Assembly (NCBI GenBank): GCA_021234155.1 | Contig: JAJEKV010000040.1 | Span: 2,829,799-2,893,798, forward strand | Direction: 5' to 3' | Length of the DNA stretch: 64,000 bases | Origin: Isoetes taiwanensis | Lineage: Eukaryota; Streptophyta; Lycopodiopsida; Isoetales; Isoetaceae | Part shown: positions 1 to 64,000 of the stretch, piece after piece | Numbering within the stretch: position 1 is the first letter of the stretch | Layout of the letters: the number at the start of each line of letters is the position of its first letter | Position numbers and translations under genes: made by a program | Notes under the pieces: generated by a model | Databases searched by the model: none | What the model saw: only the letters and a program-made list of their open reading frames with translations | What the model was told of the DNA's origin: nothing

Positions 1-2700
1 ATGCATGAATGCTGCTACATGGCTTATGCCTATGGTGTTATCGTTTTTGCCGATCCAAACCATGCCGTGGTCCGCGGCGTGAAGTTAGGGGAAGGCTCGA
101 TAGTCGCTACTATCATGAACATTTTTCCAATGCCCGAAAAAAGATCTCTATCTTGCCAGGGCGCGCGTAAATGCCCCAACTGCATGACCTTGTGAGATGG
201 CCCATAGCCCTCGTGCTCGTTGATAACATTCCAGTTTCTACTCTTGTGGTTGCGGTGAAGGAGAAGGATGTGGAGAATGAACCTTACTCCATTAGACCCG
301 AAATTGGCATCACCAAAAGAGACCTTACAAAGATGGTCAATCGGAGACCCGTAACACGCCCGGCCACAGACTAAATGTGAAAGAAAAACTAGTCTTTGAG
401 GCTATTCTAGACTTCAGTCATCAACGTGTCTTTGCATGAAACGATGTTGTGCAAATTTTACATCCCGTGAGATAGCTTGCATGAGAACCTTTTATTTGAA
501 ACATGAAGTCCCTGAGCGCACAACTTTTGCATATAACATGCTAGATCTTTGCTCAAAAATGGTGTAGTCCATAAACCGATGTTGAATAACAAAAAAGGTG
601 TGCGTGAAAGCATGGCATAAAGCCTATGGCATTCCCATTTCCACTTTTTACAAGTGGAAGAAGCTCTTCAATGACGGCCACGTAATTGCCGAGCACGGAA
701 ATACCGGGTCTAAAGCCAAGGTCTCATACTTTGGCAATGCCGTGCTATCCATGTTCATAGATGAAAACGCAGAGACGATGCCACACCGCCGAAAATTACG
801 AGCGAGGGTAATGATAAAATGTTAAGAGGCTACCTTCAGTCTTGACTAAGAAGGATATACACCAAGAAGTAGATATTTCCGCTCAGAGATGACAAAGGCA
901 AGCATATTTCTCCTTCGTCATTTAAATCGCTTGGAAAGAGAATCATTCGTGAGGTAGCAATAGCTAAGAGGATAGCATTTTCCAAGTGTAACACCCGTAT
1001 TGTCATAAAGGAAAAGCTTGCTAAGACCGTAGATCCAAAAAAAAAGAAGGGTACTTGCAATAGAGAGAAAATCACATATGACGGCCCAGATTTCATGCAG
1101 GAGCCTTTATCGGTCCGGAGAGCTTTGTCGATAGATCTCCCCGAGCACGCTTTAACCATTATACATGATAAGATGGATCAGAATAAGACCATGGTCCCTC
1201 GTCTAGAGAAGCTAGCAAAGTCCGTATGGAGGGGTGAACGGCTCAAGGTCAATTACAGTGTGCTCTCATGCACGGCCATGGTATAGGTGCCTTGGGCCAC
1301 TTCTCCTTTGGACCTCCGCCCGATGATTCTAATTTTCATGTGGGATCCTTGAATCATACCTTGAAGACACCGGAGAATAAATCGAGGATAATTGGGGCCA
1401 TTTGAGAGATAATTGATCGTCCCCGAAGCACCGGGGTGCAACAATTTTAAACACGATAACCTTAGGACAAAAATGATGAATGGCAAGAGAAATGATTTTA
1501 TGCCTCCTATCAAAGGCCCCATGGTAGCAAACAAGTTGCCTAGGAGGCTTTACTTGCAGCTAGATAATTGCTCAGTCGAAATAAGAATAGATATCTTTTC
1601 TCTTACTTGTCATACTTGGTTTGGTTAGGTGTATTTGATCAAGTGCGGTGAAGGATTCATGATGGTTGGACACACCCACGATGACATAGATGCCCTATTT
1701 GGAAACTACTCTACTCTAATGAGAAGATCGGATGCATTGACTATTCCTGAGCTTATGCAACTCTTCAGCAAAGTAGTTCAAAGGCTCCTTCACCTTACCT
1801 TGTGACAGAGGTTCCCGATTGGAAGGAATTCGTGAAAGGATTTATCCCCGATAAGAAGGACCGTTTATATGGTCACTTGGAACCTCTACTCTTCAAGTTT
1901 TGCATGAAGGATGGATGGCCACTAATGTTCTACAAGATGAGGCCGGGGCATAGGGAGTGGCTCCCGAAAAGGGAATCGGGAATGTGGAAGGAGGATGCCC
2001 AAGGTTTACCTATGATTCCGAGGGTCACCTAAGGTCCCGCAGACCATATGGGAGCTTGAAAGATATAGGTGCATTAAGAGCTTCTATTGCCAAGTACATG
2101 ATGCAATCGGGCAGCTATTTCTAGAGTCGGCGATAAGTCATGGTCCAACACATATATGAATGAAGTTATTGACTACTGGGTCCACCTTGTCGCGAGTGCT
2201 TGGTGACGTGCAGCCCGTGAGAGTCGTCATTCAGATTTCGCCCAAAGACCGTGCAAAGTGCATTGGAAGAACCCGAAAAGAGTGTTTGTGGATGAGCACA
2301 TTGAAGCATCTCATTACGTAGGGCCTTTCTGGGTAGACCCAAGAACCCGTTGAAATATTCGACCCCTACCAAGATGTCAAGAAGGGAATGCTCTTGCTAA
2401 TCAGACCACATGATAAGCGCCCGACATGGATGGCTTTTGCCAAGAGGACCCAATGAGGACCCTAATCTCCCACATTATGAAGAGGTGTTTGTCTCTTGGT
2501 TTGAACCTGTTGCGAAAAGGGAACCTCATATGCAATGCAAGATAGGGATTGTTGGAGCAAGAATTGGAGACCCAATCCTAATGACCATACGCTACCAACC
2601 TTTGAAAACAATAGACTATGGTTGGGCCGTAGAGACCAGGCCATTGTCGATGGTGATCCCCAGTGTTTCGGGCTCGGTTGCAAGAATTAGTGGCTAAAGA
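1..2700 (+). pseudogene. DUF7869-type transposase-like relic, copy 1
   Basis: This is a decayed coding region read in pieces across several frames. Recognisable blocks in order are: a KAWHKAYGIP block near 600-690 that resembles the helix-turn-helix-like N-terminal part of this plant family; a MPHRRKL block near 780; IIHDKMDQNKT near 1160-1195; LYLQLDNC near 1550; VGHTHDDIDALFG near 1660-1700; and EVPDWKEFVKGF near 1810. The D of DKMDQ, the D of LQLDNC and the HTHDD cluster sit in the order expected for an RNase-H-like DDE/D integrase fold, which is inference. The same blocks recur at 16283-18941. Stops and frameshifts separate every block, so no protein can be made. The part after 2040 is less certain; HYVGP near 2310 is shared with the second copy. 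The family name rests on remembered motifs, not a search. Confidence 0.6.
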
Positions 2701-4009
2701 AGCTAAGGGCGATGATGAGAACTCTTGAGGTATGCAATGCTCTTTTACATAATTACTATATCATTCATAACATGAAAGTTACAATAGACTAGTTATTATT
2801 TGTTACGCTCTGCGTTTTCCTTCTCAACACAAGAGCTCTTACACTATACAATGCTAAACAAAGTGATTCATTCATCTTCGTGGATCTGTAGTAGTGATCC
2901 CCGATATCTCATAGCTCATTCGGCCGAAGCCAAATCAGATGGATCATTACACAAATTGACGCAGTGGCAACGAATCTCACCCAAAAGCTTTTCTTCGCGG
3001 TAGGGATCAAGAAGAAGATGCCTGTCTAGGCAACCAACAAGATCGAGTGGCTCATTGAGCACTTGATCGCCTCGATGTGGTGAATTGATGAAGGCAAATA
3101 ATCCATGTGAGAGGAATGAACTTTAGCCCCGGTGAGAAGCTTTTATAGTGAGGTAGAATTATTGAGGTGAATTATTGGGGTAGACTTTGGCCATTATTGC
3201 TCGTGTATAAGACCGTTGTATAAATACAAGTATAATACATCTTTTCGTCGACGGATATATGTATGCGTACTAATATGCGTATGTTTCAAAACATGTTTGC
3301 TTGATCAATTTAGCTATGATTGAATTCAATGACGACTGCGTAGAATAAGTGGAGGTGGGATAGCACATCGTTACAATATACTCGCTTAAGGTAATGTGAT
3401 ATTACATCCTTAATCGAATGCTATTACATCCTTACTTAGTTATTAGGTACCCATGTCATTATTACATTATTAGCAGGTGCAGATTCACTCGTCATCAACA
3501 TCATAGCTCGTGATGCCATTCAGCTCATAGATCTCCTGATCGGAAGCCGATAAATATGGACTTTAACGCGAGTGAGCTTCCTCGCAAGCACTAGCGTGTC
3601 CATCGCCTTTAGATAAGAGCCATGGATCAAGCTTAACGCTATTTCTAGCGCATTCGCCCAGATCGTTGTAGCTCAAGTAACACTTGAAAGAGCGGATGTG
3701 CTCTGGACGAGGCATCGAGGAAGCCATGGAAGATGAATGGCCTCTACCCCCTCGTGAAGCCATTTTTATAGTGAAGTAAAATTATTGAAGTGAATTATTG
3801 GCGTACGATGTAGGGCCATTATTGAGCTTATACGAGTGTCATGTACACGTACAAGTATAACACAAAATTTGTATGTATATGTGTATGTTAATTACCTCAT
3901 GTTTGTTGGGGTCGAGTACTAGGTGAAAGTATTCGTGCTTGAGCAAATAAGGTGTGCTCAAAATTCTCAAAATTGCGTTATTTTATCCAATTAATGAAAT
4001 CATGCTTTT
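2701..4009. other. gene-poor spacer
   Basis: This is AT-rich sequence without a supported gene. Two stretches near 3120-3230 and 3765-3860 resemble each other (both carry GTGAAGTAAAATTATTG-like text, then CCATTATTG and a run with GTATAA and ACAAGTATAA), so a diverged repeat is likely. Short open frames on the minus strand at 3563-3763 show no recognisable domain. Confidence 0.4.
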
Positions 4010-4241
4010 GAGGTCAGTTGTCGACGTTATGGTTGGAAGCTGCCTAGTTATACTGACTTAGAAGCAGCTGGTTTGCATTCTCATGATGACCTTTATGATG
4101 GGTTTCGTATGATTTGTTCAAAATTATCAAGAGAGGATACTGGTTCTCAAGTTTATGCAAAACTTGCAAATAAGAAGCCTAAAGGCACTCAGAGTTGTTC
4201 TAAATTATTGAAGAAGAAAAAAGATGCTCCCAAATGTATAG

Positions 4242-6872
4242 ATGATCCACAAAAGAAGAAAAAGAAATCTCAAGAAGAGTGGCAAGGAGAAATCTCAGGA
4301 TTTGGGGAAGCAGAAAGTGGCAAAAAAAAGAGGCACAGATGCCAATGCCGTAAAGATACCAAATGCAAATGATAGAGCCATAATTTGCTTACCAGAAGGA
4401 TCATCAAAGGATGCTATTATTGATGTTTTGCCATTAAACATGAAGTCAGATGATGGAAAAAAGGCTATGGGTAGTGCAGCAAGTTCAAAGAAGAAGAACA
4501 AACAGGAACTTAATACTGAAGAGGCTGTTAAAGAAGATTCAAAATATTTTATATTCGGTTTTCTGCTTCCCATTATGATTAATGTTCATAACTGCATCAT
4601 TCCTGACCTTAGTAAATCTAAGAAGTTTGCGCAATGGAATTATCGAAAATTCAATCCAAGTCATGTTCAGTGGCTGAGGAATGAAATGTTGAGGCATCCT
4701 ACTAGCACTCCAGAGACTGTTGACTTGTTGCCTATAGATGCTACTACATTGCGGCCTCTTTGTGTAAAGAATTTGGATGAAATTTGCAGCAAAGAGATGA
4801 GGTTTGTAGTAATAGCCGGTCAACATTCTATGAGGGCGATGCAGTTGCTTTCAAATGAAAGTCCAAAATACAAGAGAAGGTGGGGCATGCGCGCAGCTAG
4901 GATCATTGCTCATGACACACCAATGTTAAAGCTAATGGAAATCTCGTCAGAGGCGAACAAAAAGAATGAAAAGAATAAATTTGTCTCACCTTTTCTAGAC
5001 CAGTTTGAGCAGGCTAGGGCACAATGGGAAATTATGAAATGCCCTACAAAACCAGTTCAAGGAAAGGCGACCAGTGCAGAGTTTAAGGTGATCCTTTCGT
5101 TTTATTCCTTTTTTGCAATTCAAATTCACGCATCCAACATGTGAAAAGTTAAAGTCTCTAAACATTTAAATGTTCATGATTCAACTTCCAACTAGTGTTG
5201 GAAGTTTCTAACAAATATAATTTTATCATGTAGGAGTTTGGTGAAATTGCAAAAGTTACATTTGGAGGTAAGGCATCAGTTTCTGTGATCTACAACCTTT
5301 TAACAACAGAGAGAAATATATTTGATAAGTGGAGCAAAGCTATTGATCTGTATAACAAGGGTGATTTGCCGGATTGGCAAGGAAATACTGGAGGTGCTAG
5401 AAGCGGAAAGGAGATAAACTTATCATTGTTTCGTTGTACACAACAACTAAACATTAAGGAATTAGAAGATGTTGCAAATGCATTACTGAACGGCTCAATT
5501 ACTTGGAAGAGCAAGAAGGCAAATGAACGGGGGCTAGAACATGTGGCAGAGTATGCTGATCGGATGAAAGAGTGTCGAGTACTAAAGAAGGGCATCTTAA
5601 CTCATATGAAGAATTATACACGTGACCAGAACTTGACTTTGTCAAAGTTATTTGCAGAAAGTCCTACAATCGCTTCCTCATGGGAACAGCTTAGAGGCTA
5701 TTGTTCAGCATGGTGCAAAGAAGTTTTGGATAAAAGTAAAAGTAGTAGTATGCCAAGCCTCGCTACTGATCAGCTTGAAGCCATGTGGGATACAGATCAT
5801 GGGCATGTTAGAATGGACCATAAAGTTGTTGTTGTGTACAACATAGGACCAGGAGTCACAAAGACGAGAGATGTAAGGGTCTTTGAGAAAGGTTTTTTAG
5901 ATTTAATTGTAGTTCACACACAAGAAGGATGGAAGAAAAAAGATTTTGAAGACATTATTAGTTTGGTGGCTGATATCAATAAAGAGGTATGTTGTGATAA
6001 AGATTTATAGTTTAATATCTTATAGTTTCATATTATTTCTTATAGTTGTTGCATCTTGGTTTTTTAATTTTTTGCAGAGCTCTTATTCTTATCTGTTTTT
6101 CTTAACACCGCACGAGATACATGATTGCACAGAAACCTTAAATGCTATTGAGGGCAAAGTACAAATTCTTTTTGGTTACCATGAGACTAATGCATCAGAT
6201 AAAGGCGTCCTCGCGCTAAAGACCCTTGTTATTCTTGCACGTGTTTCAAAGGATGCAAAAGGATCATTGCAATCACTATTGTACAAGGATTGTTCATTAT
6301 ATTTTCGAACAGAAGATCTAGCTCCAGATTATGATCCAGTTTTGCAGGTTGAGGATTCTAAGCAGTTGGATTTATATCTGAAACCTATGAGCTATTCAAT
6401 GGCCAGTGGATTGCAAGGTGGCGGGATAGTAAAAGATACAATTTTGAGAAATGCTACACTTAGATTTATTGATCCTCTCTCCAGGCCGAACCAAACAATA
6501 GTGGAGGTTAATTGCGGAGGCAATGTTGCTTGGGAAGCGTTGCTTCTTGGAAGACAAGTGATAGTCTTAACAAATAATGCTATTCAAAAGACTGCAATTG
6601 AGTCTATTATATCTGAGTTTTCAAAGCTATCTCTATTTCACATACTCAAAAAAAGGGTGCAGGCAGATTTACATATATCAAATGAAGTTCAGGAACTGGA
6701 ATCTACATCTACAGCTTTTAAGACTGCACAGCAAGTTTTGTCTACATCTTCTCCAAAAAACCATCATCCAATTAAATTGGGATTATGTCAACTCCAAAAT
6801 CACGCCAACCTGCTATTGTCTTCTAGGGGGTTTTTGTTTTTTTTAACCTTTTTTTTTGGACTTCAAAAATAA
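4242..6872 (+). CDS. ParB-like domain fused to a degenerate beta-class DNA methyltransferase fold
   Basis: Three exons, 4242-5087, 5234-5986 and 6078-6872, join in frame through GT..AG introns (GTGATC..TGTAG; GTATGT..TTGCAG) to give about 797 residues. Residues 1-110 are lysine-rich and basic. Residues about 120-270 resemble a ParB/DGQHR-type domain, with VVIAGQHSMRAMQLL around residue 193 in the place of the usual GQHR/GERR loop. Residues about 440-720 read like a permuted (beta-order) amino-methyltransferase: FLDLIVVHTQEGW near 505-515 sits where DPPY (motif IV) should be, and VEVNCGGNVAWEALLLGR at 675-692 resembles motif I, the SAM-binding loop. The catalytic DPPY is absent, so I infer a pseudo-enzyme or altered activity. 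An upstream open stretch from about 4010 to 4372 in another frame also looks coding (lysine-rich), so an earlier exon or a frameshift near 4215-4265 is possible. The last residues are low complexity. Confidence 0.6.
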
Positions 6873-7095
6873 CATAAGGTTGCGATTCACGTGTGACTTT
6901 TCATATGCGAATTGAAATATGCAGAAATGAAGAGCAAGTTGCTAACATAGATGAGACCAAAATTGCTTGCTCGATAGATGATAATATTAGGTTTGATAAC
7001 AACAGATTGCATTATTTGCGAGGCAATTCCAGACTCGAAATTATCGATACATGGCACAAATATCATACAAAAATATCATATATTCCAATAAAACA
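6873..7095. other. short spacer after the ParB-methyltransferase gene
   Basis: The run begins just after a T-rich tract that ends the upstream gene. I see no gene, no clear poly(A) signal and no repeat in it. Confidence 0.3.
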
Positions 7096-7735
7096 TTAAG
7101 GGATCAATCCATGTTTTTTCCACGTGTTTAACAAGGTGTGGTTCCATGTCGGCCGTTCTATCCAGTTAAGGTACAAATCTAACACTTCACCCACCGTCTT
7201 CCCCATAGCCAAATTATGCATAATAGACACAAACTTCACCGAGAAAATCATCACGTCGCAAAGTTTTTGGATCGTAAGATGGTGGATTCGGGGCTGCGTT
7301 TGATTGTAGAAGCATTTGAGAGCATCATCATCCACTATGATTATATCATCCTTATTCTCGATACCAAGTTCGGCCCATCATGTTACTCAAGTGTTTGATG
7401 AAGATAGGCTTGCCTGTTGGATCCTTGGGATTAGTGAACTTCACACATTTGTTCGATCCCAAAGGGTCAACCAATGTCTACGATTTCCCCGGTGCCTCCA
7501 AAGTATCCTTGATATTCCTTAGTTCCATGGATGACCAAATACCAACTCGAAATAACCCTTGAATGCCTCGTCTAGCATCTCCTTCAAGTGCGGCGGATAG
7601 ATCCACTTGGTGTTTGATTCTACTGGTGTCTGATGAAACTGTTCTCTAGCCACTTTATTTTTCGGAAAAGTCTTGCAAAGGACTCCGTTTAGGTCGAACA
7701 CCACAACCTTCTTAGAAACGCAATGGAAGCTGAAA
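7096..7735 (-). pseudogene. HAD/FCP1-like phosphatase domain, broken copy
   Basis: On the minus strand, from a possible 3' splice site near 7720, the frame reads KKVVVFDLNGVLCKTF, which is HAD motif I in the plant DLNG form (the second Asp of DxD is Asn). Further on come LKEMLDEAF and FELVFGHPW, then in other frames NKCVKFTNPKDP and KPIFIKHLSNM. It ends with DIIIVDDDALKCF near 7330, the acidic motif IV. At least two frame changes and stops lie between motif I and motif IV, so it is dead. It belongs to the same family as 20041-20915. Known members of the family (NLI-interacting factor-like, FCP1 homology) dephosphorylate serine in proteins such as the RNA polymerase II tail; activity here is not expected. 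Confidence 0.65.
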
Positions 7736-8166
7736 CATCAAACATGTATCCGGTCAGAAGATCACGATAACACAAACAATACAAACCGCCAAAGCGTGAT
7801 TTGAAATAGTCATAACCAAATCGGCTTCGGCGTGATTTAGTTTGACAACGAAAAATAATCAAAGCGCTTGGCGATTTAATTCAAAGGTAATACAAATTAA
7901 ATCACGCGTGGCGCTATTTCGTGGGCAAGGCCATACCTATCATCTTCGAGTTTATTGCCATCGCCATCGCCATTCTCCCCTTCACCACCCTTAATCTTCG
8001 TCTTCTTCCATTTGTTAGAATTGTTATTTTCTAATAGTTCCGGCTTCGCGTCCTTCTGGCCCGACATTATTTTACTATTGATTTGGCAAACCTGTGAATC
8101 ACTAGAGCCGCCGTTGCCTTCATTTTCGGTTTCCCATCCAATTACTTCATTGTTAACTTTGTGAAT

Positions 8167-11100
8167 CTACTCATTGTTGCTTGCATCACCCCCAATGTGG
8201 GCAAAAATATTCCCTAAGTTCGCCGCCATCACAGTACTTTGAGCATCCAGTTTAGCAGCTATTTGTTCATTACTGCTTTCCTTATCAGGCTGCAGATTAC
8301 TAGGTCCCTCACCAGAAGCAACGTCCACTTTCGAATTGGACAAGTCTACGAGACTTTTGATTGCTGATGATTTCAGGTTGCCATAAGGGCCTTTAGGAGA
8401 CTTGGCAAGCACATGCATGAGGAATGGTTCAAGAAAGTCTTTGGCATGCTCATCACTCACAAAGCATTGACATCTTCTTGCACCCATAAGAGCCTCTCGG
8501 GCAATATAACCTCAACATGAAGCTCCAAGCGGGTTGTATCAATTGGAGCAAATGCCTCGGCGAGGTAAGCAGCCATAGACGCGGAAATCCATTTTTATTT
8601 AAGGGCCCTTCTCCTTAGTTTGTAGCTCGTACTTGATTTCCCCACTTAGGAGGGGGTCCCGATCCTCATCCTCTTCTGACTCATCCTGTTCTGACTGATC
8701 CCTGATCCGTATGAAAGAATATAGTTCTTAAGTCCGGATCATCTAGAAGAAAAAATATTCCCATGCACCGCTATTGTCACCCTTAGCCTTAGCAATATCA
8801 TATTAGATAGCCCGATAGCATGGCTATCATAATGAAGATCACATGTGCCATCTTTAGATCTTTGTTCGCAGCTCATTATCCTTAACATCATATATTAGGC
8901 ATCCCTCCCTAATAACTTTGAGGCACTCCGGATCATGAGCAGCGGCCGGATAGTGCATGCGCATGTGACTCACCTGAAGGACAAACGATGACAATAGTGA
9001 AGGACCTCTCGGTTGTCAATCCTATACAATTTGGTAAAGAAGTCAGCCAGAGTCCTTCCTCGTTCATGCCCATATCTCCTCTCCCACCCCCGCTGTCCAA
9101 CACAAAGAGTGATATATTTTTAAGGCCGGTTGATTACGCAAGAGACCTTTGTACCCAATGGAGACTGAATACTGGACAGTGTCGTCTTCTCCAGTAATCT
9201 TCTTCACAAGGGCCACTTTTCTTCTCAACTCAGCCAGTACCTTAGGGGGTAGAGTCTCCTTATGTTTTGTATTTTTAGCCTTCCAATTCTTTAGGAAGTC
9301 CTTTGACCGAATACAAACTTCTTGATGTCATCATTACTGACCTTGTATTTGTCCAGCAATCCAATTTCAGATAATGCCACATCCCCCGATAGCCTTTGTA
9401 ACTCAGCTCCTACAGCTGACTTCATTGTACGTACATCCTTTACATGACTGCAGCACTCAACGAAGGACATCCTATCCTTGGTGAAAGCACCCTTCTTGTA
9501 TAAGACTTCCTTCTTTAAGCATCGGTCTAAAACCCAAATGGTCTCGGCGTCGTCTAGCCTAGCCCCCGAGTCTTTCTCATCTCTGTCACATTCAAGTCAA
9601 ATATGCTTACATCAACGAGGCACCCTACCCATAGTGTCCGGCAGCTTCCCTTGTGCATAAAAGCGTCCCCAGCATTCATTCTACTTGAGCCATACTTGCC
9701 TCCTTACAAAACACAATCTTATACGAAGTCTGGTCCCGACCTCTTTGGATGAGCTTTCATAAGGATCTGCAATGTCATCACCACCTTTTTCTTTGATTTT
9801 CTTGCGGTCTTCTTCTTCTCAGTATAATTATGCATGACGAGAGTCCGCTCCAAAGAGCTTGAATGCCTCGGACTTTGACCATACATGCGGTGGGCAATGG
9901 GCAGCCATATTCCACCCATCGTTGATTCGGGCGTGGCGCAGGTTGTTCAACGTATGGACTGCAATAGTACGGAACATTGAATCAGATATCATAGAATAGA
10001 AACACGTACGCGCGCGATTTGAATAGAATTGATCAAGAGAAAATCACGCCCGGGCGTGAAATGAATAAAGTTACTAATGCAATCCACGCCAGGTGTGCTT
10101 TAAAATCAAATCAATTCACGCCAGGTGTTTTCAAATCAATCGAATTCACACCGCCAGCGTGTTTTTCGAATCAATTGGTTGACTTGAAAATGCCTCGGGC
10201 GGAATTCGATTGATTTGAAAACACGCCTGGCGTGAATTGGTTTGATTTGAAAACACGCCTGGCGTGAATACAATTTATGAAACCAGGTAGATTTGAAAAC
10301 ACGCCTGGCGTGAATTCGATTGATTTGAAAACACGCCTGGCGTGAATATTAAAATGCATTGGAATAGATGCAGTTAGTTACCTTTTGTATAGAAATGTCT
10401 TCCCCATTTCATTCAAAGTTGCGCTAATCTCAGCCAAATCTGCGGGTGAAGTATTGGCATCCAAGATCGACACCTCCTATAATGATAGTGATTGTAGAAC
10501 GCGGCGTTTTGGCCTGCTTTGTTCGGCTTTTGCTGATGAGGGCCTTCAGGCCTCAACAGAATGCTTTGCCCGTCGATGACGGCCAATTTAATATTTTCAT
10601 TTAACATTAACTCCTACGGAAGTTCGCCACACACAAGGGGCTTGTTCTGAGATCATATCCCAAGGTAACACATCCGGCCGGCATAGGCATTTGACCGGAT
10701 TACTAATCATGCTCAACAATCTCCATGGCATGTCTTTGGATCATATCTTCGCTAACATAAATGGAGTTTGGTGAACGGATGAGGGACTTCACATGGATCG
10801 CAAAAGTTTCCTTAAGACCCAATGGATAATGGTCGAGTATTTATTCACTTGTTCATCGCCTCTAGTTTGCGCCACTCATCTGTTCATTCTCAAAAACGAA
10901 GCCTCCATGCCTTCGACAACCTGCAGGTTGAACATCCTTCCCTAGATCTAGGACCCTCTTAGAAGCTTTCAAGTCAGCTAATTCCCTAGCTTGCGCAAAT
11001 AGTGACTTGGTGTCGGTTTAGTGAACATGCCTCTACGCGACAAAACCGTAACCCCTTGGCAAATAGATATTGGCGTAATCGCTACATTGGTTGGCCAACC

Positions 11101-11400
11101 ATACTTAAAACATGTCTCACCGCTCACATCTGTCTTCATGAACGTATCCTTGTATGAAGTAGCTCTACAAAGGAGTAAGTCCGGAAAGCGATCTTTCTTA
11201 CCGCTTACGGTAATCTCCAAGAGCAATTTGCGGTTGGTGTCATCCTCTTCCTCACAAGAGATTAGGATCCCTTGTTTGGCCATCTTGTGCGCTTCCTTTT
11301 TCCTCGAGAAGAGAGTTAAGTCGAGCTTGCCATTTGTCTTGGCAAGGTCAACGTACCACTCGCACCCTCGCCCATTTCCTCTTCAGGTGTGCAGTGGTCG
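8167..11400 (-). pseudogene. Decayed multi-exon coding region of unknown function, upstream of the HAD domain
   Basis: Several minus-strand open stretches have coding character but no recognised domain: 11390-10978 (CEWYVDLAKTNGKLDLTLFS, then ISCEEEDDTNRKLLLEITVS), 10607-10480 (NIKLAVIDGQSILLRPEG), 9919-9230 in shifting frames (RFYAQGKLPDTMGRVP, AETIWVLDRCLKKEVLYKKG, GLLDKYKVSNDDIKKFV) and 8487-8167 (SDEHAKDFLEPFLMHVLAKS). All point the same way as the HAD domain at 7096-7735, so the whole may once have been one gene ending in that domain, or a mobile element with several genes; this is inference. Palindromic CACGCCNGGCGTG repeats interrupt it at 10045-10344. Stops and frame changes are frequent. 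Confidence 0.4.
10040..10345. repeat. Cluster of CACGCCNGGCGTG palindromes in a short direct repeat
   Basis: The perfect palindrome CACGCCCGGGCGTG lies at 10045-10058. Degenerate forms follow at 10085-10097 and 10117-10129. Four identical CACGCCTGGCGTG copies lie at 10222-10234, 10254-10266, 10300-10312 and 10332-10344. Most are preceded by TTTGAAAA and followed by AATT, so the local unit is about 32 bp, with one 46-bp interval. Confidence 0.85.
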
Positions 11401-11921
11401 TGGTTGCTATAAGAATCGCCCTTCATCATCTAAGGTGAGATCATATGGTACGCATCTCCGGGTCGCCTCGCCCTTGCTTTCTTGGCGGATTAGAACCCGA
11501 ATTATTAGGGTTTTCTTCCTCTTGAGCAACGCAAAAGAAGATGAACACTTTTTAGAGTACTTTTCGAACAAAGAGATCACGCTTGGCGTGCATTTAAACC
11601 TAAATTAGTACAAATCACGCTTGGCGTGTTGGTAGCTCCTATTATTGACCATGCTATGCGTGAATTTGAAACTAATTTATTTTGCATCCACATTTTAAGC
11701 TACATACCCTTCATGAATCCATATTTCACACTATTTATCCTCATTGAACATTGCTATCTCCAACCGCCTAATACCGCTATATTCTATATATAAAATGAGC
11801 AAAATTATGTTCTACTGATCGGACAATCGAGCATTAACTGATGTTAATACTTAAAATTCATGCAAAGCATAATAACTCAAACTCATGCAAAGCATATTAA
11901 GTGAAAGGAAATATCTCAAAT

Positions 11922-12110
11922 TCATGCAAGCATAATACTCTCCACACAATGTGTATTCTGTGGCAAATTAAATACCTTGAATAGGGTTCTGTGTATTCTG
12001 TGTATTCCGATCAACGCCCTCTCAAGCTTGAGAAGTGCGGGGTTTTGGGATTCCTCTTCCACCGCTTCCTCTGCCCGGCCCTTTCGACCTCGATTCGCTT
12101 TAGAAGACAT
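11922..12110 (-). CDS. Hypothetical short reading frame, possible first exon
   Basis: The 62-residue frame begins MSSKANRGRKGRAEEAVEEE and continues with LLKLERALIGIHRIHRT. The basic then acidic start followed by an amphipathic stretch looks like protein, and the minus-strand sequence upstream (12216-12110) has no competing ATG in this frame. No domain is recognised. It could be the first exon of the decayed minus-strand gene below 11400, or unrelated. Confidence 0.25.
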   Translation of the reverse strand: MSSKANRGRKGRAEEAVEEESQNPALLKLERALIGIHRIHRTLFKVFNLPQNTHCVESIMLA

Positions 12111-12216
12111 CTCCGAGTTGCCTAGTAACAGAGTCGGAAGGTCGCTTTCGGATCTGGCCTTTCGAAGCCGCCGAAGAAATAGCTTTTTCTACATTGCGAG
12201 AAATAGAGAAATTTGA

Positions 12217-12815
12217 ATTTCAAGAAAACACAAAATGCAAGCTTCAAATATTCTTGACACATACAAATAATAATGACGAAGACCCGTCCATGACTTCTTT
12301 CATTAAGTTTTTAAAACCAATCTATCCAAAAAGTATCCCTACCAAATTTATCCCGCCTAAACGTAGTTAACCTAATTTTCTTCTAATTCAATTTCCCCGA
12401 CCGCCGAGTTTCCATAGCGCCTTGACTTCTCAAATCAACCGGAGACTCAAATCAGCTTCTCAAGAATGGCTACAAAATTCTGGTACTCATCTCATTCCAA
12501 TAGCTTGAACATTAATTTCCAATAATAGGTGTCTCAATAGCAATTTTTTTTAAAGGTCGAAGATGAATGTTTCATGTTAACTACAAATCGAAAAAGGAAA
12601 GTAGGATTATGCAAGATCGACTCCATCGATCCGATTATAAACTGTCATGGAATTCCGCTTCGGGGATAAGTATGTCCGAAGTTCTGATGATTAATCACTT
12701 GCGCTATGGATGAAGCTTTACCTCGCAGAGACACCCTTAGGGGATACTTCTGGAGAAAGTGTTGGAACATTTGTTGCATGGCCAAGAAACCGCTTAAAAG
12801 GGTATGTAACATGTA
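12217..12815. other. gene-poor spacer
   Basis: Mixed AT-rich sequence with no convincing gene, no strong repeat and no RNA gene that I can see. Confidence 0.3.
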
Positions 12816-13560
12816 TTACATTGTAGAAATATAGAAGTAGACAAAATTTGTTGTATTCATTGGAAAAAGATTACAATTGTATATAATCTCGGATAAACCG
12901 GATAAACCGACAAAAAAATCCCGGACTCTTTGTTTCAAGCCCGGTCTCATCAGTAGCCGGGCTATCGATCTCCCATTTCCATTGCGGGGCATAGTGAATT
13001 CTTCGTAAAACCCCAAAAAAACACCAGGCTCTAGCTCCACCACCCCCGCCCGCTCCACCTCCACCTCCTCGCTCCTGCTCTGCTCACTTTGCTCCATTGG
13101 TTGAACCTCCAATGCATCGTGATAGCGCCTGCGTAGTGGTTCCATTGGTTGAGCCATCTCCATTGCATCGTATACCGCTTTGTGGTAGTGGTTCGTGTTG
13201 GGGCATCCGGGCATAGAGGCTAACCACTAAGAAAAGCAGCTCCTCATTTTGAATCTCGAAATGACGGATCACGAGATTCACTCTCGATCAATGCATGTAA
13301 TCGTGCATTCTCGGTGATTAGATAAGAGGGCCAGCCTCCGTGCGTTTGCAAGGGCCCCCGAGCCCGATCTATCATTGCCCTGCGCTTCTGCTGCCATCAT
13401 CATTACTTGATCCAAGTACTCCGGGGTTGCAAGATCGGTGCTCCAGCAGGACCGGTGCTCTACCGCGGTTCAACCGGACTGGAGATTGGAGCCGAAACTG
13501 GAGCTGGGCTGTGTGATTGCTGGCCCAAATGTAATTCCAATGCATCTTCGTCACCAACCG
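12816..13560 (-). CDS. Hypothetical minus-strand coding fragments
   Basis: The best frame, 13214-12816, reads YDAMEMAQPMEPLRRRYHDA then LEVQPMEQSEQSRSEEVEVE, ELEPGVFLGFYEEFTMPRNG and RPGLKQRVRDFFVGLSG. An internal near-repeat (DAMEMAQPMEPLRRR versus DALEVQPMEQ) and a Ser/Glu-rich patch are visible. A second open stretch upstream, 13557-13372, is in another frame. I recognise no domain. It may be a decayed element gene, since it lies between palindrome-rich repeats. Confidence 0.3.
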
Positions 13561-13744
13561 GGTGATTAATGTAACTTGGCATCTATCAATAGGAAGTGAG
13601 CGGAGTATCAGTATTCACGCCTGGCGTGTTATATTTATTTATTTATAAACTTAGAAACGAAGAGACACGCCCGTGTTTTAGCGTAAAAGTTGAAAGTAGG
13701 GATACAATTGTTTGCATGCGGTGTAAACCGCTATATAGGAAAAA

Positions 13745-13925
13745 ATTATACGCTCGTGCATTATTCGAGGGAGGAAAAAAAGCATGCAGATATAGATAAG
13801 TAAATAGATAAAGGCCAGGCAATTATTAAGCGTGTAAATAATTGCCTGGCCTTTATCTATTTACTTATCTATCTGTACAGTTTTTTTTTCTCCCTCTCTG
13901 CTGAGTGCACGCCGAGCGTGTATTC
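13745..13925. repeat. Long inverted repeat (hairpin), about 80-bp arms
   Basis: The left arm ends GGCCAGGCAATTATT at 13827 and the right arm starts AATAATTGCCTGGCC near 13836, leaving a loop of roughly 8-10 bases. The inner 40 bp of each arm match except for a 2-base indel (near 13790). Pairing continues outward with more mismatches through the A-run/T-run and GAGGGAG/CTCCCTC to about 13745 and 13925. A CACGCCGAGCGTG palindrome sits in the right arm at 13908-13920. Confidence 0.85.
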
Positions 13926-14499
13926 ATGTTGAAGGCTAAGGTTAGCATAAAACACGCTTAGCGTGTTTCAAATATTATCTTTCAGATTTTTCTATTGCTT
14001 TCTACTACACTTATTCATAATAGAAACTTGCATGCAATAGCATGATTAATTCAGGAAGAGAAACTCAAGAATTTACTCGAAACAAAAAGAAGCAGATGAA
14101 GTTTATAAAAAACTATTCTGGTTTTCATAAACATCATCTGCTTCCTCTGCCTCGAGCAAATGCAAAAGCTTGTCTTCTTGGATTAAACCTGCCATTGAGA
14201 TGCAACTTAAAACTAAATGAAAACTAACCTTGAGTCCTGAGGCTGGAAGGATTCGAAGAACGGAGGACTATGCTTGTCGTTTTAATTCCGAGGCTTTTCG
14301 ATTCGCAGACCTTAGTCCTCTGCTACAGATGCTACAGAACTAAAAGGCGGAGTCTTTTAGTAAGTTAGGAATTGCCGAAACCAAACATCTAACATTGCTG
14401 AATATAAATCTGCTCACCAAGATTTCAGGAGGGCGGATCCAAACACAGCAGAAGCGCAACCGGCAAATCGTATGAAGGAAGGAAGAAAATGTAGGAACT

Positions 14500-14660
14500 T
14501 TGAGAGCGTAAAATGGATTTATATAGGCATAATTAGAAATAAGTTAGCGTGAATAATTGATTGCTTGAATTAACACGCCTGGCGTACGGTCTTCCCGCCA
14601 GACATGACATGTATATGGTATATATGGAGAATATTGCATTTCATGCAATAAATTCTCACG
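14500..14660 (-). promoter_or_regulatory. Duplicated TATA promoter segment, copy 1
   Basis: The minus strand carries TATATAAA at 14518-14525 followed by GCTCTCAAAGTTCC. On the plus strand, TTAGCGTGAATAATTGATTG, a CACGCCTGGCGTA palindrome (14574-14586) and a TTCCCGCCAG block follow. The same order of blocks recurs at 15728-15870, next to the acidic-protein gene. No intact gene is seen downstream here (14490-14050, minus strand), so this is probably an orphan promoter copy. Confidence 0.55.
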
Positions 14661-15393
14661 GCATTTTATTCCATTTATTGCATTCGAAAAAATAGAATTT
14701 AGAAATTTTATATAGGCTAACTTAAAAATGATTTTAAAGGCAAAGTTATCAAGGCTAAAAAATGACTTGTAAGGTTGGGGAATTGTTTTAGGTCGTATAG
14801 GAAAATTTCCTATGGTTACTGTGATGCATCAGAGATTTCTCATGTGGTTGATTTATAGTGTTCCCGAGACTTTGTTGAGACAAAGTTTGCAGATACAAAA
14901 TTTTAGAGAGACAAAATTTGCAGAGACAAAATTTTAGAGAAAACAGCTTGGAGCCAAAATAATTGGAGAATACAGTTTGATTTTATTCAAAAAAATTTAT
15001 GTACAGAAAAACTGTTTGAAGAAAATTGTTTGAAGACAAAGTTTATGAAGAAAACTGTTTGATTTCATTAAAAACAGTTGTATGTACAGATGCCCGAAGG
15101 CTTAGGCGATTGCCAAGGCTTTTCACACAATTCTGAGAAAAAAAATGCCCTGAGGCGTGTCCAAAACTTCGTAAGAATGGAAACAAAAAAATGGGCCGGG
15201 GATGCGCATCACTCTTCTTCCACTTTGCAACAAAGAAGAAAGAAAGGTGTTAGAAAAGAAAGAGAGGTGCAAAAACAAAAAAAAAAAAAAAAAAAAAGAA
15301 ATCACATGCAAACCTGGTTTATCTCTCAACCACTCCAAAAACGGTGTTGTCGACCCTTCTTCCGAATCTTCCTCCTCCTCCTCCTCCTCCTTC

Positions 15394-15699
15394 TCATTCT
15401 CTTTGTTTCAAAGCCAACCCCCGAAGCGGGCGGTCCACGTGCTCTTGGGAGGACATCTCCTCCTCTTCCTCCAACTCCTCCTCTTCCTCCTCTTCCTCCT
15501 CTTCAGAATCAGAGGAATCAGAGGAGCTCAACTCCTCCTCTTCCATTTCGAAATCAGAATCATCCTCTGAATCGGAATCAGAGGAGAATTGGGCAAGAAA
15601 ATCTATGAGGGGGAAGAGAGGGGGCTCTTCAACCCGACGTCTCTTTGACGAGACCTCGGGTTCTTCATGAAGTTCGAAGCCCGAGGCTGAACGCTTCAT
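15394..15699 (-). CDS. Acidic Ser/Asp/Glu-rich protein, N-terminal part
   Basis: The frame starts at the first ATG (15699) about 47 bp below a TATATAAA box (minus, 15746-15753). The protein begins MKRSASGFELHEEPEVSSKR, with SKRRRVEE as a likely nuclear localisation signal, then PLIDFLAQFSSDSDSEDDSD and a run of more than 15 glutamates. The frame stops at 15394. A shift of one base inside the GAG repeat would reopen it into EEDSEEGSTTPFLEWLRDKP, ending at a possible 5' splice site (AAACCAG then GTTTGC) near 15320. Acidic low-complexity tails are common in histone chaperones and chromatin proteins, but I recognise no domain and give no function. Slippage in the repeat may have broken the gene, or the reading may be affected by sequencing error. 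Confidence 0.45.
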   Translation of the reverse strand: MKRSASGFELHEEPEVSSKRRRVEEPPLFPLIDFLAQFSSDSDSEDDSDFEMEEEELSSSDSSDSEEEEEEEEEELEEEEEMSSQEHVDRPLRGLALKQRE

Positions 15700-15727
15700 G
15701 GCGAAAAAAAATTGGGGACGAATGGTC

Positions 15728-15870
15728 TTGAGAGCGTGAACCGGATTTATATAGGGTTAATTAGCTCTTAGCGTGAATAATTTATTGCCTCAAATAACAC
15801 GCCAGGCGTACGAAATTCCCGCCAGCTATATTATCTAGGGTATATTATTATGGATAATAAATTCTCACGT
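15728..15870 (-). promoter_or_regulatory. TATA promoter of the acidic-protein gene (duplicated segment, copy 2)
   Basis: The minus-strand TATATAAA at 15746-15753 lies about 47 bp upstream of the ATG at 15699. Upstream of the TATA box are the TTAGCGTGAATAATT block, the CACGCCAGGCGTA palindrome at 15798-15810 and TTCCCGCCAG, in the same order as at 14500-14660. Confidence 0.6.
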
Positions 15871-16282
15871 CTATTAGTTATATGTCTTTTCGTAATCATA
15901 TATCCAAATTTTCGATAATTAAAATTTGGATATATTTATATAAATGTCATTTCCTTGTTGTTGCCATGAAAATTCTTGTTTTAAATGATTTCGTTTACGC
16001 CCATTGTTATTATTATATTAAACCTATTTCCAAGGAATTTCTTGCTTTTAAAAAATTTGATTTACCTCTACATATTCCATAAATGTACATTTTTTTTTTA
16101 TCTTATGGTGTAATAATTTTTTCTTACTCATTGACTAAAAAGGGTGCAATTTGCCTAGGTCAATGGTGCCTCTCCAACTCAAGATGGTGTGCAACATATT
16201 GAAAAAAGAGCAATATCAATGAAAAACCAACTCCTAGCAAGAATGTTGAAGAAAAACAATTAGTCCTCTATAGTAGGGTGCA
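15871..16282. other. AT-rich spacer
   Basis: AT-rich sequence with a T-run near 16090. An imperfect inverted repeat around ATATCCAAATTTT and AAAATTTGGATATA lies at about 15899-15935. No gene is seen. Confidence 0.4.
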
Positions 16283-18941
16283 ATGGAGGAACAAGAAGGT
16301 GAGAATCATGCACAAGTGCAACAAGGAAATAGTAGGCCAAGGAGTCATTGTGCTAGCGATCCCGGTCAAGCTGTTAATGATGAAAGGCTAGGGAAGACAA
16401 TATTGGTATTGCAATTTCGATGTTGGAAGACAACCGGAAAGGTAAAGGTTTGGGTGACAAGGAATGTTTTGGTTGTGTCAAGCAATTGGAGTTCCTTGCA
16501 TCATGGCATGGCCTATAAGTAGTGTTCAATTTGTGGAGGATTATATTTTTCGAGCCCGAGGTTGTTGGGGACAATGATTGTCTTGATATTGATCCATTGG
16601 CGGTTGGAACTCTAAACCTAGGCAAAAGGGGAGAAGTATCGGTTGCCGGACATTATCCTAGCAAAAGAGCCAAGTTGATTAGTGACACCAAACGTGAGAC
16701 AATGGTGAAGGTTAGGGGCTCAGATTGTTGTTGGAGTGATTGTATGCAATTCTTCACAATAGAACAATTGGTGGAAGCAAGAGCCACTTTTCAAGAGTAC
16801 AATCGCTGATGAGAGGAGGACCTACATGTACACAATCTTCGAAAGCATGCACTTCAAGATGAAAGAAACCCAAACAAAAAAAGATACCCTTTGCTAGGCA
16901 AATGGATATGTGCAAAAAGCATGGCGAGTATCCATGCAATTCCAACTTCTTCATGGCATAATTGGCAAAAAAAAAAAAAAGAGGGGAACAGGATTGCTTT
17001 TACATGGAAATAATGGTTTGTTGAGACCAACAAATAGGACCTTGGTCAGCGGGGAGATATTTGAAAAATATATTGATTTCAATGCGAGAGTCTATGCCAC
17101 ACAAAAAGCGAAGGGATGAAAAGGGAAGAGTAGTTGTTGAGAAAAGGTTGCCATCACATTGTACTCAAAAGAGTATTTTGGAAGAAGTGAATTCCCTACT
17201 TCGAGAATTGGGAATTCTTCCAATATCCCAACCTAGCTTTAGTAGGTTATGGAAGAAGCATTTCAATCATGTCACCATAGCAACTTCAAACAACTTTGCA
17301 AAGTGCAATTTATGTGCTAAGTTGAAGGAGACTCTTGATAAGACTGTGCAACCTAGTCAAAGGGCTAGGATAAGGGAGCATATGAAGGACCATATGACTG
17401 ACCAACTATCATATAGATCATGTTATTGGATGTGGAGGACTTTATCTGCATTGGAACCCAATAACTATTTATGTATTATACATGACAAGATGGACCAGCA
17501 AAAGACTTGTCTTCCACAATTCAAGTACATACCAAAGTCATGTGGAAGATCATACCCTTTACGTGATCTCAATGATCAGGGCAATCTTGCATGGGCGTAA
17601 TCAAACCTACTATGGCCATTTTAGTTTGGAGTTGTGGAGTGATGGTCCGATTTTCATATTGGGAGTATCATGAGGTGTTTGAGAAACTATGAAAATGGAT
17701 ACAATGGTCACCTCCAGACCTTCTGACTAGCCGGCACTACATAGAGCATTGTTAGATGGAAACCTAACAATATTGAAAAGTTCAGCAAGGCAAGGTTTAG
17801 GAAGCATGGGTCTAATAAACATGTTGGAGCTTCAACTTCGCGTGCTAAACCTCAAGATCTACCCAAAAGGTTTCTCTTGCAACTTGATAATTGTGCTGGC
17901 CAAAATAAGAACAGTGGATGTTTTCTTTCCTATCCTACTTAACATTTTGTGGGGATATTTGAAAGAGTTAATTTAGGGTTTCTTATGCCCCGCATATACC
18001 CATGAGGATGTGGATGCATTATTTGGCAAATATAGTTGTATAATTTGAAGCAACAAAGGACCAACTTTCCTAGGCTAATGGAAATCTTGCATGAATGCAC
18101 TACTCCAAACCCTATAGCTTCTCTCATAGAAGAAGTGCCCGATTGGAAGAGCTTTGTGGATGGTTATACATTGGATCTTGAAGGTCATTCCGTGCCTCTC
18201 GCAGTTCACTTTTTGGGTGAGAGATGGGATTCCAATCTTCCAATGGAAGATGAGACCTTCGAGAGGATGAGTGGAGAGGAGGGAGGAAATATGGCGTAGA
18301 GATGAGAATGGCAAGCCTATGATACCTCTAGGTCAACCAAAAGCTTTAAAACCTCATCAAGAAGTGAAGCAATTGGGATTGACTAAGGAAGGAATCCAAG
18401 ACTATATAAAGCATTGGCAAACCAATCCGTGATGACACCAACCGCGTGCCTTGGTGGCTTTCTTGGAAAAGAAGGTGATTAACCCGTTGGGGAGATAGAC
18501 ACATCCTCGGATGAATTGAAAGAAGGGTGGTTGCCTAAAACTAGGTGGAAGACCTTAGCGGTCTTTGAGGATTTTGATGACACCGTAAGTAGCATTCGCA
18601 AAGCAATATGCTCCTCCTCCTTCGACAAACACTATGTTGGTCCTAAGAACAATAGGCCAAAGTTTCTAGGCATGGATGCTTATGAACCTTCCAATCGACT
18701 TGGAATGCCACCAATTTGTGGTAGTAAAGCCATCAGATTTAGATACATATCCAAAGTGTGGTTGGGGTTCACTATCTCCTCGATATTTGCAAAGAAGAAG
18801 GTAATATTAACTTCAACCATGTGCGGGGTGGAATGGTGGTGTCCAAAGCATCGGTTGACCAACGTGTCGGATAAAGAAAGGTACTCGATTGTTGGACAAA
18901 GAAATGGAGGAGAAATCAAAGTGATCCTGATCTTTGGCTAG
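16283..18941 (+). pseudogene. DUF7869-type transposase-like relic, copy 2
   Basis: Better preserved than the copy at 1-2700. Blocks in order: GSDCCWSDCMQFFTIEQLVE near 16720; ESMPHKKRR near 17090; SFSRLWKKHFNHVTIATSNN then FAKCNLCAKLKETLDK near 17240-17345 (likely zinc-binding cysteines); NYLCIIHDKMDQQKT near 17465-17510; QTYYGHFSLELWSDGPIF near 17605; a broken LLQLDNCAGQNKN block near 17880-17910; THEDVDALFGKYS near 18000-18035; EEVPDWKSFVDGYTL near 18130; and HYVGPKNNRPKFLGMDAYEP near 18630. The acidic residues of DKMDQ, LQLDNC and HEDVD are candidate catalytic positions by analogy with DDE/D integrases. An A-run near 16966-16980 and several stops break the frame, so it is inactive. A HAD/FCP1-like pseudogene follows on the same strand. 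Confidence 0.65.
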
Positions 18942-19268
18942 ACTATGAAAGTGTTTTGTACTCATGGACTCCAAACACTATTCCAAAATAGAAATGCGAG
19001 AATTACAATACCTCAGGATGTCAGGAAGAAGGCTATGATATCATTGGGGGTGCTTGAAGAAAGTTGAATAACTATGTAAATTTTTGTTATCACGTTTTTA
19101 TGATATGGTGCTATATTGTGAAATATTGACTATTTTGTAAATAACATGATATTACGTTTTCATAATTTTGAGGTGAAATGTGTGAATTTGAATATGCTAC
19201 TAAAAACATGCAATATGAAATTTGTCCCAAAATTAAGACATAAACCCAATTTAATTGAATGATGGTTA

Positions 19269-20915
19269 AAAGAGCTTTCTCATGAAGATGCTTTTAATGA
19301 GGAAGATGAAAATGTTGATGCAGATATAGAGGGGAACATGCAAGAAGATGTAGAGGAAGAGAAAAATGTAGAATCACATGATGTACAGTCCCCGGTAGGA
19401 AAGAAAGAAGCCATGCTGAAGTCCGGAGACCAGGATGCAGAACATAAAAATGAAGACCAAGATGTAGAACATAATGGGGGAGAAGAACATGAGGTAGAGT
19501 TACAAGAGGAAGGGTTGCACCGCCCGACGCTTGCAGACAAGGAAGTTAACGAAAATCCAGGTGAAAATCTTTTCCATGTTCATAAAAGAAATGTATTATG
19601 TTCTAGAGCTTACGGCTCTACAAGTGATTTTGAGGTTAAAAGGATGTTAGATGACATTCAACTTGATGAATATGGTTCAAATTTGACCCTTGATGTAGTT
19701 GAAGCATAATGTATCACTTCGAACATATGTTCGATGTTTCAACTAATTGTTTTTTGCATTCGTAGGAATATGATGATGGTCGAATCAAGGAACCCGAGCC
19801 TATTTTCTAAATGTCCAGAACATCTTTATGTCCAATATATGTTGTAGATTTCTTGTCATTGGAAAGACAAGAATGAGATGGTTTTATTATTACACAGTTC
19901 GATTATCTCAATCAATCATAAAATGCTATTTTCATATCCTCTACAATTGATTCTTATGTGATGAACTAATTGAATAACTCTCAATTTGTTAATAGATATG
20001 GAAGTTGTACAAGCAACACCAATATTTTAACAAGGCTCGAGGAAACTTATTATTCTTGATATGAATGGGGTTCTATTGAAATGTGTATGTTTGGAAGATA
20101 AAAAACATGAGATCATAGTCAGACCGAACTGTCTTGCTTTTATCGAACACCTTCTAAAGTTTGCAGAGGTTGCAATTTGGACAACAATGTCTGAGACAGG
20201 TTTATTGACTTGCTTGGAAAAGATTGTGCCCAATGACAAGGTCTTCAAATTCTTATGGTGTCAAAGAAAATGCACAAATTTAGGTTATGATGAGCTTTTC
20301 CATAAGAGGCCATTTTTTATCAAAGATCTCAAGAAAGTATAGAGGCAATATCCAGAATATAGTGTGCATAACACTATTATGGTTGATGATGATTACAGAA
20401 AATCAGTTCGAAATCCAAAATATATTGCCTTGCATCCTTTCCAATATATGGGGAACAAGGAAGACAACTTTCTAATGAGATTTTTATTGCCTTATCTACA
20501 AGAAGCATGTAGTTATGGAAGCACACAAGAGTTTCTCCGATGTAATTTCAAGAAAGAGTTTTTTCGTGAAAGATGGGAAGAAGTTTCTGATGATGTACAC
20601 AAGTCTTTATATTATGCTCAAGAGTATTGGGCACCTCGAGAGAATGCTGGATCAGCTCGTGGATCTGAAACAAAGACTAATTTCACGTATAATGATTGTA
20701 GTGATAGTAAAGGAAGCAATTCTCGTGAAGTTAGACAACATGGTCAGCTTAGAGCTTCTCATGTTAGAAGGCATACAATTACCAACAGCCAAGTTAGAAT
20801 GTCTAATGCTGCGGCAATGTTATTGGCCTTAAATTCAGGATATCAAGGTAAACGCATCAGTGCAGGCTTAGCAAGACGATATTTGGGATCTAAATTGGGG
20901 AAAAAAGATGGTTAA
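19269..20915 (+). pseudogene. HAD/FCP1-like protein with acidic N-terminal region
   Basis: An acidic, low-complexity segment at 19269-19709 (MQEDVEEEKNVESHDVQSPV; repeated EDQDVEHN-like units) has a possible 5' splice site near 19695 and an acceptor at about 19765. The HAD exon begins near 20034-20041: KLIILDMNGVLLKC (motif I, D encoded at 20058-20060, with Asn in place of the second Asp), VAIWTTMSETGL (motif II), RPFFIKDLKKV, then an in-frame TAG at 20340-20342, then RQYPEYSVHNTIMVDDDYRK (motif IV) and NPKYIALHPFQ. The C-terminal tail to 20915 is basic, ending SAGLARRYLGSKLGKKDG. Apart from the single TAG the HAD part is open, so it may be a recent pseudogene. Family members are protein serine phosphatases; the DMNG/DLNG form is known in plants. 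Confidence 0.7.
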
Positions 20916-22050
20916 TAGCTTGGATTCTATCTAGCCATCTCTATTGTACAAGTTTTTCTTAAGTGTACAATTTTTAAAGAAATTTGATCATTGTATATTC
21001 TATTTATATATTCATTATAATATAATAGATGTCCAATTCAATAAGAAAAAGAAATACATCCCAAATGTATAGTCTTAACAACAATTTGATCATTATACAT
21101 TCTATTTATCTGTTTATTATAATATAGAATAGATGTCCAATATTTGTCATAATCTAACATTCTATGTTCCACCTTTACTCCCTTGGAAAAAGATATGAGA
21201 AACTATATTTGGATGCACTATCATCAAATTAATTCTTATCTAGAGTCTCTTATGTTTGGAGTATGTATATTTAGTGCTTCAGGCTCATATTTTCAGGGCC
21301 TCGTCTTGTGCTTACATTGCTAGTTGAGACATGTACTTCTTGTATTCCTAGTTTTGATAAATAAACTTTCAGAAAAAAAAAGGGAGAGAGAGCACATGTC
21401 GATAATATAATATCCTCTTTTAGTTATATACTAGTAAACGTGCGCCCGGCGTTGCCATTGTACTAGTAGGCCATTATATATTAGTAAACGTATACCCGGC
21501 GTTTCGAATGGAAAAGATTGTACTATTGTCCTTCAAGATTGTATATAAAAATGTGCAAAAACACATCAGTTAGACTTGAATAAGTCTAAATTTTGCTAAA
21601 TATATCATAATATGATAATTTTATTTAGTCTCCGTAACAATAAACTATATGATATGTACTACTATTTAGTATGTCAACTTTAGCAGACTGGTATTTGATC
21701 GCATCTATCGTCTCAGTATATTGACATGGTAATTTTAAGCGCATACTTATCATGATGCTCTACAATGATTAATCAAAAATATACAATGTGGTAAACACAC
21801 TTGCTTTAAATATGCTAATGTGATTTTTTTCCTTATTTTTCTCCATGGTACTAAACCGTAATTATTTCAGTTAGTTTTTCTAATGGCTTCTTATGCTTGA
21901 ACCGAACTAATGCAGTATATCAAATTTAATAGAATGGTATTCGATCCATCTATCTTCTTCGGTAGATTTGACTTGGGTAAATTATTCGGGTATTTTGTAG
22001 TAATTAATGGACAACGTATTGATGGTAAATTGACATAGTGCAATGGTAAA
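20916..22050. other. gene-poor spacer with small repeats
   Basis: There are AT-rich diverged duplications (ACAATTTGATCATT-type text with a CATTCTATTTAT motif near 20975-21010 and 21090-21115). Near 21430-21510 a short direct duplication carries TAGTAAACGT and CCCGGCGTT twice. Two tandem copies of a 21-bp unit containing GGTAAATTGACATAGTGCAA lie at about 22023-22064. No gene is seen. Confidence 0.5.
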
Positions 22051-22052
22051 TT

Positions 22053-22620
22053 GACATAGTGCAATATAGAAGTTGGGTCATCAATCTCTGCTGGCGTGTA
22101 TTTTTGTATGGCCACGTGCCATGTGCTAATAATGCAGAATGGAAAGCAAAGCATCCATTCCGCCCAGTAGATAAACAACCTGTAATGATTTAGGGTTAGG
22201 TTAGGCCGCTGCCAAGATCTATACTTACCTAACAAATCGTTGTGTTGCAAAGCTTCTTGCCCGATCTATTGCAAAGCTTCTTATCGGACCTTATTTAAAG
22301 CTTATTCTTCCTCTTGTCGAATCTTATTGCAAAGCTTCCTGTTGCCCTAGAGATTTTTGAGCAAAGCTTTTTACCAGGTCCATTTGCAAAGCTTCTTATT
22401 GCCGGACAGATGGTTCGTCTAAGAACGTGTATGTTGCAAGATGGTTCGTCCAAGATTAGCTTTAAGAACTCGATTCCCTAACTTCTATATTGTAGGGGTG
22501 GCATTTGATCTGCCATTCCCTATTTTATCTGGTGGGCTGATCCCAGGTGCCATGGGTTGCATAAGCCATCGAATAAACGGGGAATGGCAACCCAAATGCC
22601 ATTCTTCTATACGTAAAGAG
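22053..22620. mobile_element. Fold-back/array element, copy E1
   Basis: Reading left to right: outer end CAATATAGAAGTTGGGTC near 22061-22078; GGCCACGTGCC near 22110-22120; a small hairpin, GAATGGA..TCCATTC, at 22137-22160; a degenerate array built on GCAAAGCTTCTT at about 22245-22410; and a terminal fold-back whose arms are about 22482-22535 and 22571-22614 (TGTAGGGGTGGCATTTG.. pairing with ..CAAATGCCATTC). The same order of parts is seen in four other places in the window. No coding capacity. Confidence 0.65.
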
Positions 22621-23089
22621 CTCCTATTTAGAATGTATTGAAAAAATATGAAATGAAATAAAGGCATTACTCGTGGACTTGAGACATTGAAATGAAATAA
22701 AGGCATTACTCGTGGACTTTGAGACATTGGAAACACAAAAGAATACTACCTTGCATCAAGTGCTTCACAAAAGTTATAAATGGTTTCAAATTCTATGGTC
22801 TTTTAGTGGTTTGGTCCAATTAAAAAACAACTACCTTGAAAGCCTTCAAAGTGGAATACATTTTTGTAGCATTAAACATCCAAATACTTATAGAATACGC
22901 ATCCAAATATTGCACGACTCAAAAGAGTCGTCTGCAAACAAAAGACCATCAAACCTTTGTTGTATATCATACATTGGTTTAAAAAGTTTTGGTCGGCGAT
23001 GACGGCTATGCAACTTACATTTAAATTTCTTACGAGACATGTGCTAATAGGCTATTACTCAGTGTTTGCGTTGTTGGAAATGGGTTCAA

Positions 23090-23098
23090 TATATAAAG
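23090..23098 (+). promoter_or_regulatory. TATA box of the dirigent gene
   Basis: TATATAAAG lies 46 bp upstream of the ATG at 23144, a normal spacing for a plant core promoter with a short leader. Confidence 0.7.
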
Positions 23099-23143
23099 GC
23101 AACATCCCAAAGCTAACACAACTTGAAACAAACAAGACGAAAT

Positions 23144-23698
23144 ATGGAGACGAAAAGAGCGAGTTTATGCATTGCTGTGTTTATGTTGATACTGCTCCAG
23201 AATGTGATGGCATACCGTCATGTTATTCAGGAAACTGTGGGCGCTTCAAAGGTTAGCAATGTAGTGTTTTATGTGCACAGCAAGCTCACAAAACCAAATG
23301 AAACTGTGGAAGTAGTGGCCAGTTCAGATGATGACTATGAGACTACCACTAAGTTTGGAACAATTGGAGTAGGAAATATTGTGCTCACTGCAGAGCAATC
23401 CAACAGCTCAAAAGTAGTGGGCAGGCTTAAATCTATGGTTATCATTGCTGACACAGTTTTCACTGATTATCCTCATGCTCAAGAGCTCCTCACTGCTGAG
23501 CTTGAAACAGAGGAATACAATGGCACCTTGTCTTTGCATGGCAGAGATGTTGCCACTGGTTATGAAATTCCTGTAGTCGGCGGAACTGGTTACTTCAGAG
23601 GTGTAAGGGGTTGGGCCAATATTACTCATGTTGAGTACAATCTGCCTGATTCCACAACTATGATTAATGCCACTCTTGTATATCCCCCCTATTTTTAA
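23144..23698 (+). CDS. Dirigent-family protein
   Basis: An intact, intron-less frame of 184 residues, close to the usual 180-190 for the family. I chose the ATG at 23144; an upstream in-frame codon at 23123 is TTG. Residues about 8-24 (LCIAVFMLILLQNVMAY) form a signal peptide, so the protein is expected in the cell wall or apoplast. The body follows the dirigent beta-barrel pattern: VSNVVFYVHSKL, FGTIGVGNIVLT, LHGRDVATGYEIPVVGGTGY then FRGVRGWANITHVEYN, ending in ATLVYPPYF. Five Asn-X-Ser/Thr sequons (NETV, NSSK, NGTL, NITH, NATL) suit a secreted glycoprotein. Dirigent proteins steer stereoselective coupling of phenoxy radicals in lignan and related pathways, or act in wall barriers; which applies here cannot be told. 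A TATA box lies just upstream. Neighbours on both sides are repeats, so no operon-like context exists. Confidence 0.92.
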   Translation: METKRASLCIAVFMLILLQNVMAYRHVIQETVGASKVSNVVFYVHSKLTKPNETVEVVASSDDDYETTTKFGTIGVGNIVLTAEQSNSSKVVGRLKSMVIIADTVFTDYPHAQELLTAELETEEYNGTLSLHGRDVATGYEIPVVGGTGYFRGVRGWANITHVEYNLPDSTTMINATLVYPPYF

Positions 23699-25319
23699 AT
23701 AAGGACCTTGTTGGACTGCTTATAGCTCCGACTCTGCTGCAGAAATATCGAATTCTGTTTCTGCATATACAATGGTCAGCTTTATATTTACCATTTACAA
23801 GCATAAGCATTTTTTATTAATATGTTTGTCAGGTTATACGAACCTTTGCAAAATCCATAATTGAGAATCCTTTTACAGACAATTGCTATGCTAATTGCTA
23901 ATAGCAGAGATAAAACTGTAAATAAAACACGTTGGGTTTCAACACACTATTGTTTGTTATTATTATCCAAATTCTATTTGGAATATTCCATACAGCTGCT
24001 AATTGCCAATTGCCAATTGCCAACTACATTGCAGGAAAAAAGAAAGTTCCCATGAAGTTTAAAACACGTTCTAATATTTATAGTTGGTCATCAACTCTCT
24101 GATCACAAATGATTTGTGAAAGCATTTACTCACACCATTGAAGGTTCCTAGATTTACTGGGAATGAACCCCAACATTGCATATGATAGACCAGTACAGTT
24201 TTGCAGATTATCACCATGGCTGCCAGCAATGCCCTTTCCATATTGTGTGTCCTATTCTAGGAGTTCCAGTTGTTTTGTTTATCTTGTATTACTTTTTGCT
24301 CTAAATTGGGCATACCATGTTTCTTACACATTCCAACATCTTTGCATCTGGTCCACTCTCATATCCTGGTTCATCAAATTTGGCAGCCAAATAATGCCCA
24401 GCTGACAAAATCATATATAATTTGCTTACAGTTAACAAGACAAAGAAGGTAGAGCTAATAAAAGAAGCATCATATACCAACTTTGTTCAAATTTGTTCAG
24501 AATGTATCTTATGTGATTTCGTTGGCTGCAAATGACAGAACTATGAAACTAGATGAATGGATGGAGATCTCGCATTCATCACTGACTTTTAAAGATCCCA
24601 AGTAGGAAAAACTGGAAAGATGAAAACAAGAATAGACTTAAGCACCAAGGCTTGGAGATGACCTTTGCAAAATGGAGTATTGTTCACTTCTGATAACGAC
24701 CTTCCTCAAGTTACATCTTTTTTACTACATAAAAGGCCTCGGTATTCTGAAAGACATGAGACTGATCAATGTGAAAAGTCAGAACTGAAACTATTGTGAA
24801 AATGAAGCATTTACAGTAGGAACTAGTAAATGTTCTCCCTTACCAGGCATCAGCAAGTGCTTGTGTTGTTAATTCTTAGATCCTATCTAGTATGATTTCC
24901 AAGTCACATAAAGTTCTCAAACAGCCGCATCCAGAAGTTAAAAAGCGCGGATTTACGCAACCCTGCTTAATAAAGTTCCGCCATAGCCAAAAAAAAGGAG
25001 GAGAGTTGCTAACCATCATGCGCTTAAGGATCTCCTGGAATGTTTCTGTAAGGCGATCAGTTTTCTTCTTGGGCAATCTCCGCCCTTGTTGGCACCTTCC
25101 AAGCTAGCTCTGATGGCAGTTAAAACGGTAGTTATGAGATCTGTTTGTCGCCATAGCACCGTATCCACTCTCTTTTGATCTCAGTTAGGATAGCAGCAAT
25201 GCTATTGCTCTAGGGTTTTTTGTTTGCCCTTGTTTTCGTTCGGGGGTATTTGCATTCCTAGGATGGGATATGAGAGATGCAATTAAATAGTCGAAGTGAA
25301 GTGATGTTGAGCTTTCAAA
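23699..25319. other. 3' flank of the dirigent gene and spacer
   Basis: There is no supported gene. Near 23995-24025 a short tandem of AATTGCC units occurs. On the minus strand, AAACCCTAGAGC near 25215-25200 looks like a plant 5' leader, followed by an ATG near 25155, and an open stretch PKKKTDRLTETFQEILKRMM (about 25070-25010) ends at a possible GT donor. The frames do not join cleanly, so I do not call a gene. Confidence 0.35.
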
Positions 25320-26030
25320 TAATGTATAGGGGAATGGAGGTTGGGACTCCATTCCCGGATTTGCAGGTGGGGTCCCGCGACCGTTAGCCTTAAGGGTCAC
25401 TGGTAAAACCGAATGGAGGACCAACCTCCATTCCCCTACAAAATAGAAATAGGGGAAGCAGCTGTGCAGATCCGACATATTTAAGCGGTTTTGCAGACTT
25501 CTTGCTGTTCTTTCAAAGATCCGGCGAAGAAAGCATTTGCAGATCCGGCGATCTGCTATCTGTGGAAAAAACAAGAAACAAGACCTTCTTCTACTATCTG
25601 CGAAGAAATGATCTGTGTCCAACGGGTATCTGCAAAGAAAAACCCTCAGTCCAAGAAAAACTGCAAAAAATCAAGAAGACCCTGCGAAGTACTACCTGGT
25701 TACAGAGCTTGAACTACCTGCGAAGAACTACCTTGCCGCATTTGCTGATGACCTGCATTGCAAGGCTCTTTGAGAGAGTTGAAGCTCGTCGCATGCAAGG
25801 CTACCTGCATTATAGAGCTCGTCGCAGAGCTCGTCGCATGCTTGAGGAACTAGTACTGTCCAGAACACAGAACTGGCGGCGATGCGGCGACCCTAAAACA
25901 AAACCCTAAAGAGAAAACTTGAGCAGCCGGTCATGCGGAATGGGAAGACCCTACTTCCATTCCGCTGTGTTAGCGACTGCCACGTGGCAACTCTTGATTT
26001 AACCTCAGTAGAAATAGTCGACCCTATTTC
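25320..26030. mobile_element. Fold-back/array element, copy E2
   Basis: The order is reversed relative to E1. A terminal fold-back has arms at about 25324-25377 and 25400-25443 (GGGGAATGGAGGTTGG pairs with CCAACCTCCATTCCCC). A degenerate array rich in GCAGAGCTC, GCGAAGA and GCATG follows at about 25460-25910, then a hairpin GCGGAATGG..CCATTCCGC at 25935-25965, the palindrome TGCCACGTGGCA at 25978-25989, and the outer end near CTATTTCTATTTTGTA at 26025-26038. The array contains short open frames that look like repeat by-products, not genes. Confidence 0.65.
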
Positions 26031-26705
26031 TATTTTGTATAGGAGAAAGGAAAACGGGACTCCATTTTGGCACGGAGAGAGGGTCCTGCGACCGGCGGCA
26101 GCCGGAGTGGGTCTCCCGCAGTGCCAGAATGGAGAACCATTTTTGTTTCCCCTACAAAATAGAAGTTGGGGAGAAATTTTTTTGCAGCACGGTGGATTTC
26201 TGAAGCAGGTTCGGCGGATTTCTGAAGCAGGTTCGTGATTTTTGAGTCCAACAATACGCACTAAGACGCCGTTCAGTAATTCTTGACTTAGCTGCTTCAA
26301 TTTCTCTGTTTTTTTTTTTAAGTTTGCCTTGTTTTTTACTTTGTCACGAACAGACATTCCAGGAATACTTCCTAAAATGCGGCAGAAGCTTCAGCACCAG
26401 ATTTGAAGAACACTGGATTTATAGAAAGGATTTGAACAGTTCGCCAGAGATGCACTCGATTCATGGAGGGACCTGAAAATACAGTTCAAATCTGCAATAA
26501 ATTTCCGGTTTGGATATATTTAAAGAGTTTTATAGCTCTTACTTGAGCGCCTGATTTGATTTGAGGACAGAGGTTCAACCGACTTGTAACCGAGAGGCCA
26601 GAATCGCAGACCCAACTTCTATTCCGCCATGGAGGCGGATCCACGTGGCAGCAGTAAATTGCACCAATGCCAAAACTTTCGACCCAACTTCTATTTTGTG
26701 CCCCT
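26030..26705. mobile_element. Fold-back/array element, copy E3
   Basis: It abuts E2. Fold-back arms are about 26030-26090 and 26101-26162 (CTATTTTGTA.. pairing with ..TACAAAATAG; CTCCATTTTGGCAC against GTGCCAGAATGGAG). The array at about 26180-26260 repeats GGATTTCTGAAGCAGGTTCG. A GCCAGAATCG..ATTCCGCC block at 26598-26627 is a weak hairpin. CCACGTGG lies at 26641-26648 and the outer end GACCCAACTTCTATTTTGTG near 26680-26700. Confidence 0.6.
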
Positions 26706-27360
26706 AGTATGGTAGATGAAAGTATTAATATTCAACAACATATGTGCCGAAGTATAGACAATTCTCGAGAGCATCTAATTTGCCAAGCCATATAAAAGTA
26801 CAATGAACATGGCCTGAAACCTAGAAAGTAGGTGCCCCTATCCAATGTCCCAGCATTGAGTGTGAAAATTTGATTGGAAGTCGAAAAGAGTTTGGTCAGC
26901 CCCGAGTCCAGGTGCCCCTGTGGACTGCTGACAATGTAGACGGTAAGATTAGTGAAAGGCACTTGGCAAAAGTAACTCATTAGAAGTCATGCATTCCAAA
27001 TAAGCTGAAACGACGGCCAACAAAAAAATGAAATGCTCCGAAGTCGTAAGGCCTTGGCGAGAGAATAATACAGTCGACCAACTGAGAAAGAAAAAGTCAC
27101 AAATAGAGCATCCAGTTGGTACTGCCTCGAAGGCGATATTACCACGCCCAGAATGGGAACAAGAGAAAAATACATGCACTGGGGAACCCCTGGCCATACC
27201 AATGAAATCATCAAATAGAAGTGAAATTGAACCAACTGAATACAAACCAGCATCGAAAGAACCATACAAGCACGTCACACAAAGGGAAGAAGGGTGAAAT
27301 GCTAGGTAGAGACAATGATGACCAACAGGAGAGCACCGATAGGAAACAAAAAGAAAAAAT
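26706..27360. other. spacer between fold-back elements
   Basis: The sequence between copies E3 and E4 shows a minus-strand open stretch (27434-26949) rich in hydrophobic and Cys/Ser residues without a recognisable domain. I treat it as non-coding. Confidence 0.3.
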
Positions 27361-27361
27361 G

Positions 27362-27960
27362 TAAAGGGAATAGAGGTTGGGACTCCATTCCTAGTTTTGC
27401 AGGTGGGGTCTGCGATCGGCATTAGCTGGGACATCTACAATAACGCCGGTCGCGGACCCCACCTGCAAAATCGGGAATGGAGGACCAACCTCCATTCCCC
27501 TACAAAATAGAAACGGGGGAGACGTTTCAAGGGGCAAAAACAGAGTTTTACAAGATCAACAAGATATTGCAGAGTTTCTGAGAGGCTTTTCAGCAAGATT
27601 TAAGCAAGATTTTGCAGGTGGGGAAGATTTCTGAGCAAGATTTTGGAGATTTTTTTTTAAAGCAGAGTTTTCGGTTGAGTCTCTACTTCTGGCTTGCTAT
27701 CTTACATGCCTTGTAGAGCAAACAACAACGGAAACAATAAAAAACACTAGGGTGCAAAGAACTGCGGAGCTCCAGAACTATTGAGCTCGCATCTGCTTGA
27801 AGAACTGATCGCAGAGCTCGAAGGGGAACTGCTCAAAGACCTTGCTTGCAAAGCTCGAAGAAGAACCGGTGCAAAGTTCACATTTGCAGAGATCGAAGAA
27901 CAACCCTGAAGAGATCTTTTAGCAGAGATTGAAGTTCGCATTTAGCAGAGAACAACCCTG
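27362..27960. mobile_element. Fold-back/array element, copy E4 (truncated)
   Basis: The fold-back is the best preserved of the five. The left arm at about 27365-27420 and right arm at about 27444-27502 pair over GGGAATRGAGGTTGG, CTCCATTCC, TTTTGCAGGTGGGGTC and GCGAYCGGC with few mismatches and a loop near 24 bases. The array at about 27540-27955 repeats GCAAGATTT, GCAGAG and AGCTCGAAG. The hairpin and CACGTG end are missing because a long LTR begins at 27961. Confidence 0.6.
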
Positions 27961-29581
27961 TGACGTTCCAGGGGAATATACGCCATAAATACGTATATTC
28001 CTGGACCCGTCACTATACAAGTCGACCTTTGGTAGCCTTGTATACCTTAGAAAGTGGCAAGGGGCACATATCTAAGTTAATTGTTAACTTAGATAACCTT
28101 AGGATAAGGCCCATTTCCACATGGCCTTATCCTATTGGGCAACCGCCACACGGCCCCATCCTAGTGGTGCCACGTGGCATCCCATGTGGACCCTCACCTA
28201 TATTGGCTCAAACCCTAACCCTAGACCCCTTTTTCCTGACTCTAGCACCTGAACACTCATCTACGCACTCGAAACCCCGTTTCGAGCATCGTTCGTCGTA
28301 GCATAGCCTGGCGCAGCAGCCCCCGAAGTGTGTGTATGATCATAGAGGGAGCACGACCTCGACCCCATCAAGGAGCAATGGAGACACCAGGGATGGGAGG
28401 AAGCACTTCTGGAGCAGGTAGGTGGAGTAGAGTCATGGTAGTTCATCTGGAAGTTAGCACTCCAGATGGGTCTGTATGTTGTATCATGAGTAGAGCCATC
28501 CTAGAACCCTTGTTGAACATCTTGAACCCTAATCAAGGAACCCTAACTGTTAGTTAGATATGTATGATTAGGTTAAGATGTTCTTATTATGATTATCATG
28601 ATATGATGTTATGAGATGTTGGTTGATCATGTTTGCTCCTCTTGTATTGGAAGGGGGGTAGAGACCTAGGGCCATATATAGTATGCTCCTAGTGTAGATC
28701 CCTTAGTTCCTATTACTTGCGGCTTGTGCATAGGAACCCACCGGGCTATGGAGGCTATGATGTGACTCATCACTACACAACGGGACTAGAGGCGATGCGG
28801 AGGGAGGATCCCTGCCGAGTGGGGGCTACGGGGGATCCCATAGTGGGCTAGGCTTATCGTGTGGGCCGAGCATGGGTTCGACACCTCCTGGGGCAATGGT
28901 GCCGCCCTGCCTCTCCAGAGTTGCAAGTGTCAGCTTGGCTCTTGTTTTGGGGGTTGGTCAGGTGCAATCGGTGTGTCGCCACGATTCTCTAGCCCCCGAG
29001 TCTCTAGATCCCGGGGAGGGGAGATGCAACCCTTCCCGCCTCGACGGACCCGGGGAGATGCAACACAGAGTAGTCCCGATGGGTGATGCCATGGGATTGC
29101 GTGATCCCAAGGCTAGAGTCATGCCAGAGCCCCGATGGAGCCCATCTGCAAAGTATGCACAGGAGGGGCGGATGGAGTGGTCAACCCTAGCCATTGTCTT
29201 ATGCCAGCCCCGCCACTGTTATGATTCGGTCTGCTCTATCTTGAGGCCTATCCAGTTAGTCGACTTCCTTATGTGTCGGAGCCACGGGTAGGAGCTCTCA
29301 TGTTTTATGGCATCTGATTATGTTCTTTGCACCTATGGATATGTGGATGAGCTACCCTTCGAGGTAGTGTGATGTATTGTTATTGCTAGTTCTGACGATG
29401 TTTATGCTTCCGCTGTGATAGGAGCCCCTAGGGGAAGGGCGCGCAAGACACCTTCGTGTCCCCCTTCCCGCACTACGGAGATCCCATGAGTGACGGAGGG
29501 CCCGTGCGGTCGGAGGACCGGATGGGGGATTTCCTACGGAGTGTACGGCTGGGAGCCGTATATTTAGTAGGGAGCGTCACA
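27961..29581 (+). mobile_element. Long LTR (family A) of a Ty3-type retroelement
   Basis: It starts TGACGTTCC and ends GCGTCACA, immediately followed by a primer-binding site. The first 52 bases form a near-palindrome (TGACGTTCCAGG.. and ..CCTGGACCCGTCA). At about 1.6 kb it is long for a plant LTR. Diverged copies lie inverted at about 32290-34085 and, also on the minus strand, from 45794 to past 47000. These share blocks such as the GACCGAATCATAACAGTGGC region, a bracketed GAGATGCAAC block and the GGGGGTAGAGACC block. Small open frames inside it are not genes. Confidence 0.75.
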
Positions 29582-29582
29582 A

Positions 29583-29594
29583 TGGTATCAGAGC
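29583..29594 (+). other. Primer-binding site, initiator methionine tRNA
   Basis: TGGTATCAGAGC, the standard plant LTR-element primer site, lies one base after the LTR end. Confidence 0.85.
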
Positions 29595-30144
29595 AATGTT
29601 CTTGGTTGACCAGGAACTAGCACTAACCATAACCATGAAAGTAGTCTAACAGGCCTAATAGGGTGTGAAATGAAAATTTCCACCATGGAACCTCGAAAAT
29701 AGGGGAAAAATTTTTTTCTCCTAGGTAGTGGGTCCGTAAGAATAGGCTAAGTTATTAGATGATGAAAAAGAATGAGTCAAATTAACATTCTAGTAAAACT
29801 GGAGTGGAAATTATGAATCGGCATCAAAATTCACCTAATATGGGTCAAAGAATCATGCCAATCCGAGACCTGGGTGAAAAATGGCGCAAATTCATAATTA
29901 ACACTTCAAACCATTAGGAAAAATTCGAAATTTTAATATAATACTGTATTAAGTATATATTAATAATTAAGTATATTGGAGTCATTAATAGGGGGGGCTA
30001 ATTATTACACCTATTAATGGTAGGAGAATATTCCCTAGAGCACCTCCTTTTAAATATCTTTGCCACCTCATTTCCCTCCAACCTTTTCCTCGACCTTATC
30101 TCTCTTGCTCAGCCTTACGTCATCCATTTCCTAGACCGTTAAAT
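29595..30144 (+). other. Leader between primer site and gag
   Basis: This is the untranslated leader expected between the primer-binding site and gag. AT-rich, no open frame of note. A G-run lies near 29991. Confidence 0.5.
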
Positions 30145-31448
30145 ATGGCACGCACCACGCAGACAGCAAGGAAGTTTGGTGAGAGACCCATACCCCCGAT
30201 GGCGGCAGCAGCAGCAGGACGCCAGGACAATATCTACCAATCGCTTCGGCGTACCCGATCATCAGTATTCCCAGGCTATGAGCAATGCCAGCTACATAGC
30301 AGATCAAATGGCTATTCCTCCTTCTACCAATCCTGCAGAGCGTCAAAAACAACTGGAATACCTGTGTATGGCTTATAAATTTTTACCTGAGCCTTTTGTG
30401 CAAACGAATGCACAACCTAATCCATCCAACCTACCTCCAGAATCCTCTTGTAAATGGCTAGAGAAAGTTGCAAGTTTGCCTACCTTCTCTGGTGAAAAGA
30501 GAAACCCGCCTACTGTCTTTGGATTCCTCTCTACATGGGAAAGTTATTTTGAATTGGTAAAAGCTACCGAAAAGCAGAAGCTGCAGGCCATGGACAAATA
30601 TCTGACAGATATGGCACCCAAAGATTTTGACTTGGAAGAACTTTAAAGAAGCTTTTGAAGGTTACAATTTGGCAGCTAACTACCATAATGACGTCAAACG
30701 AGAATGGGATTTATTCAAGCAAGGCGACAATGAATCAGTTTATCAGTATACATCGAAATTTCAGTATTTGTCCACTCAAATGGATGGGTTAAGTGAGAAG
30801 GAATTGTTACGTAAATATATAGCGGGACTCAAAAATTCCTTGTACGCAGAATTATGCTTTATAGATCCTCAGACCTTGGAAGGAGCAACAAAGAAAGCTA
30901 TAGCTGCAGAAAGGAAGTTAAATCCTGATTTTATAAACTGCAGTATATGGGAAGGATACCCTGAGGACAAAGGCAATGACAAGTCAAGCACTGAAAAAGC
31001 GAACAATAGCAAGAGTTCTGATAAGGGAAATAAAAGGTCTAGAGCAAGTGTGGGTGAAAATCAAGACCAAGCTCAGAAGACAAAGTGGGATAATCAGTCT
31101 GACAGATCTTTCTTCAAGAAAAGTGGGTGCTATTACTGCGGAGGACCACATCTTAAGGTAGACTGCCCAAAGTTAAATGCAAAAAGAGACCAGAATGATC
31201 AGGGCAATCGGGAAGAACGAAGGGAATCAGGCAGAGCTGAGTATAGACCAAATCCTTGTTCCAGTGGACCTTCGGCCCAAATGACCCAACTGGAAGAGCA
31301 ACCGGCTGCGTCAAGTGCCAAAACGAATAAAGAAGTAACTTTTGCCGACGAAGTGCAAAAGGAAAGGGGGAAAATGCAACAACTATGTCTGCAGCATAGA
31401 TGTTGGTTTCATTGTTCATTATTAAAGTATATAAGGAAAAAGTTTTAG
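30145..31448 (+). pseudogene. gag: Retrotransposon Gag, broken
   Basis: The start codon ATG at 30145 gives MARTTQTARKFGERPIPPMA; a frame change between about 30175 and 30240 moves reading to the next frame (YSQAMSNASYIADQMAIPP, KWLEKVASLPTFSGEK). A second shift at about 30630-30646 leads into TWKNFKEAFEGYNLAANYHN. The capsid-like region then continues with YQYTSKFQYLSTQMDGLSEK and LLRKYIAGLKNSLYAELCF. A basic linker (SSDKGNKRSRAS) leads to the zinc knuckle CYYCGGPHLKVDCP (C-x2-C-x3-H-x4-C), the spacing used by many plant Ty3-type Gags. Protease, reverse transcriptase and integrase are absent, so the element is internally deleted. Gag packages the element RNA into cytoplasmic particles. Confidence 0.85.
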
Positions 31449-31493
31449 CCTTAAGGGCTGGATCAATTTTTAGCCTAAAGGGCTGGACTTGAA

Positions 31494-31603
31494 TATTTCT
31501 AGTTGTGGAATCAACTAGGCTTGCAACTATGGATTTGGTTGTGGTAGATATTTCTAGTTGAGGATTCAACTAGGGTTGCAACCATGGACTTGGTTGTGTC
31601 AAA
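31494..31603. repeat. Two tandem 55-bp units
   Basis: Units begin TATTTCTAGTTG at 31494 and 31549 and differ at several positions. Just upstream, a shorter near-repeat of AAGGGCTGGA occurs twice (near 31453 and 31479). Confidence 0.75.
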
Positions 31604-31640
31604 TTTGCCATAAAATCCCTTGATCGAGGACGATCAATCC

Positions 31641-32280
31641 CGGAAGGGGAGGAATTGATATGGTGGCGCTCGGGGGAGCGATTCAGGCCCAACGCATCCG
31701 GAAATTAATATTCAAAAGTTAGTAAAAGTTAGTCAAATGAATGATGATATCTAGGTCAAGATAGGTAGTTATTGTTTAAAGCTATGAACCTTTGGAATTA
31801 AATTAATCTATTAAAAAAAGAGTGGTTGATAACGGGTCGCGAACCCACACAGCCGAAACTGTCTAAAATAATATCAGAGGTTAATGAATGCTTCCGGAAA
31901 CTGGGAAAAAGGGCCGATCCGGCCTTGCTAAAGGTCGAAGCAAGGATATTTGTGGAAATAGCGATTATTTACCTTTTGCATAGATATTTTTGGATTAGAA
32001 AAAGGTTCTACTGGAAATAGTGAACTGTGTTATAAATGCAGCTATCCTCCTCATTCTACTTTAGAGTGTTCGGTTGAATCCTGAGCAAAGGCTTCAGTCT
32101 GCAGTCTTAGTTGGTTGAATCTGTTCTTGAGTTTGAATTCTTGGATGCGGTTGTGAAGGCAAGATAACGATTTATTGCTGAGCCTGGGCCCGGCTGGGTG
32201 GAGAGCATAGCCGAGAAGGCTGGAACTTGAAGTTATTTGTTGGTTGTTTACATTCTTTAATTCTTGTTTTTACTGTAACA
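31641..32280 (+). mobile_element. Polypurine tract and LTR (family B)
   Basis: A purine-rich tract, GGAAGGGGAGGAA, at about 31643-31655 precedes a 624-bp segment that starts TGATATGG at 31657 and ends TACTGTAACA at 32280. A TATAAATG box lies at 32031-32038, as expected inside an LTR promoter. It is unlike the family A LTR that stands 5' of gag, so the element is either a recombinant or two elements nested together. No matching 5' LTR is present in the window. Confidence 0.6.
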
Positions 32281-32289
32281 TCTTGCAAC

Positions 32290-34085
32290 CGTATCACTAC
32301 CTAGGCTCAGACTCGTAAGGGAAGTAGACTGACGGCTAGGCCTGAAGATAGAATAGACCGAGATATGATAATGGCGGGGTTGGGTATAGACAATGGCTAA
32401 GGTTGACCGCTCCATACTTTGCAAACGGGCTAAATCGGCCTCTGACATGACTATAACCTGCCGGAGCTGCAGTCCTATGGTATCACCTATTGGGACTACT
32501 CCGGGTTGCATCTCCCTAGTCCGATGAGGTAGGAAGTGTTGCATCTCCCCATCCCAAGAACTAGTGGATCCATGGGCGGCTAGAGAATTGTGGCACACAT
32601 GATTCCTACTCAACTGAACTCCCCAAAACAAGCCAGGCCGACACCTGCAACGCTTGAGAGTTAGGGCGACACCATTGACCCAGAAAGTGTTGGACCCATA
32701 CCCGGTCCTCACGAAGTGACCGACTATAGGCCTAGCCCGCTATGGGTCCCCAGTAGCCGCACTCAGCAGGGACCTCCCTCCACTTTGCCCCTAGCCTCAT
32801 TGTATGATGCTAAGTCACTCCATAGCCCCTATAGCCAGGTGGGTTTCTATGCATAGGCCGCAATTAATAGGAACTAAGGGGTCTAATCTAGGAGCATCAT
32901 CTAAATAATGGCCACTAGATCTCTACCCCCCTTTCTAATACACAAAAGGTGCAAACATAAGATCAACCAACATCGTACATCAACATAATCATGATAAATA
33001 ATGAAGATAATATCTAATATACACACATGAATCTACCTATTTGTTAGGGTTCTTTGCTTAGGGTTCGAAACCTAGACTGAGGGTTCTAGGAAAGCTCTAG
33101 TAGCAAAATAAGATACTAGCTCATCTGGAATCCTAAGTTCCAGGTGATCTACCTATGAAGCTACTCTGAATACCTACTCCTGACGAACTTAAGAGGAAAT
33201 TTGAGATATCATTTCATCCCCATAAGAATCCTCCAATGGAATGGCTACCCTCTATTAACTGCAATTAATGCAGCACCAACAACTTCATTGCTGTTGTCTT
33301 TCCCCCATAACTTTTGATCCACTTGTCAAAATGTTGCGGCGTTTGTTGCATTAGATGCGGAATGAAAAGATCTTTCCAATGATGTATGGTTATGATGTAT
33401 TTCAATATGGTCATATGCGTTAACCTTAAAAAGATATGATTTTTTGCTTATTTCTTATATATTTATATCGTAAAAGATGTATGAATGGGTTATCACTAGA
33501 TAGATCTTGTGAAGACGAACCCATTGCTACAAAATGTTTTTGAATCGGAGTTCTGGATCAAAAGTTATAATGAAAAATTGATACTACAGAAGTTAGTTGC
33601 AGCTGCATTTATTACAGGCTGCCACATAATACTGGAATGAGATATACTAGAGCTCTTCTCTTATTGGACAGTTTAAAAAGCTGACATGGCATTTTAAGCA
33701 TCCCTTAATGGGACAAAATGTGATCTCATTTTTCCTCTAATGCCTCCAACTCCTGGTGTCTCCATCACTTGCTGATAAGTCGGGTAATTCTTCCTCCTTC
33801 CGATAATGCCTTGGGCTTGTCGGTCTGAACTATGCTGCCACGAACGGTGTTCGAAACAGAGTTCCGAGCGAAGAACAGGTCTCATGGTAGGTGGAGCCAA
33901 AAGATGGCCTAGGATTAGGATCAGGGTACTTATACGTTAGGGTTCCATGTAACTGCCGCGTGGCTCCAATGGGTGCATCCATGTGGCGGGTGCCCAATAG
34001 GGTAAAACCATATGAAAATGGCCTTAAGCCTAAGGTTGGCTAAGTTATGTGAATAACTTAGCCATGCTCCCTTTTCCACCCCGGG
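32290..34085 (-). mobile_element. Inverted, truncated LTR of family A
   Basis: Read on the minus strand this aligns in order with 28080-29290: the GATAATGGCGGGGTTGG/GACAATGGCTAAGGTTGACC region near 32365-32410, the GCATCTCC..GATGAGGTAGG region near 32505-32535, the ..CTACCCCCCTTTCTAATACA block near 32930 and the CCTAAGG..CTAAGTTA block near 34030-34060. It lacks the terminal part next to the primer site. Several hundred bases have diverged. Confidence 0.65.
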
Positions 34086-34089
34086 GGAT

Positions 34090-36239
34090 TCACTTATAAC
34101 AAAGGGGATATGCCATCTGCGTTCAAGGGGTGGCCAAAAACACCCCTGGTATACGGAATTATGAAAGCTAATTTAACCCCTAAAGTATATAGTTTACCCC
34201 AAATAGTGGTGAAAACCCCCCCTAGTAGTAAATATGCCTACGTAAAGTGGTCGAAAAAACCCCCTATAATTAAACTCACATGTTCTGTATGCCCAAAAAA
34301 TGTGAATCCCCTGGGTTTTCCACCCACCATGGTGTATAAGGCTACACAAGTAGACTTGTACGATGACGTGGCGTTGTTGAAGCTGCATCCCTTATTTTGT
34401 AGTTTCTGTTGCTATGGCAAATATGCAAATATATCATGACAAAAACCTTAAAAAATGCAGGCAGGCAGATATAAAAGCCCTTTCAAAAAAAATGCAGACA
34501 TGATATTAGATACTAAACCCAACTAAACATGACACCATTCAAACCTAAATTTATAAGAAATTGAACCAAAAAAAAAATCATACATGGATCCTTCCATATA
34601 GATCTAAAGCTCGGCAGATCCAACGGACGGCTACAATACAACGAAGGAACGGCTACAATACAGCTACTCAGTGGCACCCTCTACTTTGTTCTAGCAGATT
34701 CATTAATTGCTAGAAACACCATTGAACTGCAAGAATATGACCATAATAAAAGATGGAGGGGAAAAAAAAAATCAAAGTTTTGGAAGCACTTGAAGCCGCA
34801 CCTCCTATTTTATTATTTTCGAGCATGTTGAGCTGGTGCAATTCTGGCTTATTAGTCAATGAGATATTGCCACATGCATTCTTTTCAAGAATATCTGGTT
34901 CAAAGATAATTCAAGTTTCTTACTTGCATTCTCAGATCATTACTTCTATTCCAAAATTTTTACTTACATTCCAAGATTTTTACTTGCATTTTAGGATTCT
35001 TACTGCTATTACTTGCATTTTGTCTTACATTCTAGTTCCTTGATTAACTTACAAAAATCTACTTTACTAGTTGGGAAATTGAACCCCGGTGAACGGATGC
35101 CTAATAACAAATCGTGAAAAGAGGATTAATCTATGGGGCATTCTTCATGGGTAGCTCTCATTTGTTAAATCTATGGGGCATTCTTCATGGGTAGCTCTCA
35201 TCTGCTACCTACCTGGCTCTGCTTCATCGCCTCAGTCATGAAAAGGGGATTACAACATGGTTTGTAAAACTCGCAAGTCTGCAGGAGAAAAGCTTACAAA
35301 ACATGAATGTGAAAGAATATCCTAACAGAGAACCGCTTAGCGATGAAATCATAATCTAGCAACAAGAAGCGGCAGAAGCAAATCCTCCAAGAAGATATGT
35401 TGCTTTGAGCTTGCCGAAACTTGTATATCAACAAAATAATGTAAAATACTCTCCTAAAACTTTTCTCCTTTCTACAGCGACAAGGCACCATAATCTTGGA
35501 GGCGCCATGATTACTACCTGCCAGAAAAGACCATCATCAGAAAGCAAGGCTATGGCAATGTAAAAAAAGGGTTATACCATTTAAAACTGCAACCTCTTGC
35601 CCTGCTGCAAGAAATTCCTTCATCTTATAAGTAAACGCTCAAACCTAGATGAACAGAAATGATCATTCAAGTCTTCTTTAGTAGTAGAAAAGCATTATTA
35701 CCTTCGCAGGCTCCTTCTTGAAGCAGCAAGGCACCATGGTCGAAGATCAACGGTAAGATCATCTTCCAGAGGCAAGGCGCCATGGCAGAGGCATCATTGC
35801 CAGGGGCCAGAGCCGGCAGAAAGAGAAGTGCCATAATCAACAGAAAGAGAAGCGCAAAAAGAGGAGGAATAAATGAAGAAAGAATACATTTAAACTACCA
35901 TGTCAGAATTGCACCAGCCACAAACATCAAGTTGTTAAGAATAGTGATCGTATAGATCAATGTAGACATACGGGTGATGTGGCGTATACAAATGAGGTGG
36001 ACTGCCATGTTGGCAATCCATACTAAGAGTCACAATTGTACCCAACAGTCATGCCTATTAGGATGAACAGTCACCATCCATCCTATATGTGTGCTACGTT
36101 GAGAACTATTCTCAACCAGTCATCTCAATATCATTCTCTACAGTTTTGCTATTTTAAGATGGTATTAGAGCTACGGCTCTTGATCTGATCCTGGAAGACC
36201 TGTGGGGGGAGGCTTTAGAAGACCTGGAGAGAATAGGTC
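34090..36239. other. spacer with LTR-like and repeat debris
   Basis: Runs of AAAAACCCCC-type text at 34130-34270 suggest a decayed repeat. A near-identical 43-bp tandem duplication (AATCTATGGGGCATTCTTC..) lies at about 35129-35213. At about 36157-36170 the sequence ATGGTATTAGAGCT resembles a retroelement primer site, with LTR-like sequence before it. No gene is supported. Confidence 0.4.
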
Positions 36240-36501
36240 TTGGGAGAGAAGATGATCATTGCCAAATCAAGAAGGGCTGACGGATTTGCAAGTTTTGCAA
36301 ATCTAATCTATCTATGGATAGCAGGATTCTTGGCAGAAGTGATAAAATTCTTTGAAGAATATGAGGGCTCCGGAAGCCAGAAAGGAGCTTCATTCTCACA
36401 AGAAACGTCTTATGCAGATGTGGGCATATCAAGAAGTGCAAACAATTGCCATGGATATGCTGGAGTTGAGCCAGAGGACCCAAGATTAGATTTTCTCTAC
36501 A

Positions 36502-37422
36502 CTAGTAGGACCCAATATCATTCTCTACAGTAGTAGGAAATCCCAGTTCATCCTTAGCAGTAGGAAATTGGACCCCATTGAATTCTTCTACATGCTGAGC
36601 CTCCATTCTTTGCCATTTTTCAGTCCATGTATCTGCTCTGGCATTATCTGGAACTGGGTTTTCTGCAACAAAATCGTGTTTGAAAGATTCTTCAACTTCT
36701 GCATGATGATTCCATGCATCCAATGCTTCTCTTGCACAACTCTGATTGGTTTTGCCTAGACCCATTTCTGTTTCATATCTGACACTTGCAAAATCCTTCC
36801 CATTTGCTTCCGTCCTTTTGCCTGTATTCTTGATCGAATCAATCAGCCCATTATGCTGTAATCTATCGACTAGCATCTGCCTTTCTTCTCTGGGTATGGC
36901 CAAGATTCCAGATTGAGTTTCATCTTGGCATTCTGCCATAGGCTTCTGAAGCATAGGGCACATTTCTGATCCCTTACGATCATTATGATCGTCTCTTTGC
37001 ATACCAATAAAGCCACAATGGGTCTTTTCTTCTGGAATGATTGTTGCTACTGTGTTTACTCCGGCCTTCCAGCATTCAGGCTCAACGCTGCCATCAACAG
37101 GCCTCTGGAGTCCATCGTTCAGCGGCACTGTGTCTGGAGGAAATTGGTTTTTCCCTGATAAGTTTTCTTCATAGGTTTGCTGAATAGAGTCGACTGCGGT
37201 ATATCTTGGCGTTTGTTCAACAACCGATTCTTGGAACAACCCTTTTAAATTAGCATTGCCTGCTTCAACCATCTCCAATGGCGGTACCCACTGATCTGTC
37301 TAGGCATCAGTTTCTCTGTGATTTTCCCCTTTGTATGCTCCTTCAATAACTCCGGTAGCCAAAACTGAATTTGCTTGGTTATCTGGATGAATCTTAACTC
37401 CATTTCTAAAGATTGCTTCCAT
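36502..37422 (-). pseudogene. Hypothetical protein gene interrupted by one stop
   Basis: From an ATG at 37420-37422 the frame reads MEAIFRNGVKIHPDNQANSV and continues to an in-frame TAG at 37300-37302, then DQWVPPLEMVEAG and on to 36502 without further stops (about 306 codons in all). The sequence is hydrophilic and contains REERQMLVDRLQHNGLIDSI and ADTWTEKWQRMEAQHVEE, which may form helices. I recognise no domain. It lies divergently upstream of the kinesin gene, with the E5 element between. It is either a gene inactivated by a single C-to-T change, a gene with an intron skipping the stop, or chance; the length makes chance unlikely. Confidence 0.5.
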
Positions 37423-37574
37423 TTTCTCTCTGCTGGGTGTTGCATATTTCTATATTGTTCTGTGTTGCGCAAGCTACAAATGTCAGGCTGGCTGAAATTT
37501 TTAGTGGGTAATATGGAAGTGCATTGCTTTGTTCTAGTGTGATAACGTTTCTGTTCTTTGTTGCCATGTATGTG

Positions 37575-38445
37575 TACAATATGGTATTTGGGTCACGATT
37601 TTTTCCTTTCGGTTAATTTCGTGCTGCCACGTGGCAGAGGATTCCATTGCAGAATGGTAGTTGAGTCTACCATTCCGCATCTTCAGTTTCTAGCCGGTTT
37701 CTTGCTCTGTTAGCCGGTAATCTTTTGTTTCTTGCTCTGTTACCAAACCTCTGTTTCTTGCCATAGCGTCTCCTATTCATATCCTCCTGTGCCTTAGCTT
37801 GCATGGCTGTCGGAGAAGAGAAAGTAATGGGACGGCTTGTATGTCTTGCAATACGGAACACTACAGGCATAAGCTTCAGAAAACAGAGCTTCACCGGAGC
37901 TTCAGAATGAATATCCATAAAACGGAGCTTCAAAAAACAGAGCTTCAGATAACAAGCTTTACATAAATCCATAAAACGGAGCTTCAGAAAACAGATTTTT
38001 ACAGGAGCTTCAAAACGAAAATCCACAAAAGACCTGAGATTTACCGGAGCTTCAAATGGCCATAGCTTCTAGACCTAAACTTTACTGGAGCTTCAGACGG
38101 CCATAGCTTCTAGACCGGAGCTTTACCAAAGCTTCAGACGGCCACAACTTCAGTGGCGACATCCTGCTTAGCGCCGTCGCTGATGGAGCTCAAAAATTTA
38201 GTTAATGCATGCTGTTGCTTGACGCCATCGCTGCCAGAGCTTGAAATTGACTGGCGGCCAAAGAGGTTGAGAAAAAATCGCTCCCCAAATACCATATTGT
38301 GGGTTCATGCTATTTGGTCTGCCATTCTGGCATGTACCGGTGACCTGCTCCCGGCTAACGTCGGTCGCGGGACCCCACCGGTACATGCCAGAATGGCATC
38401 CCAAATACCATGAACCCATACATGTACACATATGGGGAGCACATT
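37575..38445. mobile_element. Fold-back/array element, copy E5
   Basis: Same order as E1. Outer end near 37580-37600 (CAATATGGTATTTGGGTC); palindrome TGCCACGTGGCA at 37625-37636; hairpin GAATGGTAG..CTACCATTC at 37652-37675; a long array of GGAGCTTCA units at about 37880-38160 with CCATAGCTTCTAGACC repeated; fold-back arms at about 38279-38344 and 38375-38440 (GGTTCATG, TATTTGG, TGCCATTCTGGCATGTACCG pairing). The array gives short open frames on both strands that I do not consider genes. Confidence 0.65.
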
Positions 38446-38835
38446 TTTATACACTAGAATGTGCATATCTCTTGATTTAAGATATTCTTGGTATTATCTT
38501 GGAATCAATGATCGAAGAAGGCCCTATTTTTCCTTCCTATTTTGGACATACGATTAAAAAAAAAAATATCATACCTTCTTTATCCACCACGAAAAAAATA
38601 CATGTGAAACAGAAAAGCTATTTTCAAAATTTGTAGGGCCCTTTTTAACGGATCTATTCCTCGGCTCCATTTTTTCATTTTTTGAACTGCTCTACTCTTG
38701 TTGCTTCTTCGGTCAGATCTGTCACTTTGGCACAGCGCCATAGCTCCTAATTGTGAAGCTTTAAGGCACTCTGCCTTTCTAATCTGTTCTTTGATTCGGC
38801 ATTTTGTAACACCCATTTTACGCCCTTGGTCTGGA

Positions 38836-41800
38836 ATGTGGTCGCTTCGGACCGTTCCTTCTTCTGAAGCAGAAGGTATGCACTTTTACTTAATTTGATT
38901 GTTTATTCTTCTAGAATTAAGTAGATTTAAGCTTTTGTATGTCGTTTGATTGATTGTTTTAGGCGATTCCTTTGGCCGGAAACGTAACACGCCTTGGGAT
39001 GTTGCCGGAGTGTCATGGAGCCCTGTAAGCATGCCAAAAAGAGGTGCAGTTTCTTTTCTTTGAATTGATCTTCAGGATTTTATGAACTGCGATGCGATCT
39101 TGAGATATTTCCACTTGAACGTGACAACAGAGAAATTGGAAGCTCTTGATTCTGAATCTCAATCATTATACAACGAAAGCGATGATTCTGTAAGGGTTGA
39201 TGGCAGTCCTTTAACTGAGAACCTGTTAAGTGAGAACCTGATTCCAGATAATATTCATGAACATCACGCCCAGGATGAACACAGTTTGAGGAATACGGAA
39301 AATGATGAGGCAGCAAATGGGCTTGAAAAAGTGGAGCAGGATGTGCAGAATCAAATCCTATCAAAGCATTTGGCTTCTCCTTATGGTAATGATGTTGATG
39401 AAATTGGATCCCAAACGACCAGGGATATTAAGTTATCATGTAGAGAACTTGAAATTAGTTTGTCTTCTCTTACCGTCGGAAAAGAGTCTGATCGGGATCG
39501 GAATCATGAGCATTTTAGGGGCTGCATTTTGAAAAATGAAAGTGAATCCGTATTATCGAAGATGGTGAAGGAGCTTACTATATCTCCAAACATTGGTACT
39601 TCTAACGATGGGTCTGAGAGTAAATCCATGGAGAACTGCGAACAAGTTTGCCTTTCGCTAAAAGTGGCTTCTAAGAACGAGCTTTCAGAGCAAAGTGCAG
39701 ATGATAATTGCAAGTTTGGAACACTAGAACGCCTGGATGCTAACGTAACAGCAAAGATGCCTGGCGCATGCAATAAATTTCTAGATCCTGACTTTGTTGA
39801 GTGTGGCAGCCCAATTTGTGAATTGTCCTGCATTGATGTTAAGGTGGCTGAACAGGATAAGGGCAAACGCTTATCTGCAAATATAAATTCAGAGAGGTGT
39901 AGCGATTCTTCCATCAATAGCACCGATGTGGATCAGGGTAACGATATTAACACAGGCTTCATAGCTCTGAACAATTCCAATGAAGTTGGAGAAGAGCAAT
40001 CTTCAACGTTTCACCCAGGCATGGAAAAAACAACGCCATTGGATTCTGCTTTGGCTGTAAATCCTGGAGACGACATCCCGGAAAAGGATGTTACTACAGA
40101 TCTCTTCCAGGCTTTGCATGATACTCCAACACAACTGAGCGAAGGGGGCAGGGAAACTTTGATTGGAAAGAAACAAATTTCGTTTGCTGATGAGCATGGA
40201 AACGATTTGTTTAGTTTTGATTTTAAAACAAATTTGTCCATGGAAAATGAAAGTGAGGCAGAAGATCCAGACACTCCTGTACTTTTGAGGACAAGCTTAC
40301 AACTATACAAGGGGTGCCAAACACTAAAGTTTTCACCAGGTAAATTTCAAGGTGAAATTAAACTCTTGGTAGTTACCTTTAGTAATTATTGATTGCTTTG
40401 TTTTAAATGTTCCAGATGAAGTTGCTCTTGCCATCAATGCTGGTGGATCAGCATTACAAGAGACTTCATTTGGTATAGGGTTTTCAGAAGATAAATACTT
40501 TTCAGGTGGCGATGTGCTCAGAACTGCTGAAGATATAATTGATGCACAGGAAAGCAATCTATATCAGACTGCAAGATATGGTGATGTGACCTATACAATT
40601 AGAGACCTTCCAATTGGAGAGTACTATGTGGATCTTCATTTTGCTGAAATAGTTTTTACAAATGGGCCACCTGGAATGCGTGTTTTTGATGTTTATCTTC
40701 AACGACAGAAGGTAATGCCCATAAGAATCATATACCATGAGCTTCATCTAACTTCTTGCTGTTTTCTGCAGATTGTAACTGAGCTCGATGTGTATGACCA
40801 AGTTGGTTCGAACAGGCCCTTAATTTTATCTAATGCACGTGCTTCGGTCAAGGATGGCATACTAACTCTAGCATTAAGAGGTGTAATCGGAAGCCCTACC
40901 ATATCTGCTATATGTATTCATTCTGCACCACAAATGGGTATGGCTTTGTATGCAACTTATTGGACCATTGGTTATTTTAAAAATCCACTCAGTTGGAGTA
41001 ACAAGCCTTACTTGAAATTTAGGTTCGTGTTTGAGTTCAATACCTCAAAAAGAGAAGAATGATACGCCTGGGACCCTCACGGATTTAGTTGATGGTGTTC
41101 CCATATATGGGAGAAAAATGTCAGAAGGCAAGTCTTGCCACCAGCGGGTACGTAAGAAATGTTTTTCCTTCTTGTAAAAGGTAGATTTTAATTTTGGTCT
41201 ACATGTTCAGATAAGGATGAAGGCTCGGAAATGTGTGAAAGACTACGAAGTAAAAATGTCTGAGTTGAAAAATGAATGCCATCAGGCATGGACTGCAGCC
41301 GAGGGATCATATCGTGAAATTGAGAAGTTACGCTATGAACTGCAGTTTAAGTCACTAACTGCCGATACACTTGGTAATATTCTAAAGGCAATTCACTTTC
41401 TAGATTTAAGTTGGTTTGATCATTTCACTTTGTAGATGATTACTATTACCTATAAGTTGCTTTGACCATGGGTTCCCTATTCTTACAGCAAATGCTGTAG
41501 AAGAACAACTGATGGAGCTCAGAGACCTTAGAGATAAAGAAGATGCTGATAGAAAAATGTGGGCTGCATCGATATCTCAAATGCAAAAAGAAGTCCAGGT
41601 TAGTGTCTTCATTCTGGTGCTTTACAGTGTCCTTTCTTATTACAGTTTTCTGAAACATAAATGCTGGTTCAGAAATTGAAAGAAACATTTGATGTTCTAT
41701 CGAGAGACACAAAAGAATGGATATATTCCTTTCCAGATTCCAAAGGCATGATTGCAGCAGTGCAGGCCCTAGGTAAGTTCTGTATTTAGGGCTAGATGAA

Positions 41801-44724
41801 ATGCTGCTTAGATTTTTCTAATCTAGTTATTTGACAGTGAATGAGCATCAGGATCTGAAAAAACGATATCAGGAGGAAAGTCAAGAACGTAAAACACTTT
41901 ATAACAAGGTTATTGAGCTTCGAGGTATTACTTTCTTATCTCATATGAACGGAAGTAAATGTTTGGTTATAATGTGCAATGTTATATTGGATCTTGCAGG
42001 GAATGTCAGAGTTTACTGTAGATGTAGACCACTCAGCATATCTGAATCTGCAAATGGTGGTATATCCGTTGTGGACTTCGACTCATCAAGACAAAACGAG
42101 CTTACTGTTCGACAAGCCAGTAATTCAAAGAAGCATTTCAAATTTGACCGTGTCTTTACACCAGAAGATGACCAATGTAGGGCAGCGTAGTTGCATCTTA
42201 CTTTTATAACAAATTCTTTTACCAGAACTAACCTACTTATTTTGGGCCTGGACATCCAGCCAACGTGTTTGCAGACACTGCACCTGTCGTTACTTCTGTC
42301 TTGGATGGCTATAATGTCTGCATCTTTGCTTATGGCCAAACGGGGACAGGGAAAACCTTCACCATGGAAGGTACACCAATGAACCGAGGAGTAAACTATC
42401 GGACTCTAGAAGAGTTGTTTCGTATAGCTGGTCAACGGAAAACAGAAGTCAAATATGAGATCTATGTGAGTGTCTTAGAGGTTTACAACGAACAGATACG
42501 TGACCTGCTTTCCCCATCTGTTGCGGGACAACCTATCAAGAAGTAAGTTGTTAAAATATTGAAATATGGAGCATTTTATTTTCAGAATATGCACTAACTC
42601 TCGTGATGGTTTTAAGGTTGGAAGTAAAGCAGGTCCCTGAAGGAGGTCAACATGTCCCAGGTCTGGAAGAAGCTCGAGTGCACAGCATGAGTGAAGTTTG
42701 GCAAGTACTTCAAACTGGAAGTGCAGCAAGGGCTGTTGGAGCCACCAATGCCAATGAACACAGCAGTCGTTCTCATTGGTTGGTCTCTTTTTGTATCAAA
42801 TTTTGTTCTGATACTAATGCTGTCTCTGAACTTGTTTTTATGTTGGTAGCATGTTATGTGTTAAGGTTAAGGGTGAAGATTTAGCTTCTGGAGAGTGTAC
42901 ACGAAGTAAATTGTGGCTCGTTGACCTTGCTGGGAGTGAAAGGGTGGCAAAAAGTGATGTACAAGGAGAGCGACTAAAAGAAGCACAAAACATCAATAAA
43001 TCCCTCTCTGCTTTGGGCGATGTCATCCATGCACTAACGACCAAGAGCAATCATGTTCCTTATAGGTATTTGTTTTTATAGTTCTGCTCGAAATATTATC
43101 ACATTTTCCAATTGATATTTGCTGAAGCTTGTCTGTATGAGAGGAAATCAATGTTAATGTATTTACATTCTTATCTATAATGGGCTTTACAGGAACTCGA
43201 AATTAACACATTTGCTGCAAGACTCGCTTGGTTAGTTTGCTATATCACATTCATTCCAGTTATAGTCTGTTTTAACTGTGAATCTCATTGGAACCTACAG
43301 GAGGTGAATCCAAGACACTCATGTTTGTTCAGATAAGTCCAAATGAGGCAGACGTGGGAGAAACACTCTGTTCGTTGAATTTTGCCAGTAGAGTACGTGG
43401 TGTAGAACTGGGCCCTGCTCGTAAGCAGATGGATTTTACAGAACTAGCAAAGAGCAAACAAGTGGTCAGTTTCTCTGCAATGATGATTCGTGTTTTGATT
43501 AAAATATCCAGTTACTAAACTGAAAACATTTGACATCTCAGGCAGAGAAAGCCAAGCAGGATGGGAAGAAGCTTGAGGAAGCCCTTAAGAGCATGGAAAG
43601 CAAACTCAAAGACAAAGAATACGTTTATCATAATCTTGAGGAGAAGGTGTGGAGAGGGGGAGATACCATTTATGTTACGACAAAGTCCATTGCTTCTTAA
43701 TGATTCATCTGTGTACTATTCTGTGCAGGTAAAAGAAAGGGAAAAAACAGTAGCCAAACTTGAATTACAACTTGAAGCTGAAAGAAAGGCACGGCTTTTA
43801 GCTGAAGCATCCTTGAAAGAAAAGAGTCTGAAGCTTGCTGAAAAACATACTAATGAAACCAAGTGGGAAATGAGTAACAGAGCAGATGCTGAAGAAGCTT
43901 TAGAGGCAGCTTTCAAGTCTGCTGCTGCATTTCAGGGGAAAGAGAGAGAGTATAGCAAGAGGCCCCCTCTGCAAGAAAAAGTGCTATCTAACGAGACCAA
44001 GCTACCAGAAAAGAATGACAATACAAAGCTTACCTATGTAGATAGTTTCCAGAACGAAAATGTAGACCCTCAACAGCGAATTGACTTAGCTGAATCAGCA
44101 GCTTTGAAGCAATTGGCTCATGGAAGAATGAAATTCGTGGCATCAAGATTTAATTCCCCTCCATTGATGAAGACCTTTACACGCAGAACTGGACGTGCAT
44201 CTACATGTGGAGTGATCCGCAGAACATCTCTTGTTCCTGGATCCATTATTAAGAATCCTCCAGCAACCATGCAGAAAGGGAAGGTAAACTTTGCAACAAA
44301 CCTAGAATCTACTGCAGTAGATACTGTGAATTCGGTGCAGAAAGAGAGGGAAAACATTTTTAGGAAGCTGGAGTCGGCTACAATTGGACCTCTTCAAGAA
44401 CTTGGTGCTCAGACAATTCAAGAAACAACGCCAATGAATTGGAAAGGAACATTGGCTAGGTTTAGGGCACACAGGAGGGTGCATTTTAGCTCTCCATTGC
44501 TCCGTTCTAGAGAAAGACTTGAGGATTCGAAAAGGAAGGAAATGGTGGGGGAACATGGTGGTGGTGAAGCAAAGGCTCCTACAAGCAGGATGAGAAGGGT
44601 GAGCCTTGTTTCCAGATCTTGGAGCAGACAGCCGGGTGGCGCTGTTATTGGGCCTCAAAGAGTGCTCAGTAATCGCAATTCCTCCAAGCTGCACCAGAGA
44701 GAACGTGCATGGAACAAGTGTTGA
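38836..44724 (+). CDS. Kinesin-14 with malectin domain
   Basis: Eighteen exons join in frame: 38836-38875, 38963-39024, 39076-40339, 40416-40711, 40772-40937, 41023-41147, 41211-41373, 41489-41598, 41673-41772, 41838-41924, 42000-42176, 42260-42542, 42617-42778, 42850-43065, 43193-43230, 43301-43464, 43542-43646, 43729-44724; total 4554 nt, 1517 residues. All introns are GT..AG. Residues 1-450 are acidic and disordered. About 455-625 form a malectin/di-glucose-binding domain ([39 protein letters not shown]). Coiled coil at about 660-800 leads to the motor: [11 protein letters not shown] neck junction, P-loop GQTGTGKT near 889-896, switch I NEHSSRSH, switch II DLAGSE near 1037-1042, HVPYRNSKLT. 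A C-terminal coiled coil and basic tail follow. This matches the plant malectin-kinesin class (Arabidopsis MDKIN type): minus-end-directed microtubule motors. The exact first exon is inferred. Confidence 0.93.
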
Positions 44725-45639
44725 CCCTGTGCTAATAACTTTTTGCTGCATCATTTCACATTTTGTGAAATTGGCTCACTCTCACGCTTGTCATGTAATT
44801 CGTGTTGATCATGTACCATATTCCCTTCCATAGTCACAGACATGGTTTTTGCTGCTTCTTCCTATCTTTATCTATCTTTATCCTTCCTCAGGATGCTGGA
44901 GTTTTGCATTAGTAGTCAGTTTTAGTGGTTGCCACAGAACATTCACAAAAGTTAAACCTCCTCTATCACGAAACTGCTGTTCATAAGTATAGAGCAACTT
45001 TTTACCCATTTTCATACTCCTTAGATGAGAATAAATATACATTCATTGGCCATTATTGTGCAGTTCGGTTGTAGTGTTGTGCTTCAAGATTATAGCAAGT
45101 TTATTAAAATGCACCACAATAATACGCCTCTTATGATGATCTTTGTCTTAGTTAAGAAAAATATGGAATTCAAATAGCTAAGGGTCTAATTATAGGTCTG
45201 GGAGTTTTAGGGTTTCGACCTGCAATTTTCATGTTATCCCATTATTTAAAGCATTAGTATTTGCTGGATTAAAATATTTGATTCCTTTAGACAAAATTCA
45301 TTGCCACCACTCATACAGTGTGCGGGAGGGCCGAGCTAAATTTTAGCTAGGGGCCCAGGCGCACTCTGTGAGGAGTCACTTCTGTTTTACTCTATTTGAT
45401 ATTTTCTAGACACTTTCTTAGGGGTATGATATGTTTTCCTAGCTTAAAATCAGATTCTAAGCTGCCTTATGCTATCAGATTATTCTAATTATGCATCTTT
45501 CTGGGTAAATCATGGTTAGCTAAGGGTCCAGGCGCACTTTGTGAGAGGATCACTCTCTGATGGCCAAAATTTTTAGGTTTCTTTAGGTTTTTTTTTTTGG
45601 TTTTATATAATTATACTTCTGCTAACTATTCTTAGCTTA
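44725..45639. other. 3' flank of the kinesin gene
   Basis: Probable 3' untranslated region and spacer. Two diverged copies of a block containing CCAGGCGCACTYTGTGAG lie near 45353-45372 and 45526-45544. No gene is seen. Confidence 0.4.
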
Positions 45640-47300
45640 GCTTATTACTTCTAAGGTGAGAAAAAAATTTTCCGCTTTTTGAGGCTCCTGCTTGGGTTGC
45701 CATCCCCAAGACTGAAGATCTAGACTGTTAGTACTACTAGAGGGTTGGCAGGTGCTCGATCTTGGTCGACCAAGATCATAGCTCGGATACCACTGTGATG
45801 TCCCCTGCTCGTATACGATGCTCCCATCATATAGGAACCCCGAGTTCATCCCTCTATCAACGCACATGCCGACAGAGGCCGTCCACCTAGCATCGCACCC
45901 TTGCTATCTGACAAGGAATCGATGGGGAAGAAGGGACGTACCCGTCTCCCTCGGGATCGTCCTAGCTACAAAAGGGTAAATAAACATGAGCACATAAATT
46001 AAATACACATAGTTCCACCTCGAAGGGTGGCTCACCATAGCATACGTCTGTAACAACAACATCAGTACTATCATCATAAGGGAGATCCTACCTATGACTC
46101 AGACTCAAGGAGTTTGACTGACGACTTGGATTTCCAGAGATCAAAGTAGACATAGTTCATAACAATAGACTTGGTTGGCATAGAACATAGTCGTTCCATC
46201 TGCCCCTCTTGTGCACACTTTGCAGAATAGGCTAATAAGTCTTGGAACTGGACCGTAGCCTGCCGGGTGCATAGCCAAAGGGGCTACTCCTAGGTTGCAT
46301 CTCCCCAGTCTTGATGAGGCAGGAGGAGATCACTTCCTCCAAAGACATACATGCCCATCACAAGCTGCTAGAGAGCTACTGCTCGTCTACGACTTGAACT
46401 CTATTGAAGGTGACGTATCACCCAAGAGGTGCCGAGCCCATGCCTGCCCACACTCAGTGGCAAACCATCAGGCCTAGCCTGCTAAGATCCCCGGTAGGCT
46501 TTACACATCAGAGGGATCAATCTGTAATGGGACATGTCCTTCTTATCTGCCGGTCTAGCCCCGCCACCCACAGCCAGGCGGGCTGCGCAGGCCGCATTAA
46601 TTGGGAATTAATAAGGCTATCTAGGTACATCATCTACTAAGGCTTTCAGGGTCTCTAACCCCCTTCTCAATATACAGGAGTGCGCATAGAATAGAACATC
46701 ATCATCCATAGAACTGAAATATAGAATAACATCTAATCTATATCTAAACATACATGGTTAGGTTCCTTTGTTAGGGCTTTTGATCTCAGAATCTATAAGG
46801 CCTCTAAGGCTAGTCTAACATATTAATTCAACTTATTGCCAGACTGGAAGTCCGCATTGCACAACAGAATAACCATTTACCTGATCCCTGGCTTGCTCCT
46901 GCTCCTCGAAAAGCATCCATGCTCCTGCTCGGACTGAAGGCGACTGAATCTGGAAGGTCTTTTGTGCAAAGCCGACTTGGCGGCATCTGGCAATGCAGAA
47001 TGGTGCTAGCACTTGGCCGGAATAGCTCTTGGAAGCTGAAATGCGAAAAGGGAAAAAGGGTTTACGGTTTCCATTTGGTTCTTTTTACATGACCCTTTTA
47101 GGGTTAGGGCTAAAAACTCATGGGGTTTTTGCCATGTGGCAAAAAGAGTTAAATGCACATTAAAAGACATGTACAAACTAAGAAATTACCCCCTAGGATA
47201 TAACCATTTACGATCTCTAAGTACATGTCGTCAAGGCGACATGCACGAGTGGCGTGGCAATATAATATATGTATTCATACCGTATATTGTGCTGGAATGT
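45640..47300 (-). mobile_element. Family A LTR, minus orientation, with primer site
   Basis: On the minus strand the LTR ends CATCACA at 45794, and a primer site TGGTATCCGAGC occupies 45792-45781, one base away as in the plus-strand copy. About 140 bp of internal sequence remain below it. Moving up the plus strand, the order of shared blocks matches the other family A copies (CATCTCCCCAGTC near 46298; GGCCGCATTAATTGGG near 46590; CTCTAACCCCCTTCTC near 46652; TAGGGTTAGGGCT near 47098). The outer end is not clear and lies somewhere between about 47160 and 47480. Confidence 0.6.
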
Positions 47301-48180
47301 GTTATGTACAAATGTTGGGCCCTAGGTCATATAGGACCATAAAACCTAACGGTTAGGTTTAAGGGACACATGGCCTCAATGGATAATAGAAGTGCCATGT
47401 GGCTATAGACAACTAGTTAAGTAGTTGTGAAGAGAAAGCACATTTGGTTAAGTGTTAGTAGCACGACCAGTTAAGTGGGTGTTGCAAAGAAAGTACACTT
47501 AGTTCACTGCTAGTAGAACTAGAGTGAAGTGACAGTGCCACTAGAGTTAGGACCTATATAAGAGATCAAGGATCTTTATGGAGGGAAAGAAGCAAGAGAT
47601 CAAGGAAGAGAGGATGAGGCTAGGTGGATCAAGCTAGGATCCAAGAATATGCAAATAATGGATTATTATATTTAAGGTTGAATTCCATTCGTATGACATA
47701 AGGATGTCATATCTCTGCTCTAGGCACTAACATGGGTACAATCCAATCGACGAGGTCTTGGATCATAAGCCATCAAGAGGTTCTTGAGTTATTCGGCTTA
47801 TGGGTGCTAGTTAGACTTTTGGATTGAATCGAGGATTCATTCATCTTGCTTAAGATCAACCTACAGTAGTAGAGTTGCTAGGTAAACCTGGGAGGTTCAT
47901 TAGCTAGGTAAACCTGGGAGGTTCATTACCGTGCATCGTGGGAAGTCGAAGACTCAATGTGTGTGGGCGGTAGATGCATGGACCCTAATAGGGGTGTTGA
48001 GTTATTACGTGTAAGAGCTTGAGAGATCTCGGTTAGTGTACATCTTAATCTGGATCAAGCAAAAGTTTGTGTGTCATACCGTGGGGGATCTGGGATCCGT
48101 GGTGAGGGCGGTAGGTGTTAGTTTCCAGTTTAAGGCGGCAGTGTTTTTGTGTGCGATATTTTGGTATCAGAGATGTGCTC
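47301..48180 (+). mobile_element. LTR-like segment with primer site (family D)
   Basis: TTGGTATCAGAGATG at about 48160-48175 resembles a methionine-tRNA primer site, so the preceding several hundred bases are probably an LTR. Inside it a 29-bp unit GCTAGGTAAACCTGGGAGG.. is tandemly repeated at about 47877-47930, and AGTTAAGTRGTTGTG-type repeats occur near 47410-47480. The left end is not defined. Confidence 0.45.
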
Positions 48181-49140
48181 CGATTGTCTGGGAACATTGA
48201 AAAGTAACCAATTGGCAATGGTAAGCCAAAAATAATTTGGGTTAGTTGTTGAGTAGATTATTTCAAACTAATATGTTAGTACTAACGTGGTATGGGTGAT
48301 TAATAATCACACCAAGAAAATCACTGTATGCAGTGATTTGTGAAAACAAAGTGTAACACACGAGTCATGAGGATTTGCATTGTCACCAAGTGGCGAGGAA
48401 AACTTGTAATACCGACATGATTCATAATTAGTTCCCAGAATTTACAAGTCTCGGCCTTGTAAGCAATCCTCTGGTTAAATAGAATATATGATTTTGACGA
48501 ACATACTAGCCAAAGGCAATGTGTTTTGAGAACAATCCTATATCAATGAAGTACTCAAGTGGTTTCAGGATGTTCAGATGGAACCATGGGTGGTTATGAA
48601 CATAAAAGGGGTTACAATTTAAATTGTAGCCTATGGTTAAAATACCCTTATAAAAAGGTGATGTGGCACTACCCGATTGAGTGGACCACCAAGAGCCAAC
48701 GATGGCTCTGGTTTTAGCATAGACAGTGGTCGAATGGCCTGTCCTTGCCATCGAACTGATCCCCAGAGGGAATCAAACTACTGGGAGGCGAGCCGATTAG
48801 GGGTTTCGGCCCTTGGGCGTCCCACTGAACCCATCAAGAAGTGAGGTGGTTGAAGGGAAAAAAAAAGGGAAGGGGAGGGAACCACCTTGAAAATGGTAAC
48901 GTTATTGTGAAGGCAGAACAGGTTCTTCCAAATGAGATCTGGGCAGCTCCAAATTTGATTGGTAGATCTTTTGTAACGAACCTAGTGGCTTACTTTGTCT
49001 CAGTATAAGAGGGTGTAGATCATCTAACGACCTTGTTGATATGTGTCCATGGGTTATGCTAGTAGTGGCATTTAAAACTATAGAAATATATTAGCAGAAG
49101 GTGTTAGATTAATGTGTAATGGACTTGTAAAATATGATAA

Positions 49141-49205
49141 GCATGCATTAGATTGCATGCATGTACATGCACATGTGCATGCATGCATGTGATTGCATGC
49201 ACAAC
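49141..49205. repeat. GCATGC/RY-motif cluster
   Basis: Overlapping GCATGC, CATGCA and CATGTGCATG motifs, alternating purine and pyrimidine for most of 60 bp and largely self-complementary. Confidence 0.8.
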
Positions 49206-50130
49206 ACTTGTCTAGCATGCATATGCATTGAGATTTACTATATATATTGGATGTGAACAAAGGAGAGGGTGTCTTGGTTTGGTGAAGGATCTTGTTTATT
49301 GTTCTTCTTTACCTATTCTCTAGAGAAGGAGAGGCTGGCCGAATTGTAGGGCAGTAGCAGGAACCGGAAGGAGCTTGCAGATGGGAAGGCAAGGAAATAG
49401 AAGCAAGGAAGGCAGATTCAGTGGATAGGAAGGAGAATCAATCCGAGAACTGAGGTGGGGATCTGATGCGTGCTTGGGGATTTGATGAGTGCTTGGTTTG
49501 TTGTATTGCTTGGTAGTGCTTACAGTAGAACGGGTGGCTATGGCGAACCTAATTGGCTATTTCGGCTAGAATAGATCTTCAAATTTGGTTCTAGGTCACC
49601 ATCCAGAGTCTTCCTTATGAATAATTTGGGATCCTAGAGTTTCCTTGTTAGGGTTATGATCTTGTAGATAAGACATTCCATGCAACCTGTATGAATAGAG
49701 GCTAGCTTGATAACCATACCATAGAAGGTATTCCGCCAGTATTTTGTTAGAGTAGCATGATGCTAGAATAGATGGCGCATGTTGTGATCTCTTTTGCTAT
49801 GGATATGGTAAGGACCATCTTGTGGTATTAGATGTCATGATGAGTTAGGATGAATGTCATTATCTCTAGACGTTAGTTTGATTAAGATATTACATGAAAG
49901 TTATGGTTGCTTATATGTTAAGGGAGTTCATGTTCTTGCTTTGAGATGTGCAATGAGATGTTGTCACTTGGTTATGAAATATCTTGATGAACCTCATTCT
50001 ATTGTATTGCATTGCTCTGTGGCTATTCTTGGAAGTAAGATGCATGAGGATTCTATGATATCTCGTATTGGATTAACCTGTAAGGTTATTGGTGATATTC
50101 TATCTTGTAAAGTCATGATGGATGATGTTG

Positions 50131-50290
50131 CATCTTGCAAACGACCCATCTTCGGAGGGGTGGGGTGGCCGTGAGACTCCGCATCCATTCTAGATGGCTA
50201 GACGGATGGCATGTTGCATTTACGGCCCACCTTCGAAGGGGTGGGGTGGCCGTGTAACTCCGCATCCGGCCAGATGGCCTGTTGGATGAG
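50131..50290. repeat. Two tandem units of about 85 bp
   Basis: Each unit contains GGGGTGGGGTGGCCGTG and ACTCCGCATCC followed by AGATGGC and GGATG. The units start near 50131 and 50217. Confidence 0.75.
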
Positions 50291-51000
50291 TTAAACCCTG
50301 TACGTACAGATGGAGAGAGTGGTCTCCTTGGGGTCGCAACACAGAAGTTGATGTGAACGTAAACATGTTTGTAGTATGAGTTCTAACTAATGCAGGGGCA
50401 TAGTGGAGCAGGTAAATCTATTGTCTCCTTATCTTGGATGCTATATGTTAGATTGCTTTTTGGTTGATGTTGTGAGTGCTCCCGAAATGTTTCCTCCCCA
50501 CTTAGTCCTTGTGGGCTAACCCCCTTGTATTGTCTATGTATGTTTAAGAGGGTACGTCCTGAGCTAAGAATGCGGTATGCAGAGGGAGAGACTGGGCATG
50601 AAGTTGCGCGAGCAGAGCGTTTTCCCGAGTCATCCTCAGTGACCTATAAGGAGGAGAATTCGGAGTGACCTGTTGAGCTATAGGAGTTGTAGTATGCCAA
50701 GACTCAGAGGAGTTTGGTCTTGTACGAAATTATTTTATGAATGAGAGTATTAATATTGGGATGTATCTATAAGTCTTATGAATGTGCAAGTATACGAGTA
50801 TCTTGGATGTTTAACTTAGATGTTAAACGTGCCGGTGCAACGGCCTAGGCCAAGGGGCTAGGTCCGTTTCATCTTTAGAATGCCGAATTAAATGATCATG
50901 GCGCCTTTAAAACAGTATTGGGCAAGCAAGGCTTGCATCCAACGGAAGCCAGGATTGAAATGGGGTTTTTCCCATAGGCCACGGCTGGCTTTGAAAATCG

Positions 51001-51660
51001 CAAGACAGGGCCCTTGGGGGGCGAAAATATTGATAAAATTTTCAAAGCAGATGTAGCTCTCGTTTCGGAGCATCAATTGAATGCATTCTAGGGAATGAAG
51101 TGTCCTGGCTAGGGACCGCAGTTATGGGCGGAGGCAGTTTTGGCCTTATATAGGATCTGCGCAAAATGACTCTTGCTTCTGAATAAGTTGGGGCGCCCGT
51201 ATATCTACAACGGGATGTGGTTTATCCAGATGTAATTCTGGTGGTTTTTCCAGACATGCCATAGACCCCCATCCCATAGCCATCGCTTGGTCATCCGGCC
51301 ATCCATGCGCCCGCGATGGCCATCCAGTGGGGCATCGATGACCCAGTATGATTATCCGGACAACCCGGGCCGTTAATCTTATTGCAGGTACCCGGGTTCT
51401 GCCCAAAGCACTCCGGTCTGACTGTTGTACCTTCGCATTTAAGTCCCTGCCCAGCCCCGTTCCTGCCCCAAAAAACCCCATTCCTTGTTCATCCCGTCGG
51501 GATTTGAATTTAAATATCAATACAATGGTTTATTGGAATTTTAAGACTAATCCAATGGTCTATCTGCGATTATTTTTTATCAAAAACCCTAGTGGTTTAT
51601 CTGGACACCAACAACGACAAACACGTGCATGGTTTTTTGAACTCTTGCATTAAACCATTG
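51001..51660. other. spacer preceding the tandem array
   Basis: No gene is supported. Near 51587-51610 an isolated piece, ACCCTAGTGGTTTATCTGG, matches the 158-bp array unit that becomes regular only after 52096. Confidence 0.4.
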
Positions 51661-51698
51661 AATCCATCCACTGAATACAAAGCCAGAATTGTTGACCA

Positions 51699-51938
51699 TT
51701 AATCTGAATCTACTTCAATCAATGTGGACATGCCCTCTGCCTTAATGCTCTCAACAGTGAAATCTGGGGCTAAAGTTGGTTGTGTCCATAGCAGATGATC
51801 AAGATTCTCACATAAGTATAGTGAGAACTCCTTCAAGGGCTTAGTAATCAAGCCCTTTTGATCGTAACACTTAGAAAAATAAATTCCCTCAAAATAGCTG
51901 CGCAAGTAGTTGCCCTCCCACAAGTCCGGATCATGCAC
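51699..51938 (-). pseudogene. Possible captured exon fragment
   Basis: A 79-residue minus-strand frame contains DPDLWEGNYLRSYFEGIYFS and CENLDHLLWTQPTLAPDF and ends VDSD. Codon pattern and composition look like real protein. A possible 3' splice site (TTGAAGAG then GTGCATG) precedes it. It is flanked on both sides by repeat-array sequence and lies near a MULE, a class known to capture host exons. No family is recognised. Confidence 0.35.
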
Positions 51939-51989
51939 CTCTTCAAGTCAGCTAGCATGGCTACTTGGGTTGGCCTATTAGCATTCCGA

Positions 51990-52740
51990 TTCAGAGGCCT
52001 GGTGGTTTTAGCTGGATACGAAATTGTGGTTTGTCTGGACATGGTTGGAACACCCACTTATTCCAAGTGCCATTGGTATAAATACTTTCATGTAGAAATA
52101 CACCCTAGTGGTTTATCAAGACATCAACTATTAGTTTATCAGGATACCAAATAGTGGTTTGTCTGGACATGATTGGAACACCCATTAATTCCAAGTACCA
52201 TTGGTATAAATACACCAAGTATCTATACCACTAGTATAAATACTTCCATATAAAAATACACCCTAGTGGTTTATCAGGACATCAAATAGTGGTCTATCTG
52301 GACACGTAATAGTGATTTGTCCGGACGTGGTTGGAAAACCCATTGATTCCAAGTGCCATTGGTATAGATACACCAAGTATTTATACCACTAGTATAAATA
52401 CTTCCACGTAGAAATACACCCTAGTGGTTTATCAAGACACCAACGAGTGGTTTATCTGCACACGAAATTGTGGTATGTCTGGACATGGTTGGAACACCCA
52501 TTGATTCCAAGTGCCATTGGTATAAATACTTGGTGTATTTATACCAATGGCATAAATACTTTCATGTAGAAATACACCCTAGTGGTTTATCAGGACACAC
52601 ACTAGTGGTTTATCTGGACACGAAATTGTGGTTTGTCTGGACATGATTGGAACACCCATTGATTCCAAGTGCCATTGGTATAAATACATCAAGTATTTAT
52701 ACTGCTAGTATAAATACTTCCATGCAGTATTTATACCAAG
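51990..52740. repeat. Tandem array, 158-bp period
   Basis: Units beginning AAATACACCCTAGTGG start at 52096, 52254, 52412 and 52570, exactly 158 bp apart. A partial unit precedes from about 51990. Each unit holds GTGGTTTRTCTGGACA phrases, ATTCCAAGTGCCATTGGTAT and two or more ATAAATACTT/AAGTATTTAT inverted pairs. Copies differ by several substitutions each. Confidence 0.9.
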
Positions 52741-53061
52741 AGTATTTATAGTCAATGGTAACGACTTGCCTAGTAGTTTATCTGGACACAACCGTTGGTT
52801 AGCATAGCCACTAACTATAGAGTCTTAGGTTCGCCGTCATTACTTTGTATGTGCGATATGACCTCTCTGCAGCGCCTGACACAACATTTAAATAATGCAT
52901 CAAGAGATCTATGGTGTAGCGGCAGCCTATAGCCGTCCGACACATCGTTCCCAAGTTAACCGCATCGTTAGACAGGCCCAGAAGCTTGCACTGCTTGTCC
53001 GAACCACCGAAGTTTCGAGCTTAAGCTTCGAGCGCACTGTCTGTAGCCTCCGATCAAAGCC

Positions 53062-53605
53062 ATGCCGAAGTGCCCGCACTATGCAGAGAGCTCTAGCGAC
53101 ACTTCTAACAGGCAACGCCATGAGGAAGGAGTAGAAATTCCGGAAGCTTATGTGGAGAGGCCGTGGGACCTTCCTCCATCAGATTCAAGCTCGGATGATG
53201 AATACAAGCCGAGCTACGACGAGATTACTAAGATGGCCGTGGACACAATTGTTCGAGCTTTGCCTGAAGAGCCCCCTATTACAATCTTGCATCCTCTGAG
53301 CCTGCGAGATATCAAGAAGACTGTGAGGCAAGAGAGAGGCAACCCAAGCTCAGGAGTACCCCTACCGCCGAAGGTCATGGCTGCTTTTTTCGGATGATGT
53401 CTCCAAAATTGACGAGAAGCACTATCTGATGGGTTATTACTACAACTTGAAGAAGACGAAGCACTGATGTTTGGTTCCTGGATGTGTATGGGACACAGTG
53501 AAGAGGAAGCGGATGGAGAAGCATCTAAAGGATGAACACGGGATAGCAATACCTATAGCGCAGGCTCCGATAGGAAGGATGAGGCTGAAGAAAGTTAAAC
53601 AGTAG
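53062..53605 (+). pseudogene. Small zinc-finger-like reading frame, convergent with the MULE transposase
   Basis: From the ATG at 53062 the frame reads MPKCPHYAESSSDTSNRQRH, then PPSDSSSDDEYKPSYDEITK and LHPLSLRDIKKTVRQERG. A six-T run at 53385-53390 is followed by a frame change into DDVSKIDEKHYLMGYYYNLK. An in-frame TGA at 53465-53467 sits where Trp would fit, then CLVPGCVWDTVKRKRMEKHL and KDEHGI: Cys-x4-Cys and His-x4-His spaced like a C2H2 finger. It ends with TAG at 53603. MuDR carries a convergent accessory gene (mudrB); similarity in arrangement is noted, not homology. Confidence 0.5.
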
Positions 53606-53626
53606 CATAGAAATTATAAACAAGCA

Positions 53627-56048
53627 TCACTCCCCAAGATGGTGTTGGCATTCATGGGCAAAGACAGTCTCTCCAAACACCTTCTTCTTTCGCTTGTGAC
53701 CCTCTATGAATGGTGCCAGTCTTGCAATAGTGTTGCCATTGAAATCATGGATCGTGGCCATGGTAGGTAGCAGCAAACGTTCTAGTTGTCCACCTAGTTC
53801 TTTAAGCAAGAATTCGGCCTCCCTTGCAATGGTGGGGCTACTCGAAACGGTGTTCCTGATATGTGCAAAGATGGCCTCTATGCTTTCCTGCAGCTTAGTT
53901 TGAGTTGATGGACCCACTTTCTCATCAAGATCCCTGCCATCATCCTCGGAATTCTGTGGATTCCCATCGAAAATATCAAACGTCTTCCTCAATGTATGTT
54001 TCAACCAGGGTTCTCAAGTTAGCTAAACCACCACCTTGAGAGCCGAAGAGGGTTCCACAAACCCTTAAAATGCCCTCCTCTTTGTAGTTGGACAGCATAC
54101 GAAGAACCTTGACTTGGTGTTTACACATGTTACCCCAAGGACAGTCACAACAGGACCAATTCTCGTTGGCAACCACTACCAAGTAAGGGACTGATTATGT
54201 GTTCTCATCCCATGCATCCATGTTCTGGCTCCATACCTCGGTTGTGCCTGCCTTATAATCCAGCCATCTAACTGCAGTGTCAGGAATGCCACGTACACCA
54301 ATAGTGGCTGTCTCAACAATATGTTCTTGTCTGCGGCTAAGTTTGAAGCCATGTTCCTTCTTAAACCTATCATATGACATGTGTGTTTCTAACTGATTCA
54401 CCAACATGTAAAGCAGCCAGTCAAGCCGCCTCTCTCTTAGTGCATGCTTGGAAAGTCCAAGCTTTTTCTTCATGTGGAAATGGTAGGATTCTATCCCAGT
54501 ATTAGTTTCTTGGTTTGCATGAGGATAAACTCTAGTGGCTGTAATCCAGAAGGAGATGTTTTTGGTCCACATCTTGTCCATGTAGGACATAATCTTCTTG
54601 TATCTTTTATATTTTTGCTTGAACTCGAGGAGTCTCAAGCCTTCTAGATGACAAGATTCCAAGTATGCCTCCCGAAGTCTACCATCACCCTCGACGTAAG
54701 TGCTGTACATAATGTGCCCCAACTACTTGAACATCTTGGCCCTTACTTTCTTGTCCTTCACTCGCTTCACTAACATCTTCAACCAATTCCTCCTAATGTG
54801 CCACAGGCACAATTGGATTGCTGAAGTGGGCCAGACTTTCTGCAAAGCCTTAATTTCAGCCTTTGCATCATCCACAATGAAGCAAGAAGGTGTCCAAGTG
54901 GGACCCAACTTATGAATGTGTTGTTTCATAGCAGTGAGCCATGGCCGAATTTCTTCTACTTCCTGACTAGAAGTCAAAACCCATGCAATTGGCACACCAT
55001 TTCCATGACTGTCAAATATTAGCAAGGTATAGAGACTATAGCAATGGTCGTTGGTCTTGAAGGTTGAATCCATAGCAACAGCATTGCGTTTCCCATGTTC
55101 CAAAAGAATTTTCATTTGGAATGGAGTGATAATACCTAAAGTGAATGGCCTGCCTTCTTGATACAAGAATACACTCTTGGTGTAGAGAACCCTATAACCT
55201 AATGCTCTCTGGAACATTTGGATGTAGCAACCAAGTGTCTCTAGCAAGTTTGCGAGAGATGTTGTATACATCATCCATATCAAGAATCTGGTCACGGTTT
55301 TTCTCGTTAGAGAGGTTCATTCTCCTCTGCAGTGCCCAATCCTCCTCATGTTTTGTCATGACCTGTTGGAAAGTGTGGTTTTTGATGCAGTAAATTCCTT
55401 GCCCAAGGCTTCTTCACCTTGGATAGCCAGGGGCCACATTGAACTTGGTTTTCTCACAATTCGAATCTTCACTTCCATGGCATGCCTGCCCTTGCGAATC
55501 AATATGCTTCATCTCATAATAAGTTATCTTAATCCACTCTGGCCTCAAGTATAACTGCTTTAGTTGAAAGTGGCACATGCACTCATGCTTGATGATGAGA
55601 TCCCTGAACCTCTTACATTGAAGTCGATCCGATCTCTTAGCCACCAATGCCTTTCTTATTCTGTCAAGCACCTTCCGGATATGGGCCCGGAGGTACTTTG
55701 GACTATAAGCACACCAGTAGCTGCAATTCCATACCCCCAATTCCATCCACAATTTCAATCTCAAAATGCAAAGCAGGAACAGAACAAACATATGCATTAA
55801 AAATCAGTAAATACACCGGATAACACTCACGTAGTGCTGCTAAGATGGGCATTTTCGTCGACTTTCCTCTTCAGATCCCCCAGTTTTCTGCAGTTTGAAG
55901 ACCTCTTGTAGAAGTTGGTGCTTGTGCCATCATAGTTCTCCTCTCCATTTATGAAATCAGTTGCCCTGTTGCTTTGAATGTAGCAAGTGTGGAGAGATTG
56001 GGTCTGCTGCCCACTGCCATCGACCATTTCATCATCAACTGGAGCCAC
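53627..56048 (-). pseudogene. MULE (Mutator-like) transposase with SWIM zinc finger
   Basis: Minus-strand blocks in order: an N-terminal piece at 56048-55827; CHFQLKQLYLRPEWIKI near 55590; then a long frame 55295-53976 with catalytic D in AVAMDSTFK (near 55070), second D in FIVDDAKAEI (near 54868), the CLWHIRRNW block (near 54800), and E in TGIESYHFHMKK (near 54480). The SWIM finger CCDCPWGNMCKHQ lies at about 54110-54150. In-frame stops interrupt it at 54723-54725 (TAG) and 54195-54197 (TAA), and frame changes lie near 55300-55414 and 54004. A C-terminal tail with EKVGPSTQTKLQESIEAIFA runs to 53627. The family cuts and pastes DNA with long terminal repeats and 9-bp target duplications; I did not find the ends. 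Confidence 0.9.
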
Positions 56049-56099
56049 ATTTGGAATAGGCTTTAATAGCTTCTCAATTTTCCAATTCAGATCGCCTTT

Positions 56100-56950
56100 G
56101 GAGAAGGGACTAGCAGGAGGATGTTGTACGTCCAGGAGCTTGAGCCTCTAAAACATGCAGCCCGAGGATTCAGCCATGCATTGCTGCTGTGACCTTCAAC
56201 TAGCTCTAACAAAACAGAGCTTCAAAACAAACGAATCCAAAGAACACCTACATCTATTACGACATCCAAGAGGCCCGTAGAATGCTCCTCCATGATCGAA
56301 GCGCTTCACCACGAAGTCCGGGAGCCAGGAGCTTTGGCGAGTCGGATTTGGGGATGGAACGGGATTAATGCACAAGATTGCTTCGCATAACCATCACGAG
56401 GAATGTTTTTCTTTTCGAACGGAATGGGACAGCTCCAGGGACTTTAATGCTTATCAGACCGGAGTATTCTGGTCAGGTGTCAGTACCCGCAATAATGATT
56501 AACGACCTACACAAGGCACCCAAAATTAAAAAACTACATGGTTTTTTCCTTGGTTATGACAAGAAAACTATTCTATAAAATCAATGGGTGTTTGTGGGTT
56601 GATATCATTAAAAACCATATGTGGCTAAACTAATGGGTTCTCTTGTTAGGTTTGTTAGGGTGGTATTATGGCATGGTAATCGCATATGGCCTTTTTGTAG
56701 AGTTTGTCAAAGTGGTATTACATATTGGTAAATGAATGTGGTATACTTATAGTGTTTAAGTGTACAGTTTGTCCATGTGGTAAAACATTATGGTTGTGGA
56801 TGTGGTTTAATGTAGTGCTCGTTTGAGGTGATTTTATAATGTGGTTGGCTATTGTAGTAAACTAGCATGGCTAAATGTCATGGTAAAACACATGTGTGTT
56901 TGTTCTATATGTGCACGGTTTTGTTATGCATTAGCTATATGGTTTTCATT
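56100..56950. other. spacer with short degenerate repeats
   Basis: GTGGTATTA/GTGGTAAA-type phrases recur between 56640 and 56880. No gene is seen. Confidence 0.4.
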
Positions 56951-56955
56951 TATAA

Positions 56956-57235
56956 ACCAGTAATGCTATGTTGTTTGAAGCATTTCAAGTTTTTAAGTAT
57001 AAGACTATTAAGGACCGTGAATGGTTTCTTATGCATACAAGTAATGGTCTGTTGTTTGAAGCATTTCAAGTATAGAAGACTAAAACTATTAAGGATCGTG
57101 TATGGTTTCTTATGTATAGTAGTGGATGGTTTCTTATGCATATAAGTAATGGTCTGTTGTTTGAAGCATTCCAAGTATAGAAGACTAAAACTATTAAGGA
57201 CCGTGTATGGTTTCTTATGTATAGTAGTACGTTTA
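56956..57235. repeat. Tandem repeat, unit about 80-115 bp, three copies
   Basis: GTTTGAAGCATTYCAAGT occurs three times (near 56971, 57053, 57158), each followed by ACTATTAAGGAYCGTG and GGTTTCTTATGYATA. The last two copies are nearly identical over about 100 bp. Confidence 0.85.
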
Positions 57236-60200
57236 CCTATATCTGTTTTCCTCAATAGCAACAAAATAATAGGGAGCAAGGGGATTTGAACCCCAACCAT
57301 TTCCAAAACCCATAAAAAATAATAAATTTATTTTCAGAAATATGTAGAAAATTAATTTAGATCTAACATCTACAGCAAAGCAAAAGGTAAACATCTCGTA
57401 TAGGCGGAAAGGGATGACCTTGCAACACTCTCGTACTGACCTCTTGCATGCGATAGAAAGAAATAAAGTCCAGACAGAAAGTAATGACCCTTAAAGTTTC
57501 CAAAAAAGCCCTCTAGCATGCATATATTTATAGAGTGGTGATATGCACGGACATAAAGAGTCAGATAGCCCTGCAAGAGACCAACTAAATAACCGATGCT
57601 CACACTAATGTGGCTATCGTTGTATAAATCACGATGGAATATCTGCGCCGAGGTGGTTCTTGGCCCCCTAATCTCTGCCATTAATGTGGCATGTGATTCC
57701 ACGTTCTTTCAAGCCTTTGGTTCCGGTACATACTCTACCCTCATTTTAGGGACCTTTTTCCTGTTCACATTAAGTTCCATGATTAAAATTATTCTCGCAT
57801 AAACGTCACAATTTCACATAAATGTAACAATACAAACGGTTTACATACCTTGCGGTACTGTGGCTCTAAAATGCCTCGTCGTTGTAAACTTTTGAATCTA
57901 TCCCTTGCTAATGTGTGACAACCCCGCAATAATTTAAGGTCCCAAATATGCCTCATGTAATGTCATGAAGAAATAAAGACCCATTTTGAGTCAGTATGTG
58001 CACCTTTAGCTACGCATAATGAGCACATCACTTCTTACATTAAGAGAACTTGTATGGGTTCAAAGCTTGAATCTACTACGAACAATCGATTCTCATCACC
58101 ATATCAAATTCAAAATAGTTCAAGACCCATAAAACATACTTTGTTTTCCCAAGGCGGGTGGACTGACTAGCGAGTCTTTCTAGTCCGGCACCACTTTCGT
58201 CTAACGTGGACTTTTTCCTTACGCTTTTCTTGACCTCAATGCTTTCAACAATTTTTGGGATCCTAATAAGATCAACTTTATCAAATTGGAATCAAATCTT
58301 CATATACCACTAATGAATCATCGTGCTTACATTGATATTTCTTTATTCAACGTTTTCACGCTTTTTATCTCGTTTTCTACTCGAAGCATCTCACTTGCGT
58401 TTTCTCTTGTTTATATCTGCTGTAAAGTTTTTTCATCTTCACAACCCCGCCATCATCATTCAACAAGGGCATAGAAGAAAAATGAAAAGTTTAAAAGTAC
58501 AAGTTAGAACATGCAAGATTTTCCAAATTGAAAAGACATCCCCGCAAATCATTCGTACTAATTATCACTTAATATATTTATCCATGCACTCTATCTGCCT
58601 CTAAAAATTATGCAAGTTCAACTCAATTATATGTACCTTGAACTTGAGCCAATTTCTAGAGTTTCTTCATCATCATCTGTACTGGACTTCATCAACGTCA
58701 AGAAAGACGCGACCTATATAAAAGCGAGACCATGCTATGGTGCCGTTATGATAGGAAGTATATGAATCATTTTACATTATTAATTATTACATCTAATGTA
58801 CTAATAAGCCAACGGCAGAAAGAAATAGGCGATACTTGAATAAAAACCGAAGGGAGCTTCAAATCATCAACAACACGATGAAGTTAAAACCACGCTATCT
58901 ACATAATTTTATGCCATAAATGAGAAGTCGATGTGAATATACTCACATCTTCGTCCTCAACCGGAGGACCAAGCTATAACGTGGTAGCGGCTTCAGGTTC
59001 AAGCTCTTTCTTATAAATATTTTGCATTTCACGAGCCCGGCAAGACCCAATGCATCCTGCCTTTGTCAAGTTTAAAGGAGTCGCATACAAAAAATCTACT
59101 CGGATATGGGATCTTTTCAACATTGCACAACGACATTGAGGGGCATTAGAATGGACCCGATGATCTGTGAAGGTAGGATTGTAAGAAACCCCGAGGTGCA
59201 TCAACTTCCAATGCGGAACATCACCGCAATCTTCGTTCTGTCCCACCCAAAACCCGCGGTTAATACTCAACATTTGAAAAAATTTGACATTTATATATCG
59301 GGTAGCTAGCTTAGATCTACATTCAACATCACATGAGCAATTAATTTACACCTTCGTTATAGCATATACCTTCATTGTCATATGGACTCAATTAATCTGT
59401 AGTATCTCATTGCTAAATAAAAAGAAATGAGGGCACCAATGGCCAAGCTAAGCCCCGATCGGATGCATTAAAGAAACATGCATGCAAGGACCAACCAAGA
59501 AGCGTACAAAGAAGTTTCTAAGAAATATACAAATACCTCTTTTGACTACTTTGAGCTATCCTTCTTTTGTATCATCTAAAATAAAATGAGCGAATAAGAA
59601 AATTATCAAAGGCAAACGAACATTAAAACCTACCAGAGCCCGGATATCACTAATAACATCTTCCACTCACGGTACTGTTTGATCTAAGAAGAACACGAAG
59701 CTTTAGAGTCTTGTATCATCGATTGACAATATCAAGTGGTCTTACGTGTTTTTATCTCCTTCAATCTGCTGCACCTTTTGTTCCATTTTTCTTCTTAAAT
59801 TTTGTCTTCCTTGTTGGAGCCACTAACAATGGGGGGATTAAACTTTTCTTTGCAAAATGTTTGTCGCGATGAAGCACTTTATTCGGTAGTTAAGAGTTTT
59901 CTTACGTATATTTGAATCAATACCAAAAGTCGAAAGTTGTAGCAGATAGAGAATGTAGACCTGTTTAAGCTAACCTTGCAATTTGTCCACGAAGAAAAGT
60001 TCGAGTCGAAGAGAATCTATTGTCCACCGCAGACGTTCCTCCACGAAGTTGTATATTCAATCAATCGATCAACATCGTCCGTAGGGATGTTTTTTGCGCC
60101 ATGCCTTCTTCCCTTTCCGTGAAGTCTTGGCCGTCCCAATATCGTTTCGAAACCCTAAACCCTAAAACATGAGGGCTTTATCTCCACTTGGTACAAATTT

Positions 60201-60560
60201 ATTACGAGTGTTCAATTTGTTGGCTAGTTTCAAGATTGACCCCTTTTTTGTCACTTTCGGGTTGTTGGGGTTGATTGGTGGTTGTTAGGGTTGATTGTTG
60301 GCGAGAATCAAACAAAGGGAACGAAGGCGCGAGGAGAATCAAACGGTGTTTTTTATCTTCTTTTCGCTGTTTTTGTCTTATTCACCTTTCGCAGTCAGTG
60401 TTCACCGGATCGGGGGCCGGGGCGAAAACTAGAAGTCACCCCAATTTGTTTGGTACAAATTTGTTGGGCGGTTTGGTACAAATGCGCCGTCGGAGTCATG
60501 TATTGGCTGGCTCCCTAAAGCAGGTTGGATTCCAAATGCGAGCCAAATACGTCGTGCATA
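57236..60560. other. gene-poor region with scattered decayed coding on the minus strand
   Basis: On the minus strand 59240-58949 reads SHIRVDFLYATPLNLTKAGC and EMQNIYKKELEPEAATTL, then an in-frame TAG, GPPVEDED and a GTGAGT donor. A possible acceptor (TTTATATAG) and VFLDVDEV follow near 58715. These may be exons of a decayed gene with no recognised family. Telomere-like AAACCCTAAACCCTAA occurs once at about 60151-60166. The rest shows no gene. Confidence 0.35.
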
Positions 60561-60567
60561 ACTATTA

Positions 60568-61087
60568 GGGAAAAACTACAAAATACCCTTATGTTTTGAC
60601 AAATTTTGCCACATGCCATTAACTTTTTAAAAATTTATGGAATGCCCCTAGTTAACGTACACTGTATTTTGTAGTTTTGAAGATTGTTCAAATACCCTTA
60701 AGTTTTAGGTTAATTCCACAGATGCCCTTGCTGCCACTGATGCTTGTGGCAAAACAAAATCCCTGAAGCATCGAAGTTACTGTACCATCGAAGTAGGCAA
60801 AAGTTGCTTATGGCAAAAGAATCAAAATTTCTAAAGCTTATGACATTGAAGCCTTGTGATAAATTTGATACTGGTTTGAAGCACCGAATAAGCACAAGCT
60901 TTTTGTAGAAAAAGGCGGAAGCCAAAATGAACATTGCAGAAGGGCATCTTAGGAAATACGCAAAATACAAGGGCATCTTGTGATATACGAAATTCTGGGC
61001 CAGATACATTGACTAAGGGCATTCCATGAATTTTTGAAAAGTTAGGGGCATGTGGTGAAATTTAAAGGGTATTTTGTAGTTTTTCCC
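60568..61087. mobile_element. Terminal-inverted-repeat element (MITE-like), about 520 bp
   Basis: The left end GGGAAAAACTACAAAATACC and right end (its reverse complement, ending TTTTTCCC at 61087) continue pairing for about 90 bp with mismatches (CCACATGCC, TTAACTTTT, AAAAATT, ATGGAATGCC). Both ends are flanked directly by TATTA (60563-60567 and 61088-61092), compatible with a TA or 5-bp target duplication. There is no coding capacity. Confidence 0.8.
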
Positions 61088-61141
61088 TATTATTATAGTT
61101 TATTACAATATGAGAATCAGTTTTATTACAGTAACGTTGGG

Positions 61142-61205
61142 TGGCGCAAATGGTTAATTCATTTGGTTTTCAACGTTTTTGTGCGAGTTCGAGCCATCTT
61201 TTAAC
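61142..61205 (+). other. tRNA-like Pol III promoter (possible SINE head)
   Basis: TGGCGCAAATGG at 61142-61153 fits an A box and GAGTTCGAGCC at 61195-61205 fits a B box, with normal spacing. There is no cloverleaf acceptor, so a tRNA gene is unlikely. Tandem TTTAACTTTGGGRGTATTCGA units follow to about 61315. Confidence 0.5.
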
Positions 61206-61320
61206 ATTTTTTTAACTTTGGGAGTATTCGACCATCTTTTAACATTTTTTTAACTTTGGGGGTATTCGACTTGTGGAATAAGTTTTAACTTTGGGGGTAT
61301 TCGACTTGTGGAATAAGTGT
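61205..61320. repeat. Short tandem repeats after the Pol III boxes
   Basis: CATCTTTTAACATTTTTTTAAC occurs twice in slightly truncated form and TTTGGGGGTATTCGACTTG with GGAATAAGT occurs twice, in head-to-tail arrangement. An inverted match (AATACCCCC..CACGAGTC) follows near 61340-61375. Confidence 0.7.
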
Positions 61321-64000
61321 GCATGCCGAAACCACGAGTCTAATACCCCCTATTCCACGAGTCAATACCCCCCTGGAATCCAAGTCCAAATGGGGAGCCA
61401 ATAAATGCACCGCCGCCTTTTATCGAGCACCCTCACAGGCCATGTACTATTTAGACATGGTAAAACAGGGCACTGCATGTATACCCAGCCTGCCAGTTCA
61501 CATGCAACCATAGAAAGGGGGCCTGTATTACCTCGTGCAAATTGGCGATGGTGGGCGTAAAAGGGCGAGTCTTTTTATGTGATGGTGAGGGTTGCGATGG
61601 TGCATGAGAAACGGCTCTTAAGACAGTCGCCATAGACGGCTCTTACGTTGTTCAAGCATCAGTAGTGTGATCAATTCTAGCCTAAACTAAGAGCCAGTTC
61701 ACATGCTTGTAAAAGGGTTCACTGTATGTGTAGGTGAACCGGCTCTTAGGTCTAAGTATTCTTTTTCATATATTTAAAAGTTAACCATTGGATTATAAAC
61801 CATTAAAATGTTAAATATACATAATAAGTACAGCAAAATATATAAATACATGCCTGAACTGCAGTTGCGTCCCAGTGAAATCAACGCAAGCATAAACCCA
61901 CCAACAACTACTTCTATAGCATGAAATTCATGATTGTAAGTACAAAATTTGGGATATGTTTTAAGATTTGTGACCAGGCCGAACATTCCTCGCGAAGTAT
62001 GGATACGGCCTTGTAGTTGGTCTAGTTGCCAAAGAACCCCTTACAAGTGCCAGAAATTCTTCTCAAAGTATGGCTATAGCCCTGCAGGAGATCTACTAAC
62101 TAGGGGGTTGAATCCCCAATGAGACCAAAGCAGTATTTGCAAATAAACATGCATTGAAGCATTTGATTTCTCCATGATATAGAGCCGCCTTGGGGAGGGG
62201 AGTTGCATTATTCTATAGAGACCCCCATGATACTTTGTATTTCTAGAGGTCTGCGTCCACCCATGTATGTGATGTTAGATGTGTGAGATCATTATCATTA
62301 TTTGTTATATACAACATGGTGACCAACCTTCTTGGTTGTGGCGTATAGCCAAGGAGCATGCCCAAAGGCTAAATTGTCACTTGGTGGTTTTGTTTAGTCT
62401 GTTTTGGCCTTCCTTTACCCCAAATTTATATTTGCTTCGATCAAGAGTGGCCTCCTCTTGTGTGTGTGTGTGTGTGTGTGGGGGGGGGGGTGGGCTTCCG
62501 TGATTATATTTTGCTTCCGATCAAGAGTGGCCTCCTCCTGGGGGCCCGGGGAAGGGGTCCTTGCTTCTTCATTTAAACTTTTCAGTTTGGCATATCAATA
62601 TCTTGTTAACTTAAATAGTTGAAAGATTCTAAAATCATTATATGATGTGGTCTCAAACCTAAGTAAATATCTATAACATGTTAACCTTGCTAGGCATGTT
62701 AGGCATGTCGAGGTCTAAAATGTTTTCTTCAAGCCTCGCTAGGCCTTTTCATAATTGACCGCACATCCAAGAGTCGATTCTTGATACAATCATAGATTAG
62801 AAAATACCTTCAACCTATGAATTGGAGGAAAATGTTTTCAGAGTGATTGAAAATTTCTCAATAGTCTTAGCATTTGTTGAAGTTTTGGCCTCTTAAATAG
62901 AATTGAATTGAACTGTATTGGATTTTATCATCCACGAAGACCAAATGGCCTATGGAATCCAAACAAAGGGCAACAGGTTTATTGCTGTCCAAGATTAAAA
63001 ACCCTTGTCTCGAAGGGTTTTCGAGGGAAAACTTAGCGATAAGAATGTGCTTGTCGACCAACTATAGATTCGTAGATTATTGTGTGATGATCGTGTCTCC
63101 AACAAGAATCCAAATGAAGCTATCTATGTTTGGCATGCTCCTATATTGATATCAACATTAGAAATCTCTAAAGATAATTCTAAATATGAAATTGGATGGA
63201 TTGTATCTTGGAACCAAACTTGGTAAAGTGTATGAATGCACTAACATTCAAATTTTATTATGCGGGGTGTAAATGGATCAACAAGGAAGGAATCCGGAGC
63301 TAGGGAACATATGCATCAAAAGAAAAAAGTACTTTGGATATTATATTTGACATTTTCTAATGCATCAAGTATATGCATTAGGTTACACATAAGTACATTG
63401 AAAAAGTAGTTGATTCTAATGTCTAAGCAATAAATGATCTTATATTAGTAAGTAGCGACTATACTTTCAGACTACTGATAGAAGATCATAATATAAACCT
63501 CAGCTAGTTAATGTAAGAAGTGTGAATGTAAAACCGCATAACGTTCTAGAAAACCATTATTATTTATTGGTTTTCTAAAGATGCAAAACAATTTACAAGA
63601 GACCAAACAATGACAAATTACAAAAGATACCTTTTGTGCTATGATATTCGAATAAGGTCAAAGTGCTTCAAAAAAACAAAAAAGACAAAAGACCATATCT
63701 ATGGTGGTTTGGTGGTTAATTATGACAATTGTTTTTGGGTGTGTTATGAGTAATCACTATAGATAGCCAAGTCCTTTTAGGCGAATATCTATGAGTAATT
63801 ACCATGACAATTAACTTGGTATTGAAATTATGATATATACCACAACCATTTTATAACACACGCCGTGACAATAAAAAACTAGCATGAAATAACCACCATG
63901 GCATTTAAGTTGGTATAAAAAAGCATGCCATAAAGTACTTCAACTTTATGACAGTAGAAAACCAACATAAACAACCATTGCCATATTAAAGTTGTGTTGA
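61321..64000. other. gene-poor right end of the window
   Basis: No gene is supported. A (TG)n-(G)n tract at about 62457-62490 lies between two copies of GATCAAGAGTGGCCTCCTC (near 62439 and 62519). Near the right end (63690-63990) TGGTGGTTAATTATGACAAT-type phrases recur in both orientations, suggesting a decayed inverted repeat. Confidence 0.4.

Follow-up and report, generated by a model that had tools for sequence, protein, structure and literature searches.

The described system closest to the elements considered here is Sola1-1_Ec32, a 21.5-kb Sola-1 transposon of the brown alga Ectocarpus, in which a gene combining a ParB-like domain with an N4/N6 methyltransferase (MTase) domain lies opposite the transposase gene (PMC12477816). 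There the MTase is described as the predicted maker of N4mC or N6mA, similar proteins of green and red algal transposons are cited (Iyer 2011; Petroll 2025) as a possible class of transposon accessory proteins, and the algal ParB-MTase proteins are suggested to attach to the DNA of their own element and mark it epigenetically. The Sola superfamily, as characterized in PMC10741241, has 4-bp target site duplications (TSDs), a DDD transposase and variable terminal inverted repeats (TIRs); some members exceed 15 kb, and the superfamily is present in the moss Physcomitrella. Second genes acting on epigenetic marks or silencing are further described, in PMC12730594, for TET/JBP-carrying fungal transposons and for the VANDAL Mutator regulators.

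Fusions of ParB with N6/N4 MTases are also encountered in bacteria and phages (phage loci L137-L140), and these share with ORF2, the gene treated here, the order ParB, helical region, MTase motif IV, and then motifs X and I. The catalytic motif IV of N6/N4 MTases is (D/N/S)PP(Y/F/W), which the bacterial fusions used here keep, having been selected for it. No bacterial or phage ParB-MTase fusion is known to carry a NIF domain. The catalytic motif of NIF/FCP1 phosphatases is DxDx(T/V). The regulators of VANDAL Mutator elements bear the name VANC; their likeness to ORF2, and that of the TET/JBP transposons, is a functional analogy only, the proteins being unrelated as far as is known.

The locus described here lies in a stretch of 64,000 nucleotides of the lycophyte Isoetes taiwanensis (the window), and the whole assembly of 1,658,258,908 bases was searched for its relatives. 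Like Sola1-1_Ec32, the Isoetes elements are large DNA transposons with a second gene, ParB-like plus N4/N6 MTase-like, opposite the transposase, a likeness of layout and domains. They differ in residing in a land plant, in having lost motif IV and in carrying a NIF-like module downstream, no NIF domain being mentioned in the description of the brown algal element. The 4-bp TSD that PMC10741241 gives for the Sola superfamily is found in the elements of families A to D. No report of this form from a land plant was found in the literature on DUF7869, on transposon ParB, MTase or phosphatase genes and on lycophyte or Isoetes transposons, judged by titles and abstracts, with most subscription papers outside this scope. 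What is new is a land-plant, inactivated and NIF-linked form of a protein type so far known from algal transposons.

The damaged copy in the window

The unit in the window is a damaged copy of the second gene (ORF2) of a TIR transposon, here termed family A, and is no host gene (Table 1). A three-exon frame can be read through GT/AG introns at 5088-5233 and 5987-6077; spliced, it carries VVIAGQHSMRAMQLL, VVHTQEGW and VEVNCGGNVAWEALLLGR, and the GQHS loop, the HTQEG and the motif-I-like stretch EVNCGGNVAWEAL named in an earlier sequence-only reading of positions 4242-6872 are all present. The frames of A2, L018 and family E relatives, considered as reading frames only, are interrupted at the position of the first intron. 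Homology to the family A copy L009 (97-98% in blastn) covers 4008-6758 and resumes at 19268, ORF2 being split at 6758/6759 by a family B element flanked by the TSD AAAA (6755-6758 and 19268-19271); the uninterrupted insertion site in L009 reads CTCCAAAAGAGC. The gene end that had been placed at 6872 is displaced, as its last 114 nt (6759-6872; the last 37 residues) come from family B and the gene resumes at 19268. The proposed start fares no better, for the ATG at 4242 is out of frame with the upstream coding stretch that begins at 3998. Indels near 4285-4300 shift the frame relative to the 98% identical L009, whose frame runs on unbroken, and the NIF exon of the window copy has an in-frame stop at 20340-20342.

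The left TIR (C1046:2814099) and the transposase (C1046:2814278-2815993) of this copy lie 14-16 kb to the left of the window and its right TIR ends at 21608, so that the copy spans 37.3 kb including nested insertions. An exon 2 query gave at least 154 tblastn matches in the same genome when the best 150 of 705 first-look candidates were scored. The unit as first delimited holds the core motifs, and what had escaped notice are the transposase, the NIF exon at 20031-20912, the nested insertion and the multicopy nature of the gene. A functional or domesticated plant gene finds no support, the unit being a disrupted transposon copy; the element-borne pseudo-enzyme, which the earlier reading also allowed, is supported.

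Two further observations concern the window itself. Positions 1-4007, between the ORF2 of the family A copy and the rest of that element, presumably hold further nested insertions, and a 193-aa open frame on the + strand at 23117-23695 is taken by us to resemble a dirigent protein gene.

Table 1. Features of the two nested transposons, in window positions
Feature	Position	Strand	Evidence
Family A copy, section preceding the insertion; covers the final part of the N-terminal region of ORF2 through the MTase-like domain	4008..6758	+	blastn to L009 and other copies
ORF2 exon 1 part, ParB-like domain with GQHS loop	4536..5087	+	alignment with families A2-E; ParB profile comparison
ORF2 exon 2: helical linker and first half of MTase-like domain; HTQEG at motif-IV position	5234..5986	+	alignment; profile comparison
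ORF2 exon 3, first part: second half of MTase-like domain, motif-I-like EVNCGGNVAWEAL	6078..6758	+	alignment, motifs
Family B transposon within family A ORF2, 12.5 kb, 31-bp TIRs AACCATCATYCAATTAAATTGGGNTTATGTC	6759..19267	-	direct reading of TIRs and TSD; uninterrupted site in L009
NIF phosphatase-like domain of family B ORF2 (VVVFDLNGVL)	7096..7737	-	ORFs and motif; homology of this copy judged only from inspection and motif
Family B ORF2, decayed: ParB-like 10834-10381, helical 9963-9252, MTase-like 9127-8392	8392..10834	-	tblastn with B/C sequences as queries
CGCC(0-2)GGCG palindromes, 5 of the 8 in this B copy, clustered in the interval from the ParB exon to the helical exon of ORF2	10047..10344	.	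inverted repeats
Family B transposase gene, fragmented (IIHDKMDQQKTCLPQF)	16519..18941	+	ORFs; longer-frame relatives match PF25273 DUF7869
ORF2 exon 3 resumed after the insertion: acidic linker	19268..19706	+	homology to L009
Family A NIF/FCP1-like phosphatase exon (LIILDMNGVL)	20031..20912	+	PF03031 E 4.3e-11 (first piece); whole stretch 73.2 bits with 1 TAG
Right TIR of family A copy	21575..21608	-	= C1046:2851373-2851406

Transposon families A to D

An intact family A element on C1038 (L026 and L010 joined) is 13,403 bp long, has 34-bp TIRs ATGACGTATTTAGGAAAATTTAGACTTATTCAAG and the TSD TAGA, and carries ORF2 and a transposase-like gene on opposite strands. The TSDs of family B are AAAA (window) and TTAT (C96), that of a family C element on C1042 is GATA, and a family D element on C1028 has a 25-bp TIR and the TSD GACC, where the TIR start can be placed one base either way and a single setting yields the TSD. 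All five family A to D elements that were read at both ends have TIRs of 25-34 bp, some with 1-2 mismatches, and a 4-bp TSD, and a sixth, B-like element with TIRs and a TSD (AGAG) is found on C1066. The label D covers L020, L033, L034 and C1028 as well as L018; the latter forms a distinct lineage, its NIF exon being about 40% identical to the others.

The TIRs are abundant. Genome-wide matches number 42 + 35 for A, 1773 + 1807 for B and 1359 + 1382 for D, with none for the reversed-pattern controls, and the ends of B and D together come to about 6,300 in the 1.66-Gb assembly. Among the matches listed, many adjacent family B ends are in facing orientation at a spacing of about 12.3 kb (C90:66539-78854 is one such pair). 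The TIRs start with AACC in both B and C, and CGTATTTA is common to A and D.

The gene opposite ORF2 matches PF25273 (DUF7869) in family A (E 5.1e-48), in family C (E 1.2e-21) and in the family B relatives L024 and L025 (E 3e-36 and 3.4e-37; 150 of 9700 candidates were scored for such relatives). No DUF7869 match was obtained with the 173-aa transposase piece of family D or with one of the two family C pieces; the D piece has the DKMDQHKTFLPK motif, and the gene is called a transposase in D by motif only. DUF7869 is formally a domain with no assigned function, and its role as a transposase, which its place and motifs suggest, is taken up here as an inference; judged by those motifs, the transposase is DDD/E-like. 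The divergent layout of a DUF7869-type transposase gene and ORF2 recurs in all four families, each of which has complete elements that contain ORF2.

Other repeats and neighbours were recorded beside these features. In the joined family A element a minisatellite (ten 154-bp units, positions 6125-7642) immediately precedes the ORF2 frames, and families C and D have other internal repeats, of 145 and 283 bp. The family C element on C1042 is flanked by frames that by eye are reverse-transcriptase-like and integrase-like (L131 and L132), and these flanks look as if the element sits in or near an LTR retrotransposon.

Architecture and ancestry of ORF2

ORF2 consists of a ParB-like domain with an (A/D/E)GQHS loop, a helical region, a permuted MTase-like domain, an acidic linker and a NIF/FCP1-like exon, which its constant place leads us to infer is spliced onto the rest. 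Ten core sequences (A, A2, B, C, D, L018) can be aligned over their full length; identity to A is 51% for A2 and 20-22% for B, C, D and L018. Residues were compared in 15 sequences.

The direct profile match to ParB and MTase models by which the sequence-only reading had proposed to check itself was not obtained with single sequences. ORF2 itself has no ParB or MTase match among curated Pfam and NCBIfam models: that of families A to D gives none to PF01555 (N6_N4_Mtase) over the curated cut-off, and PF02195 (ParB) has none over its cut-off in ORF2 or elsewhere in the genome. Searches of Pfam, NCBIfam, PHROGs and PDB returned nothing usable, one or two peptide patterns found no homologue in the viral and genome contigs scanned, and the ParB part gave three chance-level matches and no homologue among phages. 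A match to NF002502 (E 3.6e-4, in 2 of 10 members) was set aside on the assumption that it reflects the composition of the acidic linker. AlphaFold applied to the ParB piece of the window alone gave no confident fold (pLDDT 35).

Profile-profile comparison backs the MTase assignment well and the ParB assignment weakly. Against a mixed template of N6/N4 MTases (n = 29: 20 fusion MTase slices and 9 phage or E. coli MTases) the MTase part scores 41.0 in hhalign (E 4e-5, probability 70%; here and below the E-values apply to one pair), and none of 60 column-shuffled templates exceeds 16.2. In this alignment VVHTQE stands opposite TDPPYN and EVNCGGNVAWEALLLGR opposite DAFAGSGTTLLAAAKTGR. The ParB part matches a template of 14 fusion ParB slices and 14 phage or plasmid ParB proteins weakly (score 27.7, E 0.0012, probability 20%; 100 shuffles reach at most 24.4), with the NxR and GQHS/GHxR boxes in register. 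When, as a cross control, the templates were exchanged between the ParB and MTase slices, E was 0.21-0.85. Left out of the templates were SopB, L049 and L135 (ParB) and L041 and L043 (MTase).

These broader templates were picked after narrow ones had failed. The narrow template (34 proteins; the 80 loci had yielded 55 that satisfied length and motif filters, from which near-duplicates were then removed) consisted of alphaproteobacterial fusions chosen for (D/N/S)PP(Y/F/W), and against the whole ORF2 profile it gave P 0.39. Its slices reached E 0.012-0.018, the ParB slice in the wrong register and the MT-C slice beaten by 1 of 60 shuffles. Of the earlier proposal of a ParB-like domain followed by a beta-order MTase (motif IV before motif I) devoid of DPPY, the MTase part is supported, by this comparison and by family F (below), and the ParB part is the weaker.

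Altered active sites and selection

Motif IV reads HTQEG in A, HTDGG in A2, LDSRG in B and C, LNLLE or MNMIE in D and LDLHS in E, and (D/N/S)PP(Y/F/W) occurs at this position in none of the sequences read from A to E, E being represented by one sequence. At motif I, sequences such as EVNCGG, ELHVGG and EWYLNG take the place of DxFxGxG, and G-x-G is missing in A to D.

The NIF/FCP1-like exon is recognized by PF03031 in families A to E with 40-75 bits (cut-off 21.8; E 4e-10 to 1e-20). Its motif is DxNGVL, not DxDx(T/V), in all 20 distinct loci caught by a motif pattern that was run on 41 sources, non-matching sources being left uncounted.

As judged from dN/dS, ORF2 is under purifying selection within families: in A, A2, C and D the core gives ratios of 0.07-0.20 and the NIF part 0.22-0.39 (11 comparisons, with some copies used more than once). 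The single, recent pair of family B ORF2 copies gives 1.3 at dS 0.011, and a family B transposase pair 0.30. Between families the estimates are saturated in four ORF2 comparisons and one of the transposase.

A bridging family in the same genome

A search of the genome with PF01555 (1,444 first-look candidates, 150 scored; the matches listed exceed the cut-off) revealed a further family, F, which was read at three loci: L148 (C976:451678-452409), L149 and L150 (C1066:8250568). The remaining matches are assumed to belong to it. At all three loci the C-terminal exons score 59.9-69.4 bits against a cut-off of 26.7 and have DAFSGSGTT or DNFFGSGTT, and VVADLPYGF is found in L148 and L150. GGNHS occurs in a ParB-like context in L148; L149 and L150 stop short of that region. 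Family F seems to be a multicopy, intact-looking ParB-MTase family with DLPY in a vascular plant genome.

The alignment of the 15-sequence ORF2 profile with F extends over 491 columns (E 8.4e-10, probability 96.5%) and scores 81.0, against at most 27.1 in 60 shuffles and 19.5 for the reversed sequence. HMMER comparison of ORF2 with F gives E 3e-8 for F148, which was assembled from ORF stretches of one locus, and 3.6e-6 for F150, the best of 300 shuffled decoys reaching 0.049; the short piece F149 is missed (E 0.13). Taken as slices, the MTase parts match with E 8.3e-5 and the ParB parts, alone, weakly with E 0.0019 (0 of 60 shuffles in each case), and the cross-slices are at chance (28 of 60 and 31 of 60 shuffles).

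The ends and the transposase of F were not found at the loci read. A transposase beside L150 was first taken for that of F, and the reading of 17.5 kb assigned it to another element with TIRs of its own (C1066:8251660-8259058; L150 and L156; 7.4 kb, TSD AGAG), which begins about 540 bp past the ORF of F and contains a B-like transposase and a NIF-like stretch.

The role of ORF2

ORF2 is almost certainly an element-borne accessory protein, and the reading we favour, which is probable overall, makes it a conserved accessory gene of large (12-13 kb) TIR DNA transposons with a DUF7869 transposase. As the constant partner of the transposase in anciently diverged families it most likely serves the element. 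Descent from a ParB-MTase is very probable from the profile comparisons, and suggests recognition of element DNA; the motifs indicate with good confidence that methylation has been lost in this branch, and this loss, together with the DxN NIF module, suggests a non-catalytic role, either towards host transcription and silencing or in holding the ends together. A regulatory or anti-silencing role is put forward tentatively.

Under the favoured reading, ORF2 would derive from an accessory protein of the algal-transposon kind that bound and marked the DNA of its own element. Base methylation would have been dropped, and the DNA-binding scaffold retained and coupled to the NIF/FCP1-like module. 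The present protein would bind element DNA, perform no catalysis on it, and act on host factors of transcription or silencing, such as the RNA polymerase CTD or the readers of the CTD, thereby keeping the element expressed or presenting its ends to the transposase.

A different possibility, somewhat doubtful, is that ORF2 is a structural transposition cofactor whose ParB-like part recognizes repeats, subterminal or internal, that belong to its own family and holds the two ends of the 12-kb element together for the transposase, with the MTase and NIF domains as mere scaffolds. Both enzyme motifs are indeed altered in the sequences read from A to E (in E this concerns the MTase motif only), and ORF2 belongs to complete elements of all four families. 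The palindrome ACGCCNGGCGT occurs seven times in each of the two family B copies examined and is absent from the elements of A, C and D and from the rest of the window, which makes it, as a guess, a candidate family-specific site; the looser form appears 0-1 times in 20 shuffles of B, and the cluster listed in Table 1 recurs in the C96 copy with 7 of 8 palindromes. Yet most of the palindromes sit inside ORF2 and not at the ends, and the repeats of A, C and D are different ones.

That the MTase is still active through a non-canonical motif IV, the elements marking their own DNA with 6mA or 4mC, is improbable. Homology at the level of the fold and the order of motifs are retained, and family F shows DLPY and DAFSGSGTT in the same genome, but no sequence read from A to E has PP(Y/F/W) and motif I has equally departed from DxFxGxG. 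Still less credible is ORF2 as cargo, a host gene captured by chance. Host NIF genes would be available for capture, since the best PF03031 matches of the genome far outscore the NIF of the elements, and L151, the one read, has the canonical LDLDETL; against this, the same architecture stands opposite a DUF7869-type transposase in families whose ORF2 identity is as low as 20%, and within families ORF2 is under selection. A domesticated plant pseudo-enzyme gene, to which open frames of 251-300 aa and plausible introns might point, is refuted for the window copy by the family B insertion within the coding region, the TIRs at both ends, the frame-breaking indels and the stop in the NIF exon, and has the slightest chance of all, although a separate single-copy locus outside elements could exist.

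Implications

The favoured reading, that of an accessory gene of the element, can be carried a step further, as a conjecture that we consider unlikely as it stands. A self-marking methyltransferase would have turned into a non-enzymatic self-recognition factor; the ParB-like reader of each family would bind its own repeats, and the DxN NIF module would tie the element to the polymerase-CTD machinery and thereby shield it from silencing. If true, this would be an anti-silencing system made of two dead enzymes. Both states of the design seem to be present in the Isoetes genome, family F with DLPY on the one hand and, on the other, families with a lost MTase active site and a phosphatase-like partner that are kept by selection, and with both states in one genome it may be tested which part of the protein the transposon needs.
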